Below, piece after piece: positions 1 to 64,000 of a DNA stretch of 64,000 nt (the first letter of the stretch is position 1; the number at the start of each line of letters is the position of its first letter). A program made the position numbers and the translations under genes. This DNA comes from Kiloniellaceae bacterium (GTDB lineage: Bacteria; Pseudomonadota; Alphaproteobacteria; Kiloniellales; J153), in NCBI GenBank assembly GCA_021776175.1, contig JAJFGJ010000030.1:62001-126000 (forward strand), in the 5' to 3' direction. The notes below the pieces were generated by a model. The model worked only from the letters and a program-made list of their open reading frames with translations. It made no database searches and had not been told where the DNA came from.

Positions 1-491
1 GCCTTAGCATAGCCAAGCCGTTTCAGGGTTTCGGCGTAAAAAGGGAGGGCGTAGTTCATCAGCAAGCGCGGCGGCGTGTCGAATCCTTCTATCAGGAGGC
101 CTACCTCGTCGTTGATGGATAGGCTGTAAGGCCCCATGACACGGACCATGCCCTCGCGCGCGAGCCATGCCTCGGCCGGTGCGAGCAGGGCGCCGAGGAC
201 CGCCTCATCGGCCGCCTCCAGCAGACCGAAATGACCCGTTCCCGCGCGATCTCCATCCTGCGTCAAGGCGTCGATCTGGGCGCTGATACGTCCTACCGGC
301 AGGCCGCCGCGATAGGCCACGAAGAAACGCACGCGGGCATGATGAAAGTAGGGATTACGCGCGCCTAGATGCGCCCGCCGCTCCATCAATAACGGCGGGA
401 CCCAGCAAGGCGAGCCGCAGTATATCGGCCAGGGTACGCGGAGAAAGTCATCGAACGCCTTGGCGTTATCTGCCTCTCGGATTTCAATCAC
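1..491 (-). CDS. GNAT-like acyltransferase-fold protein, N-terminal part
   Basis: About 163 residues are visible before the window edge cuts off the C-terminus. Segments reading WVPPL, GRISAQID, GHFGLLEA, GPYSLSIN and EGFDTPP match a conserved alphaproteobacterial family usually annotated as GNAT-like N-acetyltransferase (sometimes, doubtfully, as dATP pyrophosphohydrolase). Substrate unknown. The likely GTG start (491-489) overlaps the stop of the upstream hydroxylase gene by a few bases, so the two are probably translationally coupled. Family assignment is from recalled motifs, not from a search. Confidence 0.7.
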   Translation of the reverse strand, partial: MIEIREADNAKAFDDFLRVPWPIYCGSPCWVPPLLMERRAHLGARNPYFHHARVRFFVAYRGGLPVGRISAQIDALTQDGDRAGTGHFGLLEAADEAVLGALLAPAEAWLAREGMVRVMGPYSLSINDEVGLLIEGFDTPPRLLMNYALPFYAETLKRLGYAK

Positions 492-1272
492 GCGCGGCGG
501 CCGGGGTTTCCGCTTGGCGTCTACCGATCCCATCGGCGGCGGCGCGCTTCTCGTCCAGGTCCCAGGTGAGGCGCGCGACCCAAGGAAAGCGGCTGACTTC
601 TTCCCCGGTATAGCCAAGATTGAATACCGTCGCGCTGGCCGGCAGGGCTTTCGGACCCTCGTAATAGGTGGCGAACACCTTGTCGGGCAAGAAGCTGGTG
701 ATGCCGAAGTTTCCGGTCTCGTTATGAAAGTGATGGGCAAGGTGCAGCCGCTTGATCCGGCGCAGAAACCGCCACTTGGGAGTATACCGCAAATGTTGAA
801 TGCAGTGGTTGTATTCGTAAAAGCAGGTCACCAAGAGACCCATGGAAAGGGCCAAGGCCGCCGCCGCCGCGCCACCGATCGCCCAGCCGATCGGAGCCAC
901 CACCAGACCTACCGTCGGCAGCGTGGTGTAAAGCGCGCCGAACAGGACGCTCAGATCGTTCGGATCCCGGTGGTGGTCGAAGTGGATACGCTTCCACACT
1001 GCCGCCGTCAGCGGCGAGCGGTAAAGATAGGCGCCGTGCAGGACAAAGCGGTGCAGAAGGTACCAGACAAAGGGGTAAACAACGACCACGGCCGCCGCGG
1101 TCCACACTAATGGCGGCAGGGACTCGAACCAGCGCCAGGTCAAGTAAACGCAGACCGTGGCCAGGGCCAGATAAACCTGGATCGCCGGATACGAAAAATA
1201 CGCCACCCACAACTCGCCCGGAGTCATCTTGTCGAGGCGATAGTTGGCCTTCCAAAAGCGTCCCAAAATCAT
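484..1272 (-). CDS. sterol desaturase / fatty acid hydroxylase family membrane protein
   Basis: 262 residues, the normal size for this family of integral-membrane di-iron enzymes, which hydroxylate or desaturate lipids or carotenoids. The three histidine clusters of the family are visible: HRFVLH, then HFDHH, then HLAHHFH near residue 190. Several hydrophobic segments lie before and between them. The preceding gene, lptG, ends 134 bp upstream and may belong to the same transcript. The actual lipid substrate cannot be read from the sequence. Confidence 0.85.
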   Translation of the reverse strand: MILGRFWKANYRLDKMTPGELWVAYFSYPAIQVYLALATVCVYLTWRWFESLPPLVWTAAAVVVVYPFVWYLLHRFVLHGAYLYRSPLTAAVWKRIHFDHHRDPNDLSVLFGALYTTLPTVGLVVAPIGWAIGGAAAAALALSMGLLVTCFYEYNHCIQHLRYTPKWRFLRRIKRLHLAHHFHNETGNFGITSFLPDKVFATYYEGPKALPASATVFNLGYTGEEVSRFPWVARLTWDLDEKRAAADGIGRRQAETPAAARD

Positions 1273-1405
1273 GCTCGATTACCCGGTGAATGGTGACTTG
1301 ATCGCCCGCCATGCGGGTCTTCGGTTAAGTTACGAATGAACCCATCGCACCCTGCGGCGGACCGCCATCGTGTGAGCGGCCGTGCGCGGAACCTCGAGGG
1401 CATGC

Positions 1406-2479
1406 CTATTCCTCAAGCTTGAGCAAAAGCCAGAATGCAAGACTGGCAAACAAGAACATGGGGCCCCAAACCGCGATGAGGGGGGGGAGCACGCCATCTT
1501 CACCCAAGGTTAGCAAGAATCGCTCGGCGATAAAGAACAAAAAGCCCGTGGAAATCACCGCGAAGCTCGCAAGCAGCAGGCGGCTACGACGCCCAAGGAG
1601 CAGGCCGAGCGGCGCCGCAAGCAGAACCATGATCAGGGAAGCCCCCGGTTGCGCCAACTTGCGCTGCAACCAAAGCGCATAGACATGCGGCGGCCGCTCT
1701 CCAAGAGGTTGCTGCCGCCGGATTTCCAATAGATCGGCGAAGGCCAACTCTTCCAGCGGGGCCGCAAGCTTGGAGAACCTGCTTGGGGAAATGGGAAGAT
1801 CGAATGCCGCTTGGTCGCCAAGGCTCTCTTGATTCGCCCCCATGGCCGATCGCTCGACACCTTCAAAGTGCCACCGGGAATCGCTGAAGGTCGCCAGCCT
1901 GGCCGTGAAATAGTCGCTCATGCGTCCTTCCTCGCCGCGCCGGATGACGGTGATCCCGTAAAGCTGCCGGCCGTTCAAACTGGAGTATCCGGTATGGACC
2001 AGCGCATCGCCGGCGGCGAACCATGTCGGCGCGCGGCTCGGCGAACCTTTCGGCGGCAATCCGTGGTAGTCGAGCTCTGCCCAAAGGCGCAGGCGGCCGG
2101 CCGTTTCCGGTAAGATGTCGTTGGCAAACCAGAAGTGGGCCCCAGCCACGGCGGTGGCGGCCAGCAGCAGGTTGCCAATCACCCAGTGAATCGACACGCC
2201 CGCCGCTTGTAACGCCACCATCTCGCCGTGGATCGAATACTGGAACAGCATGATCATGGCTGCCAGCAAGACGGCCAAGGGTACCAGCAGCGACACGATT
2301 TCGGGTAGCCGCAGGCCGCTATAAATTAATAACGGCTGCACCAATCCGCCCCCCCCGTTCGTGATATCGGCGGTATTGGCAATGACATCGAACACCAGGA
2401 GAATTCCGGTTAACCCGGCCAATGCCTGGCCGAACCGCACGAAGAAGCTCCACAAGATATAGCGGGCGAAAATGGACAT
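1406..2479 (-). CDS. lptG: LPS export ABC transporter permease LptG
   Basis: 357 residues of the YjgP/YjgQ permease family, which with LptF and the ATPase LptB extracts lipopolysaccharide from the inner membrane toward the LptC/LptA bridge. The architecture is as expected: hydrophobic helices in the first ~110 residues, a long periplasmic beta-jellyroll-like middle, and three C-terminal helices ending LLKLEE. The start lies 3 bp after the lptF stop, so the pair is translationally coupled. Second place in the pair and the slightly shorter length favour LptG over LptF. Confidence 0.9.
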   Translation of the reverse strand: MSIFARYILWSFFVRFGQALAGLTGILLVFDVIANTADITNGGGGLVQPLLIYSGLRLPEIVSLLVPLAVLLAAMIMLFQYSIHGEMVALQAAGVSIHWVIGNLLLAATAVAGAHFWFANDILPETAGRLRLWAELDYHGLPPKGSPSRAPTWFAAGDALVHTGYSSLNGRQLYGITVIRRGEEGRMSDYFTARLATFSDSRWHFEGVERSAMGANQESLGDQAAFDLPISPSRFSKLAAPLEELAFADLLEIRRQQPLGERPPHVYALWLQRKLAQPGASLIMVLLAAPLGLLLGRRSRLLLASFAVISTGFLFFIAERFLLTLGEDGVLPPLIAVWGPMFLFASLAFWLLLKLEE

Positions 2480-2482
2480 CCC

Positions 2483-3655
2483 TCAACCCGTGTTTCCCTT
2501 GGCCCATTCCGCCTGGTCCGCACGGGGGCGTCTTATCGTCCAGCGGGCAAGGTTGCAGCCATTCGATTCGGAAGCGTGGGCAAACAGCAAGCTGGCGGTC
2601 CCAATCAAGACCAGGAGAGGTGGGACAAACGCAATCCACGCAGGCACCGCACCTTCACCCGCGAAGGCCGCGGCCAAGCTTAACGTTTTCTGATAAAGCA
2701 CCAGCACGCCGATACCCAGTGAGATCCCATAGGCGCGCCTGGCGCGCCCGCTGCCGATAAGGCCGAGCGGAATCGCGAGCACCGCCAGGGCCGGCAACGA
2801 CAGCGCGTGAACGATCCGGCTATAAAGCTCCGCCCGCATCCCGTCCGAGGTTACAAGGTCAACCATAGGAGCTTGGCCCCGCGCCAGCTCCATCAAGGTC
2901 AGTTCGCGCTCGTTCCGGCCCCGTGGGCCGTAGGGCGCCTCGACCTCGACCGGCAGTTTCACCGTGTAGTTGGAAAAGGTCATGGTACCCGAACGAGCGC
3001 CTCCTTTACCGCCAACGATGATTCCATCTTGCAACTCGGCCACCAAGGTAGCGTTCCCGGCCTCGTGCAAGAGCCGAGCTCTCGCCGCCGTAATCACCAA
3101 GCGCTCGCCATTGGCGCGGCGCACCTCGGCGAAAAAGCCGCGAAACAGGCTGCCGCCCCGCACAACTTCATCGGCGCGCAACACCAAGCGGTCATTGACG
3201 CGATAGAACACACCCGAGCGCAAGCGAAGAGCGGGCGAAGTATTCGTTAATTCATGAAGCGTAGCGCGATAGGCGTAGCGGGAGTAAGGCTGCACGACCG
3301 CCGCGTTGATCAGCATGACCCCGGCCAGCATGGCCGAAAGCGCGAAGATCGGCCGTGACAGCCGGCGCAGCGGTGCCCCCGTGTTCAACATGGCGGTCAA
3401 CTCGTTGCTTGCGGATAAATTGCTGAAAGCAAGCATTATGCCGACAAACAGGGCCACCGGGACCGCCAATCCAAGGTAGTGAGGGACGAGGTAGGCAAGA
3501 AGTTCGAGAGCGCCCGCGAGGTTACCGCCCTCTTCCGCGATGCCCTGCACAATTCTCAACAGGCGCTCCAGCGACAGCGCGAGCAACGCGATCGCCAGCG
3601 ACAGCAGGACCGGCGCCGCGATACGCCTGAGCAAGTAGCGCGAAAAAACCTTCAT
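2483..3655 (-). CDS. lptF: LPS export ABC transporter permease LptF
   Basis: 390 residues of the YjgP/YjgQ family. Two N-terminal membrane segments are followed by the helix region around VPVALFVGIMLAFSNL, a periplasmic domain, and C-terminal membrane helices near residues 290-360. It acts with LptG and LptB in LPS transport. It starts 33 bp after the HIT-family gene and runs almost directly into lptG, giving the likely operon HIT-lptF-lptG. The C-terminal tail after the last helix is somewhat longer than usual and basic. Confidence 0.9.
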   Translation of the reverse strand: MKVFSRYLLRRIAAPVLLSLAIALLALSLERLLRIVQGIAEEGGNLAGALELLAYLVPHYLGLAVPVALFVGIMLAFSNLSASNELTAMLNTGAPLRRLSRPIFALSAMLAGVMLINAAVVQPYSRYAYRATLHELTNTSPALRLRSGVFYRVNDRLVLRADEVVRGGSLFRGFFAEVRRANGERLVITAARARLLHEAGNATLVAELQDGIIVGGKGGARSGTMTFSNYTVKLPVEVEAPYGPRGRNERELTLMELARGQAPMVDLVTSDGMRAELYSRIVHALSLPALAVLAIPLGLIGSGRARRAYGISLGIGVLVLYQKTLSLAAAFAGEGAVPAWIAFVPPLLVLIGTASLLFAHASESNGCNLARWTIRRPRADQAEWAKGNTG

Positions 3656-3687
3656 CTACCAGCCGCGAAATCGCTTAACCCGAGGGA

Positions 3688-4137
3688 TCATGGGCCCGGC
3701 CAGGCCGCGCGCACGGCCTCAAGGAGCGAGCCAGACTCCGAGGTATCGATCTCCAAGGCCGCGCCAAGATCGGGCGGCCCCGGCCAAGCGGAGTCCCGAT
3801 ACACGGCGCCCTCGAACTCCCGCTCCCGGCTATAGCGGGGCAAGACATGAAAATGCACGTGCGGATCGACCATCATCAACATCAGATAATTAATCTTGTC
3901 GAAGGCGAAAAGCCCGGCAAGAACCATTTCGATGTCGCGAACGGCGCGCGGCAGTTCGGCGAAGGCGCCTGTGCCGATCTCGGAAAACGCGGTAACGTCT
4001 TCCTTGCAGATTAGCACAAGGGCGCCGAGCGTCGCCTGCCGGGGGCGCAATTGGACCGTCCAGTGGCCATATTCCCGGATGAGAGTCTGCGGGTAGCCGA
4101 AAGTTAACATAGTTGCAAGTGGATTGACCGTAGACAT
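3688..4137 (-). CDS. HIT family hydrolase-like protein
   Basis: 149 residues. The histidine-triad signature is visible as HVHFHVLPRY near residue 95. HIT proteins hydrolyse or transfer nucleotide-linked groups; the substrate here is unknown. The start could be residue 1 or a Met about nine residues in. It is the first gene of a likely operon with lptF-lptG. The divergent upstream region carries a large inverted repeat. Confidence 0.8.
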   Translation of the reverse strand: MSTVNPLATMLTFGYPQTLIREYGHWTVQLRPRQATLGALVLICKEDVTAFSEIGTGAFAELPRAVRDIEMVLAGLFAFDKINYLMLMMVDPHVHFHVLPRYSREREFEGAVYRDSAWPGPPDLGAALEIDTSESGSLLEAVRAAWPGP

Positions 4138-4185
4138 ACAATAATTCCTCGCGTCGCCCTTTCTCTCCCGCGCCGCTCAACTGAA

Positions 4186-4265
4186 CTTGTGGGCAAAATC
4201 CGACATATGGTACCCCTAGGCTCACATGGTCGTAGGGGTACCATATGTCGGATTTTATCCACAAG
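4186..4265. repeat. long near-perfect inverted repeat (34-nt arms, 12-nt loop)
   Basis: Arms at 4186-4219 and 4232-4265 are reverse complements with three mismatches; the core reads CATATGGTACCCCTA on one side. It lies between the divergent HIT gene and flippase gene. The arms are far longer than a typical operator and there is no T-run as expected of a terminator. It could be a cruciform or a small palindromic mobile element. Function unknown. Confidence 0.85.
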
Positions 4266-4426
4266 CACGCCACGCACATAGAAGACACGATCATGCGGTG
4301 TGGCGGATGATCGGTGCCCCATGTTCTATATTATCCCATATCGCGCCGCTTCAGGTGACGGCCGCCACCTGGATCCGCGGCCGTGGGATGTCCGGTATCG
4401 GCCTGTAATCGCAACACTGAACCAAT

Positions 4427-5827
4427 ATGAATCGAGATACTAACGGCGATGAGGGCCAGCCCCCAAAGGCGAGCGTGACAAGCCGCTGGCCGATCGGCCC
4501 GCGTGTTCTCGCCTGGCTCCGGGTCACGGTTCTGCTCCGGCCGTTCCGGAACGCGGGCGTCCTCCTTATGGGGCGGAGCGCCGGCGCGCTCTTCAGCCTG
4601 ATCTATCTGGCCCTGGCCGCCCGCACGCTGGGCGCGGAAACTTTCGGCGTCCTGGTGCTGCTACATACCTTTGTCCATACCATCGGGGAGCTTACAAAGT
4701 TCCAGTCGTGGCAGGCCGTTCTGCGCTATGGCGCACTGGCGCTGGCCGAGAACCGCTTGGCCGATCTGCAACGCCTCGTGAAATTCACCTTGCTCCTGGA
4801 TCTCGTGGGTGTTCTGGCCGGCGTCGGCATCACGCTCCTGTGCTTGAGTCCAGCCCTCCGGCTGTTCAACATTCCTTCCGAGGTGGAACCCCTGGCCACC
4901 GCCTATGTCGCTTCCATCGTCTTCATGTCGCCGGCGATGCCGAATGGATTTCTGCGGCTGTTCGATCGCTTCGACCTGATCGCGGTGCAATCCGTCATCA
5001 GCCCGGCGATCCGCCTGCTTGGCGCCGTGGCGATCTGGATCGCCGGGGCGGGATTGACGGCCTTCGTTGCGGTCTGGTTCATAGCGACCGCCGCGAGTGG
5101 GATCGCGCTCATGGTTTTGGCGCTACGAGAGCTTCATCGGCAAGGCGTCTTACGCGGCATGACGGCTTCTCTACGCGGATTGACGGCATCCCATGAGCGG
5201 ATCTGGCCGTTCGTCTGGGGCACGAATCTCAACACGACACTCAACCTTGTTTCCGATAAAATCGGCACCCTCGCGGTCGGCTGGTTGTTAGGCCCGCAAG
5301 CCGCCGGACTTTTTCGCATCGCCAGCCACGTCGCCGACGCGCTTGGCAAACCGGCCAGCAAGTTGCTAACGCCCGCTATCTATCCCGAACTGGCGCGGCT
5401 CTCCGCTGGCGGCGACGCCGCGGCCACGCGCGACATGGTCAAGCGCTCGGCACTCTTGGCCGGTGGGGCGGTCGCAGGCGTGTTCGCCCTCCTGGTTGTT
5501 TTGGGGCAACCTCTCCTCCACTACGTTTTCGGGGCGGAATTCGTGGCCGCCTATGAGGTTATGCTTTTGCTGTCCCTCGCTGGGGTGATCGCGACCGTAT
5601 CCTTCCCATTGGAGCCGCTGCTCGTCTCCGCCGGTCGGATGCGGGCCGTATTGACCGCGCGAATCACGGCCACCGCTCTTTATCTCTTCTTGCTCTATCT
5701 ATTGCTTCGGCAAATAGGCATCGCCGGCGCCGGCATTGCCACGCTCGCCTACACCGGCGCCACGGCGGCACTGTTGCTCGTTTTCGTTCTCCGCGCCTGG
5801 AGACTCAACAGACACCCGGCGGCATGA
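4427..5827 (+). CDS. polysaccharide flippase (Wzx / PST-type, MOP superfamily)
   Basis: 466 residues made almost entirely of hydrophobic segments, with the repeated-helix pattern of oligosaccharide flippases that move lipid-linked sugar units to the periplasm. Features supporting this are the GAETFGVLVLLHTF-like start after the first helix pair and the FRIASHVADALGKPASKLLTPAIYP region in the middle. An intrinsic terminator overlaps its stop codon. The neighbouring CDP-glycerol-transferase-like gene on the same strand suggests a role in surface glycan assembly. Confidence 0.8.
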   Translation: MNRDTNGDEGQPPKASVTSRWPIGPRVLAWLRVTVLLRPFRNAGVLLMGRSAGALFSLIYLALAARTLGAETFGVLVLLHTFVHTIGELTKFQSWQAVLRYGALALAENRLADLQRLVKFTLLLDLVGVLAGVGITLLCLSPALRLFNIPSEVEPLATAYVASIVFMSPAMPNGFLRLFDRFDLIAVQSVISPAIRLLGAVAIWIAGAGLTAFVAVWFIATAASGIALMVLALRELHRQGVLRGMTASLRGLTASHERIWPFVWGTNLNTTLNLVSDKIGTLAVGWLLGPQAAGLFRIASHVADALGKPASKLLTPAIYPELARLSAGGDAAATRDMVKRSALLAGGAVAGVFALLVVLGQPLLHYVFGAEFVAAYEVMLLLSLAGVIATVSFPLEPLLVSAGRMRAVLTARITATALYLFLLYLLLRQIGIAGAGIATLAYTGATAALLLVFVLRAWRLNRHPAA

Positions 5828-5845
5828 AACCGCCGGCTCTTTTTC
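5816..5845 (+). terminator. rho-independent terminator of the flippase gene
   Basis: A perfect 7-bp stem (CCGGCGG at 5816-5822, CCGCCGG at 5830-5836) has a loop containing the TGA stop codon and is followed by CTCTTTTT. Its position at the gene end fits an intrinsic terminator. Confidence 0.75.
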
Positions 5846-6015
5846 CTTGCATCGGTCATAGCCGCCATGCATGACCAAAGCTCTCTCGCGGTCCTGAGCT
5901 CGCTTCAGATACAGTCTGCCCTTGCTCACCAAAGGGGGCGGCCCAGTGGGGCCGTCGAGCGCCGACAGTTCGCCGGCGGCGAGCGCCTCTATGGCGCGCG
6001 CATAGGACCCTGAAA

Positions 6016-7182
6016 GTGACGAGAATGCGCGTCGGTTTTCTTTTCAATCATTATGCGACCCACCAAGTACCGCACGCCGCGCCCTATGCGTTCGAGCTTT
6101 CGCGACGCCACCCGGGCTTGGATGTCGTTATCGCGGCATCGAGCGAGGCGGAACTGGAATCGGCGACGGCCATCGGCAAGCTTTACCCCGGCCACGGTTG
6201 CCGCTTCAAACTTCTACGGCCGGCGTGGTGGTATCCGTTAATCGATCCCGTCGTCTCCAAATTCGCGTTCATGCGCAAGGACCGGATCCTCAAGGACAAC
6301 CTGGATTTCTTCGCCGGCCTGGACGTCTTGGCCGCGCCGGATCTGCACTGCCGGCGGCTGCGCACCAAACACAAATTGAAGAATCTTAAACTCATACACA
6401 CGAGGCATGGCGCCGGCGACCGTAAAGTCGCGTCCGATACGTCCTTGGCGCTATTCGATTTCGTCCTGCTGCCCGGCCGGAAATGCGCCGGCCGTTTCAG
6501 CGCCCTGGGCTATCTGCACCCAGGACATTACGCCATATCCGGTTGGTCGAAACTCGAAGTCATGCGCGCCCTCAACCCAAAGCCGCGCCGCTTTTTCGAT
6601 AATGACAACCCGGTCGTGATCTACAATCCTCATTTCGATCAGCGTGTCGGGTCCTGGGCGCGCATGGGGCGTTCGGTTCTGGATTTCTTCCTCGCCAACC
6701 CGTCGTACAACCTGATTTTCGCGCCCCACCTGGTTTTGTTCAAAAGGGCCTGGCGTCACCGCGCCTCGCTGGCGCGCAAGTACCGCCGCGCCTCGAATAT
6801 TCTAATCGACACGCAAAGCGACGCCTTGGCGGACATGACCTATTTATTCGCGGCCGACATTTATCTCGGCGACGTCAGTAGCCAGGCTTATGAGTTTTTG
6901 ATCGAGCCAAGACCTTGCGTCTTTCTGAACGCCCATGGCGTTTCCTGGGAGTCCGACCCGCATTACACCCACTGGCGGTTTGGACCGGTGATCGGCGATG
7001 TCCCGCACGAATTGGGCCCTGCGCTGGCCGAGGCCTTCAACAGCCACCCCAGGTTTAAGCCTATCCAGGAGAGCGGCATCGCCGAGACTTTCAATCTCCA
7101 GCCCGATAGCACCGCCGCCGAGCGTGGGGCCGACGCCATTGCCCGCTTTCTATCCACCGGTGTTTACGACGAGCCAAGCTAG
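6016..7182 (+). CDS. CDP-glycerol glycerophosphotransferase-like (TagB/TagF fold) enzyme
   Basis: 388 residues. The C-terminal GDVSSQAYEFL segment followed by RPCVFLN matches the nucleotide-binding end of the CDP-glycerol:poly(glycerophosphate) transferase family. The mid-protein THRHGAG-like stretch (HTRHGAGDR) and IYNPHFD are also family-like. It probably transfers a glycerol-phosphate or sugar-phosphate to a surface glycan; donor and acceptor are unknown. A GTG start with AGGA 8 nt upstream is used here; an ATG three codons later is possible. About 190 bp of featureless sequence separates it from the flippase terminator. Confidence 0.7.
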   Translation: MTRMRVGFLFNHYATHQVPHAAPYAFELSRRHPGLDVVIAASSEAELESATAIGKLYPGHGCRFKLLRPAWWYPLIDPVVSKFAFMRKDRILKDNLDFFAGLDVLAAPDLHCRRLRTKHKLKNLKLIHTRHGAGDRKVASDTSLALFDFVLLPGRKCAGRFSALGYLHPGHYAISGWSKLEVMRALNPKPRRFFDNDNPVVIYNPHFDQRVGSWARMGRSVLDFFLANPSYNLIFAPHLVLFKRAWRHRASLARKYRRASNILIDTQSDALADMTYLFAADIYLGDVSSQAYEFLIEPRPCVFLNAHGVSWESDPHYTHWRFGPVIGDVPHELGPALAEAFNSHPRFKPIQESGIAETFNLQPDSTAAERGADAIARFLSTGVYDEPS

Positions 7183-7217
7183 AGCACGCAGCGGAGCGCC
7201 GCTGGTGGGGAGGCGTG

Positions 7218-7670
7218 TCACGAGGCCAGAGCCACGCGGCCGGCCATGCAGGTATCGCGCAGAACATCCACCTCGAGTTTCATCTCTTCCAGCCGGTATT
7301 TGACGACATCGCCGATACTGACGATGCCGCGAAGTCCGCCCTCCTCGACCACCGGAAGATGCCTAATCCGGGCCCGCGTCATAACCGCCATGACATGCTT
7401 CACGCTGTCCTGGGGCGCACAGGTCTTGACCGTTTGGGTCATGAGTTCCGAGGCCCTCATGTTCAGAACAGCCGGGCCGTGTTCGGCCAAGCCGCGCACG
7501 ATGTCCCGTTCCGAGATGATACCAGCGATCCGCTCGCCGCCTGGGCCGGTCACGATGAGCGCCCCGATACGTTCAAGCGTCATTTTACGCATTAGCGTCT
7601 GAATGGATATTTCGCGCCGTGTCGTCACGACTCGGCGGCCTTTCACCGTCAAGAGGGCTGCGACGTTCAT
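7218..7670 (-). CDS. CBS domain pair protein
   Basis: 150 residues consisting of two CBS motifs: one from about residue 10 to 70 (ISIQTLM, GIISERDIVRGL) and one from about 80 to 135 (VMTRARIRHLPVVE, GIVSIGDVVKY). Such stand-alone pairs bind adenine nucleotides and regulate partner proteins. The start was set at the ATG preceded by GGAGGA at 7-nt spacing; a longer reading frame exists upstream but lacks a ribosome site. It is convergent with the preceding transferase gene. Confidence 0.88.
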   Translation of the reverse strand: MNVAALLTVKGRRVVTTRREISIQTLMRKMTLERIGALIVTGPGGERIAGIISERDIVRGLAEHGPAVLNMRASELMTQTVKTCAPQDSVKHVMAVMTRARIRHLPVVEEGGLRGIVSIGDVVKYRLEEMKLEVDVLRDTCMAGRVALAS

Positions 7671-8063
7671 GGTTGTTCCTCCGTTTCGTGAATTTACCCG
7701 TTGCCAGCGGCCACGGCCACGCAACGCCAATAGTATTAGAGGAGGTCCGCCGCCACCCGTGTGATGGCCGTCACAGATCAAGGTAACGTGACGGTTGGGT
7801 AGCGATCCGTGAACGCCCGGACGCCCCCCTCGCCGCGCGGCAACCCTTGTGCCATCTTACCGGCAGACAACCGGTAACACGGCCGTCCGAGAATGTACCC
7901 GCGTTTCCCGCCAGCGCCGATCTTCTCCAGACTCGTTCTCACGAGTCGATCCCCAATATTTGATGTGCATTGCACGCACGGAATAACTTCAATTGGGCAT
8001 GACGATCTTTCATTCCACGCGGCGGCGCTTGCAACCCGGCCTCACACCTGCCGCCGCGATGTC
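7671..8063. other. intergenic region between divergent CBS and beta-helix genes
   Basis: This stretch must hold both promoters. An open frame runs through much of it in phase with the beta-helix gene, but it shows no signal peptide or ribosome site. No repeat or further gene was recognised. Confidence 0.4.
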
Positions 8064-10136
8064 ATGCTAACTCCACCGCGGGCTTCGATCTCATTTCCGC
8101 ACCTGCGGAGCGTGGCGTTCGTGGCTTCGATCGGCCTAGCCATAACCCTCGCCCTCGCGTCATTCCCGGCGCGCGCGCTGCAAACGCAACCGGCCCCCGT
8201 CTGCGGCGGCACGCTTCGGACGGTTTCGAATATCGGGGATCTACGCAAGGCGATATCGGAAGTAAATACAGGCGCGCTGCGTCCAGGAAGCATCATTCAA
8301 CTTCGCCCCGGCACCTATCGGCTTGAGGAGAACGGTCAACCGCTGAGCTTCAAGGACGTGAAGGGAACATCGGAAAACTGCCCCATTGTCCTTGAAGGAT
8401 CGGGCATGGAAACCGTCGTGGACGGTGCCCGCGACATGGCCGGACACTACTTTCGGCACACGGTTTCAGGGCGCACAGGGCTCGACCAGATCGAATACGT
8501 GGAACGCTATGGGGCTGAAGCGGGAATGGCGGTGGATGCCCTGCCACGCGAAGAATTGATTAACTGCCTGAAAATAAAGCGGGCCTCGTGGATCGTCATT
8601 CGCAATCTCGCGATCCGGCACTGCTGGCCCAGCGCCCTGTTCATCCGCGACGCGAGCTATATCACGGCCTCGGACTTGAATATCCATGGCGCGACCTATG
8701 CGATCTCGATCTTCGGGCGCTCCCACCATGTCCTCGTCGAAAAGAATCTATGGTCCCAGGATCCATCCGGAATGATCTGGAGTTCGATACCTTGGGGCGC
8801 GTCCCATCACGGCTCAAAAGGCTACCTGAACGGCGGCCTGGTGGGTGGTAAGAACATATTGGGCGGTGTCGTTATCCGCGATAACGCCATCAGAAACGCC
8901 TATAACGGAATACGGATCAAGAGCGCGGTTTGCAGGACTCCGACCTCATGCGAGAGCAACCTGAATATCGAAATATCGGGAAATTATTTCGATTACATCC
9001 GTGACAATCCCATCGAGCCGGAAGGCTATGGCGGCAACTGGTGGGTTCACCACAACCGAATCCATAACGCGCACGCTTGGTTCTCTTTGAATGGAGTCTA
9101 TGGCGGGCCGCATTTCATTTTCGCGAATACGGGTTGGTTCGACGACGCCCCAGGCAGGTCCTGCGTCGATTCGGAATGGGTACTCGACACCAATCCAGCA
9201 GGCGTGCCGACAACGGACAAGGATTGCGCCGGGCACAGGCTCGGTAAAGTTCTGAAGCTTGGGAACGGCCTGGGCCTTCCGACATACATCTTCCATAACA
9301 GCTGGCACCTACGCTCGCCGCTGGCCGGCGGCGGCCGCAGTGGAACGCTTCGTCATTGGAACAACGCGATCGAGTTCTGCGAATCCGAACCCGGTGACGA
9401 GGTTTGCCTCGCGGTTCCGTTCTTTTCCGAAATCGATGGAGATAGCTTCGATGGAGCGAAAATCACCCATTCCAATTATAGGATAGACGATCACGAATTC
9501 CGTAACGATATGAGCAACCATGTGGATTTCCCGAAACGGCTGACCGACGCGGGATATTTCGTGCAGGGCCGCTTCGAAAGCGAACTGAGGTTTGCCAATT
9601 CCTCACGCGGCAACTTTCGTTTGTCTCCCGGCAGCCCGTTGAAAGACACCGGATGCGTTCTCAAGTGGGTCGCCGCGCATCGGCTGACCTGCCACGAAAC
9701 ACCTCCCGGTCCCTTCCCGGACATCGGCGCCTTTCAAGGAGGCCGGCTCCTCGACGGACCTTCCTTTCGCCACTGGGATCCGCCGGGCGCGCCGGACACC
9801 CCGTACGTGGAGCGGCCGCGGGTGGTCCGCATCGACTGGCCGGCGGCGGACGCGGAACCACTGACCATATCGTTTTCGGTCCCGATCGCCCACGCGGGGA
9901 ACCAAGCGGCAGGCATAAAACTTACCCTCCAGGGGTCAACAAAGGCACACATCGGCCGATGCATTATTTCCAAATTCGATCCTTGGAGTCTCATCTGCGA
10001 ATTCCCTGGGGCAGCGATCGACGAGGCGGCGGTCGAGCAAATCCTCTTGCCGCGCGGCATTACCCGGCTTGCCGGCGCCCGAGGCCCAGCCACGCTTTGG
10101 TCGGCCCCCGACCAGCGCTTGGGTTTCCTGGATTGA
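8064..10136 (+). CDS. secreted right-handed parallel beta-helix protein
   Basis: 690 residues from the chosen ATG. A basic N-terminus and hydrophobic stretch ending FPARALQ form a convincing signal peptide (cleavage near residue 37-39). The body has the repeated short-strand pattern of pectate-lyase-like beta-helix proteins, for example IVIRNLAIRHC, YITASDLNIHG, VLVEKNLW and VVIRDNAIRNAYNGIRI. Such folds occur in polysaccharide lyases, epimerases and adhesins; no catalytic signature was recognised. Genes for surface-glycan synthesis lie just upstream, so a glycan substrate is plausible but inferred. No strong ribosome site precedes the start. Confidence 0.75.
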   Translation: MLTPPRASISFPHLRSVAFVASIGLAITLALASFPARALQTQPAPVCGGTLRTVSNIGDLRKAISEVNTGALRPGSIIQLRPGTYRLEENGQPLSFKDVKGTSENCPIVLEGSGMETVVDGARDMAGHYFRHTVSGRTGLDQIEYVERYGAEAGMAVDALPREELINCLKIKRASWIVIRNLAIRHCWPSALFIRDASYITASDLNIHGATYAISIFGRSHHVLVEKNLWSQDPSGMIWSSIPWGASHHGSKGYLNGGLVGGKNILGGVVIRDNAIRNAYNGIRIKSAVCRTPTSCESNLNIEISGNYFDYIRDNPIEPEGYGGNWWVHHNRIHNAHAWFSLNGVYGGPHFIFANTGWFDDAPGRSCVDSEWVLDTNPAGVPTTDKDCAGHRLGKVLKLGNGLGLPTYIFHNSWHLRSPLAGGGRSGTLRHWNNAIEFCESEPGDEVCLAVPFFSEIDGDSFDGAKITHSNYRIDDHEFRNDMSNHVDFPKRLTDAGYFVQGRFESELRFANSSRGNFRLSPGSPLKDTGCVLKWVAAHRLTCHETPPGPFPDIGAFQGGRLLDGPSFRHWDPPGAPDTPYVERPRVVRIDWPAADAEPLTISFSVPIAHAGNQAAGIKLTLQGSTKAHIGRCIISKFDPWSLICEFPGAAIDEAAVEQILLPRGITRLAGARGPATLWSAPDQRLGFLD

Positions 10137-10297
10137 CTCCATGACACGCGGGCCTGGCCCTCGAGAAGCGGCCGAAATCCTCGGCGCGCGCCTACTTGGA
10201 CATGAACGAAAAGCGGAATTGATGCATGTCATTGCGGCCAAACCCTTGCGATGCCATATGAGAATACCTTGATTTGGAAGCTGAAAGGGAGGTTGAC

Positions 10298-11635
10298 ATG
10301 GGCACGGCAGGCTCGCGGACGGCCCTTGGTGATCCGACTGAATGCGGACACATAACGCTGATCGATCATGCGGCGGGAAAGCAGTATGACCTGCCGGTAT
10401 TGGATGGGTCCGAGGGACCCAAGGTCATCGATGTGCAGCGTCTTTACCGGGACACCGGCTATTTCACCTACGATCCGGGCTACACCTCAACGGGAAGCTG
10501 CGATTCCCAAATAACCTTCATCGACGGCGAGAAAGGGATTCTGCGTCACCGCGGATATTCCATCGAGGAATTGGCCGAAAACAGCGACTATTTGGAGATG
10601 TGCCACCTGCTGCTTTACGGCGAGCTGCCGAATGCCGGGCAAAAGGCCGAATTCGAGAACGACATCACCTACCACACCATGCTGCACGAGCAACTGCAGT
10701 ACTTCTATCGCGGCTTCCGGCGCGATGCTCATCCCATGGCGGTCATGGTCGGCGTGGTCGGCGCGCTCAGCGCCTTCTATCCCGACAGTACGGACTTCCA
10801 CGATGTGGGGAAGCGGCGGCTAGCAACTCATCAACTGATCGCCAAGATGCCCACCATCGCGTCCATGGCTTACAAGTATTCGGTCGGCCAGCCTTTCGTC
10901 TATCCGCGCAACGATCTCTCCTATGCCGAAAACTTCCTGCACATGACCTTTTCGGTACCTAGCGAGGAGTACAAGGTCAGCCCGGCCCTGGTGCGGGCCA
11001 TGGACCGGATATTCATTTTGCACGCCGATCACGAGCAGAATGCCTCGACCTCCACGGTACGCATGGCCAGCTCGAGCGGCGCCAACCCCTTCGCGTGTAT
11101 TGCCGCCGGCATCGCCTCGCTCTGGGGTCCGGCCCACGGTGGCGCCAACCAGGCGGTGCTGACAATGTTGGAGAAGATCGGCTCCAAGGAGCACATCCCC
11201 GAATTCATCAAGCGGGCGAAGGACAAGAACGATCCCTTCCGGCTTATGGGTTTCGGTCACCGCGTGTACAAGAACTACGATCCGCGCGCGGCGATCCTGC
11301 GCACGTCAACCCACGAAGTCCTGGAAGAGGTCGGCATCAAGGACGAGCCGTTGCTAGATCTCGCGATGGAGCTGGAGAAGATAGCGCTTGAGGACGAATA
11401 CTTCGTCGAGCGAAAGCTGTTCCCGAACGTGGACTTCTATTCCGGCATCACGCTAAAGGCGATGGGTTTTCCGACCAGCATGTTCACACCGATTTTCGCC
11501 CTCGGACGCACGGCGGGCTGGGTCTCTCAGTGGAAGGAAATGATCAAAAATCCACAACAGAAAATCGACCGGCCACGGCAACTTTATACCGGCCACAAAA
11601 CGCGATCGTACGTACAACTTAACAAACGCCCATGA
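10298..11635 (+). CDS. gltA: citrate synthase (type II)
   Basis: 445 residues, matching the long hexameric type II enzyme that condenses acetyl-CoA and oxaloacetate. Visible motifs include [15 protein letters not shown] (catalytic His region), [23 protein letters not shown] and the C-terminal aspartate region VDFYSGI. The start at 10298 is preceded by GGGAGG at good spacing; an in-frame codon eight residues earlier lacks a ribosome site. It converges on the 2-oxoacid oxidoreductase operon with about 145 bp between stops. Confidence 0.95.
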
Positions 11636-11780
11636 AGATTTGAACCTCGGCGGGCATTGGCGCGATCTCGGTAATCGCCAAGTATAAGTTTTGAGACTCG
11701 TTACCGAAGTTTAACGGTCGCTCTGAGTGCCCGTTCGTTCCGGGCGATTTCCTAAATCGGTATGGTGCCGGAATACGGCC

Positions 11781-14078
11781 TTAAATGAAGGGTTCCGCGC
11801 GCTCGATAAGGCCCTCGAGGTTGGGCTCGGTCAAATCGCGCGGCTTGCCGGGGTGGATGATGCTCACCTGGCAGCTCTCGGTCGCCTCGATCAATTGCAG
11901 GTAGGTACCGGCATCGGGATCGGCCAAGTAAGCCTGCATGTTCTCGTTGTAGACGAACATCTTATCGTTGATCTGGGTGCATTCGTTACAGGTCGTGCAG
12001 CGGGCGGTTTCGATCCAGGCCTCATCGGGATTGACCGTCTCCGGTTCATCGCTCTCAACCGGTTCCACAACGGCGGCGGGGGCCGGCGCGGCGGCTGCTT
12101 CGGTGGGCGGCGCGGTCTCTGGCGCAGGCGGCGCGGCCGCGCGCTGCTCGGCCATCTCCAGGGCCTTCTGCTCCTCCCACACCGCGCGCTCGCGGGCGAG
12201 CAGGCGGTCAGCGTAAGAATTTTTGATGCCGCCCAGTTCCTGCAGGCGCCGCCACGCGTCGACGCAGTGCCGCGACGCGTCGATCAGCTTGTTGTCGACA
12301 ACGGTCCGGTAGAGCGCCTTGCCGGCGTCGACCGTCAAGATGTAGGCGAGGTACTCCACGCCCCGCTCGGGCGCGAGCTTCGAATATTCAGCGGCCAGGA
12401 TCATGTTGTCGCGCCAGCCGGCCTGCGGGGTTGGTTCGCAATATCGCGCATAGCGCGTGTCGCAGGCCACGAAGTCAACGTAGGTAAAGGGAATCTTTTC
12501 GTCGATGCGTTGAAGCGCGCCGTCCTCGTAAGACAGGTCGTGAACCGGCCAGTCGGCACTCACCTGCGGATTGTCCGTGATGTCGAAGCGTGTGGCCAGA
12601 TCGGGGCCGGCCGCCGGGTCGTATACGAAGGTCGGGAAGGCGCGCGACTCGGTTGCCGCGGCGGACAGCAGGTAGGGCGGCACGCCGGCGGCGCTGGGCG
12701 TCGCGCCGGAATAGACGGCGAACAGCGCCGGACCGGCGTAGCGCATCCCCGTGACCAGGCGTTCGTGCGCGCGGCAGAGGTTGGCGTTCGCTGTCTGAAA
12801 AACATAGGTGTCGTTGAGGCCCACTGCCATGGCGGCGAGGCGCGCGCTGCCGGCGCCGAAGGAGGATCGCGGCGGCTCGGGCGAGGTCGCACCCAGGATG
12901 TCGTCGGTCTGGACAAGAACTTTGACCGGCAAACCCGATGCCAGAGTCTCGAAGGCCCGCACCGTCTCGGTAGGATCGGTGTGCCCGTCGCGCAGGCACA
13001 CGAGGTACGACGGGAAAAGCGCTAGCTGGTCCTCACTGAGATCGCTCTCGTCGAAGCGGGCGAAGACCGGATCATGCAACGCCGTGCGGTACTTGTTCTG
13101 GATTTCCAACTCCGCGATGGTGAGCGCCTTGACGAAATCGAGCATCTCCGGCAGGCGGTCGCGGAAGGAGTCGAGAGCCGCCGTGCAGCCGTCGAAGACG
13201 AAGCTGTAGGGTTCCGGCTGATCGGGCCTGCGTTCGGAGGCGCGGCCGGGCCCGTAGAAACGCTGCCATTGCAGAACCTGCAGGACGGCGTGGATCCGCC
13301 GGCGCCGATCCTCCGATAGCCGGTCTTCGCTCGGCCCGCGCGAGAGCACGCGCGACATGGCCGCGAAGTCGAACGCCGACTCGAAGGACGTGCCGATGGA
13401 CGATTGGAGTGCCTCGCGTGTGTGCGCCTTGTCTGAATTCATGAAGTCGGCCTTGAGAATGTCCGAAAGTTTCATGATCAGCGCGTCGACCTTCTTGCGG
13501 AACGCCTTGGCCTTACCTGTCTGGACCTCGGTCCAAATATGGACGAAGACCCAGTACGGTGTGTTTTCGCGGCAGTCGATGACCGTGCCGTCGACATGAA
13601 GCGCCTCGCGCGCTTGGTCCAGTTTGGTCGCAAGAGGCCCAAAGACGGATTCGCCCTTTTCGGCGATCAAATCGGCCGCGACCTGCTTCCATAGGGCTGA
13701 CAGAGTCCCCGTCTCGTCGCGCGCGACTCTGGCGCGGATCTCGCTCTCGAGCCGCAATACCTGCCGGCGGAGCGGTTCGGCGGCGGCATCGGGCGGCGCC
13801 ACCTCGCGCAAAATCCCGTCAACGACCGACGTGAGGGATTGCAGGAACCGGCCACCTCCTTCGCCATCAACTAGGACCAGAGGGAAATCGTAGCGGAGCT
13901 TGGAAAGGTCTCCGTAGCGGGCGAACAAGGCTGGCCGCTGCGCCGGGCTCGGCACGGGGTCGACGTCCGCGCCCGTCATGCTTGGGTCGGCGATATCTTG
14001 CACTACCTGGTCCATGTCGGTGTTCCGTACTTCTCCACGTAACCCCATGTCATCTCCCACGCATGCGGTTTGCGTCAT
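11781..14078 (-). CDS. large 2-oxoacid oxidoreductase-associated protein with C-terminal ferredoxin domain
   Basis: 765 residues. The last ~80 carry one iron-sulfur ligand set, CTTCNEC followed about 40 residues later by ESCQVSIIHPGKP, typical of a single 4Fe-4S ferredoxin. An Ala/Pro-rich linker (about residues 655-690) separates it from a ~640-residue region. That region includes stretches such as SFGAGSARLAAMAVGLNDTY that recall the middle of pyruvate:ferredoxin oxidoreductases, but I do not recognise it as a named family. The start is the ATG that follows GGAG overlapping the korB stop. It is the last gene of the operon and is probably the electron-accepting subunit. Confidence 0.75.
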   Translation of the reverse strand: MTQTACVGDDMGLRGEVRNTDMDQVVQDIADPSMTGADVDPVPSPAQRPALFARYGDLSKLRYDFPLVLVDGEGGGRFLQSLTSVVDGILREVAPPDAAAEPLRRQVLRLESEIRARVARDETGTLSALWKQVAADLIAEKGESVFGPLATKLDQAREALHVDGTVIDCRENTPYWVFVHIWTEVQTGKAKAFRKKVDALIMKLSDILKADFMNSDKAHTREALQSSIGTSFESAFDFAAMSRVLSRGPSEDRLSEDRRRRIHAVLQVLQWQRFYGPGRASERRPDQPEPYSFVFDGCTAALDSFRDRLPEMLDFVKALTIAELEIQNKYRTALHDPVFARFDESDLSEDQLALFPSYLVCLRDGHTDPTETVRAFETLASGLPVKVLVQTDDILGATSPEPPRSSFGAGSARLAAMAVGLNDTYVFQTANANLCRAHERLVTGMRYAGPALFAVYSGATPSAAGVPPYLLSAAATESRAFPTFVYDPAAGPDLATRFDITDNPQVSADWPVHDLSYEDGALQRIDEKIPFTYVDFVACDTRYARYCEPTPQAGWRDNMILAAEYSKLAPERGVEYLAYILTVDAGKALYRTVVDNKLIDASRHCVDAWRRLQELGGIKNSYADRLLARERAVWEEQKALEMAEQRAAAPPAPETAPPTEAAAAPAPAAVVEPVESDEPETVNPDEAWIETARCTTCNECTQINDKMFVYNENMQAYLADPDAGTYLQLIEATESCQVSIIHPGKPRDLTEPNLEGLIERAEPFI

Positions 14079-14085
14079 AACTCGA

Positions 14086-15078
14086 TTACTCCACCGCTTC
14101 CGTGGTGACATCGTCCTCAGGCCAGATAGTGACCTTGTCGAACTCTTCGTTGAGTACCGTGCGAATCAGACCCGGCGTGTTAGGGCGCTCACCTTCGCGC
14201 AGGTCTTCGTAGCAAGGCACGGCGCTGTTCCGGTAGAGCACGCCAACCGGAATCTCCCCGGTCAGCGAGGCTACCTCGCGGGCCCGGTGCAGATCGCTCG
14301 GGTCATGGGTTTCCTGGTTCCTGTAAATCCGTGAAATATCTGGCTTGAGCTGGATACCGTCGGCATGAACCAGGAGGCGCATCTTCGATGGGTCCTGGAC
14401 CCAGGGATCGAAGCGATGGTCCATGAACTCCGGACAGCGCTGCAGCACCCGCACGAAGGAGAGGCCCTTGTGATGGTAGGCCTGGGAAATGATGTTGAAC
14501 AAAACGTCGGGGATCCAGTCCACCGCCTGGGCCACGAAGGAGACGTTCGGCACACCGAGCGTCACGGTCAGGGGGTTGAGCGGGTCCAATAAGGCGCCGC
14601 GCGGCGTTGTATTGCTCTTCAGGCCGCGCGGTGAGGTTGGCGAAGCCTGCATCTTGGTCAGGCCGTAAACCTCGTTATCGTGCAGCAGCACAGTCATGTC
14701 CATGTTGTAACGGATCGCGTGGATCCAGTGCGCGGCGCCGATACTGCAACAGTCGCCGTCGCCGGTTGCGACGAAGACGTGAAGGTCCGGACGGCGTAGC
14801 TTGATGCCCTCGGCGACCGGCAAGGCGCGGCCGTGCAGGCCGTGGAAACCGTAGGCGTTCATGTAGTGCGGAAAACGGCTTGAGCAGCCGATGCCGGATA
14901 CGACGACGGTCTTCTCGGGCGGCAGTTGCTCGTCGCGGCACAGGCGTTGGACCGCCGTTAGGATACCGTTATCCCCGCATCCGGTGCACCAGCGCGGCGC
15001 GATGTCGCTCTGATAATCGGTGAGCGTGTAGTTCTCATCGATGAGCCGTAACAGGCATTGGGTCAGAGGTACGGTCAT
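14086..15078 (-). CDS. korB: 2-oxoacid:ferredoxin oxidoreductase subunit beta
   Basis: 330 residues. It has the TPP-binding beta-subunit hallmarks: WCTGCGDNG near the N-terminus, SGIGCSSR, and GDGDCCSIG followed by HDNEVYGLTKMQ (the GDG...N magnesium/TPP motif). With the alpha/gamma subunit it would catalyse CoA-dependent oxidative decarboxylation of a 2-oxoacid, most likely 2-oxoglutarate or pyruvate, reducing ferredoxin. It starts 9 bp after the alpha gene stop. The substrate is not decided by the sequence. Confidence 0.9.
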   Translation of the reverse strand: MTVPLTQCLLRLIDENYTLTDYQSDIAPRWCTGCGDNGILTAVQRLCRDEQLPPEKTVVVSGIGCSSRFPHYMNAYGFHGLHGRALPVAEGIKLRRPDLHVFVATGDGDCCSIGAAHWIHAIRYNMDMTVLLHDNEVYGLTKMQASPTSPRGLKSNTTPRGALLDPLNPLTVTLGVPNVSFVAQAVDWIPDVLFNIISQAYHHKGLSFVRVLQRCPEFMDHRFDPWVQDPSKMRLLVHADGIQLKPDISRIYRNQETHDPSDLHRAREVASLTGEIPVGVLYRNSAVPCYEDLREGERPNTPGLIRTVLNEEFDKVTIWPEDDVTTEAVE

Positions 15079-15087
15079 GGTCGTTAC

Positions 15088-17052
15088 CTATCGCTGCTCA
15101 AGTTTTCGCCGGGCGGCGCGCACGATATCGCCGGGCTTGAGGGGTTGCCCCCGGGCGTCGCCCCAGCAATCGACATCGATGAGGTGGCGCGCGCGCAAGA
15201 GTAAGGCGAGGCTCGAATAGCGACGATTATCCTCGGCGATCAACTCGTCGTCGAGCGAATCGCACCAGTTGCTCTCAATCGTCATGACCTTGTCGAAGCG
15301 CTCCAGCAACTCCTTGATACCCGTGGCCATGGGCTGGAGGAACTTGAGGTTCATGGAGGAAGCGCGCAGGCCCTCCGCCCGGAGTGTATCGACGGCCTCC
15401 TCAATGGCACCGCGCGTGCTGCCCCATCCGACGAGCAAGAGGTCGCCCTCGTCGTCGCCGTACAGAGTCGGCGCCTTAAGGGTTTTCTGCAAAGCGGCCA
15501 ATTTCAAGCTTCGGTGCCGTATTCCCTCCTGATTCACATCGGGGTCATAAGCGACGTGGCTATCGCGATCATGTGCCAGGCCGGTCAGGCAGTGCATACC
15601 ATTGGGCTGCCCAGGAATGAAACGCGAAGAGAGGCCTGTCCGCGGGTCCCAGTCATAGGGCCTAGCGCCATCTGGCACCGGGCTCTGGTTGATTGGCGGT
15701 GCCAGCCAGTCCTCGTTAAAACGTGGTCGCGGGAAAGGTTGCTGGGCGGTTGCCAGGCTTGCGTCCGATAGGACCACGACCACCATGTTGAAGTTCTCGG
15801 CGATCTTGCGGGCCATGATGATGGAATAAAAGCAGTCCTCGATGGACGAAGCGGCAATCACGACTTTAGGCGCGTCTCCGTGGCCACCGAAACAGGCCGC
15901 CAGCAGGTCGCCCTGCTCTGCCTTGGTTGGCTGACCCGTGCTCGGCCCGCCACGCTGTACATCGACCACGACGAGGGGAATTTCGCCCATAACCGCGAGG
16001 CCTATGCCCTCCTGCTTCAGCGACAGGCCCGGGCCCGAGGTGATCGTGACCGCACATTTGCCCGCGTAGGACGCGCCTACAGCAAAGGTGCAGGCGGCGA
16101 TCTCGTCCTCTGCTTGATGGACCACACAACCGACTTTCTCGAAGATATCGCTCAAGTAGTGCGATGCCGAGGTCGCCGGTGTAATCGGGTACATGGAGCA
16201 GACCTCCATGCCCGAGGCGACCACGCCGAGGGCCAGAGCCGTGTTGCCGTTCATGACGACCTGCGGTTCGCGCGGCCGCTCCGCGGGGATCGCGAACTTG
16301 AGGTCGAGATTGGCACCCGCCCAGGCATGGCCGGCAGCAAGAAGCTCCAGGTTCAGATCAATAACCTTCTCATCCTTCTTGCGGAAGACGAAACGAACCT
16401 GCTCGCGTGCTAGGTCCAGATCGAAGCTATAAATGCAACACAGCATGCCGAGGGCGAACATGTTCTTGCCGCGCCTCGGATCCGGCACGTATTTCAAGCA
16501 TTCTTCTTCCATGGGGATCTCGTAAAGCCGGTATCCGGCCGAAGAGACCTGTTCGCGGACCTGGGCGTAGGAAGCAGCGATAGCCGCGTTGCCATCGTTC
16601 TGCCATTTATTCTCCAGCAGAATGATCCCGTTATGTTTAATTTCTCCCGCCCGCAGGCGATTGAGTAAAACCTGTTCGTTGAAGGCGACAACCAAGTCGG
16701 CTTCATCGCCACCGTTGGTGACGCGGTGCGACGCCAGGCGGACGCGGTTCCCGCTGGTTCCCGCGATGCTGCGCGCCGGCGGTTGGATCTCGGCCGGGAT
16801 GATCTCGACGGTCCAGATGCCGTTGCCTATGCGCGCCGCGATAGCGCCGAACGACTGGCCGCATCGCTGCGCCCCCTCGCCAGAATCGCTGACGATCTCG
16901 ACGATATGCTCCTTGAGGGTTACCACGGGCTTCGCCGCTGAATTGGCCCTGGAGGTCCGCGAGGCCGCTGTTGCCGAGTCCGAAGCAGAAGGATCCGATC
17001 GCGCACGCCGGGTCCGCGTCTTGTCCGTTTCCTGGTAGAGGTCCGTGGTCAT
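15088..17052 (-). CDS. korA: 2-oxoacid:ferredoxin oxidoreductase subunit alpha (gamma-alpha fusion)
   Basis: 654 residues. The N-terminal ~240 form the gamma domain (SDSGEGAQRCGQSFG, then DLVVAFNEQV). The rest is the alpha domain with MYPITPATS, HQAEDEIAA, TSGPGLSLKQE and GGPSTGQPTKAEQGD, all typical of the fused two-subunit class. An unusual low-complexity Thr/Arg/Ser-rich stretch fills the first ~45 residues. It lies 22 bp after the flavoprotein gene and is co-transcribed with korB. It provides substrate and CoA binding. Confidence 0.9.
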   Translation of the reverse strand: MTTDLYQETDKTRTRRARSDPSASDSATAASRTSRANSAAKPVVTLKEHIVEIVSDSGEGAQRCGQSFGAIAARIGNGIWTVEIIPAEIQPPARSIAGTSGNRVRLASHRVTNGGDEADLVVAFNEQVLLNRLRAGEIKHNGIILLENKWQNDGNAAIAASYAQVREQVSSAGYRLYEIPMEEECLKYVPDPRRGKNMFALGMLCCIYSFDLDLAREQVRFVFRKKDEKVIDLNLELLAAGHAWAGANLDLKFAIPAERPREPQVVMNGNTALALGVVASGMEVCSMYPITPATSASHYLSDIFEKVGCVVHQAEDEIAACTFAVGASYAGKCAVTITSGPGLSLKQEGIGLAVMGEIPLVVVDVQRGGPSTGQPTKAEQGDLLAACFGGHGDAPKVVIAASSIEDCFYSIIMARKIAENFNMVVVVLSDASLATAQQPFPRPRFNEDWLAPPINQSPVPDGARPYDWDPRTGLSSRFIPGQPNGMHCLTGLAHDRDSHVAYDPDVNQEGIRHRSLKLAALQKTLKAPTLYGDDEGDLLLVGWGSTRGAIEEAVDTLRAEGLRASSMNLKFLQPMATGIKELLERFDKVMTIESNWCDSLDDELIAEDNRRYSSLALLLRARHLIDVDCWGDARGQPLKPGDIVRAARRKLEQR

Positions 17053-17074
17053 TCTTACCGCCTTGCCTCTTCGA

Positions 17075-18580
17075 TCACGCTATGTGGACTCTGGCGAAGT
17101 TCCGCTCGGCCATGTCGATCCCAAAGAGCGCGCCCTCGTGGCCGCTCCGTTCCGGCCGATAGACGATGTCGCTGTCCCGAATCCCAAGGTACTCCTTGAT
17201 GCTGCGCGCCGCCCGCCGCCCGGCACCCAAGGCCAGGATCACGGTGGCCGCGCCGGTAACAATGTCCCCGCCGGCGTAAACCCCGGCCATGGACGTGGCG
17301 AGATTTTCGTCCGTATCGATGTAGTGCCACTTGTTGAGCTTGAGCTTCGAGGTCTGGCCCAGGATCGGGTTGGCGTTGGTTCCGATGGCGTAAACCACCA
17401 TGTCGGTCTCGAACTCGAACTCGCTGCCCTCGACCGGGACCGGGCGCCGCCGGCCTGACTCGTCGGGTTCGCCCAGTTCCATGCGCACGCAGCGCATGGC
17501 GCGGACGTTACCGTCGCCGTCGTCCAATATCTCCACCGGCGCGGTCAGCCATTGGAAATCGACACCTTCTTCCTGGGCATGGTGGAGTTCCTCAACCCGT
17601 GCCGGGCTCTCGCCTTCGGTCCGCCGATAGACGCAATGGACCTTCTCGGCACCGAGCCGCAGCGAGACGCGCATGGCGTCCATCGCCGTGTTGCCGGAAC
17701 CGATAACGGCGATCTTGCGGCCAAGATGCAGCGGCGTATCGTAATCAGGGAAGCGCCCAGCAACCATCAGATTGCAGCGTGTCAGCAACTCGTTGGCCGA
17801 GAGCACACCGTTCAGTGTCTCCCCTGGTATGTTCATGAACTTTGGCGAGCCCGCGCCGGTGCCGATGAAGACCGCGTCGTAGCCCATCTCGCCGAGCATC
17901 TGCTCGATCGTGAACAACCGTCCCACGAGCGTGTTGCACTTGATCTCGATGCCAAGGTCGATCAGGTTCCCGATCTCCTCGTCAATAACCTGGTTGGGCA
18001 GGCGGAATTCGGGAATCCCGTAGCGCAGCACCCCACCGGGCGCGTGCAGGGCCTCGTAGACCGTGACCGCGCAGCCGGCCTTGGCCAAGTCCGCCGCGCA
18101 GGCCATGCCCGCCGGGCCGGAGCCGATTATGCCGACGCGGAAGTCGTTGGGCTCTATGTAGGGCCGCTTGCGCCAACCCTCCTCGATCGCGCGGTCTCCA
18201 ACCCAGCGTTCCAGACGGCCAACGGCGACCGGCTTGAGGGTATCGCCGACCGGGCAGACGCCTTCACACTGATCCTCTTGCGGGCAGACGCGGCCGCAGA
18301 TGGCCGGCAGGAAGTTCGCCTCGGTGACGATATCGTAGGCGCCGCGGTGGTCTCCGTCGATCATCTTGCAGATGAAGCCGGGTATATCGATGCCGACCGG
18401 GCAGCCGGCCACGCAAGCGGGTTCCGGGCATATCAGGCAGCGTTCGCATTCGACGAGGGCGTTATCGAGATCGAAGCCGAGCGCGACCTCGTCGAAGTTC
18501 GCGACCCGCGCCTCGGGCGCCTGGACGGGCATGAAGGCCCGTTCCTGGGGAATCGTCCGAATCGTTTTCTTCTTCGCCAT
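17075..18580 (-). CDS. NfnB/SudA/GltD-like FAD- and Fe-S-dependent pyridine nucleotide oxidoreductase
   Basis: 501 residues. The N-terminal cysteine clusters CERCLICPEPACVAGCPVGI and CGRVCPQEDQCEGVC bind two 4Fe-4S centres. The FAD motif GIIGSGPAGMACA and NAD(P) motif AVIGSGNTAMDAMR follow, and the end contains VYAGGDIVTGAATV. This is the GltD-like subunit found in NADPH:ferredoxin transhydrogenases (Nfn), sulfide dehydrogenases (Sud) and glutamate synthase. With the NfnA-like gene upstream and the 2-oxoacid:ferredoxin oxidoreductase downstream, transfer between ferredoxin and NAD(P)H is the likeliest job. Confidence 0.88.
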   Translation of the reverse strand: MAKKKTIRTIPQERAFMPVQAPEARVANFDEVALGFDLDNALVECERCLICPEPACVAGCPVGIDIPGFICKMIDGDHRGAYDIVTEANFLPAICGRVCPQEDQCEGVCPVGDTLKPVAVGRLERWVGDRAIEEGWRKRPYIEPNDFRVGIIGSGPAGMACAADLAKAGCAVTVYEALHAPGGVLRYGIPEFRLPNQVIDEEIGNLIDLGIEIKCNTLVGRLFTIEQMLGEMGYDAVFIGTGAGSPKFMNIPGETLNGVLSANELLTRCNLMVAGRFPDYDTPLHLGRKIAVIGSGNTAMDAMRVSLRLGAEKVHCVYRRTEGESPARVEELHHAQEEGVDFQWLTAPVEILDDGDGNVRAMRCVRMELGEPDESGRRRPVPVEGSEFEFETDMVVYAIGTNANPILGQTSKLKLNKWHYIDTDENLATSMAGVYAGGDIVTGAATVILALGAGRRAARSIKEYLGIRDSDIVYRPERSGHEGALFGIDMAERNFARVHIA

Positions 18581-18624
18581 GGGTTACCCATTTGGATCGT
18601 GTTTTAGGCCGGATCGAAGCCGTC

Positions 18625-19557
18625 TTAGCTCCTCTCCTGTCCTGGGCGGCGGCAATTTTCCTTCCAGTGCGCCAAGGCCAGATGTTCCTCTTCCTTGAAT
18701 CGGCGCAGGCGGTTCATGAGATCGTCGAAATCGACGTCGTGGCCGTCGAAGTCCGGTCCGTCGACGCAAGCGAACATGATCCGGTCACCGATCTTGACCC
18801 GGCAACCGCCGCACATGCCGGTACCGTCGACCATGATTGGGTTCAGGCTGACGACGGTCTTGATGCCGTGCGGGCGCGTCGTCTCGGCGCAGGCCTTCAT
18901 CATGATCGGTGGGCCGATAGCGATCACCTCGTCGATATCCGAGTGCTGTTCGATGGCTTGCTCGATACCCTTGGTGACAAGGCCCTTGATCCCGGCGGAG
19001 CCGTCGTCCGTGCATATAATCAACTCATCACAGCACTGCCGGAACTTGTCTTCCCAGAAGATCAGGTCCCGGTTGCGAAAGCCGACGACGCCGATGACAT
19101 AGGCACCGCCCTCCTTGAAGGCGCGGGCCTGTGGAAATATCGGCGCCACGCCCAAGCCGCCGCCGATGCAAATCACCTTCTTGGCCCCACTGACGTGGCT
19201 TGGCAGGCCCATGGGCCCGACCATACCGTAAAGCGCCACGCCGGGATGGCAGAGCTGCTGCATCTCGCACGTGGATTTCCCGACCGCCTGGACGACCAGG
19301 GTCACGGTGCCTTTATCGCGGTCGAAGTCGGCGATGGTTAAGGGGATACGCTCGCTATGATCGTGCATCACGACGATCACGAACTGGCCAGGTCGGGCAG
19401 CCTTGGCCATCACTGGATGGTCGATATCGAGGCGGAAGGTCGTGTCCGAGAAGTCTTCCCGACCGACGATCGGAAATCCGGCATCAAGCTCTCCCGGACG
19501 CCACTTCCGCGGTTGTGTCCCCCCGCCGGTTTCGGTGTTTGGGCCTTGCCTATGCAC
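18625..19557 (-). CDS. NfnA/SudB-like ferredoxin-NAD(P) reductase subunit
   Basis: 310 residues from the preferred GTG start (19557), which has GAGGA 5 nt upstream. The FAD-binding barrel (RPGQFVIVVMH, ERIPLTIADFD) is followed by the NAD-binding part (GGGLGVAPIFPQ). The C-terminal GTGMCGGCRV...FACVDGPDFDGH segment supplies 2Fe-2S cysteines, as in NfnA and PyrK-like proteins. The reading frame stays open to 19683, but a perfect FNR site lies inside that extension, which argues for the downstream start. It heads the five-gene operon. Confidence 0.85.
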   Translation of the reverse strand: MHRQGPNTETGGGTQPRKWRPGELDAGFPIVGREDFSDTTFRLDIDHPVMAKAARPGQFVIVVMHDHSERIPLTIADFDRDKGTVTLVVQAVGKSTCEMQQLCHPGVALYGMVGPMGLPSHVSGAKKVICIGGGLGVAPIFPQARAFKEGGAYVIGVVGFRNRDLIFWEDKFRQCCDELIICTDDGSAGIKGLVTKGIEQAIEQHSDIDEVIAIGPPIMMKACAETTRPHGIKTVVSLNPIMVDGTGMCGGCRVKIGDRIMFACVDGPDFDGHDVDFDDLMNRLRRFKEEEHLALAHWKENCRRPGQERS

Positions 19558-19614
19558 GGCGGTCCTCGGCCAGAATTTGAGGGGCCATAGTACGTACCGG
19601 CGGTGGCCTGGGGA

Positions 19615-19628
19615 TTGATTTACATCAA
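19615..19628. promoter_or_regulatory. FNR/Anr/FixK-type box
   Basis: TTGATTTACATCAA is a perfect match to the dyad consensus TTGAT-N4-ATCAA bound by FNR-family regulators. Its centre is about 64 bp upstream of the GTG start of the NfnA-like gene. That leaves room for a class II promoter with a transcription start near 19580. It suggests induction of the 2-oxoacid:ferredoxin oxidoreductase operon under low oxygen. Confidence 0.75.
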
Positions 19629-19809
19629 CAAAGTGAAGGTTTTTTACCGCACTCCCGGTTTCCCTGGACCGATTTGGCATCATCGAATGGGCCCATCAGA
19701 CCGAAAAACGCGCTCGTCAATTGAACCGCCGTGAGGAATGAATGCCTATGGCACCTTAATGGCGAATCTTCCCGGCGAAGCCCTCCGCCGCGGCATTCAT
19801 GACAGGGCT

Positions 19810-20841
19810 CTAATTACCGAGAGCGCGCGCGAGGAAATTTTTCAGATCGGCAAGCGCGCGCTTGCGTGCGTCGACGTTGGAGCCGGCGTGGGCGCCCTTC
19901 GTTGCGCACCGCTTGACATAATTCTTGAATTTCGACCATTTCTCGAACCGGCCGGTGCTGGCGATCACGTATCCTTTCGCGCGGACAAAATAGGCGCAAT
20001 CCTTCCAGCTGTCGGCTTGCGGCAGATAGTTGCGGAACCGGCCCATGTAATCGAACCCGTGCGCGGCGTTTGCATAAACGATTGAGTGAGCCTCGTATCC
20101 GGACTTGGTTAGCCGTTCGGCGTAGTCGACGCAGGCCTGGGATCCGGACCAGTCATCTTCTTGGCCCAGCAGGTAAAGCATCGGCGCGCCGGTCAATGCG
20201 GTCTTGAAATCCTGCTCGCCGCACCATGGGTAAAACGCCGCGTGCGCCGCGAACCGGCGGCCTTGACGAGCCAAGCGTTTTTGCAGTCGTTTGCGTGAGG
20301 CCCAGTCGGCCACGAGACCGCCCTTCGACCAACCGATGAGGGCGATTCTGTCCGGGTCGATCCTCGGGTGCGTCGCCAGAAGCGCTAAGGCCGCATAGGC
20401 GTCGGCCAGCATCGAATACGGCGACACCGCGTCCTGATCGCCGACCGTGGTCTCGACACCGCGGGGTTTGAAGCTGTCGAGAACAAAGGCCGCGATTCCC
20501 CATTCGGCCAAGGACTCGGCGTAGCGGTATTGGTGATCGGACAGGCCGTCGCTTCCGTGCAGCAGAATTGCGGCGGGCAAGGTCCCGGAACGCCCTTTCG
20601 GCAATATGAGATCGCCGGAGATCGTCACCGGCGTGCCGACCGCCGCGCCGTCTTGGATATCGGACAAGCCGATGGTGGAGCTTACGAAACTGACCCGGCC
20701 CTGCGTGCCGTCGCGCAAGGTCGCCACGAGAGGGCCGCTTGACTGGCGGGGTTCCGCCCGCCAGACCCCGATCGCGACAACGCTCAGAACGGCGCCGAGG
20801 GCGACGACCAAGATCCGGTGCCTTGCTAAGGATTTCGCCAT
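19810..20841 (-). CDS. membrane-anchored or secreted alpha/beta hydrolase (dienelactone-hydrolase-like)
   Basis: 343 residues from the ATG that opens with a basic stretch and one hydrophobic helix (residues 9-28), a signal anchor or signal peptide. The hydrolase core shows AAILLHGSDG (oxyanion region), IGWSKGG (nucleophile Ser elbow), an acidic residue in LGQEDDW, and NAAHGFDY (catalytic His). The substrate is unknown. It lies 25 bp after the transporter-sirtuin fusion and is the last gene of the six-gene operon. The reading frame extends upstream into that gene, but without signal-peptide sense. Confidence 0.8.
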   Translation of the reverse strand: MAKSLARHRILVVALGAVLSVVAIGVWRAEPRQSSGPLVATLRDGTQGRVSFVSSTIGLSDIQDGAAVGTPVTISGDLILPKGRSGTLPAAILLHGSDGLSDHQYRYAESLAEWGIAAFVLDSFKPRGVETTVGDQDAVSPYSMLADAYAALALLATHPRIDPDRIALIGWSKGGLVADWASRKRLQKRLARQGRRFAAHAAFYPWCGEQDFKTALTGAPMLYLLGQEDDWSGSQACVDYAERLTKSGYEAHSIVYANAAHGFDYMGRFRNYLPQADSWKDCAYFVRAKGYVIASTGRFEKWSKFKNYVKRCATKGAHAGSNVDARKRALADLKNFLARALGN

Positions 20842-20866
20842 AGTGTGCCTCGAAGGCCGGGGGCCG

Positions 20867-22525
20867 TTAATCGCACCAACGGGGCCACCGCCCCAGTGTA
20901 CCGCCGTCGGGCATGAGGCGGAGCATGACCGACACGGCGTCGAGATAAGGTAAGGCCGCCTCCGGCGTGGCGGCGAGCACCATGTCGTCGGAGCCTGGGA
21001 GGTGGGACGAAACCTCATCCGTTACGAAGACAATATGGCCCCCGATGCCACGGACCGTGTCCAGGATGAAATCCGACCATTCGTCTCGTTCCTGCGCGCC
21101 GAGGACCAACAGGACGGCGCAGTCCGCGAGGTCGCGTTCTATGGCAAGTCTATCCTCGCAAGCCATGGCATCATGGAACAGGTTAGTGTCTGGGATCAGG
21201 GCGCCCGAACAGTCCGGACACCGCAGGTCGCAGCGGCGCCAGATCCGGCCCGGCGGCCAACCGTCGTTGAAACCGCAGTCCAGGCAGGCGATCCGATCGA
21301 TCCGCCCGTGCACGTCCGCGACCTCTTTGGCTCCGGCTTTTCGCAGGGTGCCGAGAACGTCCCGGGACAGAATCTTCCGCACCCATCCTCGGCCCTCGAA
21401 GCGAGCGAGGGCGTGGTGTTGCGCCTTTGCTTCCATCTCTTGCGCCGAGGCGCGCAAACGATCGCACACCTCCCAGAATGCCTTGCGTAAGCGGAGCGAC
21501 GCGCGTAGCCGGTCATGGGAAAATGCCGGAGGCTTCGCGCGCTCACCGCGCCGACCGCCGCTCAGCGACTCCAAGGCCAAGGCGTATTTGGCCGAGTCTC
21601 CGCCCAGCACCGCCATGATCGGACGGCCCGCCGCACGGGCACGGTGCATCGTCAGGGCCGCCCGCCAAAAATTGGGCTGGAGCAGCAGCGCGTGCCTTAT
21701 GCGCCGCATAGCGGCGATGGATAACCAGAGCCCAAGCGCCAGAGGGGCCAGAAGGGGCGGCGCGATATCGGCGGCGCCGCTCGTTGTCCAAAATAGCCAG
21801 ATTATGCCCGCCGATAGGGCGGCGATCATGCCGCCGAGGGTTCCGGCCAAGGATTCCCGCAGAAAAACCGCCTGCATGGCGAAAAACGCCAGCGGCACTG
21901 TCAGGGCCCAGAGCCCACTGTAGGCCAAGCCGTTGCCTTCTTGGCTCACCGACATATACGCAATCGATCCAAGGCACAGCGACCAGGCAGCGGCCAAGCC
22001 GCACTTCATGGCCATGGCGGCGACGATGCACAGAGCGCCCAGCAACGCGCCCGGTATTCCCAGCGGGGATGACGGCGTTTCTATCCAGAACCACGTGCCC
22101 GGCGCCGCGAGCGCCCAGGACACAACCATGGCCGTCACCATGGCCGGCATGGAAAGCGCCGGCAAGGAAACGAGGGCAAGGCCGCGCCGCAGCACGAACT
22201 CGAGCGCGACGCAGAGGCTCATAACGGTCACGAACAAGGACACTTCGAACGCACCATCGGCGAAGAAGCCGCCCCACAGAATGCCAATGATCGCCGTGTT
22301 GAACCCAGCTAGACCGCGTTCCCATTCCTCGCGGGGATAGACCCAGCCGAAAACCCCCATGGCGGTCCCAAAAGCGGCGCCCGCCAGCGCCCCGGCGGCA
22401 CCCCAGGGAGATATGAGCGCCAGGCCCGCCAGAATCAGCGCGCCGGCCATCGACCGGTCGCAAAACGCGAGCTGCGCCACCCCCCGGAGCAACGTCTGGA
22501 CAAAGAGTTTAGAAGTCGCAGTCAT
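20867..22525 (-). CDS. urea transporter domain fused to a sirtuin-like domain
   Basis: 552 residues. Residues 1-290 are hydrophobic and match the bacterial UT urea-channel family: LLRGVAQLAFCDRSMAGAL, LISPWGAAGALAGAAFG and GLAGFNTAIIGI. Residues ~300-552 look like a diverged Sir2 domain: DVHGRIDRIACLDCG (catalytic-His position H406, first zinc pair C414/C417), CPDC (C436/C439), then GALIPDTNLFHDAM and VLLVLGAQ. The usual N-terminal GAGxS NAD motif is degenerate or missing. The ATG overlaps the decarboxylase stop by 17 bp. A frame continuing upstream of it is only an antisense-like overlap of the decarboxylase gene. I know of no standard role for such a fusion. Confidence 0.75.
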   Translation of the reverse strand: MTATSKLFVQTLLRGVAQLAFCDRSMAGALILAGLALISPWGAAGALAGAAFGTAMGVFGWVYPREEWERGLAGFNTAIIGILWGGFFADGAFEVSLFVTVMSLCVALEFVLRRGLALVSLPALSMPAMVTAMVVSWALAAPGTWFWIETPSSPLGIPGALLGALCIVAAMAMKCGLAAAWSLCLGSIAYMSVSQEGNGLAYSGLWALTVPLAFFAMQAVFLRESLAGTLGGMIAALSAGIIWLFWTTSGAADIAPPLLAPLALGLWLSIAAMRRIRHALLLQPNFWRAALTMHRARAAGRPIMAVLGGDSAKYALALESLSGGRRGERAKPPAFSHDRLRASLRLRKAFWEVCDRLRASAQEMEAKAQHHALARFEGRGWVRKILSRDVLGTLRKAGAKEVADVHGRIDRIACLDCGFNDGWPPGRIWRRCDLRCPDCSGALIPDTNLFHDAMACEDRLAIERDLADCAVLLVLGAQERDEWSDFILDTVRGIGGHIVFVTDEVSSHLPGSDDMVLAATPEAALPYLDAVSVMLRLMPDGGTLGRWPRWCD

Positions 22526-23888
22526 CGCCACGCAGCCTCTCGGGAAGGCGGTCGAGGGCGAAGACGTCGCGCCAAGTCTCGCGCCGCCGGACCAGTTCCG
22601 GCCCCTCCGGCCCAAGGAGAACCGTCGCCGGCCGGGTTTGAATGAACTGCATGGATTGGCTGTGGCAATAGGCTCCGACGTGAGAAATGGACAGGATGTC
22701 GCCCATCTCGACCGGCGGAAGCAACGCCTGTTCGCGAAGACGGTCGCTCTGCATGCACAACGGGCCGTAGATATCCACGGCCTGGTGGCGGCCGTGCTGA
22801 ATCCCGCTCGGGCCGGCGGCCCGGCCCATGGCGTGATTGTAGAAACATGCCGTGGGCACCAGATTGACACCGGCGTCGACAATGACCGCCGGCGTCTGGC
22901 CGTCAACGGCCTTCTCCGCCACCACGGTACACAGAAGCTGTGTGGAGGCATCGACGATGGCGCGTCCAGGCTCGAGGACCAGTATCGGCCGCCCACCGAA
23001 CAGCTCCCTGGCGTTTTGCAGGCGGCTGCAGATTTCCTCGGCGTAGGAAAACCAGAAATTGCCTTCGCGGCGGCTGCCGCCCTGGAAGTCGAACTCCGGG
23101 CGCAGCGTGTTGCTGGATGGGAAGCCGCCGCCCACATCGATCATGGTCGGCTCGAGCCCCAGGTCCCGGGCCCGCTTGGCCAGATGAATCAGCCGCTCCA
23201 CCGATTTGGCGTAGAGCTCCTCTATCAGGACGAAGGTGCCGCAGTGATTATGCAGCAGTTCGAGGCGGAGGCGCGGATTGAGCGCGATTCGTTCCAGCGC
23301 CTTATGGCTGTCGCCGTTGTCGTCGTTGAAACCGAATTTGGTCCAACCGATGGCGCCGAAGCGAAAGCTGATCCGGATTCCTATGCGAACCGGCGCCGAA
23401 AGCCCGGCCGCGATTGCCTCTACCTGCGCCAGTTCGTCGAAGTTGTCTATATTGACGACGGCGCCTTCGCCAAGCGCCCGCTCCAACTCCTCCTGGGTCT
23501 TGTGGGGTCCGTTGAAGATCATCTGAGAGGCCGGGAACCCAAGGGCGCGGGCCAGCTCGTATTCCATGCCGGAGACAACCTCGGCCCAGGCGCCTTCGTC
23601 CTTCAGGACCGAACACACGGCAGGCAGGTAATTGGTCTTGATCGAATAAGCGACACGGGTCTCCAGGTGAGTGTCCGTGAAGGCCTCCAGAAAGGTGCGG
23701 TAATCATCTCTCAACCGCCGTTCGGAGATGACGAATAACGGCGAGCCGTATTGCTCGACTAAGGCCGAGGCGTCTACTTCCTGATCGAGATCGGAGAATG
23801 CCGAGACCTCGCGCGTCGCATGTTTGGTGAAAGCGATGAAGGGCAGCCGTGTGATCTCCGGCGGCTCGTAGGCGGTCGGCTCAGTCAT
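22509..23888 (-). CDS. PLP-dependent decarboxylase, group IV (diaminopimelate/ornithine decarboxylase-like)
   Basis: 459 residues with the alanine-racemase-fold barrel. The PLP lysine is in AYSIKTNYLP (K84), the phosphate loop at MIDVGGGFPSS, and LVLEPGRAIV and the C-terminal SHVGAYCHSQS region (active-site Cys area) are present. It would decarboxylate a basic or dicarboxylic amino acid, or a carrier- or ligase-made derivative; which one is unclear. The ATG overlaps the stop of the ATP-grasp gene (8 bp), indicating coupled translation with a ligase-like enzyme rather than a stand-alone lysA. Confidence 0.85.
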   Translation of the reverse strand: MTEPTAYEPPEITRLPFIAFTKHATREVSAFSDLDQEVDASALVEQYGSPLFVISERRLRDDYRTFLEAFTDTHLETRVAYSIKTNYLPAVCSVLKDEGAWAEVVSGMEYELARALGFPASQMIFNGPHKTQEELERALGEGAVVNIDNFDELAQVEAIAAGLSAPVRIGIRISFRFGAIGWTKFGFNDDNGDSHKALERIALNPRLRLELLHNHCGTFVLIEELYAKSVERLIHLAKRARDLGLEPTMIDVGGGFPSSNTLRPEFDFQGGSRREGNFWFSYAEEICSRLQNARELFGGRPILVLEPGRAIVDASTQLLCTVVAEKAVDGQTPAVIVDAGVNLVPTACFYNHAMGRAAGPSGIQHGRHQAVDIYGPLCMQSDRLREQALLPPVEMGDILSISHVGAYCHSQSMQFIQTRPATVLLGPEGPELVRRRETWRDVFALDRLPERLRGDDCDF

Positions 23889-26040
23889 GGGACAGGACTC
23901 CCTTGGTGGAAAGCGCCGCGACGTGGCTGGCACGAAGCGGGAATTCTTCGCTGCTGCGGAGGAAAACCAACTCCTTATCGTCGGCGGGAGGATTTACATG
24001 CTTGCCCATCGCGAGCCGGGCCGCCAGATACGGCTGGTTCGAACCAAGGGCCGCCGAGTAGTAGATCCACGCGGTGAAGCGCGGGTTGACCTCTATCAGG
24101 TAGAAGCGGTCGGTCACCTCGTCGCACATGAATTCACCTTCAGCCGGCCCGACCCACTCGATGGAGCGAAGGAACTCCGCGAAGGCGGCCTCGAGGCGTG
24201 GTTGTTCCACGCGTACCGCGCTCCAGGTACTGCCGCGCCCGCAGATCGCCAGCTTCTTGATGGTCATCGTCGAGACGACACGGTGATCGGTGTCGCAAAC
24301 CACGCTGACGGCGTAGACGGGCCCGACGATGTGCGACTGCACGATGACCTCTTTCGGGCCGCTTGCGCTTAGCTGCGACCAAGCGCATTTGGCATCGGCT
24401 TCCGACGCCACGGGAATGCAGTGCGAGACCGGTCCCTTAACCACTGCCGGGAGACCAAGGGAGCGCACCGCCTTGAGCACCTGCGCTTCGCTTTTGGCGA
24501 TCCGGCTGTCCGGGATGGCGAAACCACCCCAATCGCCAGGAAGCGTGCCGCGGAAGAGATTCGGTTTGCTTCGCAGTTCGAGGCTTTCCCCAGACGGCAG
24601 TAGAGTATGCACACCCATCTTTCGAAGCTTGCCGGCGGCCTCGATGAACCGCGGCAGTTCCCCGTCGAGACTGGGGATCAGGACATCGAAGGGAGACACC
24701 TCGTGAATCTCCACCAGCCGCTCCAGCAGGGCGTCAACCGACTCGCCGTGTGGGAGATTGAAGCACCGGTCGAACAGCTCACCCTGGTAGGCGCCCGAGT
24801 CGAACGTGCCATAGGCGAGTCCGTACACCTGCGAGATCCCATCCGCCGTACGCAACGCCCGGGCGACACCAAGCCCCGGATTGATAACGTCGAAGCTGCT
24901 GATTCCGGTCAGCGCCACCCTCAACCCGTGCGGCGGCGAACCGTTGCGCGCCGGCCGCGCGGCGCCGTTCGCCGGCGGCCGTCCATCGACACTCCTGTGC
25001 CGCCGGTAGTCGAGCAGATCTTCGACCGGAACTGCCGTCTCGGCGATGCCGCGAACATACATCGTGCCCGCCCGGGCCAGGACCCGCATCCCTGTCAGGT
25101 CCTGGTCCTCCAGGATATGGCCGAGCAACAAAGCGGCCAGGTTCGTGCCGGCCCAATGGCACAGCATGCTCCATGTGGGAAGATGGCCGCGCACGTCGCA
25201 CAGCCAGAGGTCTTTAGAACCGGCCGCGCGGACCGCCACGAGTTCGACCGGCCCCTGCCAGTCCAGGGCCTCGAGAACATCGCGCGCGAACCTGGCGACA
25301 TCCGGATCGTCAACCACCGCGCCGGAAACCGTGCGCCCTTCGCCATTCACCGCTAGGCTGCGCCGAATCACCATGGCGGCACAATCGCCTTTGCTGTCGG
25401 CGACCATCGCGATGTTGAATTTTTCCCCGGCCACCTGCCGCTGCAGAACGATACGCGCGCTACGGCTAGAAATGGTTTGGGCCACGGCCAGTTCTGCCTG
25501 AGCCGAGTTGAACACGAGCCGCGATCCCGAAGGCGCGCACGTCACATAAAGCGGATAGCCGAGTTGATCGGCCTGGCGTGCGACGTCGGCCGGGTCGGTG
25601 ACGGTCACAGTGGGCGGCCCGGGATATCGATGGTTGCCGAGGAACCTTGGCAGGTTTTCCGGCCGCACGATCTCCAGACGCTCCAAACTGGGCAACAGCG
25701 TGCGGATGTCCCGCTTTTGCAGGCGTTCCTTAAGCCTGGCGGCTACGCGCGCATCGGCGCCGCTGCCGGGGACGAGGGCCGCGAACGGGCTTTCCTCGTG
25801 AGCGCACACGACGGCTTTAAAGAATGCATCCTCGCCAGCGGCCGCTGGCGGCAGCCGGTGAATTCGGTCGGCCAAACCGGGCAGCCAGGCGCCGGGCAGG
25901 ACAGGATCGCCGCCCAGCGCGGTAAGTGTGAGTTCTCCGTCCCATCCTTCCCGTAGGGCGCGGGCAACGGAAACCCCGGGGCCGGGCGATTCCAGGCCGG
26001 AAAACCCGGTCAGCGCGACACCGATATCTTTCGAAACCAT
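23881..26040 (-). CDS. tandem ATP-grasp protein (carbamoyl-phosphate-synthase-large-chain-like)
   Basis: About 719 residues made of two related halves, each opening with a Rossmann-like pre-ATP-grasp unit (VALTGFSG and VALTGISSFD, both followed by GxGVARAL). In the second half the metal/ATP motif YLIEVNPRF is intact. The equivalent place in the first half reads WLCDVRGHL, so that half is probably not catalytic. It resembles CarB or an ATP-grasp amino-acid ligase rather than either exactly. The start is the ATG at 26040 behind GGGAAAGG. It overlaps the decarboxylase gene downstream, so a ligase-decarboxylase pair is likely. Confidence 0.75.
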   Translation of the reverse strand: MVSKDIGVALTGFSGLESPGPGVSVARALREGWDGELTLTALGGDPVLPGAWLPGLADRIHRLPPAAAGEDAFFKAVVCAHEESPFAALVPGSGADARVAARLKERLQKRDIRTLLPSLERLEIVRPENLPRFLGNHRYPGPPTVTVTDPADVARQADQLGYPLYVTCAPSGSRLVFNSAQAELAVAQTISSRSARIVLQRQVAGEKFNIAMVADSKGDCAAMVIRRSLAVNGEGRTVSGAVVDDPDVARFARDVLEALDWQGPVELVAVRAAGSKDLWLCDVRGHLPTWSMLCHWAGTNLAALLLGHILEDQDLTGMRVLARAGTMYVRGIAETAVPVEDLLDYRRHRSVDGRPPANGAARPARNGSPPHGLRVALTGISSFDVINPGLGVARALRTADGISQVYGLAYGTFDSGAYQGELFDRCFNLPHGESVDALLERLVEIHEVSPFDVLIPSLDGELPRFIEAAGKLRKMGVHTLLPSGESLELRSKPNLFRGTLPGDWGGFAIPDSRIAKSEAQVLKAVRSLGLPAVVKGPVSHCIPVASEADAKCAWSQLSASGPKEVIVQSHIVGPVYAVSVVCDTDHRVVSTMTIKKLAICGRGSTWSAVRVEQPRLEAAFAEFLRSIEWVGPAEGEFMCDEVTDRFYLIEVNPRFTAWIYYSAALGSNQPYLAARLAMGKHVNPPADDKELVFLRSSEEFPLRASHVAALSTKGVLSHD

Positions 26041-26109
26041 GGCCGGAGCCTTTCCCAAGTATCAGGTCCGAGTTTTCCCGTATGGCGCGAATTGAGATTC
26101 GCGGCCTCG

Positions 26110-26712
26110 TCAGCGTTCGAGCGAGATCAGATCGCAGCGTTCGGTGCCATTGGTATCTTCATATGTCCAACGGACGGAAACACCCGTTTCAGGCTGTAGA
26201 TAGGTGGTCATTCTCGACCAATAGACGCCGTGAAAAACCTTCCGCTCCTCGGAAACAGGAGTGAGGCGCACGGCTCCAAGGACGCGATGCTTGACGTCTT
26301 GAGGTTGCCCCACGCTGACCTCGTAGTCCCAGACCCACTTTTCCTCGCCCGATTGGGTCGGAACCGCGCCTTTGAATTTGGACCCGGGAACGAGCTTGTA
26401 GAAGCCCTCGAAGTCCTCCATGTCGAACCACTGGGCGCGATTCCCGGAAAGTTCGTACCAAAGACTCGTGCCGGTAAGCCGGGCGTGCTTTCTCGAAAAA
26501 TACGGGACACCGTCCACTTGTCCTTCGTAGCGCACGACGTCCTTCTCGGTCTCCACGACGGTCAGCTCATATCGCTTGCTGTAGGGGCCCTCGCAATCCC
26601 ACACCATCCTGGTTCCAAGCTTGGGCGCATTTAGTTCGGCATGGGCCGGACCGGCCGCCAATCCGGAACTCATCGTAGCGGCAAGAACTATGAGCGCTAT
26701 CGGCATACGCAT
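26110..26712 (-). CDS. secreted protein of unknown function
   Basis: 200 residues. A signal peptide is clear (hydrophobic residues 3-18, cleavage after AGPAHA). The mature part is rich in aromatic residues and has two cysteines (in VWDCEGP and ERCDLISL), possibly a disulfide in the periplasm. No family was recognised. The start has GAGAGGA 9 nt upstream. It sits between the PqqD-like gene and the ATP-grasp gene on the same strand, so it is probably part of that operon. Confidence 0.75.
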   Translation of the reverse strand: MRMPIALIVLAATMSSGLAAGPAHAELNAPKLGTRMVWDCEGPYSKRYELTVVETEKDVVRYEGQVDGVPYFSRKHARLTGTSLWYELSGNRAQWFDMEDFEGFYKLVPGSKFKGAVPTQSGEEKWVWDYEVSVGQPQDVKHRVLGAVRLTPVSEERKVFHGVYWSRMTTYLQPETGVSVRWTYEDTNGTERCDLISLER

Positions 26713-26796
26713 TGTGACATTTCCTCTCAGGGCAGTTGTCCCGTAGCACGTATTTATCATGGGTCTCAAACTGGTACGGAATCTAAATAGATTGAA

Positions 26797-27159
26797 TCAA
26801 GCAGGTAGCTCCGCCAGGCCCATCGAAGTCCGGCCCACCGAATTCTGGCTTCCTCGCTCCACGGCCGGAAGCGGCCGGCCGGCCTCGCGGAATTCTAGAA
26901 AGCCCTGGGCGCTGAGCGATTCCAGGAACCGCCCCATGTCACGACGGGCGTCCGCGACGCTTACATTAAACTCCGCCGACAAGGCCGCTGCGAGGAGCTC
27001 CTCCGTGGCGCCATCTTCAAGACGGAGCACAAGGAATGCCGCCGCGGTATTGCAAGAGCACATTGTGCCGCTATGACTATCGATCAGAACAACGTCTTCC
27101 GTCTGCGCGTCCCGTTCGATCAAGATGTGCGAACGAAGAGCAAATCGACTACCGTCCAT
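26797..27159 (-). CDS. PqqD-like (RRE fold) protein
   Basis: 120 residues. The pattern VVLIDSHSGTMCSCNTAAAFLVLRL, then ATEELLAAAL, then ADARRDMGRFLESLSAQGFL fits the PqqD family: a strand pair, then a winged-helix. These proteins bind leader peptides of ribosomally made peptides and present them to modifying enzymes. A GGAG site lies 8 nt before the ATG. It is the first gene of the six-gene operon. No PqqA, PqqE or other pqq gene is in the window, so it need not concern PQQ. The partner peptide is unknown. Confidence 0.72.
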   Translation of the reverse strand: MDGSRFALRSHILIERDAQTEDVVLIDSHSGTMCSCNTAAAFLVLRLEDGATEELLAAALSAEFNVSVADARRDMGRFLESLSAQGFLEFREAGRPLPAVERGSQNSVGRTSMGLAELPA

Positions 27160-27189
27160 GTTTTTTCTCCGGCTTGATAAGGGCGCATC

Positions 27190-27533
27190 CGATTTGGCAG
27201 GGGTTTTGCTTAAAGTTAGTTTGGGTGGCTAAATGATACATGGACGGAACGATGCAAGCCGTATGCCAGAAAAATAGGACTGCTAAGCAGTTGTTACTCT
27301 TAAACTATACGGAAACTCTGACATTTCCCTTAATGGCTCGCAGGGCGCCGGGTGGGGGAAATCACCCACTCCCCGGGGCATTTCCCACTTCTGGAGAAGC
27401 CCGGCGGCCAGCTGCCGAGAGGACGGTTGGCCAGTGACCGGATATCGGCGTGCACGGCCAAGTTTGCGTGCCTACCAGAACGGGCACGGTTCCGCCGCTG
27501 CCCCGTTAACCGCCATCGGAACATAGATCGAGG
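27190..27533. repeat. duplicated promoter-leader region, copy 1
   Basis: About 340 bp align with 53590-53925 in the same orientation. Shared blocks include GGCTAAATGATACATGG, GTATGCCAGAAAAAT, a hairpin element around GGGGCATTTCCCA (27355-27388) and GGGCACGGTTCCGCCGC. Both copies lie between a minus-strand gene (PqqD-like here, LuxR-type regulator there) and a plus-strand histidine kinase (intact here, a remnant there). A 65-codon frame starts at 27240 in this copy. Confidence 0.8.
27195..27211 (+). promoter_or_regulatory. sigma54 (-24/-12) promoter for the NtrB/NtrC-like two-component genes
   Basis: TGGCAGGGGTTTTGCTT matches TGGCAC-N5-TTGCW, with GG and GC exactly 12 bp apart; transcription would start near 27221. 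It points to the kinase and sigma54-activator genes, so autoregulation is plausible. The homologous site near 53600-53616 has lost the -24 GG. Confidence 0.7.
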
Positions 27534-27542
27534 CAATAGGTT

Positions 27543-28937
27543 ATGGAAAAAGTTATCGCAGGCCCCATTGGTTCGACCAAGCCGGGCCGGATTCCATTCC
27601 GCTCCTTCAATTTGGTGCGCTGGTTCCTCGTCCTCGGCTTCACCTCAATCGCCATTACCAGTGTGGCGTCCGCCTTCGTTCTTTCCAACTTCCTCAAGCG
27701 TAACATGCTTGAGCGGGATGCTAACGTGACCATGGAGTTCGTCAATAGCATCGTACATGCGGCGCACGCCGGCCCCCACCTCACAGCTAGCGACCCAGAC
27801 GACGGCAACGAGGTTCTGGAGAAGCTCTTCGCGCAGATCGCCAGCGTTCCCGAGGTTATCCGCGCCAACCTCTATGGCAAGAACCGGACGATCCTTTGGT
27901 CCAGCGACCCCGCCTTTGTCGGCGCGGTGTTCCAGACGAACAGCGAATTGGACCGTGCCTTCAACGGCGGCATAGAGATCGAGGAGGGTCTGGTCGGCGA
28001 GAACAAAAAGGCGGAGCACGCCTTCCTGAAAGGCGCCGGAACCCGCTTTGTCGAAAACTATCTTCCGATCTGGAGCGGCGATAGGCGCGAGGTTATTGGG
28101 GTCGCGGAAGTCTACAAGACACCCGATGCGCTCTATCGTGCCATCAATCATGGCACCAAGCTTATCTGGATCAACGCGATCATGGGCGGCATCGTCCTCT
28201 ATATCGCTTTGATCTGGATCATCCACCGCGCCAACTTGGTCATCGACGAGCAGCAAAGACAGATCGTCGATGCGCAGGCCTTGGCCGCCATCGGCGAGAT
28301 GGCCTCGGCCGTCGCCCACGGCCTGCGCAACCCATTGGCTTCGATCAGAACTTCGGCGGAAGTATCCTTGGGGGACGCGCCGCCACCGCCGGTCGAGGAG
28401 GCGTTGAGGGATATCGTCGCGCAGTCGGACAGGCTTGAGTTGTGGGTGCGCGAGCTCCTTACCTCTTCGCGGCCCGAGGCCTTCGAGTTTGAGTTGGTCC
28501 AGATCAACGACCTATTGTCACGAAGCGCCGAGGCCTACGTGGCCCAGATGAAAAGGCAATCGGTGAAACTTGAACTGCGGCTCGATTCCAAGGCCGGCCC
28601 CATCGAAGCCAACGCCGTGGCGCTCGGCCAGGTCGTCAACAGCTTGATCGCGAACGCTTTGGAAGCCATGCCCAATGGTGGAGAACTGGCCATAACTTCG
28701 TCGTGCATGGATGCCGGGAAAACCGTGTCGATAGCGGTCATCGACACGGGCCAAGGCATAGCCGAGAGCGAAATCGGCCAGGTCTTTGAACCGTTTGTCA
28801 CTACAAAAGGCACCGGGCTAGGGGTCGGCCTGCCCCTGGCCAAGCGTATCATCGAGCGCCACCGGGGCCGCCTGGGTTTGTCCGCGGCGCCCGGGGGCGG
28901 CACCGTAGCCTCAATCGAACTACCGGCGGTGAGTTGA
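27543..28937 (+). CDS. membrane sensor histidine kinase (NtrB/AtoS-like, HisKA)
   Basis: 464 residues. Two membrane helices (about 25-48 and 207-228) bracket a periplasmic sensor of ~155 residues. The phospho-acceptor box AVAHGLRNPLASIR contains H259, with Gly where Glu is usual (HELRNP). The N box (NSLIANALEAMP), the G1 box DTGQGI and the final GTGLGVGLPLAKRI-type G2 region are intact. It ends 3 bp before its response regulator. The sensor domain resembles that of the kinase at 54174-55625, suggesting a common or related signal. Confidence 0.9.
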   Translation: MEKVIAGPIGSTKPGRIPFRSFNLVRWFLVLGFTSIAITSVASAFVLSNFLKRNMLERDANVTMEFVNSIVHAAHAGPHLTASDPDDGNEVLEKLFAQIASVPEVIRANLYGKNRTILWSSDPAFVGAVFQTNSELDRAFNGGIEIEEGLVGENKKAEHAFLKGAGTRFVENYLPIWSGDRREVIGVAEVYKTPDALYRAINHGTKLIWINAIMGGIVLYIALIWIIHRANLVIDEQQRQIVDAQALAAIGEMASAVAHGLRNPLASIRTSAEVSLGDAPPPPVEEALRDIVAQSDRLELWVRELLTSSRPEAFEFELVQINDLLSRSAEAYVAQMKRQSVKLELRLDSKAGPIEANAVALGQVVNSLIANALEAMPNGGELAITSSCMDAGKTVSIAVIDTGQGIAESEIGQVFEPFVTTKGTGLGVGLPLAKRIIERHRGRLGLSAAPGGGTVASIELPAVS

Positions 28938-28940
28938 GAC

Positions 28941-30350
28941 ATGTCATACGGAATACTGGTCATCGAAGACGAGGAGACCCTCGCCAAGAACATCAAGCGT
29001 TACCTCGAGAGGAGCGACTACGAGGTTCGCCTGGCGGCTAGCGGCGAGGAAGGCCTGAAAGCGTTCGCGAACTTTCGCCCAGATCTGATCCTGCTCGATT
29101 ATCAACTCCCCGGTCGTGATGGGCTTAAGATCTTGCAGGAGATCCGCGCGCTCGACACCCAAGTCAAGGTGATTATGGTAACGGCGCACGGCACCATAGA
29201 AGTCGCTGTGGAGGCGATGAAGGCCGGCGCCAACGATTATCTCAACAAGCCACTGGTGCTGAGCGAGCTTAAGTTTCTGATTAACAAAACCCTCGGACAA
29301 GAGCGCCTGGAAGGCGCGCTCAGCTATTTCCAAACCAGAGAAGCTTCGACAGGCGGACTCGGCGCCCTGTTGGGCCGCTCCCTCGCCCTGGAGGCCCTGA
29401 GACAGAAAATCCGTCAAATCGTGGAGGCCGAATCCACGCTCACCGATGCATCGCCTCCCGCGGTCCTCATCACCGGCGAGACTGGGACCGGCAAGGAACT
29501 CGTGGCCAAGGCGCTCCACTTCGAGGGCCCCAGGCGGGATCACCCCTTTGTGGAACTCAATTGCGCCGCTTTACCCGAACAACTGATCGAGGCCGAGTTA
29601 TTCGGCCATGAGCGCGGGGCCTTCACGGACGCGAAGGACCGCAAGATGGGATTAGCGGAGGCGGCTCACGGCGGGACCTTGTTTCTCGATGAGATCGGCG
29701 AGATGAGCCAGCCGATCCAAGCCAAGCTGCTGAAGGTAATCGAGGATAAGACGATTCGCCGGCTCGGCAGTGTGCGGGACCGAGCGGTTAACGTGCGCAT
29801 CGTCGCGGCCACAAATCAGCCTCTGGAGGATCTAGTCAACCGCAAGGCGTTCCGCTCCGATCTCTACTTCCGGCTTCGCACACTCACCTTGAGCGCGCCG
29901 CCTTTGCGCGAACGGCAAGAAGACATCCTGTACCTCGCGCAGCACTTTCTCGAACTTCATAGCAAGCGCTATCGTCGCGATTCTCTGCACCTGAGCACGC
30001 GCGCCAAGCAGGCCTTGCGGGATCACCTCTGGCCGGGAAACGTGCGAGAGTTGCGTAATGTCCTGGAACAGGCTGTGCTCTTGTCCACGGACGGTGTCAT
30101 CGATACCGAGCTACTCGCCTTGGCGCCAGGCCTCCAAGTCGCCAACATGCCCGCCGATACCGCGCGCTCGGAAAGTTTCTCGACGACGCTGCCTCCTGAC
30201 GGGATAAACCTGGAAACACTGGAACAGGATCTGGTATCTCAGGCCCTCGAACGCACGTCGTGGAACGTGACCCAGGCCGCGCGGCTGCTCGGCTTGTCCC
30301 GCGACACTTTGCGCTACCGCATCGAAAAATTCGACCTGAAACAAAATTGA
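28941..30350 (+). CDS. sigma54-dependent response regulator (NtrC family)
   Basis: 469 residues: receiver domain (phospho-site D53 in LILLDYQLPG), AAA+ domain with Walker A GETGTGKE (179-186) and Walker B TLFLDEIGEM, and a Fis-type helix-turn-helix at the end (NVTQAARLLGLSRDTLRYRI). The sigma54-contact loop reads GAFTDA (226-231) instead of the canonical GAFTGA. It is coupled to the kinase and probably activates the sigma54 promoter upstream of the pair. Target genes beyond that are unknown. Confidence 0.92.
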   Translation: MSYGILVIEDEETLAKNIKRYLERSDYEVRLAASGEEGLKAFANFRPDLILLDYQLPGRDGLKILQEIRALDTQVKVIMVTAHGTIEVAVEAMKAGANDYLNKPLVLSELKFLINKTLGQERLEGALSYFQTREASTGGLGALLGRSLALEALRQKIRQIVEAESTLTDASPPAVLITGETGTGKELVAKALHFEGPRRDHPFVELNCAALPEQLIEAELFGHERGAFTDAKDRKMGLAEAAHGGTLFLDEIGEMSQPIQAKLLKVIEDKTIRRLGSVRDRAVNVRIVAATNQPLEDLVNRKAFRSDLYFRLRTLTLSAPPLRERQEDILYLAQHFLELHSKRYRRDSLHLSTRAKQALRDHLWPGNVRELRNVLEQAVLLSTDGVIDTELLALAPGLQVANMPADTARSESFSTTLPPDGINLETLEQDLVSQALERTSWNVTQAARLLGLSRDTLRYRIEKFDLKQN

Positions 30351-30713
30351 TGGCGTTATCGGACAGGCCGGCAAGGGATCGAGGTCACGGGCAAACCGCG
30401 ATCCTAGGTTTCGATGTTCAGGGGACTTGGGCTGTCAGCGAAGCACGATCGGGGCGAAATCCATTCGGAGCCGATGCTGAACCGCCGCGCGTGTAAACGT
30501 GTCAACGCCGCCATGACAGAGCAAATGTCTCTCCATTAAATCGGGACAAGTATAATGGGTACCTGCACCAATTATCGTTTATTCGGCGCCATCGGGAAGC
30601 AGAATATGTACAACATCCTATATTTGCGAACGGCCAGTCAGGTGTGCAATCATAAAAGGCCATAGATTGTAGCCAATACTGAACCTAATTACCCAAATTG
30701 GACCATCGTCAAC
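30351..30713. promoter_or_regulatory. upstream region of the GntR regulator with CCA-type boxes
   Basis: The stretch is more AT-rich than the genes to its left. AGCCA (30671), AACCT (30682) and GACCA (30701) fall roughly 10-11 bp apart just before the regulator start, resembling the boxes before other methylated-amine genes. The rest holds nothing I recognise. Confidence 0.35.
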
Positions 30714-31466
30714 ATGGAAATAGAAAACGATATCCCTTCTGGAGATGAAAGCTCAGTAGAATTGAATATTATGAAATTGCAGAATACAGCGATCCACGGC
30801 GCCAGTGCGATCAAGTCCAAACTTAGGCGGGCGATTGAAACAGGTGTTTATTCTCACGGAGATAGACTGCTACCTGAGCGCGAGCTAGCGGCCTCGTTCA
30901 AGACCGCGCGCAACACCATTCGCAGCGCCCTGCGCCAGCTCGAGGAAGAAGGTCTTATCGTGCGCCGTGTGGGCAGCGGTACCTTTGTCAATTTCACGCA
31001 AAAGAAAACGGACTCTTTGATTGATCTCGAGGAGTCCATGAGCCCGTTGCAGTTGATCGAAGCCCGTTTTGCCGTTGAACCCTATGTCACCCGCCTTGCC
31101 GCGATCAATGCGACCCAGAACGATCTCGAAAACATAGAAGTTCTACTCAACAGGCTGGAAGCATGCGGCGACGATAAGGACGCGTTCACCTTGTTGGATG
31201 GGGAGTTTCATGAGCATCTAGCGCGCTGCGCCAGGAACCCACTTCTGCTTCAATTCTTCCAACAAATCAATAGGATAAGAACACATTCGCAGTGGCGTGC
31301 AATGAAGGAGGAGGTCCTTACCCCAAAACAAATCGACGCTTACAACGCCCAGCATCGTTACTTGTTTGAAGCCTTGACCCAGAGAAATGTGGCTGGTGCG
31401 GTCAAGTGCATCCGTGATCATTTGGAAAAAGCGAAGTCGGATCTGGTCGGTGCCGACAGCACCTAA
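30714..31466 (+). CDS. GntR-family transcriptional regulator (FadR/FCD type)
   Basis: 250 residues. The N-terminal winged helix (DRLLPERELAASFKTARNTIRSALRQLEEEGLIVRR, about residues 50-90) is followed by an all-helical FCD ligand domain containing the metal-site style residues of DGEFHEHLARCARNPLL. It lies 390 bp upstream of tdm on the same strand, so it is the best candidate for local regulator of methylated-amine use. An alternative start at an internal Met near residue 20 is possible. Confidence 0.88.
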   Translation: MEIENDIPSGDESSVELNIMKLQNTAIHGASAIKSKLRRAIETGVYSHGDRLLPERELAASFKTARNTIRSALRQLEEEGLIVRRVGSGTFVNFTQKKTDSLIDLEESMSPLQLIEARFAVEPYVTRLAAINATQNDLENIEVLLNRLEACGDDKDAFTLLDGEFHEHLARCARNPLLLQFFQQINRIRTHSQWRAMKEEVLTPKQIDAYNAQHRYLFEALTQRNVAGAVKCIRDHLEKAKSDLVGADST

Positions 31467-31781
31467 ACCCACATCGAGTCCTCGTTCCCGCCAGCAAGCA
31501 GCATCGCGCATCAAGCCAGTAAAGCAAGCGCCTTCCCATGGCGCCTGAAAGAAGACCGCAGGCGTTATAATACCCAACTCTTAGCGTACGTAGTTCAGAG
31601 AGTGGAGCCTGTCTCTGTAAAGCTCTTCCTGTATTCATGAAAATTTACGGGTGGCCGGGTATTCGGGTGACACCAGCTGGCCACCATCCGGAACTACAGC
31701 GAAATCGCGCCTGCAGGAGAGTGGTTCGCATCGTGCTGGACATTGGAACATGCACGGCATGTTTGACCGCGAACCCCCATA

Positions 31782-31797
31782 TACCATTCCTATACCA
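31782..31797 (+). promoter_or_regulatory. phased TACCA boxes upstream of tdm
   Basis: TACCA occurs at 31782 and again at 31793, 11 bp apart, about 65 bp before the tdm start. Matching 10-12-bp-spaced CCA boxes precede tmoX, gmaS and the gene at 46383. The remaining intergenic sequence from 31467 shows no convincing gene. Confidence 0.45.
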
Positions 31798-31859
31798 TTT
31801 AATTGTTTTATCCTCGATAGCCCTGTAAACTAGCCGCGAAACCTGGTTGAGGAGCCGTC

Positions 31860-34235
31860 ATGAAGTTCAATGACGCAAAAACAGCTATTCAATCCGGCCC
31901 CCCGACACCAAGCCGGATATTGCGGCCTGGAATCCGCACTCTACCGCTCGGTGTGGAACGCTATGTGGTCGCGGGCAATGGCTCAATATTTCTGCCCATC
32001 TATGCCGGCGACCAACTGACCATCACCGACATGGAGGGTGGTCAGCCATGCGATATCATCGCGTCGGATGGAAACGGCAAGTTGATTACCGGTGATATTT
32101 TCAATGAGGCCGCGGATATCACGAGTGAGGGGATCGCCAAGATACTGGGTTCCGGAACTCCAAGTTCGCAACGCACGCGGAAATTGCTTGAGCGTTTAAA
32201 AATCAAACCTGAGTCAGCGCGAGCATTGCGTCTGTTCGGATCGTCCTCACCTGCTTTCAGCAAGGTCGAGCTGACGGCACATGCCGGCGGAAATTTGCTT
32301 ATCGCCGTTCCCGGCGGGATTATGGATTTCAATGCCCAGGACACGGCCACTCCGGTCGAAGTTTTGATCGAACGGAACTCACCTGCCTCCGGCAAGGCCC
32401 TGAATAAAGTGCTCCCCCTGGCCGACCCGGTTTCGGACATCCACATCGACGCACGGACTGCCCAATGCTATTCGGTAAAAGCGGGCGAATATATTCAGAT
32501 CGTCGATGTTGCGGGCCGTCAGTGCACGGATTTTCAAGCTTTCAGTCAGCGCAAGCTCGATAGCGGCAAACACCTGCCGCTTGATGCAACGATAACCCGC
32601 TCGTTGCTGGGACTGACGACACCCACCCCCGGCCTGCCCGCCAAGGCTTTCGATATGGAGATGGACGCCCTGGTCGAGGTTATTCAGGATACCTGCGGCC
32701 GTCACGATGCTTTTTTGACCGCTTGCAACGCACGATACTACGAGGACATGGGCTATCCCGGACATCTGAATTGCACCGACAATTTCAATCAAGCCCTCAA
32801 TGGTTACGACATCCCGCCGCGAAAAGGATGGGAAGCCCTCAATTATTTCTACAACACGGCAATCGATGCCCAGAACCAGATATATTTCGATGAACCCTGG
32901 TCACGGCCGGGCGATTATGTGCTGTTGCGGGCGGTCACCGATCTTGTCTGTGTCTCTTCCGCATGCCCCTGTGACATCGATGCCGCCAACGGCTGGGATC
33001 CAACCGATATCCACGTCTTTACTTATTCCGACAAGGAGCTCTTTTCCAAGGCCATTGCCTTTCGCAAAACACCGGATGCAGATGTTGAAATGACTAAAGA
33101 AACAGCTTTCCACAAACCCCTGTCGGCCATGACCCGCAACTTCACCGAATATAACGGTTACTGGCTGCCAAACCGGTTCAACAACGATGGGCCTATAGCA
33201 GAGTACTTTGCGTGCCGGGAGCGTGCGGCCGTCATGGACCTGTCGCCATTACGTAAATTTGAAGTGACCGGGCCGGATGCGGAAGCTCTGCTGCAATATT
33301 GCATGACCCGGGATATCCGCAAACTATCCTCGGGCCAGGTCGTCTACACGCCCCTTTGTTACGAACATGGCGGCATGATGGATGACGGGACGGTGTACCG
33401 CTTGGCGCAGGACAATTTCCGCTGGATCGGCGGGTCTGACATATCGGGTATCTGGCTGCGCGAACAGGCCGAAAAGCTTGGACTGGAAGTGTGGGTCCGC
33501 TCATCCACGGATCAAATGCACAATATCGCGGTGCAAGGACCAAATTCACGCTATATCCTCAAGGAAATCATCTGGACCCCGCCCGCGCAACCTGAACTGA
33601 GCGAACTTGAATGGTTCCGTTTTACAGTCGGGCGTATCAGAGAGTTTTCCGGGCCTCCCGTGGTCGTTTCCCGCACCGGGTATTCAGGCGAACTGGGGTA
33701 TGAAATATTCTGCCACCCTAAAGATGCGGAAGCAGTTTTTGCCGCCGTTTGGGAAGCGGGCCACGGGCACGGTCTTAAACCGCTTGGCCTTGAAGCACTC
33801 GACATGGTCCGTATCGAAGCCGGTTTGATATTCGCTGGCTACGAGTTCTGCGATCAAACCGACCCGTTCGAGGCGGGTATCGGGTTTACCGTTCCCTTGA
33901 AATCTAAGAACGACGATTTCATTGGCCGTGAAGCCTTGATCGAACGCAAGGCCCACCCGCGCCGTAAATTGGTTGGCTTGGCGATAGAGTCACAGGAAGC
34001 CGTGGGCAATGGCGATACAATTCATATCGGCCGGGCACGGATCGGCGAGGTGACCAGTTCCATGCGCTCGCCCATTCTCAATGCCAATATCGCGCTTGCC
34101 CGGGTCGACACCACTCACGCGGCCCTCGATACGGAAATTGAAATCGGCAAGCTGGACGGTCAACAAAAACGCATTCCGGCCCGCATCGTGCGATTCCCCC
34201 ATTACGATCCAGAGAAGAAACGCCCGCGCAGTTAG
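31860..34235 (+). CDS. tdm: trimethylamine N-oxide demethylase (DUF1989 + GcvT-like domains)
   Basis: 791 residues, the two-domain build of Tdm. The N-terminal half is a DUF1989 domain; Cys279 and the pair in SSACPCDIDAANG (C369, C371) are likely zinc ligands. The second half (about 420-791) is aminomethyltransferase-like (MDLSPLRKFEVTGPDA, VQGPNSR, SRTGYSGELGYE, GLEALDMVRIEAG). The enzyme splits TMAO to dimethylamine and formaldehyde, and the second domain passes the one-carbon unit to tetrahydrofolate. Neighbouring tmm and TMAO-type transporter genes support the call strongly. It is convergent with tmoW, with a short GC-rich hairpin between them. Confidence 0.88.
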   Translation: MKFNDAKTAIQSGPPTPSRILRPGIRTLPLGVERYVVAGNGSIFLPIYAGDQLTITDMEGGQPCDIIASDGNGKLITGDIFNEAADITSEGIAKILGSGTPSSQRTRKLLERLKIKPESARALRLFGSSSPAFSKVELTAHAGGNLLIAVPGGIMDFNAQDTATPVEVLIERNSPASGKALNKVLPLADPVSDIHIDARTAQCYSVKAGEYIQIVDVAGRQCTDFQAFSQRKLDSGKHLPLDATITRSLLGLTTPTPGLPAKAFDMEMDALVEVIQDTCGRHDAFLTACNARYYEDMGYPGHLNCTDNFNQALNGYDIPPRKGWEALNYFYNTAIDAQNQIYFDEPWSRPGDYVLLRAVTDLVCVSSACPCDIDAANGWDPTDIHVFTYSDKELFSKAIAFRKTPDADVEMTKETAFHKPLSAMTRNFTEYNGYWLPNRFNNDGPIAEYFACRERAAVMDLSPLRKFEVTGPDAEALLQYCMTRDIRKLSSGQVVYTPLCYEHGGMMDDGTVYRLAQDNFRWIGGSDISGIWLREQAEKLGLEVWVRSSTDQMHNIAVQGPNSRYILKEIIWTPPAQPELSELEWFRFTVGRIREFSGPPVVVSRTGYSGELGYEIFCHPKDAEAVFAAVWEAGHGHGLKPLGLEALDMVRIEAGLIFAGYEFCDQTDPFEAGIGFTVPLKSKNDDFIGREALIERKAHPRRKLVGLAIESQEAVGNGDTIHIGRARIGEVTSSMRSPILNANIALARVDTTHAALDTEIEIGKLDGQQKRIPARIVRFPHYDPEKKRPRS

Positions 34236-34259
34236 AAGCCCGCTTGGCGCGGGTGAATC

Positions 34260-36509
34260 TCAATCCATCCCCAGCGCCGCCTTGCGCTTGCTGGCCCAGG
34301 CACCTATCAGACGGTCGGCGATGATACCCAGCGATGCAATACCGAGACCCGCCATAACCCCGCGCCCGGCATCGCTGGTCGGAAGCGCCCGGTAAATCTC
34401 TTGGCCCAGGTCCTGACCTCCGATTAGCGCGGTGATCGCGGTCATCGCCAGCGCCATCATGATGGTCTGGTTAACACCGAGCATAATCTCCGGAATCGCG
34501 ACAGGCAATTCGACCTTCCACAGCCTTTGCCACGACGTGCAACCGTTGGTCGTCGCCGCCTCTATTGTCACCGCGGGAATACGTTTGAGTCCGAGATAGG
34601 TATAGCGGATCGCCGGCACCGTCGCGTAGGGAATGATCGCAAAAATGATGGCAAGTTCACCAACCCTGAACAACATGATGGCAGGGAGCAGATAGATGAA
34701 GGACGGAAAAGTCTGAAGCATATCGCAGCCGAACATCACCACCTTGGCAACCCGCTCGGACCGCGCCGCCCAAACACCGACCGGCACGCCAATCGCCACG
34801 CAAATAACCAGAGCCGAGGAAACGAAATAGAACGTGGTCGTCGCAAGCGCCCAGTTACCGATGGCAACGACAATTAAAAGCATCAGGCCCTCGGTCAAGG
34901 CCGTCAGAGTCCAGCCGCCCAGCCGGTAGCTAACAACCGCGAGAACGGCCGCGATAACCGACCACGGCACCGAATGGTAAAAATCCCTCATCGGAATCAG
35001 CGTATAGACCGTAAGGAAATCGCGTATCGGCCTGATATAGTCGATCAAAGAGAATGTGACCGCCTTAATCACCTTGTCGAGCTCAAGCGCGTCCTTGCCG
35101 TCGAAAAGCAGGTGCTTGCGCGAAAGGATGGAAACGTCACGCAAGTAGAGCGATGCGATAATCGATATCGCCAAAATTAGAAAAATCATGCCAATGTGAG
35201 CATGTCTTTGGAAGAAGCTCATTTTGTCGTGGTGAACATAACTCGATGCGCGGTTGGCATATGCCTGTGTAAGGCGATCAAGGACAACCGCCATCAACAC
35301 AATAGCCATGCCCTGCATGGTCGCGAAGCCTAGCTTTAACTGCTGCAATGAGAACAAGAGCTTGTGGCCAAGTCCCTGAGCGCCGACCAGTGAAGCAATC
35401 ACAACCATGGCCAGGGTTTGCATGATTACCTGGTTGAGCCCCAGAAGCAGGGTTTTTTGCGAGGATGGCAGTATCACCTTCCACAGAAGTTGACGCGGTG
35501 TGCAGCCGCTCATGCGGCCCGATTCCACGATGTCGCTGGGCACCGTCTGGATCGCCAAAATGGTGCACCGGGCCATAGGCGGCATGGCGAAAATCACCGT
35601 CGCTATCAGGGCCGGCACTTGGCCGGCGCCAAACATCACAACCACCGGCACAAGATAGGCCAGATGCGGGGTCGCCTGCATCAGGTCGAATATCGGCGTG
35701 ATGATCCTTGCCGCCCGTTTCGAGCGCGTGACCCAAACGCCGAGCCATAGGCCGACCAGGGCGGAAAACGGCACCGCTACGACAACCAGCGAAAATGTTT
35801 TCATCGAATCGCGCCACAGGCCGGTGACCGCGAGATAGCTCATGCAAAGGACCACGATGATAGCGAGTCGCCATCCGCCAACCCAATGGCCGAACACACC
35901 GAAACCAAGCACGATAGCAATCCACGGAATGTGCTTGAGCTTACTGGACGCCATGACCGCGTCGAGGATATGCGCCGGTATCTGCGAAATCCCGATGAAA
36001 GCCCGGGGCTCCATCCATGGCGCGATTTTAAGTGCCTTTGTAAGGCTTAGCAAAACGAAGGGAAGTGAATCGATTATCACGATTCCCAATATCGCCGCGA
36101 CCACGATCATTGCGAATCTGAGGTCACGCACGCGATTCGTGACGATCCCCGCCACGGCACCGATCACGATCCACATCACGGGCAGGAATTCGTAGGGCTT
36201 GGCGCCCTTCCATAATAATTGCTCGGTCCAGATCAGCGGTTGTTTGAGCACCCAGGAGATCGTGCGGGTCGCTTGCTTGACGGTGAACAGGCCAAATGTC
36301 GCTTCCTTATCAAGCCAGCGGAAAAGATCCGATATCCAGGACTTGACCGGGATCGCCCATTCCATTGGCCAGACCCATGTCCAGTCCATCGCGAAGGAAA
36401 TAACTAGGGCGGCGACGCCAGCCACCAACATTTGTAGCGGCAAGGATTCACGATGGAGGAAACGGTCCGCAAAACCGTTCCGGCCCGGTGCGGAAACGTC
36501 CATGTTCAC
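34260..36509 (-). CDS. tmoW: TMAO/betaine-type ABC transporter permease (two fused permease units)
   Basis: 749 residues containing two copies of the binding-protein-dependent permease domain. Both have the conserved EAA-loop pattern near VTIEAATTNGCTSWQRLWKVELP and DIVESGRMSGCTPRQLLWKVILP. This ProW/OpuAB-like doubling is typical of TMAO and quaternary-amine importers. The start overlaps the tmoV stop by 4 bp. Placement next to tdm and tmm argues for TMAO (TmoW), though glycine betaine or choline cannot be excluded from the permease alone. Confidence 0.82.
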   Translation of the reverse strand: MNMDVSAPGRNGFADRFLHRESLPLQMLVAGVAALVISFAMDWTWVWPMEWAIPVKSWISDLFRWLDKEATFGLFTVKQATRTISWVLKQPLIWTEQLLWKGAKPYEFLPVMWIVIGAVAGIVTNRVRDLRFAMIVVAAILGIVIIDSLPFVLLSLTKALKIAPWMEPRAFIGISQIPAHILDAVMASSKLKHIPWIAIVLGFGVFGHWVGGWRLAIIVVLCMSYLAVTGLWRDSMKTFSLVVVAVPFSALVGLWLGVWVTRSKRAARIITPIFDLMQATPHLAYLVPVVVMFGAGQVPALIATVIFAMPPMARCTILAIQTVPSDIVESGRMSGCTPRQLLWKVILPSSQKTLLLGLNQVIMQTLAMVVIASLVGAQGLGHKLLFSLQQLKLGFATMQGMAIVLMAVVLDRLTQAYANRASSYVHHDKMSFFQRHAHIGMIFLILAISIIASLYLRDVSILSRKHLLFDGKDALELDKVIKAVTFSLIDYIRPIRDFLTVYTLIPMRDFYHSVPWSVIAAVLAVVSYRLGGWTLTALTEGLMLLIVVAIGNWALATTTFYFVSSALVICVAIGVPVGVWAARSERVAKVVMFGCDMLQTFPSFIYLLPAIMLFRVGELAIIFAIIPYATVPAIRYTYLGLKRIPAVTIEAATTNGCTSWQRLWKVELPVAIPEIMLGVNQTIMMALAMTAITALIGGQDLGQEIYRALPTSDAGRGVMAGLGIASLGIIADRLIGAWASKRKAALGMD

Positions 36510-37537
36510 CGGTCTTCTTTCCCGAAAAGCGCCTTGGTGATGCGCTCGCGAGACAACATGCCGAGGATATTGCCTTCTTCACCGATTACCGGAACCGGGG
36601 CTGGTGAATTCAACACTTGTTCGGCGACTTCGCCGATCTTGGCCTTGGCGCTGATACCGTTTTCAGTACTACCGGTCTCGTCTTGGAGTTTCTCCATGAT
36701 CGCACCAACCGATACGATCCGGTCGCGCGGAGCGTTCCTGGCAAATTCGGCGACATAGTCATCGGCCGGATTAAGCACCAGCTCTTCAGCCGTATCCAAT
36801 TGCACCATGCGGCCGTCTTTCATGATACCGATACGGTCAGCGAGTTTTGTCGCTTCTTCAAAATCGTGGGTGATAAATACGATGGTTTTCTTGAGCATTC
36901 TCTGCAGGCGGATGAACTCGTCCTGCATCTCGGCCCGGATCAAGGGGTCAAGAGCCGAGAAGGGTTCGTCGAGAAACCAGACATCCGGCTCCACGGCGAG
37001 TGAACGGGCGATGCCCACGCGTTGTTGCTGTCCGCCGGATAGTTCGCGGGGGAAGTAGTTTTCCCTGCCACCGAGGCCGACCAGATCCACCATCTCCTTG
37101 GCACGCGCGTTGCGGGTGGCAAGATCAATACCTTGGACTTCGAGAGGAAAGGCGACATTCGACAAGACATCGCGGTGCGGCAGCAAGCCAAAATTTTGGA
37201 ACACCATCCCCATTTTATGACGGCGTAGCTCTATCAACTCTTGCGCCGTGGCCCTCAGCAAATCCTTGCCTTCATACTCCATTTGGCCGCGCGTGGGGTC
37301 GTTCAGGCGGGTAATGCAGCGAATTATCGTTGATTTTCCGGAACCGGACAGGCCCATGATTATCAAAATTTCACCGGCGTAAACATCGAACGACACGTCC
37401 TGGACGGCGCCGATATATCCCTCGGCCTTAAACGCTTCAGGCGATGGGTTGCCTTTGTGGCGTTCCATGAATTCTTCAGGATTCGGGCCAAACACCTTCC
37501 ATATATTGCGGCATGTGATCTGGATTTCTTGCTGCAT
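36506..37537 (-). CDS. tmoV: TMAO/betaine-type ABC transporter ATP-binding protein
   Basis: 343 residues. The N-terminal extension with GYIGAVQDVSFDVYAGE, Walker A GLSGSGKST, signature LSGGQQQRVGIARSLA and Walker B DVWFLDEPFSALD are all standard for OpuAA/ProV-type ATPases. A C-terminal regulatory tail with a partial CBS-like unit (VPVIGEEGNILGMLSRERI) completes it. It is separated from tmoX by 140 bp that include a strong terminator, which would lower its expression relative to the binding protein. Confidence 0.85.
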   Translation of the reverse strand: MQQEIQITCRNIWKVFGPNPEEFMERHKGNPSPEAFKAEGYIGAVQDVSFDVYAGEILIIMGLSGSGKSTIIRCITRLNDPTRGQMEYEGKDLLRATAQELIELRRHKMGMVFQNFGLLPHRDVLSNVAFPLEVQGIDLATRNARAKEMVDLVGLGGRENYFPRELSGGQQQRVGIARSLAVEPDVWFLDEPFSALDPLIRAEMQDEFIRLQRMLKKTIVFITHDFEEATKLADRIGIMKDGRMVQLDTAEELVLNPADDYVAEFARNAPRDRIVSVGAIMEKLQDETGSTENGISAKAKIGEVAEQVLNSPAPVPVIGEEGNILGMLSRERITKALFGKEDR

Positions 37538-37601
37538 GGAACTTCCCCCAGTGACGCTGTTGCCTTGCGTCTTATAAAATCATCATGCCTCATTCAGAGG
37601 T

Positions 37602-37638
37602 AAAAAAAAGCCGGGCGCAATGCTAATTGCGCCCGGCT
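37602..37638 (-). terminator. rho-independent terminator/attenuator between tmoX and tmoV
   Basis: An 11-bp perfect stem (GCCGGGCGCAA at 37611-37621 with its complement at 37628-37638) is followed, on the minus strand, by eight Ts. It lies after the tmoX stop and before tmoV. Partial read-through would give much more binding protein than ATPase and permease. Confidence 0.88.
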
Positions 37639-37676
37639 GATTTTCTGTCGATTAACCCAAATCTGGCGTGATGATA

Positions 37677-38642
37677 TTACATGCCCTTCCACTTGGCGAT
37701 CACGCTGCCGTTATCGGCGATCCATTTGTCGGCGGCTTCTTCAGTGGACAGGCCGTCGACATCGACCAGCAAAGACGCCGCGGCGATCTGCTGGCTGGAG
37801 AAGTTGACACTCTGCATTACCTTCCAAGCCTCCGGCCATTCATCGGCGATCCCGCTCCAGGCGGCCTTTTTCAGCCAGCCCGCACGCGGGGCACCACAGT
37901 CGCCGGTGGCGTCCGGGTTCGGCCCCCAGGAAGCATCGGTCATGCACTTGTCGCCTTCAGGCTCGGGGAAGTCGATGAACATGCCTTCATATTTGGCCTC
38001 GATGTAGTTCGGCGTCCAATTGAACAGCACTACCGGCTCTTTCTTGGCCACCGCCGCGTCAAGTTCCGCCCAAAGGGTTGCGGCCTGGCCGACATTGATT
38101 GCCACGAAGTCCATTTTCAAGGCACCGACACGTTCCGCGTAGTTTTTACCCCAGTCGGCCGGCGGACCCACAAAACGGCCTTTCGGCGCGGTTTCGGCCA
38201 CCGCGAAAATCGCGGCGCATTTGTCCAAGGCCTTCCAGTCCGGCAGGCCCGGGCACTTGTCGGCAACGTAGCTTGGAACCCACCATTCTTCCCGGGTTTT
38301 CGCTTCATGGGTGCCGGCATCGACCATGCCGTCTTCGGCGACGGCCTTTTCGTATGCCGACTTCATGGAACCTTCCCAGGCTTCAACCTGGAAATGCATG
38401 TCGCCATCGGCGATGGCTTTGAACTGCAGTTGCGAGTCGGACGGCGCGTATTCAACGGTATAGCCCATACCTTCCAATACTTTACCGACCACGGTCGATA
38501 GCACCAATTGGCTGGTCCAGTTATTCTGGACGATAATTATCGGATCGTCGGATTCAGGCGCGGCGGCTTGGACGGAAAAGCTCCACGCTACCGTAGCGGC
38601 AAAAGCAACTGCCGCGGTGGTTTTCATAGTTCGTATAAACAT
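37677..38642 (-). CDS. tmoX: TMAO/betaine-type ABC transporter substrate-binding protein
   Basis: 321 residues. A signal peptide (TVAWSFSVQAA, cleavage near residue 27) leads into an OpuAC-type domain (DPIIIVQNNWTSQLV..., VGKVLEGMGYTVEYAP). Several Trp residues (in VEAWEGSMK, EEWWVPSY, LFNWTPNY) are candidates for the aromatic cage that holds methylated ammonium groups. GGAGG lies 6-7 nt before the ATG. Being next to tmm and tdm favours TMAO as ligand; four CCA boxes lie about 120-155 bp upstream. Confidence 0.85.
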   Translation of the reverse strand: MFIRTMKTTAAVAFAATVAWSFSVQAAAPESDDPIIIVQNNWTSQLVLSTVVGKVLEGMGYTVEYAPSDSQLQFKAIADGDMHFQVEAWEGSMKSAYEKAVAEDGMVDAGTHEAKTREEWWVPSYVADKCPGLPDWKALDKCAAIFAVAETAPKGRFVGPPADWGKNYAERVGALKMDFVAINVGQAATLWAELDAAVAKKEPVVLFNWTPNYIEAKYEGMFIDFPEPEGDKCMTDASWGPNPDATGDCGAPRAGWLKKAAWSGIADEWPEAWKVMQSVNFSSQQIAAASLLVDVDGLSTEEAADKWIADNGSVIAKWKGM

Positions 38643-38760
38643 TAAACTCCTCCCAGGTTATCTTACGCTGGCCCCGCAATTGGCCCACGACGAGATCGCG
38701 GCTTGTTTTGTATCGCCTATTATCGATGCGATTGCCTACTCTGATCCCATAGCGACGATA

Positions 38761-38798
38761 GTCCAATAAATATACCAATTCAATACCAGATTGGACCA
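38761..38798. promoter_or_regulatory. CCA box array upstream of tmoX
   Basis: GTCCA (38761), TACCA (38773), TACCA (38784) and GACCA (38794) are spaced 12, 11 and 10 bp, i.e. on one face of the helix. The array lies in the divergent region between tmoX and the small membrane gene/tmm. It matches arrays at 46261-46298 and 52215-52240. Confidence 0.5.
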
Positions 38799-38844
38799 CA
38801 CGCATAACGCCGGCTGGCGCAGCCGACCTCGGCTTGAGGCCGCG

Positions 38845-39021
38845 CTACATCGTGCGGCGGATATAGGGGATCAAGAAGACAAAACAGGCCAAAAGGAAAA
38901 AAAATCCCCCAAGAAGACTAGGGATATCGCCACTAGCGAGGCTCGACCAGATAAAACCTAACGCGGAAATCACAAACAAAAGCCACCCTGTTATAATCAA
39001 TTGGCGGTCTGAGATTCTCAC
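38845..39021 (-). CDS. small two-helix membrane protein (58 residues)
   Basis: A GTG start (39021) preceded by AAGGGGGC opens a 58-codon frame. It has a short polar head (RISDRQ), a hydrophobic helix of ~20 residues, a SLASGDIPS turn, a second hydrophobic helix, and a basic tail (IRRTM). The composition is clearly that of a two-pass membrane protein, not random frame noise. It lies between tmoX and tmm, on the tmoX strand. Possible roles are a transporter accessory or small regulator, both guesses. Confidence 0.6.
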   Translation of the reverse strand: MRISDRQLIITGWLLFVISALGFIWSSLASGDIPSLLGGFFFLLACFVFLIPYIRRTM

Positions 39022-39206
39022 GGGCGCCCCCTTACAATTTGCATTCGCAACATGTGCTCAATCAATATTATGTTCAGATTTCGAACCAAATGACCAATAC
39101 CCTTCTCAATCAAACGCATTGGTTGCAAGAGGGACGCAATTGGTTCAGAATTTTCCTAATCATTCAACCTCGATACAATTATTTGATTCAAGATTAGGAG
39201 TAAGGA

Positions 39207-40547
39207 ATGACCAAAAGAGTAGCTGTTATCGGCGCCGGCCCTTCGGGACTAGCACAGTTGCGGGCATTTCAATCGGCGGCGCAGAACGGCGCGGCAATCC
39301 CTGAAATCGTATGCTTCGAAACGCAGGATGATTGGGGAGGCTTGTGGAATTATACTTGGCGCACAGGCGTGGATGAATATGGCGAGCCTGTGCATTGCTC
39401 CATGTATCGCTACTTATGGTCAAACGGCCCCAAGGAAGGGTTGGAATTTGCCGACTATTCCTTTGAAGAACACTTCGGACGGCAAATTGCGTCCTATCCG
39501 CCTCGCGCCGTCTTGTTCGACTACATCAAGGGCCGGGTCGAGAAAGCCAATGTTCGCGATTGGATCCGCTTTCGCACGCCGGTCCGTCACGTATCCTACG
39601 CCCCGGATACAGGTATGTTCACGGTCACTGCTCATAACCTTGCGGACGATCGTGAATATAGTGAGGAATTTGACCATGTCGTGGTGGCGTCAGGCCATTT
39701 CTCGACGCCAAATGCGCCTCAATTCGATGGCTTTCCCACTTTCAACGGCCGCATACTCCACGCCCACGACTTCCGGGACGCTCTAGAGTTCAAGGATCAA
39801 GACATCCTAATTATAGGCACCAGCTATTCGGCGGAAGATATTGGCTCGCAATGCTGGAAATATGGCTGCAAGTCGGTGACCGTCAGCCATCGCACCGCGC
39901 CGATGGGCTACAAATGGCCGGACAACTGGCAGGAAGTGCCGCTCCTGACAAAGGTCGAGGGCAATACCGCAACCTTCAAGGACGGCACAACAAAGGATGT
40001 GGACTCAATTATCCTGTGCACAGGCTATCAGCATCACTTTCCGTTCCTCCCCGATGAGCTGCGCCTTAAAACGGCCAATCGGCTAGCTACGGCCGATCTC
40101 TACAAGGGAGTGGTTTGGGTAAATAATCCAAAACTGATGTACCTCGGCATGCAGGACCAGTGGTTCACCTTCAACATGTTTGACGGCCAGGCATGGTATG
40201 TTCGCGATATCATCATGGGCCGTATAGATGTGCCGTCCAAAGACGTCATGGCCAAAGACGTCGAGGACCGGATCGCCGCGGAGGATGCCATCGCGGACGA
40301 CTACGGGGCGATCAAGTATCAAGGGGATTACGTCAAGGAGCTGATTGAGGACACCGACTATCCCAGTTTCGATTTGGATGGCGCCTGCGAGGCTTTCTAT
40401 CAGTGGAAAAAGCACAAAAAACAAGACATCATGACCTTCCGCAATAACAGTTACAAATCAGTCATCACGGGAACGATGGCACCGATACATCACACGCCGT
40501 GGAAGGACGCGCTGGACGATTCCCTCGAGTCCTATCTTCAGAACTGA
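39207..40547 (+). CDS. tmm: trimethylamine monooxygenase
   Basis: 446 residues, the length of bacterial Tmm. FAD motif GAGPSG (9-14), [29 protein letters not shown], the FMO fingerprint [11 protein letters not shown] (179-189) and NADPH motif GTSYSAED (204-211) are all present and closely match known Tmm proteins. It oxidises trimethylamine to TMAO with NADPH and oxygen in the cytoplasm, feeding Tdm. TAGGAGTAAGG directly precedes the ATG. The 185 bp upstream include two inverted TGGTT elements 21 bp apart. Confidence 0.92.
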
Positions 40548-40821
40548 ATCGGCGCGTGGAGACGATATTTTCTCGATTCTTCTCCAGCAGTTCTTTTTCC
40601 GGTTGAGAGGATGGTGCCCGTCTAGTGGGGGCCGGTCTCTTAAGCACCCGAAGCCGCGGCGGCTGGGGCATGGGCCCCGATTGACTTGATTTTGGATCGA
40701 GGCTTGGACGGCGGCGCGCTTTTTTTAGAAACTTGAATGTAGCGCCGTTCAGTGATTTCGCGAACCAAAGCGGGCCCCTCTGACGCGGCCCCCTTTGGCA
40801 AGGTCTCCTTGAACCTTGGTC

Positions 40822-41532
40822 TTACTGGCCGCCGCCGAGGTAGGTTTCCCTGACCTTGTCGTTATCGAGTAAGGCCTTGGCATCGTCTTCCATGACCACC
40901 GAGCCGGTCTCGAGCACATATCCCTTTTGTGCCAGGGCAAGGGCCAGCCGGGCATTCTGTTCGACCAGAACGACGGTCCGTCCTTCGGCATGGATTTCCT
41001 TAATGATCTTGGCGATCTCCTGACAGAGAATGGGCGACAATCCCAGCGAAGGCTCGTCCATCAGGATAACTTTCGGGCCGGACATCAGCGCCCGGCCCAT
41101 GGCCAGCATCTGCTGTTCACCGCCGCTCATCGTTCCGGCCGCTTGTGTCAGCCGCTCGCGCAACCTGGGGAAGTGCTTGAACACGCCCTCCATATCACGG
41201 GCGATACCTGCCTTGTCCTTGCGGGCGAAGGCGCCCATCTCCAGGTTTTCCAAGACCGTCATATAGGGGAAAACACGCCGCCCCTCTGGCACATGGGCGA
41301 TCCCCATCTTCGTAATTTCCTCGGGAGAGCGATGGTCGATGCGTTCGCCCTGAAACCAGATTTCGCCGGCCGACGGTTGTTTCAATCCGGAAATCGCCCG
41401 TAGCGTCGTGCTCTTGCCCGCCCCGTTGGCGCCAATCAGGGCAACGATCTGCCCCTCCTCGACATCGATCGAGACATCCTTGATCGCGGAAACCTTTCCG
41501 AAGTTAACACTCGCGTCTTTCACACTAAGCAA
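40822..41532 (-). CDS. livF: Liv-type ABC transporter ATP-binding protein (LivF-like)
   Basis: About 236 residues from the preferred TTG start, which overlaps the livG stop; a GTG three codons on is an alternative. Walker A GANGAGKST, GIAHVPEGRRVFPYMTVLENL, signature MSGGEQQMLAMGRAL and Walker B VILMDEPSLGL are typical of LivF. It is the last gene of a five-gene importer operon. The 270 bp after it, up to the convergent tmm stop, hold no recognised gene. Confidence 0.88.
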   Translation of the reverse strand: MLSVKDASVNFGKVSAIKDVSIDVEEGQIVALIGANGAGKSTTLRAISGLKQPSAGEIWFQGERIDHRSPEEITKMGIAHVPEGRRVFPYMTVLENLEMGAFARKDKAGIARDMEGVFKHFPRLRERLTQAAGTMSGGEQQMLAMGRALMSGPKVILMDEPSLGLSPILCQEIAKIIKEIHAEGRTVVLVEQNARLALALAQKGYVLETGSVVMEDDAKALLDNDKVRETYLGGGQ

Positions 41533-42292
41533 CAATATCTTCGGCCCCCAAATAAGCTTCGATAACCTCCTTATTCGACTGAATTTCGTGCGGCAAGCCT
41601 TCGGCGAGCTTTTCACCGAAATCGATGACGGTGATTTTGTCGCAAAGATTCATGACCGTTCGCATGTCATGCTCGACCAGCATGACGGTTATCCCCAACT
41701 CGTCGCGGATACGCCGGATGATCCTGGTCATTTCCTGCGTTTCGGTGGGGTTCATGCCGGCGACCGGCTCATCCAACATCAACAACCGGGGCTCCGTCGC
41801 CAAGGCGATGGCCACGTTCAGGGTCCTTTGCAAGCCATAGGGCAAGTTGCTTGCTAATTCATCCCGGTGTGCCGCCATGCCTAGGAAATCGACGATATCC
41901 CTTGATTTTTGTAAGTTCTCGCTCTCCTTCTGGCGCTGCCCCCCGAAGACGGCGGCGAAAAGGCTTTCGCGCGCATGTAAATGGCGGCCCATATTCACGT
42001 TTTCCAGAACGGTGAAATTAGGAAACAAGGCGACGCGCTGGAACGTCCGCACCACACCCAATGCGGCGATCTTATCGGGAGAGAGATTGGAAGTGCGCGT
42101 TCCATCGAACGTAATGGTGCCGCTCGTAGCCTTGTAGACGCCGCTTACGACATTGAAGAACGTCGTCTTGCCGGCCCCGTTCGGACCGATAACGCCACGG
42201 ATTTCCCCTTCCTCAACGTCGAGGACCAAGCCCTGGACGGCCATCAGGCCACCGAAACGCTTGCTTAGGTTTCTGACTTCAAGAATTGCCAT
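41525..42292 (-). CDS. livG: Liv-type ABC transporter ATP-binding protein (LivG-like)
   Basis: 255 residues. Walker A GPNGAGKTTFFNVVSG, the LivG-style insert around GVVRTFQRVALFPNFTVLENV, a signature reading LPYGLQRTLNVAIALA and Walker B LLMLDEPVAGM are visible. It lies 56 bp after livM. Substrate specificity is set by the binding protein, not by this subunit. Confidence 0.9.
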   Translation of the reverse strand: MAILEVRNLSKRFGGLMAVQGLVLDVEEGEIRGVIGPNGAGKTTFFNVVSGVYKATSGTITFDGTRTSNLSPDKIAALGVVRTFQRVALFPNFTVLENVNMGRHLHARESLFAAVFGGQRQKESENLQKSRDIVDFLGMAAHRDELASNLPYGLQRTLNVAIALATEPRLLMLDEPVAGMNPTETQEMTRIIRRIRDELGITVMLVEHDMRTVMNLCDKITVIDFGEKLAEGLPHEIQSNKEVIEAYLGAEDIVA

Positions 42293-42348
42293 ATGGATGC
42301 TCTATTCCCAAGGCTCCCCGGATCCCTCTATCTGGGGTCATTTTTTCT

Positions 42349-43305
42349 TTACTCGGCCGGCTGACTTTCCCCAGCACTTCGAAGTTTTTCCAACATTTCC
42401 TTGAATCTCAATATCAGATTTTCGAGCCCTCCTGGCAGCAAGGTCAAGAAGACGATCAGGATGCCACCGAACAACAACGGACGCCATTCGGCCAAAGGCC
42501 GTGCGGCTTCGCCGATCACCATCATGATGGCGACTCCGATAATCGGCCCCCAGAATGTCCCGACGCCGCCCACGACAACCCAAATGACCAGATAAACCAT
42601 TGTGTTTACGTCGAAGTTTTTCGGATCGATCGCACCCAGGCGATGGGCCAGCAACACCCCCGCGATCCCCGCGAAGAAGGCTGAAACACTAAAAGCCATG
42701 GCCCGGTAGCGCGCCACGTTGATACCGATGCACTTGGACAGATCCTCGTCAGCGTAGATAGCCTTCAGAACCCTGCCCGTCCGCGATAAATCGATTCGGT
42801 AAAGGACTACCTGGCACAAGACGGTGAAAATAAAAACCAGGTAGTAATAGGGAGTAGCCTCATAAAAATCGATGTCGCCCAATTCGATCGAAGGAATGCC
42901 GATCATGCCGCGCGGACCGCCAAAGGGGAAATGGAACTTGACCCAGATCAGGCGGATGAATTCACCAAGCGCGAACGACCCGATGAAGAAACCAAAGCCC
43001 TTAGTCCGCAGCAGGGGGAAGACGACGGCCAAGCCTACCGCCGCGGAAGCCATGCCCCCAATCAGAACCGTGCCCCAGAACGGCCAGCCAAGGTATTTTG
43101 CCAGCAGCGCCGTCGTATAGGCACCAACTCCCATGAACACGATATGAGACAAGGACCAGTCGCCGACGGTCGTGATCAGGCGGAAACTGCTCGCCAGGAT
43201 CAAGTTTATCATGAACAGGATCATGATCTCGACGTAATATTCGCCGATGAAATGCGGCAGCAGGATGAAACCGGCGAGCCCGGCGAGGGCAGCAAGGTAT
43301 TTCAT
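42349..43305 (-). CDS. livM: Liv-type ABC transporter permease (LivM-like)
   Basis: 318 residues, mostly hydrophobic. The LivM-style central motif (GVGAYTTALLA, KAIYADEDLSKCIGINVARYRAMAFSVSAFFAGIAGVL) and the C-terminal VVGGVGTFWGPIIG segment identify the family. It starts 12 bp after livH. Confidence 0.9.
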   Translation of the reverse strand: MKYLAALAGLAGFILLPHFIGEYYVEIMILFMINLILASSFRLITTVGDWSLSHIVFMGVGAYTTALLAKYLGWPFWGTVLIGGMASAAVGLAVVFPLLRTKGFGFFIGSFALGEFIRLIWVKFHFPFGGPRGMIGIPSIELGDIDFYEATPYYYLVFIFTVLCQVVLYRIDLSRTGRVLKAIYADEDLSKCIGINVARYRAMAFSVSAFFAGIAGVLLAHRLGAIDPKNFDVNTMVYLVIWVVVGGVGTFWGPIIGVAIMMVIGEAARPLAEWRPLLFGGILIVFLTLLPGGLENLILRFKEMLEKLRSAGESQPAE

Positions 43306-43317
43306 CGACTGCCTCTC

Positions 43318-44187
43318 CTACACCCTGGCGCGGCCCAGAAGGCCTGAAGGCTTAACGACAAGAATGACCGCCATGAACGCCACGCCGACCATGGTTGCCA
43401 GCACGGCGTCGAAAATAGTGGTGACAAAGGTATGGATGAAACCAAGAATGAACGCCGCAAGGATGCTGCCTTCGATACTGGCCATGCCGCCGACAATGAC
43501 GACGATGAAAGCCGTCACGATGATCGAGTGGCCCATATAAGGGGTGACTGCGTTAATCGGTGCCATCAGGGCGCCGGCAATACCGGCGAAACCGCCAGAG
43601 ATGGCCATGGACAACGCCGTCATCTTGTTGATGTTGATACCCTGCAGGGACGCCGCTTCGACGTCCTGGGCGCAAGCCCGCAATCCTTTGCCCAGCCTCA
43701 CCTTGTGCAGGAAGAACCATAAACCGCCGACCATGGTCACGGTTGCCGGCAAAATAAGCAGCCGTTGCCAGGACACCTTGGCACCGAGGATTTCCGCCGC
43801 GCCCATGTAAGGCGTGGGCACCGAACGCATCAGCCCAACGCCCCAAACCTGCCCGACGATGACCTGAAGCACAAAGGCGACACCTGCCGTCGCCATGAAC
43901 CCGGCGAGTACATTCCCCCGCGTTGGTCTGAATATGAATCTTTCCGTGACGATACCAAGCGCCGCCACGATTGGAAAAGCCGACAGCACCGCGGCGGGAA
44001 ATGGCATTCCACCGATGGCGTAAAACACGTATACGACATAGGCCCCGGCCATAAAAAATTCGCCATGAGCGAAATTAGCCATCTGCATGACACCGAAGGC
44101 CAAGGCCAAACCCACGGCGACGGTCGCGTAAATTGATCCCAGAATTACGGCGTTAGAGATACTTTGAATGAAGGTCGGCCAATCCAT
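43318..44187 (-). CDS. livH: Liv-type ABC transporter permease (LivH-like)
   Basis: 289 residues with the LivH pattern: ALAFGVMQMANFAHGEFFM near the start, RACAQDVEAASLQGININKM in the middle and VIVGGMASIEGSILAAFILGF toward the end. It follows livK after 200 bp that contain a strong mRNA hairpin. Confidence 0.9.
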   Translation of the reverse strand: MDWPTFIQSISNAVILGSIYATVAVGLALAFGVMQMANFAHGEFFMAGAYVVYVFYAIGGMPFPAAVLSAFPIVAALGIVTERFIFRPTRGNVLAGFMATAGVAFVLQVIVGQVWGVGLMRSVPTPYMGAAEILGAKVSWQRLLILPATVTMVGGLWFFLHKVRLGKGLRACAQDVEAASLQGININKMTALSMAISGGFAGIAGALMAPINAVTPYMGHSIIVTAFIVVIVGGMASIEGSILAAFILGFIHTFVTTIFDAVLATMVGVAFMAVILVVKPSGLLGRARV

Positions 44188-44336
44188 CGATTTTCCTCTG
44201 TCCCGGCCTAATAACCGGGGAAAATCCGTTCAGAAATTTTGAACGGGGCCGCGTGCCCCGAAAACACCACACGGCCTAGCATCGGAAAGAATAGACAAGA
44301 AACCCGAATCCAAGAAACCCAAATCATCGACGGTGC

Positions 44337-44375
44337 GCCGGGGATGGGGACGGCCAAGCCAAGCCCCTCCCCGGC
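44337..44375 (-). other. intercistronic hairpin after livK
   Basis: GCCGGGGA (44337-44344) pairs with TCCCCGGC (44368-44375), and GGGG with CCCC inside it, giving 12 bp with one bulge. It lies just after the livK stop without a T-run. It probably stabilises the binding-protein mRNA or reduces read-through. A smaller GGGGC/GCCCC hairpin lies near 44245. Confidence 0.6.
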
Positions 44376-44388
44376 AACACATCGTCAA

Positions 44389-45696
44389 CTAGCGTTGGTC
44401 GAACATCTGACCGCGCTTGCGCACTACGGCGATGATTGGCTCCTTACGGGCTTGGAACCAGTTAGAGAAGTTGATCACGGATTGAATGCGCTTGATGCCA
44501 CCGCGGTGCTCATTGAAGGGTATCGGCGTGGCGATCATGTTATCTATACCCCACATTTCCTTACCCGACATTTTTCCCGGGCCGAGGATTGTCAGCAGCG
44601 ATTCTTCCTTACGGAGCGCATCGAGAACCTTGTCGGGGTTGAAGGTCCCGGCAAGTTGAACACCCTTGGCCCATAGGCGAAGCATGATCACGTGATCCCA
44701 GTCGATGCCGGTAATCCCGCGATGAACGTCATCCTTACCACCGGGACCATAGCGCTTGATCCAGTCCTGATAGAATTTATGTTGAAACGAAGGTTCGTTC
44801 CACCACGGGTCGTCGAACAGCGGGAAGCTGTCGACAGCGCCTTCCATGTATTCGGCCGGTACCTTTTGTAAAATCGATTCGGTATCGAGGTAGTTAGCCG
44901 AGATTTCCCCCTTGAACCCCTGGATGTACAGCTGTTCGATAATCAGGGCGACAAAGGTCGGATAGGAAAGATTTAGACTGACGACTTCCGGCTTGGTCGC
45001 CAGCATGGCGGTAACAATCGGAGCGAAGTCAGTTGTTTCCAGGGAATAATGCTTGTCATAGACAACATCCCAGCCGTCGACGAGGGCCGAGCCCACTTCC
45101 CAGGCTTGCGACGTCAGGCCGATGGTGTCGTCTTGCGAAATCACCGCCCAGCGCTTGAGATTGGGATTGCGTAGCTTGTGATAAAAGGGGCGCATCATAT
45201 CGATACGCGGCGTAACGTCGCCGCCAGCAATCAGATAGGGCCGGTCCGGCTTGATGTCGGTTGAAATCAAGCTCGCATAGATGACTTTCTTCTTGGTCAA
45301 ATATGGATGAACCGCGTCGGCGGGATTACCGCCGATGGCGCTGATGAACTTGACGTCATGTTGAAGAACCAGTTGCTTGGCGCCCTGCAGGGCTTTGCTG
45401 CCGACGGCTTCGTCGTCGAAGGTAACCATATTCAAGGGGTAGCGGACTCCATTGACCAGCAAACCGCCCTCGGCGTTGACCTCGTCAATGTACATTTGAT
45501 TGCCGGTCAGACCGGGCAGTCCCCAGCCGGCATCCGGGCCGGAAAGAGCACCCAGGAAACCGATATTAACTGTCGCGCCCGGTGTGGGATCCTTCCATTC
45601 AGCGGCCTGGGCTTCGCCCCCGGACGCAACCATGGGAGATGCCAGCAACATTATTGCCGCCAAGGCCCCAAGATTAAGTTTGGGTATTCTCATCAT
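44389..45696 (-). CDS. livK: Liv-type ABC transporter substrate-binding protein
   Basis: 435 residues. A signal peptide (ALAAIMLLASPMVASGGEAQA, cleavage before AEWKDP) is followed by a type I periplasmic binding fold (VNIGFLGALSGPDAG, AGGDVTPRIDMM, WAVISQDD). The ligand is unknown. Other Liv-type systems carry branched amino acids, urea or short amides. The location between tmm and the methylamine-glutamate genes points to an amine or amide related to this pathway, which is an inference. Confidence 0.85.
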   Translation of the reverse strand: MMRIPKLNLGALAAIMLLASPMVASGGEAQAAEWKDPTPGATVNIGFLGALSGPDAGWGLPGLTGNQMYIDEVNAEGGLLVNGVRYPLNMVTFDDEAVGSKALQGAKQLVLQHDVKFISAIGGNPADAVHPYLTKKKVIYASLISTDIKPDRPYLIAGGDVTPRIDMMRPFYHKLRNPNLKRWAVISQDDTIGLTSQAWEVGSALVDGWDVVYDKHYSLETTDFAPIVTAMLATKPEVVSLNLSYPTFVALIIEQLYIQGFKGEISANYLDTESILQKVPAEYMEGAVDSFPLFDDPWWNEPSFQHKFYQDWIKRYGPGGKDDVHRGITGIDWDHVIMLRLWAKGVQLAGTFNPDKVLDALRKEESLLTILGPGKMSGKEMWGIDNMIATPIPFNEHRGGIKRIQSVINFSNWFQARKEPIIAVVRKRGQMFDQR

Positions 45697-45798
45697 AATG
45701 CCTCCTGTCTTAGCTTTTCGACGATTGAAGATTAGGATTGCAGTGAATCAGCCAGCGCCTCCACCCATGACGCATGGCGTTTGAGTGACATGGCACCG

Positions 45799-45987
45799 GT
45801 CGTCAGGCAAAAATGGAGGGTGGAGCAGATAACCGGCACAAAGGACAATGGCATCGGCGTCTTTCCCGGGGTCATCCTCGAAGGAGCAGGCATTTTCCTC
45901 CGTTTTTTCTAGGAAGGTGAATTCGGACCAAATTACCGGCCAGTGAAAACCGGCCGTATTGGTATGATGACTTGCGGTGACCCCCAT
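45799..45987 (-). pseudogene. degraded trimethylamine monooxygenase fragment
   Basis: Translation of the minus strand gives GVTASHHTNTAGFHWP and then, after about 20 residues, KDADAIVLCAGYLLHPPFLP. These align with Tmm residues ~223-284 ([16 protein letters not shown] and [20 protein letters not shown]). Nothing of the FAD end or C-terminus remains. It is a remnant of a second, diverged flavin monooxygenase gene. The rest of 45697-46382 holds no intact gene. Confidence 0.75.
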
Positions 45988-46260
45988 GGAGTCCGCTTCC
46001 TCCCTTTCGCCTTGCGTGTCGGATTATTGAACCGGTTGATGCGAAAGTCTTGCTAAGCCCTCGCTTACCGATCAATCCTCTCCGCTTTTCATCTCCCTGC
46101 CGCGACCGGCCTCATGGACCGTCAAATCGTTGTGCCCATTGCAAGGGTTCTATAGGGCGCGGTTCCTGGCATTTTTATCCAATTCGCGGAATTTGAAACG
46201 CCCCATTAGGCGCCACCGTGAGCGAATTACAAATAAGCATCTTGATTCTGCGCTTGATTG

Positions 46261-46298
46261 AACCAAAAAGTAAACCTATTTAGTCCAAATGCATACCA
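46261..46298. promoter_or_regulatory. CCA box array upstream of the gene at 46383
   Basis: AACCA (46261), AACCT (46273), GTCCA (46283) and TACCA (46294) are spaced 12, 10 and 11 bp. This is nearly the same spacing as the tmoX array, followed by an inverted ATTGGT at 46311. It places the downstream unknown gene in the same putative regulon. Confidence 0.5.
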
Positions 46299-46382
46299 AT
46301 AAACGCTATAATTGGTTTAATTCACAACCAAACCGATACGCGCAAATCGACTTCGAGACTGCGGAACTTGGCTGAAAAAACA

Positions 46383-46946
46383 ATGGCAAACATGGCGGGC
46401 GAGGAATTACGCGACCACTTTCTCGGGTGGCAGTGCCGAATTCGGCAAATCGCGATGCGAAAGGATCAAGGGCGCCCTTCCTCCGGCATGCGGCCGCGCG
46501 TTCTAACCCTCGACGGGCGGGATTTGTCGCCGGCCATGACCGTGTTGCTGGTACCCTTGGCGCCGGAAGAAAGCACCGGCTTTTTCCGCTTCCAGGCACA
46601 AAAGACCCGCGACCCAAAACAAACTTACGAAAAAGGCTTGGAATACCTGCAGTCGACCCATTTTCAGCATCCCAAGAGCTTCAGCGACGAGTTAACCGCG
46701 CTTTTCAGTACCGGTTCGGCAATCGCAGAGAGCCTGTTAGCTGCAGATGGCTGCGTGCTCGAATTCGACCAGTTCAATCAACGTTACCATTTGCCTTGCG
46801 GGGTGCGTTCGCTCGCGCCGGGCGAGCCGGCATTCGAGGCATCGTACTGGCACAACCGTCTCTTCAACCCGGCGATGCCAAGTAAGGTAACGGTCCTGGG
46901 CCTGCGCCCCGTCTGGGCCTCGGCCCAGGCTGAATCGGCGCCCTGA
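46383..46946 (+). CDS. protein of unknown function in the methylated-amine locus
   Basis: About 187 residues from the ATG used here; a TTG five codons earlier (46368) is also possible, and neither has a strong ribosome site. No signal peptide, membrane segment or known motif was seen. The sequence is a soluble mix with GMRPRVLTLDGRDLSPAMT and a C-terminal HLPCGVRSLAPGEPAFEASYWHN-like region; two cysteines are not arranged as a metal site. A CCA box array precedes it. It converges with the unknown gene behind mgsC, the stops lying 6 bp apart. Confidence 0.65.
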   Translation: MANMAGEELRDHFLGWQCRIRQIAMRKDQGRPSSGMRPRVLTLDGRDLSPAMTVLLVPLAPEESTGFFRFQAQKTRDPKQTYEKGLEYLQSTHFQHPKSFSDELTALFSTGSAIAESLLAADGCVLEFDQFNQRYHLPCGVRSLAPGEPAFEASYWHNRLFNPAMPSKVTVLGLRPVWASAQAESAP

Positions 46947-46952
46947 AACGAG

Positions 46953-47363
46953 TCAAAATTTCCGGTAGGCTTTGTTGAGCTGAACCAGGGGATGATTCGG
47001 CGACATCTGAAACTTAATCAACAGTTCGCGCGCGATCATGTCACGATCCTGTTGATTGTCCGGTAGCGTCAGGTCCTTGGGAATCGTGACCCAGCCATTG
47101 ATGTTGCGGTCGAACACGGCAGGCTGGCCTTCTTCGTAGCCCATGTGAATATCCTCGAGCCAGTTGAGATCGTCCCAACCCATGTGCTCGATATAGTCCT
47201 TGAGGAAGGGCGTTAGCCGCTCGTAATCGGGCAACATGTTGACATCGTAGCGATAGCCGATGTGTTGGCCGATTTCCTTCTCGCGATCCGACTCGATGCC
47301 ACCGCCCTTGATGAACTGGTCGACATCGGTGATCTGCGAACCCTTGTAACTTGTTCCCGCCAT
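46953..47363 (-). CDS. small protein of unknown function following mgsABC
   Basis: 136 residues, acidic and soluble, with several aromatic-rich motifs (HIGYRYDVNMLPDYERL, HMGWDDLNWLEDIHMGYEEG). Not recognised. It lies 46 bp after mgsC on the same strand, so it is the fifth gene of the gmaS-mgsABC operon. It does not look like an N-methylglutamate dehydrogenase subunit. The conserved-looking, non-repetitive sequence and good start support a real gene. Confidence 0.7.
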   Translation of the reverse strand: MAGTSYKGSQITDVDQFIKGGGIESDREKEIGQHIGYRYDVNMLPDYERLTPFLKDYIEHMGWDDLNWLEDIHMGYEEGQPAVFDRNINGWVTIPKDLTLPDNQQDRDMIARELLIKFQMSPNHPLVQLNKAYRKF

Positions 47364-47409
47364 TTTATCCCTCTCGTATCCACTCCTGCCCGGCCGTTAT
47401 CGGACGGAG

Positions 47410-48783
47410 CTAGATGTGGTGATAATCCGCGACGCCGACCGTGAAGTCAGTGCCCGCCAGGGGAACCTGGGCTATGGCCGAGGCTTCCATGGTTAAGGCC
47501 GCGAGATCTTCAGGCTCCAAGCTGTGCACGTTGGTCTTACCGCAAGCGCGGGCCATCATCTGGCATTCTATGGTCAGCGTGTGCAGAAAATTGTAGACCC
47601 GCTCCGCCGCCTCGTCGGGATCGAGTCTCTTACGCAGCACGGGATCCTGAGTCGCGACACCAACCGGACAGCGTCCGGTGTGGCAATGATAGCAGTATCC
47701 CGCCTCAACCCCCATTTCCTCAGGGTAGTTCGCTTCGGGAATGTCTTTGTTGCAATTCAAGGCCATCATGGAGGAATGGCCGATGGCGATCGCATCCGCG
47801 CCCAAGGCGATGGCCTTGGCGATATCGCCGCCATTGCGGATACCGCCCGCGTAAATGAGTGAGATTTCACCCCGCTTGCCCAAGTCGTCGATGGCACGGC
47901 GCGCCTGACGGATCGCGGCCATGCCGGGCACGCCGGTTTCCTCGGTCGCCAGATGCGGCCCCGCCCCGGTGCTACCCTCCATGCCATCGATATAGATCGA
48001 ATCCGGATCGCACTTCACCGCCATGCGTACATCGTCATAGACCCGCGCGGCGCCCAATTTGAGCTGAATCGGAATTTCCCAATTCGTCGCCTCGCGGATT
48101 TCCCCGATCTTAAGTGCCAGGTCGTCCGGTCCCAGCCAGTCGGGGTGCCGGGCCGGAGAGCGCTGATCGATACCGGCCGGCAAGGAGCGCATTTCGGCCA
48201 CCTGATCGGTCACTTTTTGGCCCATGAGGTGGCCGCCGAGGCCGACCTTACAGCCCTGTCCTATGAAAAACTCGCAACCGTCGGCCAAACGCAGGTGATG
48301 TGGATTGAACCCGTATCGCGATTGTATGTTTTGGTAAAACCACTTCACGGAGTAGCGCCGCTCATCGGGAATCATGCCGCCTTCGCCGGAGCAGGTCGCG
48401 GTTCCCGCCATGGTCGCGCCGCGTGCCAGCGCCATCTTGGCCTCGTAGCTGAGGGCGCCAAAGCTCATGCCGGTGATATAGATCGGAATATCGAGCTTCA
48501 GCGGCCGCTTGGCCCGGGGGCCAATGATCGTCTGGGTCTCGCATTTCTCCCGGTATCCCTCGATGACAAAGCGGGTCAGGGTGCCGGGTAGAAACGTCAA
48601 GTCGTCCCAGTGAGGAATTTTCTTGAATAGCGAGAACCCCCGCATCCGATAGCGGCCGAGTTCCGACTTGATGTGAATATCGTTGATGACCTCGGGGGTG
48701 AAAATGCGGCTTTGGCCAAGGTTATATTTCTTTTCCTCGGCAACGCGCCGCGCGCCCTTATCGGTACCGTTCGTTCCTGCCAT
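47410..48783 (-). CDS. mgsC: N-methylglutamate synthase subunit C (FMN glutamate-synthase domain)
   Basis: 457 residues from the ATG with GAGG upstream; a longer frame begins inside mgsB but lacks support. The glutamate-synthase central domain is clear: GMSFGALSYEAKMALARGA, GEGGMIPDERR, YIDGMEGSTGAGP. A cysteine cluster CYHCHTGRCPVGVATQ for an iron-sulfur centre follows. With MgsA and MgsB it would make N-methylglutamate from gamma-glutamylmethylamide or methylamine plus glutamate. The gmaS linkage favours this over a GlxD role. Confidence 0.85.
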   Translation of the reverse strand: MAGTNGTDKGARRVAEEKKYNLGQSRIFTPEVINDIHIKSELGRYRMRGFSLFKKIPHWDDLTFLPGTLTRFVIEGYREKCETQTIIGPRAKRPLKLDIPIYITGMSFGALSYEAKMALARGATMAGTATCSGEGGMIPDERRYSVKWFYQNIQSRYGFNPHHLRLADGCEFFIGQGCKVGLGGHLMGQKVTDQVAEMRSLPAGIDQRSPARHPDWLGPDDLALKIGEIREATNWEIPIQLKLGAARVYDDVRMAVKCDPDSIYIDGMEGSTGAGPHLATEETGVPGMAAIRQARRAIDDLGKRGEISLIYAGGIRNGGDIAKAIALGADAIAIGHSSMMALNCNKDIPEANYPEEMGVEAGYCYHCHTGRCPVGVATQDPVLRKRLDPDEAAERVYNFLHTLTIECQMMARACGKTNVHSLEPEDLAALTMEASAIAQVPLAGTDFTVGVADYHHI

Positions 48784-48830
48784 TTCCTGCCTCTGTCCTT
48801 CTTGATCCGTGAAAGAATTCTCTCCTGGAT

Positions 48831-49682
48831 CTAAAGAATGAGTTTTTTCTCGGTCGGTTCGAGATTGTCGTAGTTCCACAATTGCTTGCCGGCGACGATC
48901 TTCTTGAAATGATCGATGCCCCCGGCCGGCAACAGGTCGTACATCTTCAATTTCCGGGTAAGCCAGGCGCGGTCCAAATCGGTCACCTCTCCGGGCACGG
49001 CATCGACGCCCAGGTCCTGGATCTCCCCGCCCACGAAGATCGTGCCGTCATACATGGAATCGCCCAGGTTCTTCCCGGCGTTCCCGCACACGACCATGCG
49101 GCCGCGTTGCATCATAAAACCGGAGAACGCACCGGTATCGCCGCCAACGAGTATGGTGCCGCCCTTCATGTCTATGCCGGTGCGAGATCCCACGCTGCCT
49201 CGGCACACGAGGTCGCCACCGCGCAGCGCGGCACCGAAGGTACTGCCCGCGTTCTTTTCGATCACGATGGTGCCGGCCATCATGTTTTCCGCGAAGGACC
49301 AGCCCACGCGGCCCAAAATCCGCACATTCGGTCCATCGATCAAGCCGCAGCCGAAATACCCCAGGCTGCCTTCGATGATTAGGTTGAGCCGGTTCAGGAT
49401 GCCAACCGCGATCGAATGCTTGGCGCCGGGGTTTTTTATGACAATCGTGCCATGCCCCTGCGCCATCAATTCGCGCAGGCGCAGATTAATTTGCTTCGCT
49501 TCCATTTCGGAAACGTCGATCTCGGTGCGTTTGTTGAAATCGATGTCGTAGGCATCCGGATAGGTGAAGCCGCCCTCTTCCGACAGATCGAAAAAAACCT
49601 GCTGATCGCGGCCCGAGAGTTGCTCGGTATGCATCCCCATTTCATGGGACGACGATGTTTCGTTCGCGCTCATGTCCGCCAT
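48831..49682 (-). CDS. mgsB: N-methylglutamate synthase subunit B (GXGXG domain)
   Basis: 283 residues. From about residue 80 on, it shows the right-handed helix repeats of the glutamate synthase C-terminal domain (GRVGWSFAENMMAGTIVIEKNAG, GSVGSRTGIDMKGGTILVGGDTG, MVVCGNAGKNLGDSMYDGTIFVGG). It is a structural partner of MgsA and MgsC. It overlaps mgsA by 13 bp. Confidence 0.85.
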   Translation of the reverse strand: MADMSANETSSSHEMGMHTEQLSGRDQQVFFDLSEEGGFTYPDAYDIDFNKRTEIDVSEMEAKQINLRLRELMAQGHGTIVIKNPGAKHSIAVGILNRLNLIIEGSLGYFGCGLIDGPNVRILGRVGWSFAENMMAGTIVIEKNAGSTFGAALRGGDLVCRGSVGSRTGIDMKGGTILVGGDTGAFSGFMMQRGRMVVCGNAGKNLGDSMYDGTIFVGGEIQDLGVDAVPGEVTDLDRAWLTRKLKMYDLLPAGGIDHFKKIVAGKQLWNYDNLEPTEKKLIL

Positions 49683-50605
49683 ACCCGCACCTCCTCGTCA
49701 TAAGGGTCCCATGTATCTATCTCGTGCGGGACGATGCTGCGGATCGCGACTTCTTCGGAGGCCAGAGCCACTATGTCGTCGGCCTCGTACAATACCATCG
49801 GCTTGGCCGCCATGGAGTCCTTGGCCATGCCGAGTTCATCCTTGGTTGCCACCAGATAGGTGAACACGCCGTCGATCTCCTCGATCGACTGCTTGAGCGA
49901 ATCTTCCAGGCTGGCGCCTTTTTCCAAGTTAGAAGCGGTGTAAACGGCCAAGAGCTCGGAATCGCAATTGGACACAAAACGCTGCCCGGCCCGCTCCATC
50001 TGGCGGCGCATGTTCCAATAATTCGTGATCTGGCCGTTATGCACGACCGCGATATCGTTATAGGGATAGGCCCAGTAAGGATGGGCGGATCGAATATCTA
50101 CATCGGATTCAGTCGCCATGCGGGTATGGCCGATGCCGTGGGTCCCGTTAAAGCCGCCAAGTTTGTATTGCCCGGAAACCACGCCGGCGTCGCCCAAATC
50201 CTTGATCAGCTCCAGCGCGCTTCCAACCGAAAGTATCTCCGCACCCTCTACATCCTCGACATAGTCCGACAGCCGTTTCATATCGCCGTTGTAAGCGATG
50301 AGGTAGCGAAAGGCGTACTCGGTCGCTTCTTCAACCTCGAGGATATTGGCGTCCAGAGATTTAAGCCGCTCATCCACGCTCATCTGGCGCGCCTTGATCT
50401 CCTCATGGATTTTGAAGCCGCTCGCCAAGTCTTCCTGCTCGGCCACCTTGAAGCGTAAAACGTACTGATCCTGCGCCGGCACGCCGTAGATCGCGAAACC
50501 CGTCGAATCGGGTCCGCGATGCCTTAAAGCTTGCAACATGTCGGTCATTTCCTGGCCGATCTCGCCCGCGCCATTGCGGTGAATTAGCCCAGCGATTCCA
50601 CACAT
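49670..50605 (-). CDS. mgsA: N-methylglutamate synthase subunit A (class II amidotransferase domain)
   Basis: 312 residues starting MCGIAGL, so removal of Met exposes the Ntn-type catalytic Cys; AAGGAGAT precedes this ATG. ALRHRGPDSTGFAIYG, HTRMATES and VVHNGQITNYW are the conserved class II glutaminase motifs. In this pathway the domain would release methylamine from gamma-glutamylmethylamide. It follows gmaS by 69 bp. Confidence 0.87.
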   Translation of the reverse strand: MCGIAGLIHRNGAGEIGQEMTDMLQALRHRGPDSTGFAIYGVPAQDQYVLRFKVAEQEDLASGFKIHEEIKARQMSVDERLKSLDANILEVEEATEYAFRYLIAYNGDMKRLSDYVEDVEGAEILSVGSALELIKDLGDAGVVSGQYKLGGFNGTHGIGHTRMATESDVDIRSAHPYWAYPYNDIAVVHNGQITNYWNMRRQMERAGQRFVSNCDSELLAVYTASNLEKGASLEDSLKQSIEEIDGVFTYLVATKDELGMAKDSMAAKPMVLYEADDIVALASEEVAIRSIVPHEIDTWDPYDEEVRVWRT

Positions 50606-50674
50606 GCGTTTCCGATCTCCTTGCAATGCACGCGGATTCCGATGGCCGCGTATCAGTCCTCTGGCAGCTGCCCC

Positions 50675-52153
50675 TTAAGGCAAACAGTCCATATAGGTTT
50701 CCATGTCCCATTCGGTCGTGGTGTGCAGGAACCTTTCCCACTCATCGCGTTTGTATTCGTCATAGAGACGATACATCTCGCCCGGCATAGCCGACTTGAT
50801 TACCTCGTCATCCTTCAGCGCGGCCAAGGAATCGCCCAAGGTCATGGGCAGGCGGCGAACCTCCTTGCCCTCCTCCATCGCCTGATAGATGTTGCGGTTC
50901 TCGGGCGGGCCCGGATCGATGTCGTTCGTAATGCCGTCGTCGGCCGCCTTGATGATGGCACTGCCCATCAGATAGGGATTCACCATGGAATCGACCGCGC
51001 GGTATTCAAAGCGCCCGGGCGCCGAGATACGCAGGCCCGTGGTGCGGTTCTGATAGCCCCAATCGGCGAAAATCGGCGCCCAGAAGCCGGTGTCCCAGAG
51101 GCGTCGGTAGGAATTGACGGTCGAACAGCCAATCGCGGTCAGGGCGCCTAGGTGCTTAACGATGCCGCCGACAACCTGCAGGCCGACCTTGCCCGGCATC
51201 TGCGGATCGTCGGTGTCGGGCATGAAGGTGTTCTCGCCGCCCTTGGCGTACATGAAGTTTTCCTCCATGCCCGGCAAGAGCTTGCTGTCGTTGCCCAGGA
51301 TTTTCATCTGATCCTCGCCGCCGTGCCAGAACGAGATGTTGTGGTGGCAGCCCGAAGCCGAAACGCCCATGAAGGGTTTGGACATAAAGCAAGCGATCAA
51401 ATTGAACTCGCGCGCGACCTGCGCGCAAATCTGACGGTACGTCGTTAGCCGGTCCGCGTTCCTGAGCACATCGTCGAAGGTCCAGTTGAGCTCCAGTTGG
51501 CCCGGCGCGTCCTCGTGATCGCCCTGGATCATGTCCAGGCCCATCTTGCGGCAATACTCGATCACCCGCATGTACACGGGGCGCAGGCTTTCGAATTGGT
51601 CGATGTGATAGCAATAGGGATTCGAGAAGCCGCCGTCCGGCTTTCCGTCTTCTCCGCGCTTCAGCCACATCATCTCCGGCTCCGTGCCGGCGCGCAGATG
51701 CAATCCCTTGTGATCCTTTTGGAACTGGCTATGGGTACGTCGCAGGTTGCCGCGGCAATCCGAGGTCAGGAAGGCACCCGGATCCTCGCGCTCCTCGCGG
51801 TTACGGAACAGGGTGCACCAGACGCGCGCGACGCGCTTGTCCCAGGCCAGTTGCATGAAAGTCTCGGGTTCGGGAATACCGACCAGTTCCTTGTCTTGCG
51901 GTCCATAACCCAGGTACTCCCCGTGACGATTGAGGAACAAATTGACGGTCGCGCCGTAAACGAGTTGAAATCCCCGTTCCGCGATCGATTCCCAATGATC
52001 CGCCGGAATGCCCTTGCCGCAGATACGCCCGGTAATAGAAACGAACTGAAGATAGAGATATTCGATACCCTGCTCGTCTATCTGCTTGCGCACCTGTTTG
52101 ACTAGATCGGCCCGGCCGTCCTGCTCGACGAATTTTTCAATGTCCATAGTCAT
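50675..52153 (-). CDS. gmaS: gamma-glutamylmethylamide synthetase (glutamine-synthetase family)
   Basis: 492 residues of the glutamine synthetase fold: YLQFVSITGRICGKGIP near the start, RAGTEPEMMW, EDAPGQLELNW (metal-binding), SGCHHNISFWHGG (ATP/His) and STVNSYRRLWDTGFWAPIF. Its length and the adjoining mgsABC identify the methylamine-specific branch. It ligates methylamine to glutamate with ATP. It is the first gene of a gmaS-mgsA-mgsB-mgsC-unknown operon. The 760 bp upstream include CCA boxes, a dyad, a repeat and an IS remnant. Confidence 0.9.
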   Translation of the reverse strand: MTMDIEKFVEQDGRADLVKQVRKQIDEQGIEYLYLQFVSITGRICGKGIPADHWESIAERGFQLVYGATVNLFLNRHGEYLGYGPQDKELVGIPEPETFMQLAWDKRVARVWCTLFRNREEREDPGAFLTSDCRGNLRRTHSQFQKDHKGLHLRAGTEPEMMWLKRGEDGKPDGGFSNPYCYHIDQFESLRPVYMRVIEYCRKMGLDMIQGDHEDAPGQLELNWTFDDVLRNADRLTTYRQICAQVAREFNLIACFMSKPFMGVSASGCHHNISFWHGGEDQMKILGNDSKLLPGMEENFMYAKGGENTFMPDTDDPQMPGKVGLQVVGGIVKHLGALTAIGCSTVNSYRRLWDTGFWAPIFADWGYQNRTTGLRISAPGRFEYRAVDSMVNPYLMGSAIIKAADDGITNDIDPGPPENRNIYQAMEEGKEVRRLPMTLGDSLAALKDDEVIKSAMPGEMYRLYDEYKRDEWERFLHTTTEWDMETYMDCLP

Positions 52154-52214
52154 GGGGTTTGCCGCTCCCTGCCCGCTTTTACACTCGCATGATACCTATT
52201 GGCCTGCGAAGTTA

Positions 52215-52240
52215 AACCGAAGCATACCAATTGCAAACCA
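52215..52240. promoter_or_regulatory. CCA boxes upstream of gmaS
   Basis: AACCG (52215), TACCA (52225) and AACCA (52236) are spaced 10 and 11 bp and lie about 60-85 bp before the gmaS start. The pattern is shared with tmoX, tdm and the 46383 gene. Confidence 0.5.
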
Positions 52241-52522
52241 ATTATGACAACCGGTTTATGGACAAGCGGCTAGAAATTTTGCCTCGGGGTGTTGGGGCCG
52301 CGATCGCGGTCCACCGGCGCCCGCCTTTCGCCCGGTGCCCTTGAAATCCGCCGCGGTAGATGGGCTTTTCGGCACGTGTGGTCCGGCCAAGCAAGAGGCC
52401 GTTTGCGGACTTAGGGTCGGCCGGCCTTTGTTTTCACCCTGCTGAGCCCATGCAGTGCCGGCTTAGCACAAACCAATTGGCCCCCAATCCGACCATTATA
52501 TCGTTCCACGATTACCGAGGGC

Positions 52523-52541
52523 ATTGACAGGTACTGTCAAT
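52523..52541. promoter_or_regulatory. perfect 8-bp dyad, possible operator
   Basis: ATTGACAGGTACTGTCAAT is a perfect inverted repeat with a 3-nt centre. It is the size of a repressor or activator site and includes TTGACA. No gene starts close by except gmaS, about 370 bp away. The target is unclear. Confidence 0.4.
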
Positions 52542-52621
52542 CTAAGGCGAGCCAGCCTCTAAAACCCACGGAACCGTGGCTATATCGTCTAAGTCTCCGG
52601 CACTTTGGGAAACACGGTCTC

Positions 52622-52697
52622 GGTGGTGGTGCGGGCAGTCTGGAGCGAACCCGTCTCTGGGTGAATTCCCTGTTTAACAGGGAAAAACGGGGAATTT
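52622..52697 (+). repeat. 76-bp direct repeat, copy A
   Basis: The sequence from GGTGGTGGTGCGGGCAGTC to CGGGGAATT matches 59909-59985 in the same orientation with about six differences. It contains the palindrome TTCCCTGTTTAACAGGGAA. It lies just left of an IS66 fragment. Confidence 0.85.
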
Positions 52698-52740
52698 TGC
52701 GGCGCTTATAAAGTTTGCAAACGCGGGGCCGGCTCGCCAG

Positions 52741-52866
52741 CCAGTGGGTGCGTCCCGGCGCCTAGCCACGCCGGGGCTCATTGCCCAGGTGCTTGTCAGC
52801 AAGTACTGCGATCACACGCCGCTCTATCGCCAAGCCCAGATCTTCGCCCGGCAAGGCCCCCCCTGA
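52741..52866 (+). pseudogene. IS66-family transposase (TnpC) fragment
   Basis: The plus strand encodes LATPGLIAQVLVSKYCDHTP and then LYRQAQIFARQG before a stop, a good match to the zinc-finger/core junction of IS66 TnpC transposases. Only about 40 codons remain; the rest of the element is gone. It marks an old insertion between gmaS and the LuxR-type regulator. Confidence 0.8.
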
Positions 52867-52913
52867 AACTCAGGCGGATGGAATTTGAAAGGGACAGATC
52901 CAGGAAGGAGCGC

Positions 52914-53564
52914 TCAATCTACCGGAAACCGGTCCCGCGCCAGAAGCGCCGCCTCAACCCGGTTCCGGACCTGGAGTTTTTGCAGAATGTTGGTCATGTA
53001 GTGTTTGACCGTCTTTTCCTGCAAATCCGATTCGCGGCCGATTTCCTTGTTACTGAGGCCATGGGAGACAAGCTTCAGAATTTGCTCCTCCCGCATGGTC
53101 AACTCAGAGAAGGGATCGCGCGGCGCCCCGTGCCCGGTGCCATTCCGCATCTCAACGAGAAGACGGGCGGCAAGGTCGGGCGACACGTATGATTCGCCCC
53201 GATTAACCGCCCGGACGATATCGATAAGATCCTCTCCGCCAATACCTTTCAGGACATACCCCCGCGCCCCGGCCTGAAGCGCTGCTATCACATCGTCATC
53301 ATGCTCCGAGACCGTGAGCGTGACCGTTTTCACGGCGGGGCAGGTGACGGCTATCTGCCGGGCCGCCTCAATACCGCCGCCGGGCATGCTGATGTCGAGA
53401 AGTGCGATGTCGGGAAGTAAATCCTCCACGAGCCGAACTGCGTCATCGGCGCTAACACCCTGTCCAACAATCTCGAAATCCGGCTCGTCGGCCAAGGTCG
53501 TCGCCACACCCTCACGGAACAGGGGGTGGTCGTCGACCAATACGAGCGTTATTTTTTCTGTCAT
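52914..53564 (-). CDS. NarL/LuxR-family response regulator
   Basis: 216 residues from the chosen ATG. The receiver domain has VDDHPLFREGV and phospho-Asp in IALLDISMPGGG. The C-terminal LuxR helix-turn-helix reads LTMREEQILKLVSHGLSNKEIGRESDLQEKTVKHYMTNIL. The partner kinase is on the same strand, 610 bp upstream, with a degraded kinase copy between them. Its promoter region is homologous to that of the PqqD-like gene. Confidence 0.9.
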   Translation of the reverse strand: MTEKITLVLVDDHPLFREGVATTLADEPDFEIVGQGVSADDAVRLVEDLLPDIALLDISMPGGGIEAARQIAVTCPAVKTVTLTVSEHDDDVIAALQAGARGYVLKGIGGEDLIDIVRAVNRGESYVSPDLAARLLVEMRNGTGHGAPRDPFSELTMREEQILKLVSHGLSNKEIGRESDLQEKTVKHYMTNILQKLQVRNRVEAALLARDRFPVD

Positions 53565-53589
53565 GTTGCTACTCTTGGGCCGCAAGGTC

Positions 53590-53925
53590 GCTTCTGATTT
53601 AGACGGGATATTGCTTATCGATTTGGGGGCTAAATGATACATGGTCATAACAATGCAAACTGTATGCCAGAAAAATCGAAGAATTCTAAGTAATTGTTTT
53701 CACTATTATATAATTGACTCTGAGTATCCTCCGAGTGATTCACGGTGTACCGGATGGGGGAAGTGCCCCACCACGCGGGGCATTTCCCATTCCCGGCGGC
53801 CGACAGCCGCAGACCCGGTTTGCCCATGACTGGATACCGGCGGACATGGCGCAGACCGCGTGTTTGCCCGAGCGGGCACGGTTCCGCCGCGGCCCCATCA
53901 ACTGCCTTGCGGGCGTAGATCGAGG
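53590..53925. repeat. duplicated promoter-leader region, copy 2
   Basis: Homologous to 27190-27533. Conserved blocks include GGCTAAATGATACATGG and GTATGCCAGAAAAATC. A 12-bp hairpin with one G-T pair occurs here at about 53758-53789. The -12 half (TTGCTT) of the sigma54 site survives at 53611-53616, but the -24 GG is lost. A 62-codon frame starts at 53641. Confidence 0.8.
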
Positions 53926-54090
53926 AAGGCCTGGCCGGCGAGGACCAAAAGGCGGCGCACGCCTTCCTGAAAGGCACCGGAGCCAGCTTTGCCGAAAAAC
54001 TATCTACCGATTTGGAACGGCGACAGGCGCATGGTCATCGTCTCGCGGAGGCCTACGTGAGCCGGATGAAAAGGCATTGCCGAAAATACT
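53917..54090 (+). pseudogene. deleted remnant of an NtrB-like histidine kinase gene
   Basis: Downstream of the copied promoter region, the sequence matches the kinase gene at 27976-28116 (codons ~145-191) and then jumps to the region matching 28531-28560. The first junction is at the 9-bp word AGATCGAGG, present at 27525 and 27976 in the parent. The second lies at a shared CTAC. The reading frame is broken. Confidence 0.8.
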
Positions 54091-54173
54091 CATTTGGCCC
54101 AGGGCCGGGCGCCCGCATCTAGGCGTCAGACCGCCTAGATTCCAACCGATCAAGCCTGGGGATACGGATTATT

Positions 54174-55625
54174 CTAGGCGCCCTTAACGCCGCAACATAG
54201 GATGACGCGAGTTCCCTGCCCAGGCGCACTGATGACATGCAGGCTTCCACCAAGACTTTCGATACGCTCTCGAAGGCCAGGAAGGCCAAGCCCGTGCGAA
54301 CTCTCGGTTTTCTTGGACGGGTCGAATCCCGGCCCAGCATCGAACGCCTCGACCTCCAGCGTCTCGCCATCATATCGGCACGTCAGGCGTTGACCGACTC
54401 CGCCCGCGTGGCGGAACGCGTTGCTAAGCGCTTCCTGGGCAAAGCGATAGAGGCAAATCTTGATTGATTTTTCAAGATCGCCTGGAGCGGACTGAATATC
54501 CACCTCTACCGCCGTCTCGGTCCGGCGCTCGTGCGCGTTCGCAGCTCTCTTGAGTAACTTTGTGGGAGATAATTGATCCAGTTCGGGCAGTATAAGCCCA
54601 GTGCAAATGTCACGGATGTCGGCGAGCGCGTCGGTAAGCGACTCTCGCACAACCTCGATATTGGATCGCCCGTCAGTTTTCCTTGGTTCTTTCGCCATAA
54701 GCGGTTTCAGCGCGTCGAGCCGCAACGCGGCCAGGGCCAGGAGCTGAGCGGGGCCGTCGTGAAGATCGGCGCCAATCCGGCGTAGATATTGTTCGTTGAT
54801 TTCAGCGGTGCGCCGCGATGCACGCTGGACGCGGTCGCGCAACTCCTCATTCTGCGCGAGAAGCTGGGATAGCTCCAACACCCGTTGCTCCAAGGCGTGG
54901 CGCTGGCTTTCGATGGTCCGGCTGCCGCGCAGCACGATGCCGGATAAGAGCCCGAGCATGGATGCCGTCACCGCCCCAACCACCAACCAGCTTGTCAAAT
55001 TTACCCAGAATAGATTCGTTTTTAACGCGTCCGCCTTCTCGTAAAATTCGGCAACGGCGATGATCCGGCCTGTCCGGTTTTCCCGGACCGGGCTGTACAT
55101 CTCCAGCAAGGGCAACCCGGCGGTGCGCTCCATCGCATCCTCTTCGTGCTCAAGGGAGTCAAACTCAGCCGTCACCTCTCCCGTCCAGGCACGATCAAGA
55201 TGTGGTGTCGACGAGAAGGTCTTTCCGACGATCGACTTGTGGCTCGAATAGACAACCACCCCTCCCTCCTTCCAGACCTTGAAGGAAACGATCCTGCGGC
55301 CGAGGGACGTGTGTTTCAGAAGTCCGTCCAGTTCTTTTTCAGCTTGTGGCGAAATCGTAATCCCTTCCGCGAGATCCTGGAGCAGGGGCTCGACAAAGCT
55401 GTCCATATAGAGCGCTGTCGAGGCTGCGGTGTTGCGCGTGACCCCGTCCTCGATCTGGCTCGTGACCCAGACGCCAATCACGATCATGCCGGACAGCAGC
55501 ACGGCCGATCCGGCGAGCACGAACTGCCCGGCCAGACTCAGGCGCCGCCATTTGGCGGCGAGTGAGGGTAATAAACGATTGGCCGCGTCTTGTCGGGCCG
55601 TGTTGGTTGGTGCCGTGCTGGTCAT
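54174..55625 (-). CDS. membrane sensor histidine kinase (NarX/DegS-like, HisKA_3)
   Basis: 483 residues. Two membrane helices (about 34-53 and 210-232) enclose a periplasmic sensor. A coiled stretch then leads to the dimerisation box IGADLHDGPAQLLALAALRL (phospho-His), and the ATPase part ends with AFDAGPGF and HGLGLPGLRERIESLGG. It is the likely partner of the LuxR-type regulator. Its sensor (VVYSSHKSIVGKTF, LDRAWTG) resembles that of the NtrB-like kinase (ILWSSDPAFVGAVF, LDRAFNG). Confidence 0.9.
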   Translation of the reverse strand: MTSTAPTNTARQDAANRLLPSLAAKWRRLSLAGQFVLAGSAVLLSGMIVIGVWVTSQIEDGVTRNTAASTALYMDSFVEPLLQDLAEGITISPQAEKELDGLLKHTSLGRRIVSFKVWKEGGVVVYSSHKSIVGKTFSSTPHLDRAWTGEVTAEFDSLEHEEDAMERTAGLPLLEMYSPVRENRTGRIIAVAEFYEKADALKTNLFWVNLTSWLVVGAVTASMLGLLSGIVLRGSRTIESQRHALEQRVLELSQLLAQNEELRDRVQRASRRTAEINEQYLRRIGADLHDGPAQLLALAALRLDALKPLMAKEPRKTDGRSNIEVVRESLTDALADIRDICTGLILPELDQLSPTKLLKRAANAHERRTETAVEVDIQSAPGDLEKSIKICLYRFAQEALSNAFRHAGGVGQRLTCRYDGETLEVEAFDAGPGFDPSKKTESSHGLGLPGLRERIESLGGSLHVISAPGQGTRVILCCGVKGA

Positions 55626-55829
55626 ATAGGGAGTTTATCAGTTTCCGAGGCGGATTGGAATTCGGACTAAGGTCTGAACTCTTATCGGACCTCATACCGA
55701 TCAAAATGGGGGCCCTTGGTACGTGGCGGCAATCGCACGACGGTGTCATCTTCTCCATCATCCAAGGCGACCGGCCGATCCATGAAGGTGGATTTCAGAG
55801 CCACGGCACCAAACGTACAGGAGAGTAAA

Positions 55830-57035
55830 ATGCAACCCGCAAACCTGCCCTACCAAAATGGCACAATTCTTTCACACATTACTTGCGCAGCCATCACACC
55901 GGACCGGGTTTCGCGAGCCAAGGCCGCCTACACGACACGGCGGGTGGATCTTGGCGCGGTTGAACATATCCTAACCGGCGAGATCGCACCGAAGGCTGGC
56001 GATCTGGTCCTGGCGCGAATAGAGCACATCGGTCAGCACGCCCGGATCGAGTTGGCGAGCGGCCGCCGCGCGCATCTGCACGTCGGCGACGAGATCATCG
56101 TTACCTATGGCGCGCGCTATGCACCCGATCAATTTGAGGCCTATGTGCCGGGCGATCTCGGGCCCTGCGATCTGGTGGCCGCCGGCGGTGTGGCATCGGA
56201 GTGCACGGTCAAGCACAGCCGCATGAAGAATCCCACCTGCATCCAGCCGATCGGATTACTGGCATACGCGAACGGGTCCCGCGTGAACCTATCGGACTGG
56301 GCACTGCCTAAGGCGCCCACGCCAAAGCGAAGCCCTAAGGCTTTCGCCGTCGTCGGCACGATGATGAATGCCGGCAAGACGACCTGCGCCGCCAATTTGG
56401 TGCGTGGTTTCAAGCGCAAGGGCCTGCGCGTCGGTGCTGCCAAGATCACGGGCACCGGTGCGGGCTGTGACCGTTGGGTACTGACCGACGCGGGAGCGGA
56501 TACCGTGCTCGATTTCACAGATGCGGGCGAACCATCGACCTTCGGGTTATCCGCGGCGCGGGTGGAGGAAATTTTCACCGACCTGACCGACCATCTGGCA
56601 TCCGAGGGCTTCGACGCGATCGTGATCGAGATCGCCGACGGCTTGTTTCAGCGAGAAACCGCCGACCTCCTGAAATCGGATGTGTTCCGGGCGCGGTGCG
56701 AAGGCCTTCTGTTTGCCGCGGGAGATGCGCTCGGCGCCCTGGCGGGCGTGCAACACCTCAAAAATCTTGGCCATAACGTCCTTGCCGCCGGAGGTGCAAT
56801 GACCGCATCGCCGCTCGCAACGAGGGAAGCCAGGCAGGTACTCGATATCCCGGTTGTCACATCGAAGGACCTGGCCAGAGCGAACGGCATCCCACATGAT
56901 GAAATGATATCCGAGGAGACCGGGACTGCCATCATAGAGCTGCCCCAGAATAGGCTGAAAGCCGCCAAGGAAGGGGCTTCGTCACGCTTCATCAAGTGGA
57001 TGAACAGTGGGTCGGTAGCTCAGGCCAACGCCTAA
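55830..57035 (+). CDS. P-loop NTPase of unknown function
   Basis: 401 residues from the ATG with AGGAGAG upstream. A P-loop GTMMNAGKTT lies at 176-185, followed by GLRVGAAKITGTGAG and DAIVIEIADGLFQRET. This layout recalls MobB, dethiobiotin-synthetase and DUF1611-type NTPases, but I cannot assign one. The first ~170 residues are a separate, possibly beta-rich domain (GDLVLARIEHIGQHARIEL, HLHVGDEIIVTYG). It is followed closely by an ABC transporter and a hydrolase, and may be controlled by the adjacent two-component system. Confidence 0.75.
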   Translation: MQPANLPYQNGTILSHITCAAITPDRVSRAKAAYTTRRVDLGAVEHILTGEIAPKAGDLVLARIEHIGQHARIELASGRRAHLHVGDEIIVTYGARYAPDQFEAYVPGDLGPCDLVAAGGVASECTVKHSRMKNPTCIQPIGLLAYANGSRVNLSDWALPKAPTPKRSPKAFAVVGTMMNAGKTTCAANLVRGFKRKGLRVGAAKITGTGAGCDRWVLTDAGADTVLDFTDAGEPSTFGLSAARVEEIFTDLTDHLASEGFDAIVIEIADGLFQRETADLLKSDVFRARCEGLLFAAGDALGALAGVQHLKNLGHNVLAAGGAMTASPLATREARQVLDIPVVTSKDLARANGIPHDEMISEETGTAIIELPQNRLKAAKEGASSRFIKWMNSGSVAQANA

Positions 57036-57055
57036 GCATCGCATCGGATACCAAG

Positions 57056-58759
57056 ATGAAAGCTCCAAAGCCCTTCACAGGCCCCCGCAGAGCCGGCTTC
57101 ATCCGGCTCTGCTGGATCGCCTTTGCCCAAGCCGGGATCGCCGCCGCGACGGCCTTTATCGTGCAACGCGTTTTCGATGAGGTTGTGACCGGGACGACAG
57201 GTTGGGATCCGGTGAAAATCGGAAGCTTGATAACATTGGCGGTGATCGCTCTTGTTCTGGCGTGGCTGCGGCGCTGTGAGCGGATCGAAGCCGAAGCGCT
57301 TGGCCAGAGCTACACACACGCCGTCCGCATGACGCTCTATGACCGGCTGGGCTCTCTAACGCCGCGCGATCTGCAGAGCCGAAGCCGGGGCGGGCACCTG
57401 CTGCGTTTTATCGGCGACCTGACGGCCCTGAGACAATGGGTTAGCCTGGGACTTGCCCGTCTCACCGTCGCGTCGATCACCGCCATCGCCGCGCTGACGA
57501 CGATGACGTTCATCAATGCGACATTGGGCGCCACCATTGCCGGGGTTCTCGTCATCGGCGGCGGAGCGAGCCTGGCCCTGGGCAAGACACTTCACACCGC
57601 GGTGCGTGAAACACGCCGCCGCCGGGCCCGGCTTGCCGGCGACATCAGCGAGCGAATCGCCATGATGCCGGTGGTCCAAATGTTCTCCCAAGTAAACCGT
57701 GAACGCGGCCGCATAGGACGTCGAAGCGAGGATTTGCGCGACGCTATGATTGTCCGTGCCCGGGTGATCGGTACCTTGCGTGGCTTGTCCGAGGCAACGG
57801 CCGGCGTTTCTCTGGCGGCCATACTCGCGGCCGGCGCTTATGAGGTTGCCCAGGGACGGGCGAGCCTTGGCGCCATTGTCGCCGCCATGTCCGTTCTCGG
57901 CATGTTGACACCGGCGCTGAAGGACCTGAGCCGAGTTTACGAGTATTGGCACGCCTATAGAGTCGCCATGGATCGGATCCGGGTGTTCCTCGGTACGCAA
58001 CCCTCAGTTAAATTCCAGCCCTCCGCCCCCTCTTTACCCGATGGCCCCGGAGAGATCGCGTTCAAAAACATTGTTTTCGGGGACGTGCTGGATGGCATTA
58101 ATGCAACGGCACGACCGGGCTCGGTAGTTGCGATTGTGGGGCCGAACGGTACCGGCAAATCGACGCTTCTGTCTCTAGTTGTCCGGCTCGTTGAAGCTGC
58201 GTCTGGCGAGGTGCTGATCGATGGCAATGACATTAGCCAATACAGCGCCGCTTCGATCCGCGCGGCGATTGGGGTCGTTAGTCCGGACTTGCCGCTCATG
58301 CGCGGTACGATCGGGCGTAACATCCGCTACCGCTCGCCCAAGGCGTCCGACGAGGACGTTCGCCGCGTGCGTACCCTATGTGGGATCGACGAGATCTTGC
58401 AGGCCATCCCCGGTGGTATGGAGGCTCGCGTGGCCGAGGCTGGGCTCAATCTATCGCCCGGCCAACGCCAGCGCATCGCGCTGGCCCGCGCGCTACTCGG
58501 TGCCCCTAATATTCTGCTGCTCGACGAGGTGGACGCCAATATGGACCCTGAATCGGCCGCCCTGATAGACCGCATCTTGAAGACCTATAAAGGCACCATC
58601 CTGTTTGTAAGTCACAGGGCCGAGCAAATCGCGCAGGCCAACGTGATCTGGCATGTCGAGGGCGGCGCCATCATCGAAGAAGGCCCCCCCACCGAACTGC
58701 TCCACCGGGATGGGCCGACCCGCCGGCTGCTGCGCCGCCCGCTCACGCTGGTTGCGTGA
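57056..58759 (+). CDS. ABC transporter, fused permease and ATPase
   Basis: 567 residues from an ATG 20 bp after the NTPase gene; a start overlapping that gene is less likely. An N-terminal membrane domain with about five or six helices is followed by an ATPase: Walker A GPNGTGKST, signature LSPGQRQRIALARALL, Walker B NILLLDEVDANMD and switch His in FVSHRAEQ. Such half-transporters usually export lipids, peptides or drugs as homodimers. The substrate is unknown. Confidence 0.88.
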   Translation: MKAPKPFTGPRRAGFIRLCWIAFAQAGIAAATAFIVQRVFDEVVTGTTGWDPVKIGSLITLAVIALVLAWLRRCERIEAEALGQSYTHAVRMTLYDRLGSLTPRDLQSRSRGGHLLRFIGDLTALRQWVSLGLARLTVASITAIAALTTMTFINATLGATIAGVLVIGGGASLALGKTLHTAVRETRRRRARLAGDISERIAMMPVVQMFSQVNRERGRIGRRSEDLRDAMIVRARVIGTLRGLSEATAGVSLAAILAAGAYEVAQGRASLGAIVAAMSVLGMLTPALKDLSRVYEYWHAYRVAMDRIRVFLGTQPSVKFQPSAPSLPDGPGEIAFKNIVFGDVLDGINATARPGSVVAIVGPNGTGKSTLLSLVVRLVEAASGEVLIDGNDISQYSAASIRAAIGVVSPDLPLMRGTIGRNIRYRSPKASDEDVRRVRTLCGIDEILQAIPGGMEARVAEAGLNLSPGQRQRIALARALLGAPNILLLDEVDANMDPESAALIDRILKTYKGTILFVSHRAEQIAQANVIWHVEGGAIIEEGPPTELLHRDGPTRRLLRRPLTLVA

Positions 58760-58840
58760 TGGCTTTGCCCGCGATGACACGGGACGTAGAGCGGATGAGC
58801 CGTCAACGACCACCCCTTTAAACCCACCGAGGACTATGCG

Positions 58841-59752
58841 ATGCGCAACACGGCACAAAATGAAACAGACCCACACGATGGTTCCGATGCAATTATCGGG
58901 TTTCGGACCTGCCAGGCGATGCCGAGCGCCCAATATTTTTATGCCCGGCCGTCGAAGCTAGTCCAAGACGCACCTGTATTGGTCTCGGTTCATGGAATTT
59001 CCCGGAATGTCCGCGAGCACGTGCGAACCTTCGCGAATTATTGCAACAGCCTTGGTTGGGTGGTCGTCGCACCGTTGTTCCCGGCCGGGCAGTTCCCTAA
59101 ATATCAGCAGCTAGGCTTGGCGAGGCGGCATTCCCGTCCGAGGGCAGATCTTGCCTTGAACGCGATCCTTGACGAAATCTCGGCTCTGACCGGCGCCAAC
59201 ACGGACAGGTTCTACATGTTCGGCTTTTCAGGCGGGGGCCAATTCGTGCACCGCTATGCCATGGCCAATTCGAATCGCGTCATCGCCGCGGCACTGGGGG
59301 CCCCTGGCTGGTATACGTTTCCAGACTCCGGAGCGCCGTTTCCACGCGGTTTGCGTATCAATGCCAAAGAAGCCGGGTTCCGGCTTGAGGGAAAGAGCAT
59401 CTTTAGTGTTCCCACCGCAGTGTTCGTTGGCACGCGAGATCTTGATCGTGACAAATCCCTCAACACCTCGCCCAAAATCGACGATCAACAGGGCCGGACG
59501 AGACCTGAGCGCGCCCGGCGCTGGATCGCCGCCATGCGGGCGGCGGCTCTATCCCACGGCTTGGATACCCGTTATGATTTTTTCGAACTTGAAGGATGCT
59601 GTCATTCGTTCACGGAATGCATGACCACTGGCCGGATGGATGTGAGAACTCTCGAGTTCTTGATTAGTGCCGCCGCACCCATGACAAGTTTTGGTGCGAC
59701 GCGTCGCTCCCACGGCATGCCTGCGTTATCTTCTGGGGACGTCCATACATGA
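58841..59752 (+). CDS. cytoplasmic alpha/beta hydrolase (esterase/PHB-depolymerase-like)
   Basis: 303 residues with no signal peptide. VLVSVHGISRN (oxyanion area), MFGFSGGGQFVHRYA (nucleophile elbow), VFVGTRDLDRD (acid) and EGCCHSF (His) form a complete catalytic set. It is the third gene of the NTPase-ABC-hydrolase group, 80 bp after the transporter. The substrate is unknown. Confidence 0.8.
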   Translation: MRNTAQNETDPHDGSDAIIGFRTCQAMPSAQYFYARPSKLVQDAPVLVSVHGISRNVREHVRTFANYCNSLGWVVVAPLFPAGQFPKYQQLGLARRHSRPRADLALNAILDEISALTGANTDRFYMFGFSGGGQFVHRYAMANSNRVIAAALGAPGWYTFPDSGAPFPRGLRINAKEAGFRLEGKSIFSVPTAVFVGTRDLDRDKSLNTSPKIDDQQGRTRPERARRWIAAMRAAALSHGLDTRYDFFELEGCCHSFTECMTTGRMDVRTLEFLISAAAPMTSFGATRRSHGMPALSSGDVHT

Positions 59753-59908
59753 CAACGCCCCGGCGACAGAGACGTTCGGAATTTTGGTAGTAAACCACCT
59801 GGTATAGCCGTCTCCATGCCGTCTCTGTCCGGCGTCGACCGCCCAACATCCGCGGAATACTGTCGGTTATCACGTCACAGGAACTGGACGTCCAAAGTGG
59901 CCGGGGTG

Positions 59909-59985
59909 GGTGGTGGTGCGGACAGTCTGGGGCGAACTCGTCTCTGGGTGAATTCCCTGTTTAACAGGGAGAAAACAGGGAATTA
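59909..59985 (+). repeat. 76-bp direct repeat, copy B
   Basis: Same sequence as 52622-52697 apart from about six changes and a one-base difference, including TTCCCTGTTTAACAGGGAA. The pair brackets 7.2 kb containing the two-component genes, NTPase, ABC transporter and hydrolase. Confidence 0.85.
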
Positions 59986-60344
59986 TTAGCCAGGTCAGCG
60001 AACCGCCCTCTGCGTTCTCCCGCAGGTTCAAATCCAGAGCGTGCTACCAGCGTTGATTATGCCTTGGGCCACACGGCGGCCTCAATCCTAGATGGCACAT
60101 CTGAACTCCGGCACGGATCTCTGCCTCAAGTGGGCCAAGCGGCGCAGGCGCTCAGTATTATTAGACCCAGCCACAGCCAGGATCGCCGCACACCGGCCCG
60201 AATGCAGGATCAATTGACTCGCCCCCATGCGCATCCGCTATAGTTTTTTCCGCGGGAGGGACTGAGGTTCTTCCCAACGGCCAACAGACGAGCCAGGTTC
60301 AAACGGCTTACTGTACCGGCCGGCAGAAGGAGGCTCGCAGCACC
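59986..60344. other. non-coding region before the TRAP operon
   Basis: A short tRNA-like phrase (GGTTCAAATCC, then GCTACCA) occurs near 60029, but the flanking stem does not pair. No gene was recognised. The TRAP promoter should lie here. Confidence 0.4.
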
Positions 60345-60587
60345 GTGTTGGACAACCACCGGCTTCGAAAGTTGAATCGCGCCAATCTTGGCATATTTGC
60401 GCTGCTGTTCTTCCTGTTCTGGCTCAATGTCATTCTCGGCAAGGGCAAAATCAGCTTCGGTTGGCAGGTGCCTTTCCTGCTAAGCGATATCGCCGAATTT
60501 CTTCTGCTCTTGGTGACCGCTCTGTTTTTCACTCTAGCGGCCATTGGACGCGAAAACCTGCTTCGGCGAGAGAGGGACGAGAAATAA
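60345..60587 (+). CDS. small two-helix membrane protein upstream of the TRAP genes
   Basis: 80 residues from a GTG with AAGGAGG about 11 nt upstream. Two hydrophobic helices (about 15-31 and 43-66) are separated by GKGKISFGWQ; the tail is charged. It is not DctQ, which is present separately. Same-strand position 57 bp before dctP suggests an accessory membrane protein of the transporter operon. Confidence 0.65.
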   Translation: MLDNHRLRKLNRANLGIFALLFFLFWLNVILGKGKISFGWQVPFLLSDIAEFLLLLVTALFFTLAAIGRENLLRRERDEK

Positions 60588-60643
60588 CCAAACGCGGGCC
60601 GGCTCGAGCATCGAACCAACCCGCTCAAACCAGGGAGGATGAG

Positions 60644-61813
60644 ATGACGAATGAATCGAAAGAAAAAATCACGATAGAACTGGTCGGCGACGTCAACCGG
60701 CGCGAGTTCTTTAGCGCCGCGGCGAAATTCGGCGCGACCACGGCATTCGTCGCGGCCGCGGCGGGCACGCTCGGCAGCAGCGACGCGCTCGCCCAAACGG
60801 CGCAGGAGGAGAAGGAGCGGCAGAGCGCGGCCAAGCACACGATGATTATCGGCACCGCCTACCGCATCGGAACCACCCGCTCCTATCCGATCATGCAGCT
60901 GAACCTGAAGGAGAACATCCAGAACCTGACCAACGGTCAAGTCTATGTGAAACTCGGTCCGGGCGGACAACTGGGCGTCGGCACCAAGCTCGCCGAGAAG
61001 GTTCAATCGGGCACCATTCAGGCCGCGCAGCATTCTCTGTCGAACTTCGCGCCCTTCGCGCCCGCTGTCGATATGATCAACTTGCCCTATTGGTGCGGCG
61101 AGAATCAGCGCTTCACCAACCTGGTGACCTCCGATGTCTGGAACAAGGAAGTTGTGTCTCGGGTCGAGGCCAAGGGCTTCAAGCCGCTGTTTTTCTTTTG
61201 CATCGACCCGCGCACAGCGGCCAAGCGGCGTGGCCTCGACGACAAGCCGTTCAAGACCCCGGACGACTTGAAAGGCATCAAGTTCCGGGTGCCAGGATCG
61301 AAGATCCTGCAGCAGTTCTACCGCCTGCTCGGCGCCAACGCGACGCCGGTCGCCTGGGGCGAGACGCCGACCGCGATCAAGCAAGGCGTCGCCGACGCCC
61401 TCGACCCGGCAGTCGAAGCGCTCTATGCCTTCGGCTTCAAGGACATCCTGTCGTGGGTCACCTTCAACCGTTCGGTTCCGGACAGCCAGGTTTATTCCTG
61501 CAACCTGGCCTGGTTCAACTCCCTGCCCAAGGATGTCCAGGAAGGCATCGACTTCGCCAGTGAAGTGACCTTCGCCCAGAATCTGGCCCAGGTTCCGGCT
61601 TCCCGCGCCTTCGCCATGGCCGAGATGGCCAAGGCCGGCGTCAAGTTCTACGTTCCGACCAAGGGCGAACTCGCGCAGTGGGCCGAGGCAGCCGGTCAGC
61701 AGCGCAAGGAATGGGACGAGTGGAAGGTCAAGCTCGGCGGCTCGATCAAAAACTTCGACATGATGTACGAGGCGGCGCAGACCCAGGGCCGTTACTACGT
61801 TCACGACGTGTAA
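60644..61813 (+). CDS. dctP: TRAP transporter substrate-binding protein (DctP-like)
   Basis: 389 residues from the ATG behind GGGAGGA. The N-terminus carries a Tat-type signal (NRREFFSAAAKFGA then a hydrophobic stretch, cleavage near DALAQ). The body matches the DctP family (GPGGQLGVGTKLAEKVQSG, FKTPDDLKGIKFRVPG, LDPAVEALYAFGFKD). The ligand is probably an organic acid, not further defined. It is followed by a hairpin and then dctQM. Confidence 0.88.
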   Translation: MTNESKEKITIELVGDVNRREFFSAAAKFGATTAFVAAAAGTLGSSDALAQTAQEEKERQSAAKHTMIIGTAYRIGTTRSYPIMQLNLKENIQNLTNGQVYVKLGPGGQLGVGTKLAEKVQSGTIQAAQHSLSNFAPFAPAVDMINLPYWCGENQRFTNLVTSDVWNKEVVSRVEAKGFKPLFFFCIDPRTAAKRRGLDDKPFKTPDDLKGIKFRVPGSKILQQFYRLLGANATPVAWGETPTAIKQGVADALDPAVEALYAFGFKDILSWVTFNRSVPDSQVYSCNLAWFNSLPKDVQEGIDFASEVTFAQNLAQVPASRAFAMAEMAKAGVKFYVPTKGELAQWAEAAGQQRKEWDEWKVKLGGSIKNFDMMYEAAQTQGRYYVHDV

Positions 61814-61847
61814 CGTCCCTTTGATAAGGCACCGGCGTACGGTAGCA

Positions 61848-61863
61848 GGCGGCGCAAGCCGCC
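61848..61863 (+). other. mRNA hairpin between dctP and dctQ
   Basis: GGCGGC-GCAA-GCCGCC forms a stable tetraloop stem with no following T-run. It probably protects the abundant dctP message or limits read-through. Confidence 0.5.
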
Positions 61864-61903
61864 CGTTACTGGCCCGGTCGTCGGCCGGCTTCAGGCGATA
61901 ATA

Positions 61904-62419
61904 ATGCGAGAGTTTCTGAGAAACATCGACCGCAACGGCGAGCGGTGGCTGCTGCTGGTTTTCTACAGCTTCATCGTCTTGGCCATTTTCATCGAGGTGC
62001 TGCGGCGCTTCGTGTTCCTCTATTCCTCGGTCTGGGGCGAGGAGACGGCGCGCTATGCCTTCATCTACTTGGTTTGGATCGGCGCGTCGACCGCGGTTCG
62101 CGAGCGCGCCCACATACGAATCGACGTGATCACCCACTACCTGCCGCAAAGGGGTGTCGCCTTCATCTATCTGTTCGGCGACCTGGCGACCGCCTTCCTA
62201 GCGTGCCTGGCGATCTACTGGTCCATGGATCCGGTCCTGGTGTCGATCAAGTTCGGCAACGTGACGGACGGGTTGAGGATCGTCCGCGCATGGTTCCTGA
62301 TCGCGGTGCCGCTCGGCTTCTCGATGATGATGCTGCGCCTGGTCCAATCGATCCTGCGTGACCTGCGGGACATACGCAACGGACGACCGGTATTCACCGG
62401 CACCAAGTTGTTTGACTAA
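61904..62419 (+). CDS. dctQ: TRAP transporter small permease (DctQ-like)
   Basis: 171 residues with four hydrophobic helices. The motifs VWGEETARYAFIYLVWIGASTAVRERAHIRIDV and FLIAVPLGFSMMMLRLVQSI are characteristic of DctQ. The stop overlaps the dctM start (TAATG). Confidence 0.9.
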   Translation: MREFLRNIDRNGERWLLLVFYSFIVLAIFIEVLRRFVFLYSSVWGEETARYAFIYLVWIGASTAVRERAHIRIDVITHYLPQRGVAFIYLFGDLATAFLACLAIYWSMDPVLVSIKFGNVTDGLRIVRAWFLIAVPLGFSMMMLRLVQSILRDLRDIRNGRPVFTGTKLFD

Positions 62420-63729
62420 TGTATAATCTCTACCAAATTCCCGAAGCCTCGACGGAGCTCGGCTGGGACGTCGGCCTGCCGCTGATCCTGGCGGTGGTCT
62501 TGTTCGCGCTCGCCGTGCCCATCTGGGTAGCGCTCGGCTTCGCCGCCATCGGGCTTTTGGTGATGACCGAGGTGCTGCCGCTGACGTTGTTCGGCGAGGC
62601 CCTGTTCTCGGGCATCGATACCTTCGCCTTGATCGCCATTCCGCTGTTCATCCTGACCGGTGACGTCCTGGTGCGATCCGGTCTGTCGGGAAAGCTGCTC
62701 GACCTCGCCGAGGCGACCATGGGCAGCCTGCGCAGCGGTTTCGGAACCTCGACGGTCCTGGGTTGCGGGTTCTTCGCCTGCATCTCCGGCTCCGACGCGG
62801 CCGGCGCCGCCGCGGTCGGGCGTATCACCTATTCTCGGCTGGTCGAAGTCGGTTATCCGAAGCCCTATGCCTGCGCGTTGGTGGCGTCCGGGGCCTGCAC
62901 CGGCATCCTGATTCCGCCCTCGATCGCCTATATCATCATCGGCCTGGTCCTGGGCATCTCGGCCTCGACCCTGTTTCTCGCCGCCGCGGTGCCGGGCGTG
63001 ATGATCATGGTGTCGATCATGCTCACCAACGTGGTCCTCAACCGGGCGCGCGGCTACGAGCGATCCGGCATTCGGTTTTATTTCCGCCGCTGGCTGCGCG
63101 CCGTCTGGGACGGGAAGTTCGCGTTGATGATCCCGTTCATCATCCTTGGCGGCATTTATACCGGCGTCTTCACGCCGACCGAGGCGGCCGCGGTGGCAGT
63201 CGTCACCACCATGGCGATCGGGCTACTCCAAGGAACGCTCAAACTCGAGGACTTCCCAAAGATGCTCGAGAGCTCGGCTAAGGTGAATGGCGTGATCGTG
63301 CCGATCATCGCCTTCGCCCTGCCGCTGGCGCAGACGCTCGCCGCGCTCGAGGTGCCGCAGACCTTCGTCCAGGCGATCACCGGCGCGACCGACAACCCGG
63401 TCCTGATCATCCTGATGATGCTGGGGGTGTTCATCGCCGCCGGTTGCGTCATGGAGACGACGCCGAACATTGTCATCCTGTCGCCGATCATGCTGCCGCT
63501 GGCCCAGGAAATCGGGATGAACGAAATTCATTTCTGTATCTTCATGGTGACCTCGCTTGGCGTCGGATTCATCACGCCGCCCTTGGGGCTCAATCTCTTC
63601 GTTCTATCGGGCCTGACCGGGGAATCGGTGCTGGCGATCGCCCGCCAGGCCGTGCCCTACGTGGGCTCCATGCTGATCGTGGTGTTGTTGCTCGCCTTCG
63701 TACCAGCGTTGAGCACCTGGGCGTTGTAA
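62419..63729 (+). CDS. dctM: TRAP transporter large permease (DctM-like)
   Basis: 436 residues, about twelve membrane segments. Family motifs are present: GIDTFALIAIPLFILTGDVL, GCGFFACISGSDAAGAAAVG, SGACTGILIPPSIAYIIIG and GVFTPTEAAAVAV. It forms the ion-coupled transport channel with DctQ. It is translationally coupled to dctQ. Confidence 0.93.
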   Translation: MYNLYQIPEASTELGWDVGLPLILAVVLFALAVPIWVALGFAAIGLLVMTEVLPLTLFGEALFSGIDTFALIAIPLFILTGDVLVRSGLSGKLLDLAEATMGSLRSGFGTSTVLGCGFFACISGSDAAGAAAVGRITYSRLVEVGYPKPYACALVASGACTGILIPPSIAYIIIGLVLGISASTLFLAAAVPGVMIMVSIMLTNVVLNRARGYERSGIRFYFRRWLRAVWDGKFALMIPFIILGGIYTGVFTPTEAAAVAVVTTMAIGLLQGTLKLEDFPKMLESSAKVNGVIVPIIAFALPLAQTLAALEVPQTFVQAITGATDNPVLIILMMLGVFIAAGCVMETTPNIVILSPIMLPLAQEIGMNEIHFCIFMVTSLGVGFITPPLGLNLFVLSGLTGESVLAIARQAVPYVGSMLIVVLLLAFVPALSTWAL

Positions 63730-63748
63730 CCCGAAACGGAGGGAAAAC

Positions 63749-64000
63749 ATGGCGGACATCGGATTCATCGGTTTGGGACAGATGGGCGGCGCCATGAGCC
63801 GCAACCTGATCGAGGCGGGGCATAGGCTTCGCGTTTACGACATCGACGCGGGCGCCGTCGCCGCGATCGTCACCGAAGGCGCCGAGGCCGCCTCCAACCC
63901 GGCGGAGGCGGCGCGGGACGCTGAGTTCGTCATCACCATGTTGCAGGTCGGGTCCATCGTCGAGGCCGTGGTCTTCGGCGAGAACGGGATCGCGGAAGTC
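63749..64000 (+). CDS. 3-hydroxyisobutyrate dehydrogenase-family protein, N-terminal part
   Basis: 84 residues are visible before the window ends. The N-terminal NAD motif IGFIGLGQMGGAMSRNLIEAGH and the following VYDIDAGAVAAIV and ITMLQVGSIVEAVVFG are typical of beta-hydroxyacid dehydrogenases (MmsB, GarR, GlxR). GGAGGG lies 5-6 nt before the ATG. It lies 20 bp after dctM, so its substrate may relate to the transported acid. Confidence 0.85.
   Translation, partial: MADIGFIGLGQMGGAMSRNLIEAGHRLRVYDIDAGAVAAIVTEGAEAASNPAEAARDAEFVITMLQVGSIVEAVVFGENGIAEV

Follow-up and report, generated by a model that had tools for sequence, protein, structure and literature searches.

A conserved ATP-grasp and decarboxylase operon in a Kiloniellaceae bacterium that probably makes and moves a small amine or amide

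Introduction

What might a bacterium do with a PqqD-like protein, an ATP-grasp enzyme, a PLP decarboxylase and a membrane domain fused to a sirtuin, all encoded side by side? The combination occurs in the 64,000-nucleotide stretch of Kiloniellaceae DNA analysed here (the window), where an earlier note had proposed synthesis of a small amide or peptide together with its export or recycling. The open literature searched yielded no description of an operon combining such parts. Here, we compare the locus with its relatives and ask which parts of that proposal stand.

Results

Reading along the minus strand, on which all six genes are called, the operon opens with a small PqqD-like protein of 120 amino acids (PF05402; 26797–27159), followed by a secreted, beta-rich protein with a signal-like N-terminus (26110–26712), a tandem ATP-grasp protein (23881–26040), a PLP decarboxylase of group IV (alanine-racemase fold) whose Cys-Met pocket resembles that of FigC (22509–23888), a urea-transporter-family (UT) membrane domain joined to SIR2 (20867–22525) and an alpha/beta hydrolase, dienelactone-hydrolase-like and with an N-terminal hydrophobic segment (19810–20841); gene starts were refined by comparison with a relative of 76–93% identity. 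The ATP-grasp and decarboxylase genes overlap by 8 nt and the decarboxylase and UT genes by 17 nt, so that three consecutive genes overlap one another, the remaining gaps being 84, 69 and 25 nt. Values of dN/dS between 0.10 and 0.35 indicate purifying selection on all six. The layout is as the earlier note described it, and its gene identities (PqqD, ATP-grasp, group IV decarboxylase, UT/SIR2, alpha/beta hydrolase) are borne out by Pfam, supplemented by NCBIfam and alignment for the ATP-grasp protein, a residue table for the decarboxylase and alignment for the UT-SIR2 protein. The secreted protein is likewise of no known family, finding no match in Pfam or NCBIfam; its homologues occur at three loci only (L067, L068 and L069), and its structure model is of low confidence (pLDDT 57.5) and too poor for use.

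The gene order is conserved well beyond this genome. Wherever the contig continues, the decarboxylase gene directly follows the ATP-grasp gene (27 of 27 loci), an arrangement far beyond chance, and a UT-like gene comes third, after the decarboxylase, in 20 of 22. The synteny search proposed in the earlier note, once run, thus returns strong synteny across three classes and not a scatter of genes. Among 398 genomes of the phylum, matches to the ATP-grasp protein and to full-length UT-M23 occur together in 30, with five genomes having each alone. Carriers belong to the Alphaproteobacteria and two small classes of Pseudomonadota, one of which is Magnetococcia, as judged by magnetochrome domains, and the other probably Zetaproteobacteria; the operon is present in 20/78 and 15/48 sampled genomes of these two classes. 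A placement of the non-alpha carriers in Gammaproteobacteria was rejected, the two classes comprising no more than 78 and 48 genomes and one having magnetochrome domains. A scan of genome contigs found one relative only, and plasmid scans returned distant ATP-grasp matches and a Streptomyces fusion, with the full operon not found.

In Magnetococcia and the probable Zetaproteobacteria, an M23 peptidase domain stands on UT in place of SIR2, and the operon often continues with genes for a TPR protein and an outer-membrane barrel; the barrel is modelled with 14 strands and is OmpG/CymA-like. A single ATP-grasp domain with UT-M23 is the wider form of the operon, the tandem ATP-grasp and the sirtuin being lineage-specific and partly decayed in the window. 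Three fusions in relatives, TetR-PqqD, ATP-grasp-decarboxylase (Streptomyces) and UT-SIR2-hydrolase as one protein (genome G020), support functional links among the operon genes. Two genomes (G472 and G498), in which no ATP-grasp gene was detected, have UT-M23, the TPR protein and the barrel, suggesting that the membrane module may serve a separate role. Two other associations were considered and set aside: SoxB is not enriched among carriers, which removes a link to sulfur oxidation, and five window proteins and one from a relative have no PADLOC-DB match, which speaks against a defence system.

Upstream of the operon, a sigma-54 (-24/-12) promoter is predicted 94 nt before the PqqD start (27253–27268, minus strand), an exact match to a pattern found exactly twice in the 64 kb against 0.13 expected; locus L067 has a matching site. 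Beyond it lies a palindromic element (27357–27385, minus strand), probably an activator site, and then, on the plus strand, a divergent histidine kinase (27543–28937) and an NtrC-type sigma-54 response regulator (28941–30350), both identified by Pfam, with neighbours in L067 that are 86% and 87% identical. The regulator is the probable activator of the operon, which this pair would turn on via sigma-54. A second copy of the upstream region (53649–54180, minus strand; 69% identity over 292 columns, E 2e-28) contains its own sigma-54 promoter (53654–53669) and palindrome (53759–53787), and precedes a two-component pair 26 kb from the operon. This pair, also on the minus strand and assigned by Pfam, consists of a LuxR-type response regulator (52914–53648) and a histidine kinase (54174–55625), whose homologues flank the operon in G020: the former has 60% identity to one downstream, the latter 44% to one directly downstream.

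The first protein falls inside PF05402 (44.7 bits, cut-off 23.4), the placement on which the earlier note had made its reading depend, and at E 1e-3 does not match the PqqD equivalog of the PQQ pathway. That note had also remarked on the want of pqq or radical SAM companions; indeed none is adjacent, PqqA, PqqC and PqqE being absent at the locus, although the same genome encodes PqqE (above cut-off) on contig C22 and has another PqqD on C30. Whilst the PqqD fold is shared with PQQ biosynthesis, where PqqD works with PqqE, the operon is not a PQQ biosynthesis operon, having neither the PqqA/C/E genes nor a PQQ-type PqqD. In most relatives, PqqD or TetR-PqqD is encoded upstream of the ATP-grasp gene.

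In the tandem ATP-grasp protein, alignment shows the features expected of a ligase, a conserved Lys and the E-x-N metal motif, intact in the C-terminal half; the N-terminal half has lost its Mg-binding motif in the window and retains it in L070-L072. In the window protein, dN/dS is 0.087 for the C-terminal half and 0.254 for the N-terminal half. No acceptor or carrier for the proposed ligase was identified.

The decarboxylase retains its PLP Lys, stacking His, Gly-rich loop and catalytic Cys in all 19 operon homologues scored. In diaminopimelate decarboxylase (DAPDC), an acidic residue beside that Cys binds the distal amine, and a specificity Arg binds diaminopimelate; in the same 19 homologues the former (Glu) is Met and the latter Thr, both as in FigC. 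Substrates of the basic or diamino acid class, as the earlier note had assumed, are therefore a poor fit. The best solved-structure match is FigC/FslC (7kh2), with 170.6 and 193.3 bits versus about 125 and 140 for DAPDC. Family models give 221.6 bits for LysA (cut-off 297.9), which, with the specificity residues absent, makes this no LysA; 188.6 bits for N-citrylornithine decarboxylase (FigC/FslC; cut-off 500), short of membership despite the shared Met; and 100 bits for TIGR03099 (cut-off 478). The citryl-contacting His357 and Arg387 of FigC are not kept.

The UT domain (PF03253, 68.5 bits, cut-off 25) covers model positions 2–130 of 292 only, and of the six genes UT-SIR2 shows the weakest constraint (dN/dS 0.35); together these make channel function doubtful in the window. 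Its SIR2 domain keeps only the His-Gly and CxxC pairs, with GAGxS and TQNxD lost, and so lacks what a deacylase needs; alignment finds nearly all catalytic motifs kept in L070 and L072. The membrane domain is shared with urea transporters, but is here fused to SIR2 or M23, and its second half is divergent in the window protein.

Discussion

An ATP-dependent ligase, a decarboxylase and a channel-like protein together point to the probable synthesis and transport of a small amine or amide. The proposal of a small amide product, made and exported or recycled, survives as the best broad reading, corrected as to substrate class, the role of PqqD and which parts are lineage-specific. We give roughly 45% to a specific order of conjugation, decarboxylation and membrane transfer. 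In our model, the ATP-grasp enzyme, with the PqqD-like protein as its adaptor, would use ATP to conjugate an amino acid, through an amide bond or on a carrier; the decarboxylase would take the alpha-carboxylate off this conjugate, and not off a free diamino acid, leaving an amine-ended product; and the UT domain would pass the product or a small by-product through the inner membrane. For Magnetococcia and the probable Zetaproteobacteria, the barrel and TPR protein would provide outer-membrane passage, and the hydrolase would work beside the channel in Kiloniellaceae and G020, probably on the periplasmic side.

There is precedent for such an order. Conjugated or carrier-bound amino acids are the substrates of FigC, SbnH, AcsE, MccE and BtrK (PMC7857480). 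In the FigA/FigC (FslA/FslC) step of rhizoferrin synthesis, a ligase makes the conjugate on which an alanine-racemase-fold decarboxylase then acts (PMC7857480), and FigC, whose substrate is a conjugated amino acid, is the nearest solved relative of the operon enzyme; the ligase there is an NIS synthetase and not an ATP-grasp enzyme, however, and the system is without PqqD, UT, M23 or SIR2 parts. The butirosin set BtrJ/BtrK/BtrI likewise pairs an ATP-grasp ligase (BtrJ; PMC4431377) with a group IV enzyme that decarboxylates a carrier-bound residue (BtrK; PMC7857480), but BtrK matches far less well than FigC, the acyl carrier protein is not seen in the window operon, and the butirosin set has no transporter fusion. 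The window operon also resembles the exosortase-A-associated set (TIGR03099) in ligase, group IV decarboxylase and alpha/beta hydrolases, though the ligase type differs. In that set these genes share one neighbourhood.

A RiPP-like or carrier-peptide pathway, in which PqqD is an RRE presenting a peptide, either leader or carrier, to which the ATP-grasp enzyme adds an amino acid, the peptide-bound residue is decarboxylated and M23 or the hydrolase frees the product, we consider unlikely. PF05402 membership, the overlap of PqqD and ATP-grasp genes in most relatives, the M23 domain and the precedent of BtrK, which decarboxylates a carrier-bound residue (PMC7857480), are all consistent with it, as is a 30-codon ORF directly upstream of PqqD in the window, whose first ~16 codons recur in a 28-codon ORF of L067. 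Yet the second half of this ORF is frame-shifted between the two close relatives, and in six other loci adjacent operon genes lie -83 to +34 nt apart, too close for a precursor to fit among them; no conserved precursor gene could be established at operon loci. TetR-PqqD fusions suggest another use, and winged-helix folds give rise to false RRE calls (PMC12710340). The leader-peptide role put forward in the earlier note is thus not established.

Group IV decarboxylases commonly use free basic amino acids, and the same gene set would serve if an amine were first made from a free amino acid and then attached by the ATP-grasp enzyme, as in ordinary polyamine amide synthesis. This we regard as quite unlikely, given that, in all 19 homologues, the residues that would contact a free distal amine or the carboxylate of diaminopimelate are replaced; that the ligase leads in gene order and in the Streptomyces fusion is weak evidence in the same direction. 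That the PqqD-like domain is instead a regulatory winged helix outside the chemistry of an otherwise small-molecule pathway is suggested by the TetR-PqqD fusions (L083, L086, L076, L085 and others), but seems improbable when Alphaproteobacteria and most Magnetococcia loci have a free PqqD, with no DNA-binding partner and in close coupling to the ATP-grasp gene. That the operon salvages urea or polyamines around a true urea channel, as the UT match and the presence of arginine and ornithine decarboxylases in the same enzyme family might suggest, is highly improbable, with urease, agmatinase and arginase absent from all loci read and the pocket residues misfitting arginine and ornithine.

Returning to conjugation before decarboxylation, it is conceivable, if rather doubtful, that the operon represents a new kind of pathway. 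A decarboxylase specific for conjugates would work with an ATP-grasp ligase and a PqqD-fold adaptor, and together they would supply a channel with an interchangeable M23 or SIR2 domain, joining synthesis to release. If true, this would mean decarboxylation following conjugation by an ATP-grasp ligase, use of the PqqD fold beyond radical SAM and established RiPP chemistry, and homologous operons in which the same membrane domain is fused to either of two unrelated enzyme domains. The operon itself recurs in three classes of Pseudomonadota and is as yet undescribed in the literature searched, and its chemistry is directly open to in vitro tests through the single-domain homologues of the other classes.

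Gene content and synteny

The operon occupies the minus strand from 27159 to 19810, its six called genes encoding, in order, a PqqD-like protein, a secreted protein of unknown function, a tandem ATP-grasp protein, a group IV decarboxylase, a fusion of a urea-transporter-like (UT) membrane domain to SIR2, and an alpha/beta hydrolase. With gene starts adjusted by comparison with L067 (a relative, 76–93% identical), the ATP-grasp and decarboxylase genes overlap by 8 nt and the decarboxylase and UT genes by 17 nt. All six are under purifying selection; strongest for the decarboxylase (dN/dS 0.10), weakest for UT-SIR2 (0.35). We found no description of the operon in the open-access literature, which does not itself prove that none exists.

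Relatives were collected from the same order, class and phylum with the ATP-grasp protein as query. In our tblastn tally of the fetched loci, a decarboxylase gene adjoins the ATP-grasp gene in the window and in all 26 relatives whose contig continues; the two loci lacking it, L069 and L107, are cut off by contig edges. The gene after the decarboxylase gene encodes UT in the window and in 19 of the 21 relatives with room for it; L100 and L101 depart from this pattern. In L078 the decarboxylase and UT positions are separated by an inserted small acetyltransferase-like gene. In most loci a PqqD domain lies upstream of the ATP-grasp gene.

Distribution and architecture

Expressed as raw counts, uncorrected for relatedness, the operon ATP-grasp is found in 5/61 sampled genomes of the order and 5/385 of the Alphaproteobacteria (own genome included in both), rising to 20/78 in the class of G441, which judging by how many genomes it has and their size is probably Zetaproteobacteria, and 15/48 in the class of G451, which we take to be Magnetococcia, since all eight genomes tested there carry a magnetochrome domain. 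Across the phylum sample, 35 genomes besides that of the window have the ATP-grasp, 35 a full-length UT-M23 fusion and 30 both. Where only UT was scored, the contig edge in G587 and G605 bears a decarboxylase, or ATP-grasp plus decarboxylase; G472 and G498 have neither at the locus, and no ATP-grasp match genome-wide. These last two loci (L098 and L099) retain genes for UT-M23, a TPR protein and a barrel—the membrane module can thus stand alone.

Two architectures are apparent. Most Alphaproteobacteria combine a tandem ATP-grasp protein with UT-SIR2, G091 being an exception with the form seen in other classes: a single-domain ATP-grasp and UT fused to M23, often with barrel and TPR proteins downstream. 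The barrel is modelled with 14 strands (pLDDT 83.6), a predicted fold similar to OmpG and CymA. Further fusions include TetR-PqqD in several loci, an ATP-grasp-decarboxylase protein, domains in operon order, on a Streptomyces zaomyceticus plasmid, and a single 896-aa UT-SIR2-hydrolase ORF in G020, whose hydrophobic segment between SIR2 and hydrolase would place these on opposite sides of the membrane.

Alignment reveals that the N-terminal ATP-grasp half has lost its metal motif in the window, L067 and G020 (window: CDVRGHL, versus LIEVNPRF in the C-terminal half) and keeps it in G064, G120 and G181; in the window it evolves some threefold faster than the C-terminal half (dN/dS 0.254 versus 0.087). 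SIR2 motifs are likewise lost in the window (GGDSA, LSRDV), versus largely retained in L070 and L072.

The PqqD-like protein

This protein, whose role in the operon we infer, is a sound PF05402 member (Pfam) and is not the PQQ-pathway PqqD (NCBIfam); PqqE lies on a separate contig, C22. A second PqqD gene (L074, G000:C30:260402-260593) does not adjoin PqqE. No precursor peptide is established for the operon PqqD. Directly before its gene, between it and a sigma-54 promoter, sits a 30-codon ORF (27160-27250), the first half of which (~16 codons) is common to a 28-codon ORF in L067 before a frame shift and divergence; it might be a coincidence, a leader or some genuine feature.

Regulation

The window holds two exact sigma-54 sites, against 0.13 expected: one precedes the PqqD start by 94 nt, the other immediately precedes the gene for a LuxR-type regulator. 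The upstream regions share 69% identity over 292 columns (E 2e-28), and both contain a palindrome. We did not find this sigma-54 site in fetched loci outside the genus, to which G002 also belongs. Pfam identifies the divergent neighbours of the operon as a kinase plus a sigma-54 activator of NtrC type; both also adjoin the operon in L067, and the activator is a candidate to bind the palindrome. The LuxR-type two-component pair (52914-55625), its promoter region a diverged duplicate of that of the operon, has homologues in G020 (60% for the regulator, 44% for the kinase), where they follow immediately after the operon. Given the similar upstream sequences, common palindrome and G020 homology, the operon and this pair probably belong to one sigma-54 regulon.

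Elsewhere in the window, Pfam domains for three of the genes suggest a methylated-amine catabolism set (31860-34235, 39207-40547, 47410-52153), including a TMAO-demethylase-like DUF1989/GcvT protein, an FMO-type monooxygenase, and a glutamine-synthetase-like gene adjoining glutamate-synthase-like genes, resembling the N-methylglutamate pathway. A two-gene 2-oxoacid:ferredoxin oxidoreductase (14086-17052) is followed by genes resembling glutamate synthase small subunit and ferredoxin-NADP reductase.

The decarboxylase pocket

The operon decarboxylase retains Lys, His and Cys. As in its best solved match, FigC (FslC) of rhizoferrin biosynthesis, a Met beside the Cys and a Thr on the specificity helix occur in 19/19 scored operon homologues, whereas His357 and Arg387 of FigC are absent; in the Streptomyces fusion Cys-Met is likewise present, with Glu in place of the Thr. 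The order of reactions and the direction of membrane transport are both inferred. For the order, the Met/Thr changes accompany a conjugated substrate in FigC, and each of FigC, SbnH, AcsE, MccE and BtrK takes an amino acid that is conjugated or carrier-bound (PMC7857480); the operon decarboxylase would therefore act on the product of the ligase.
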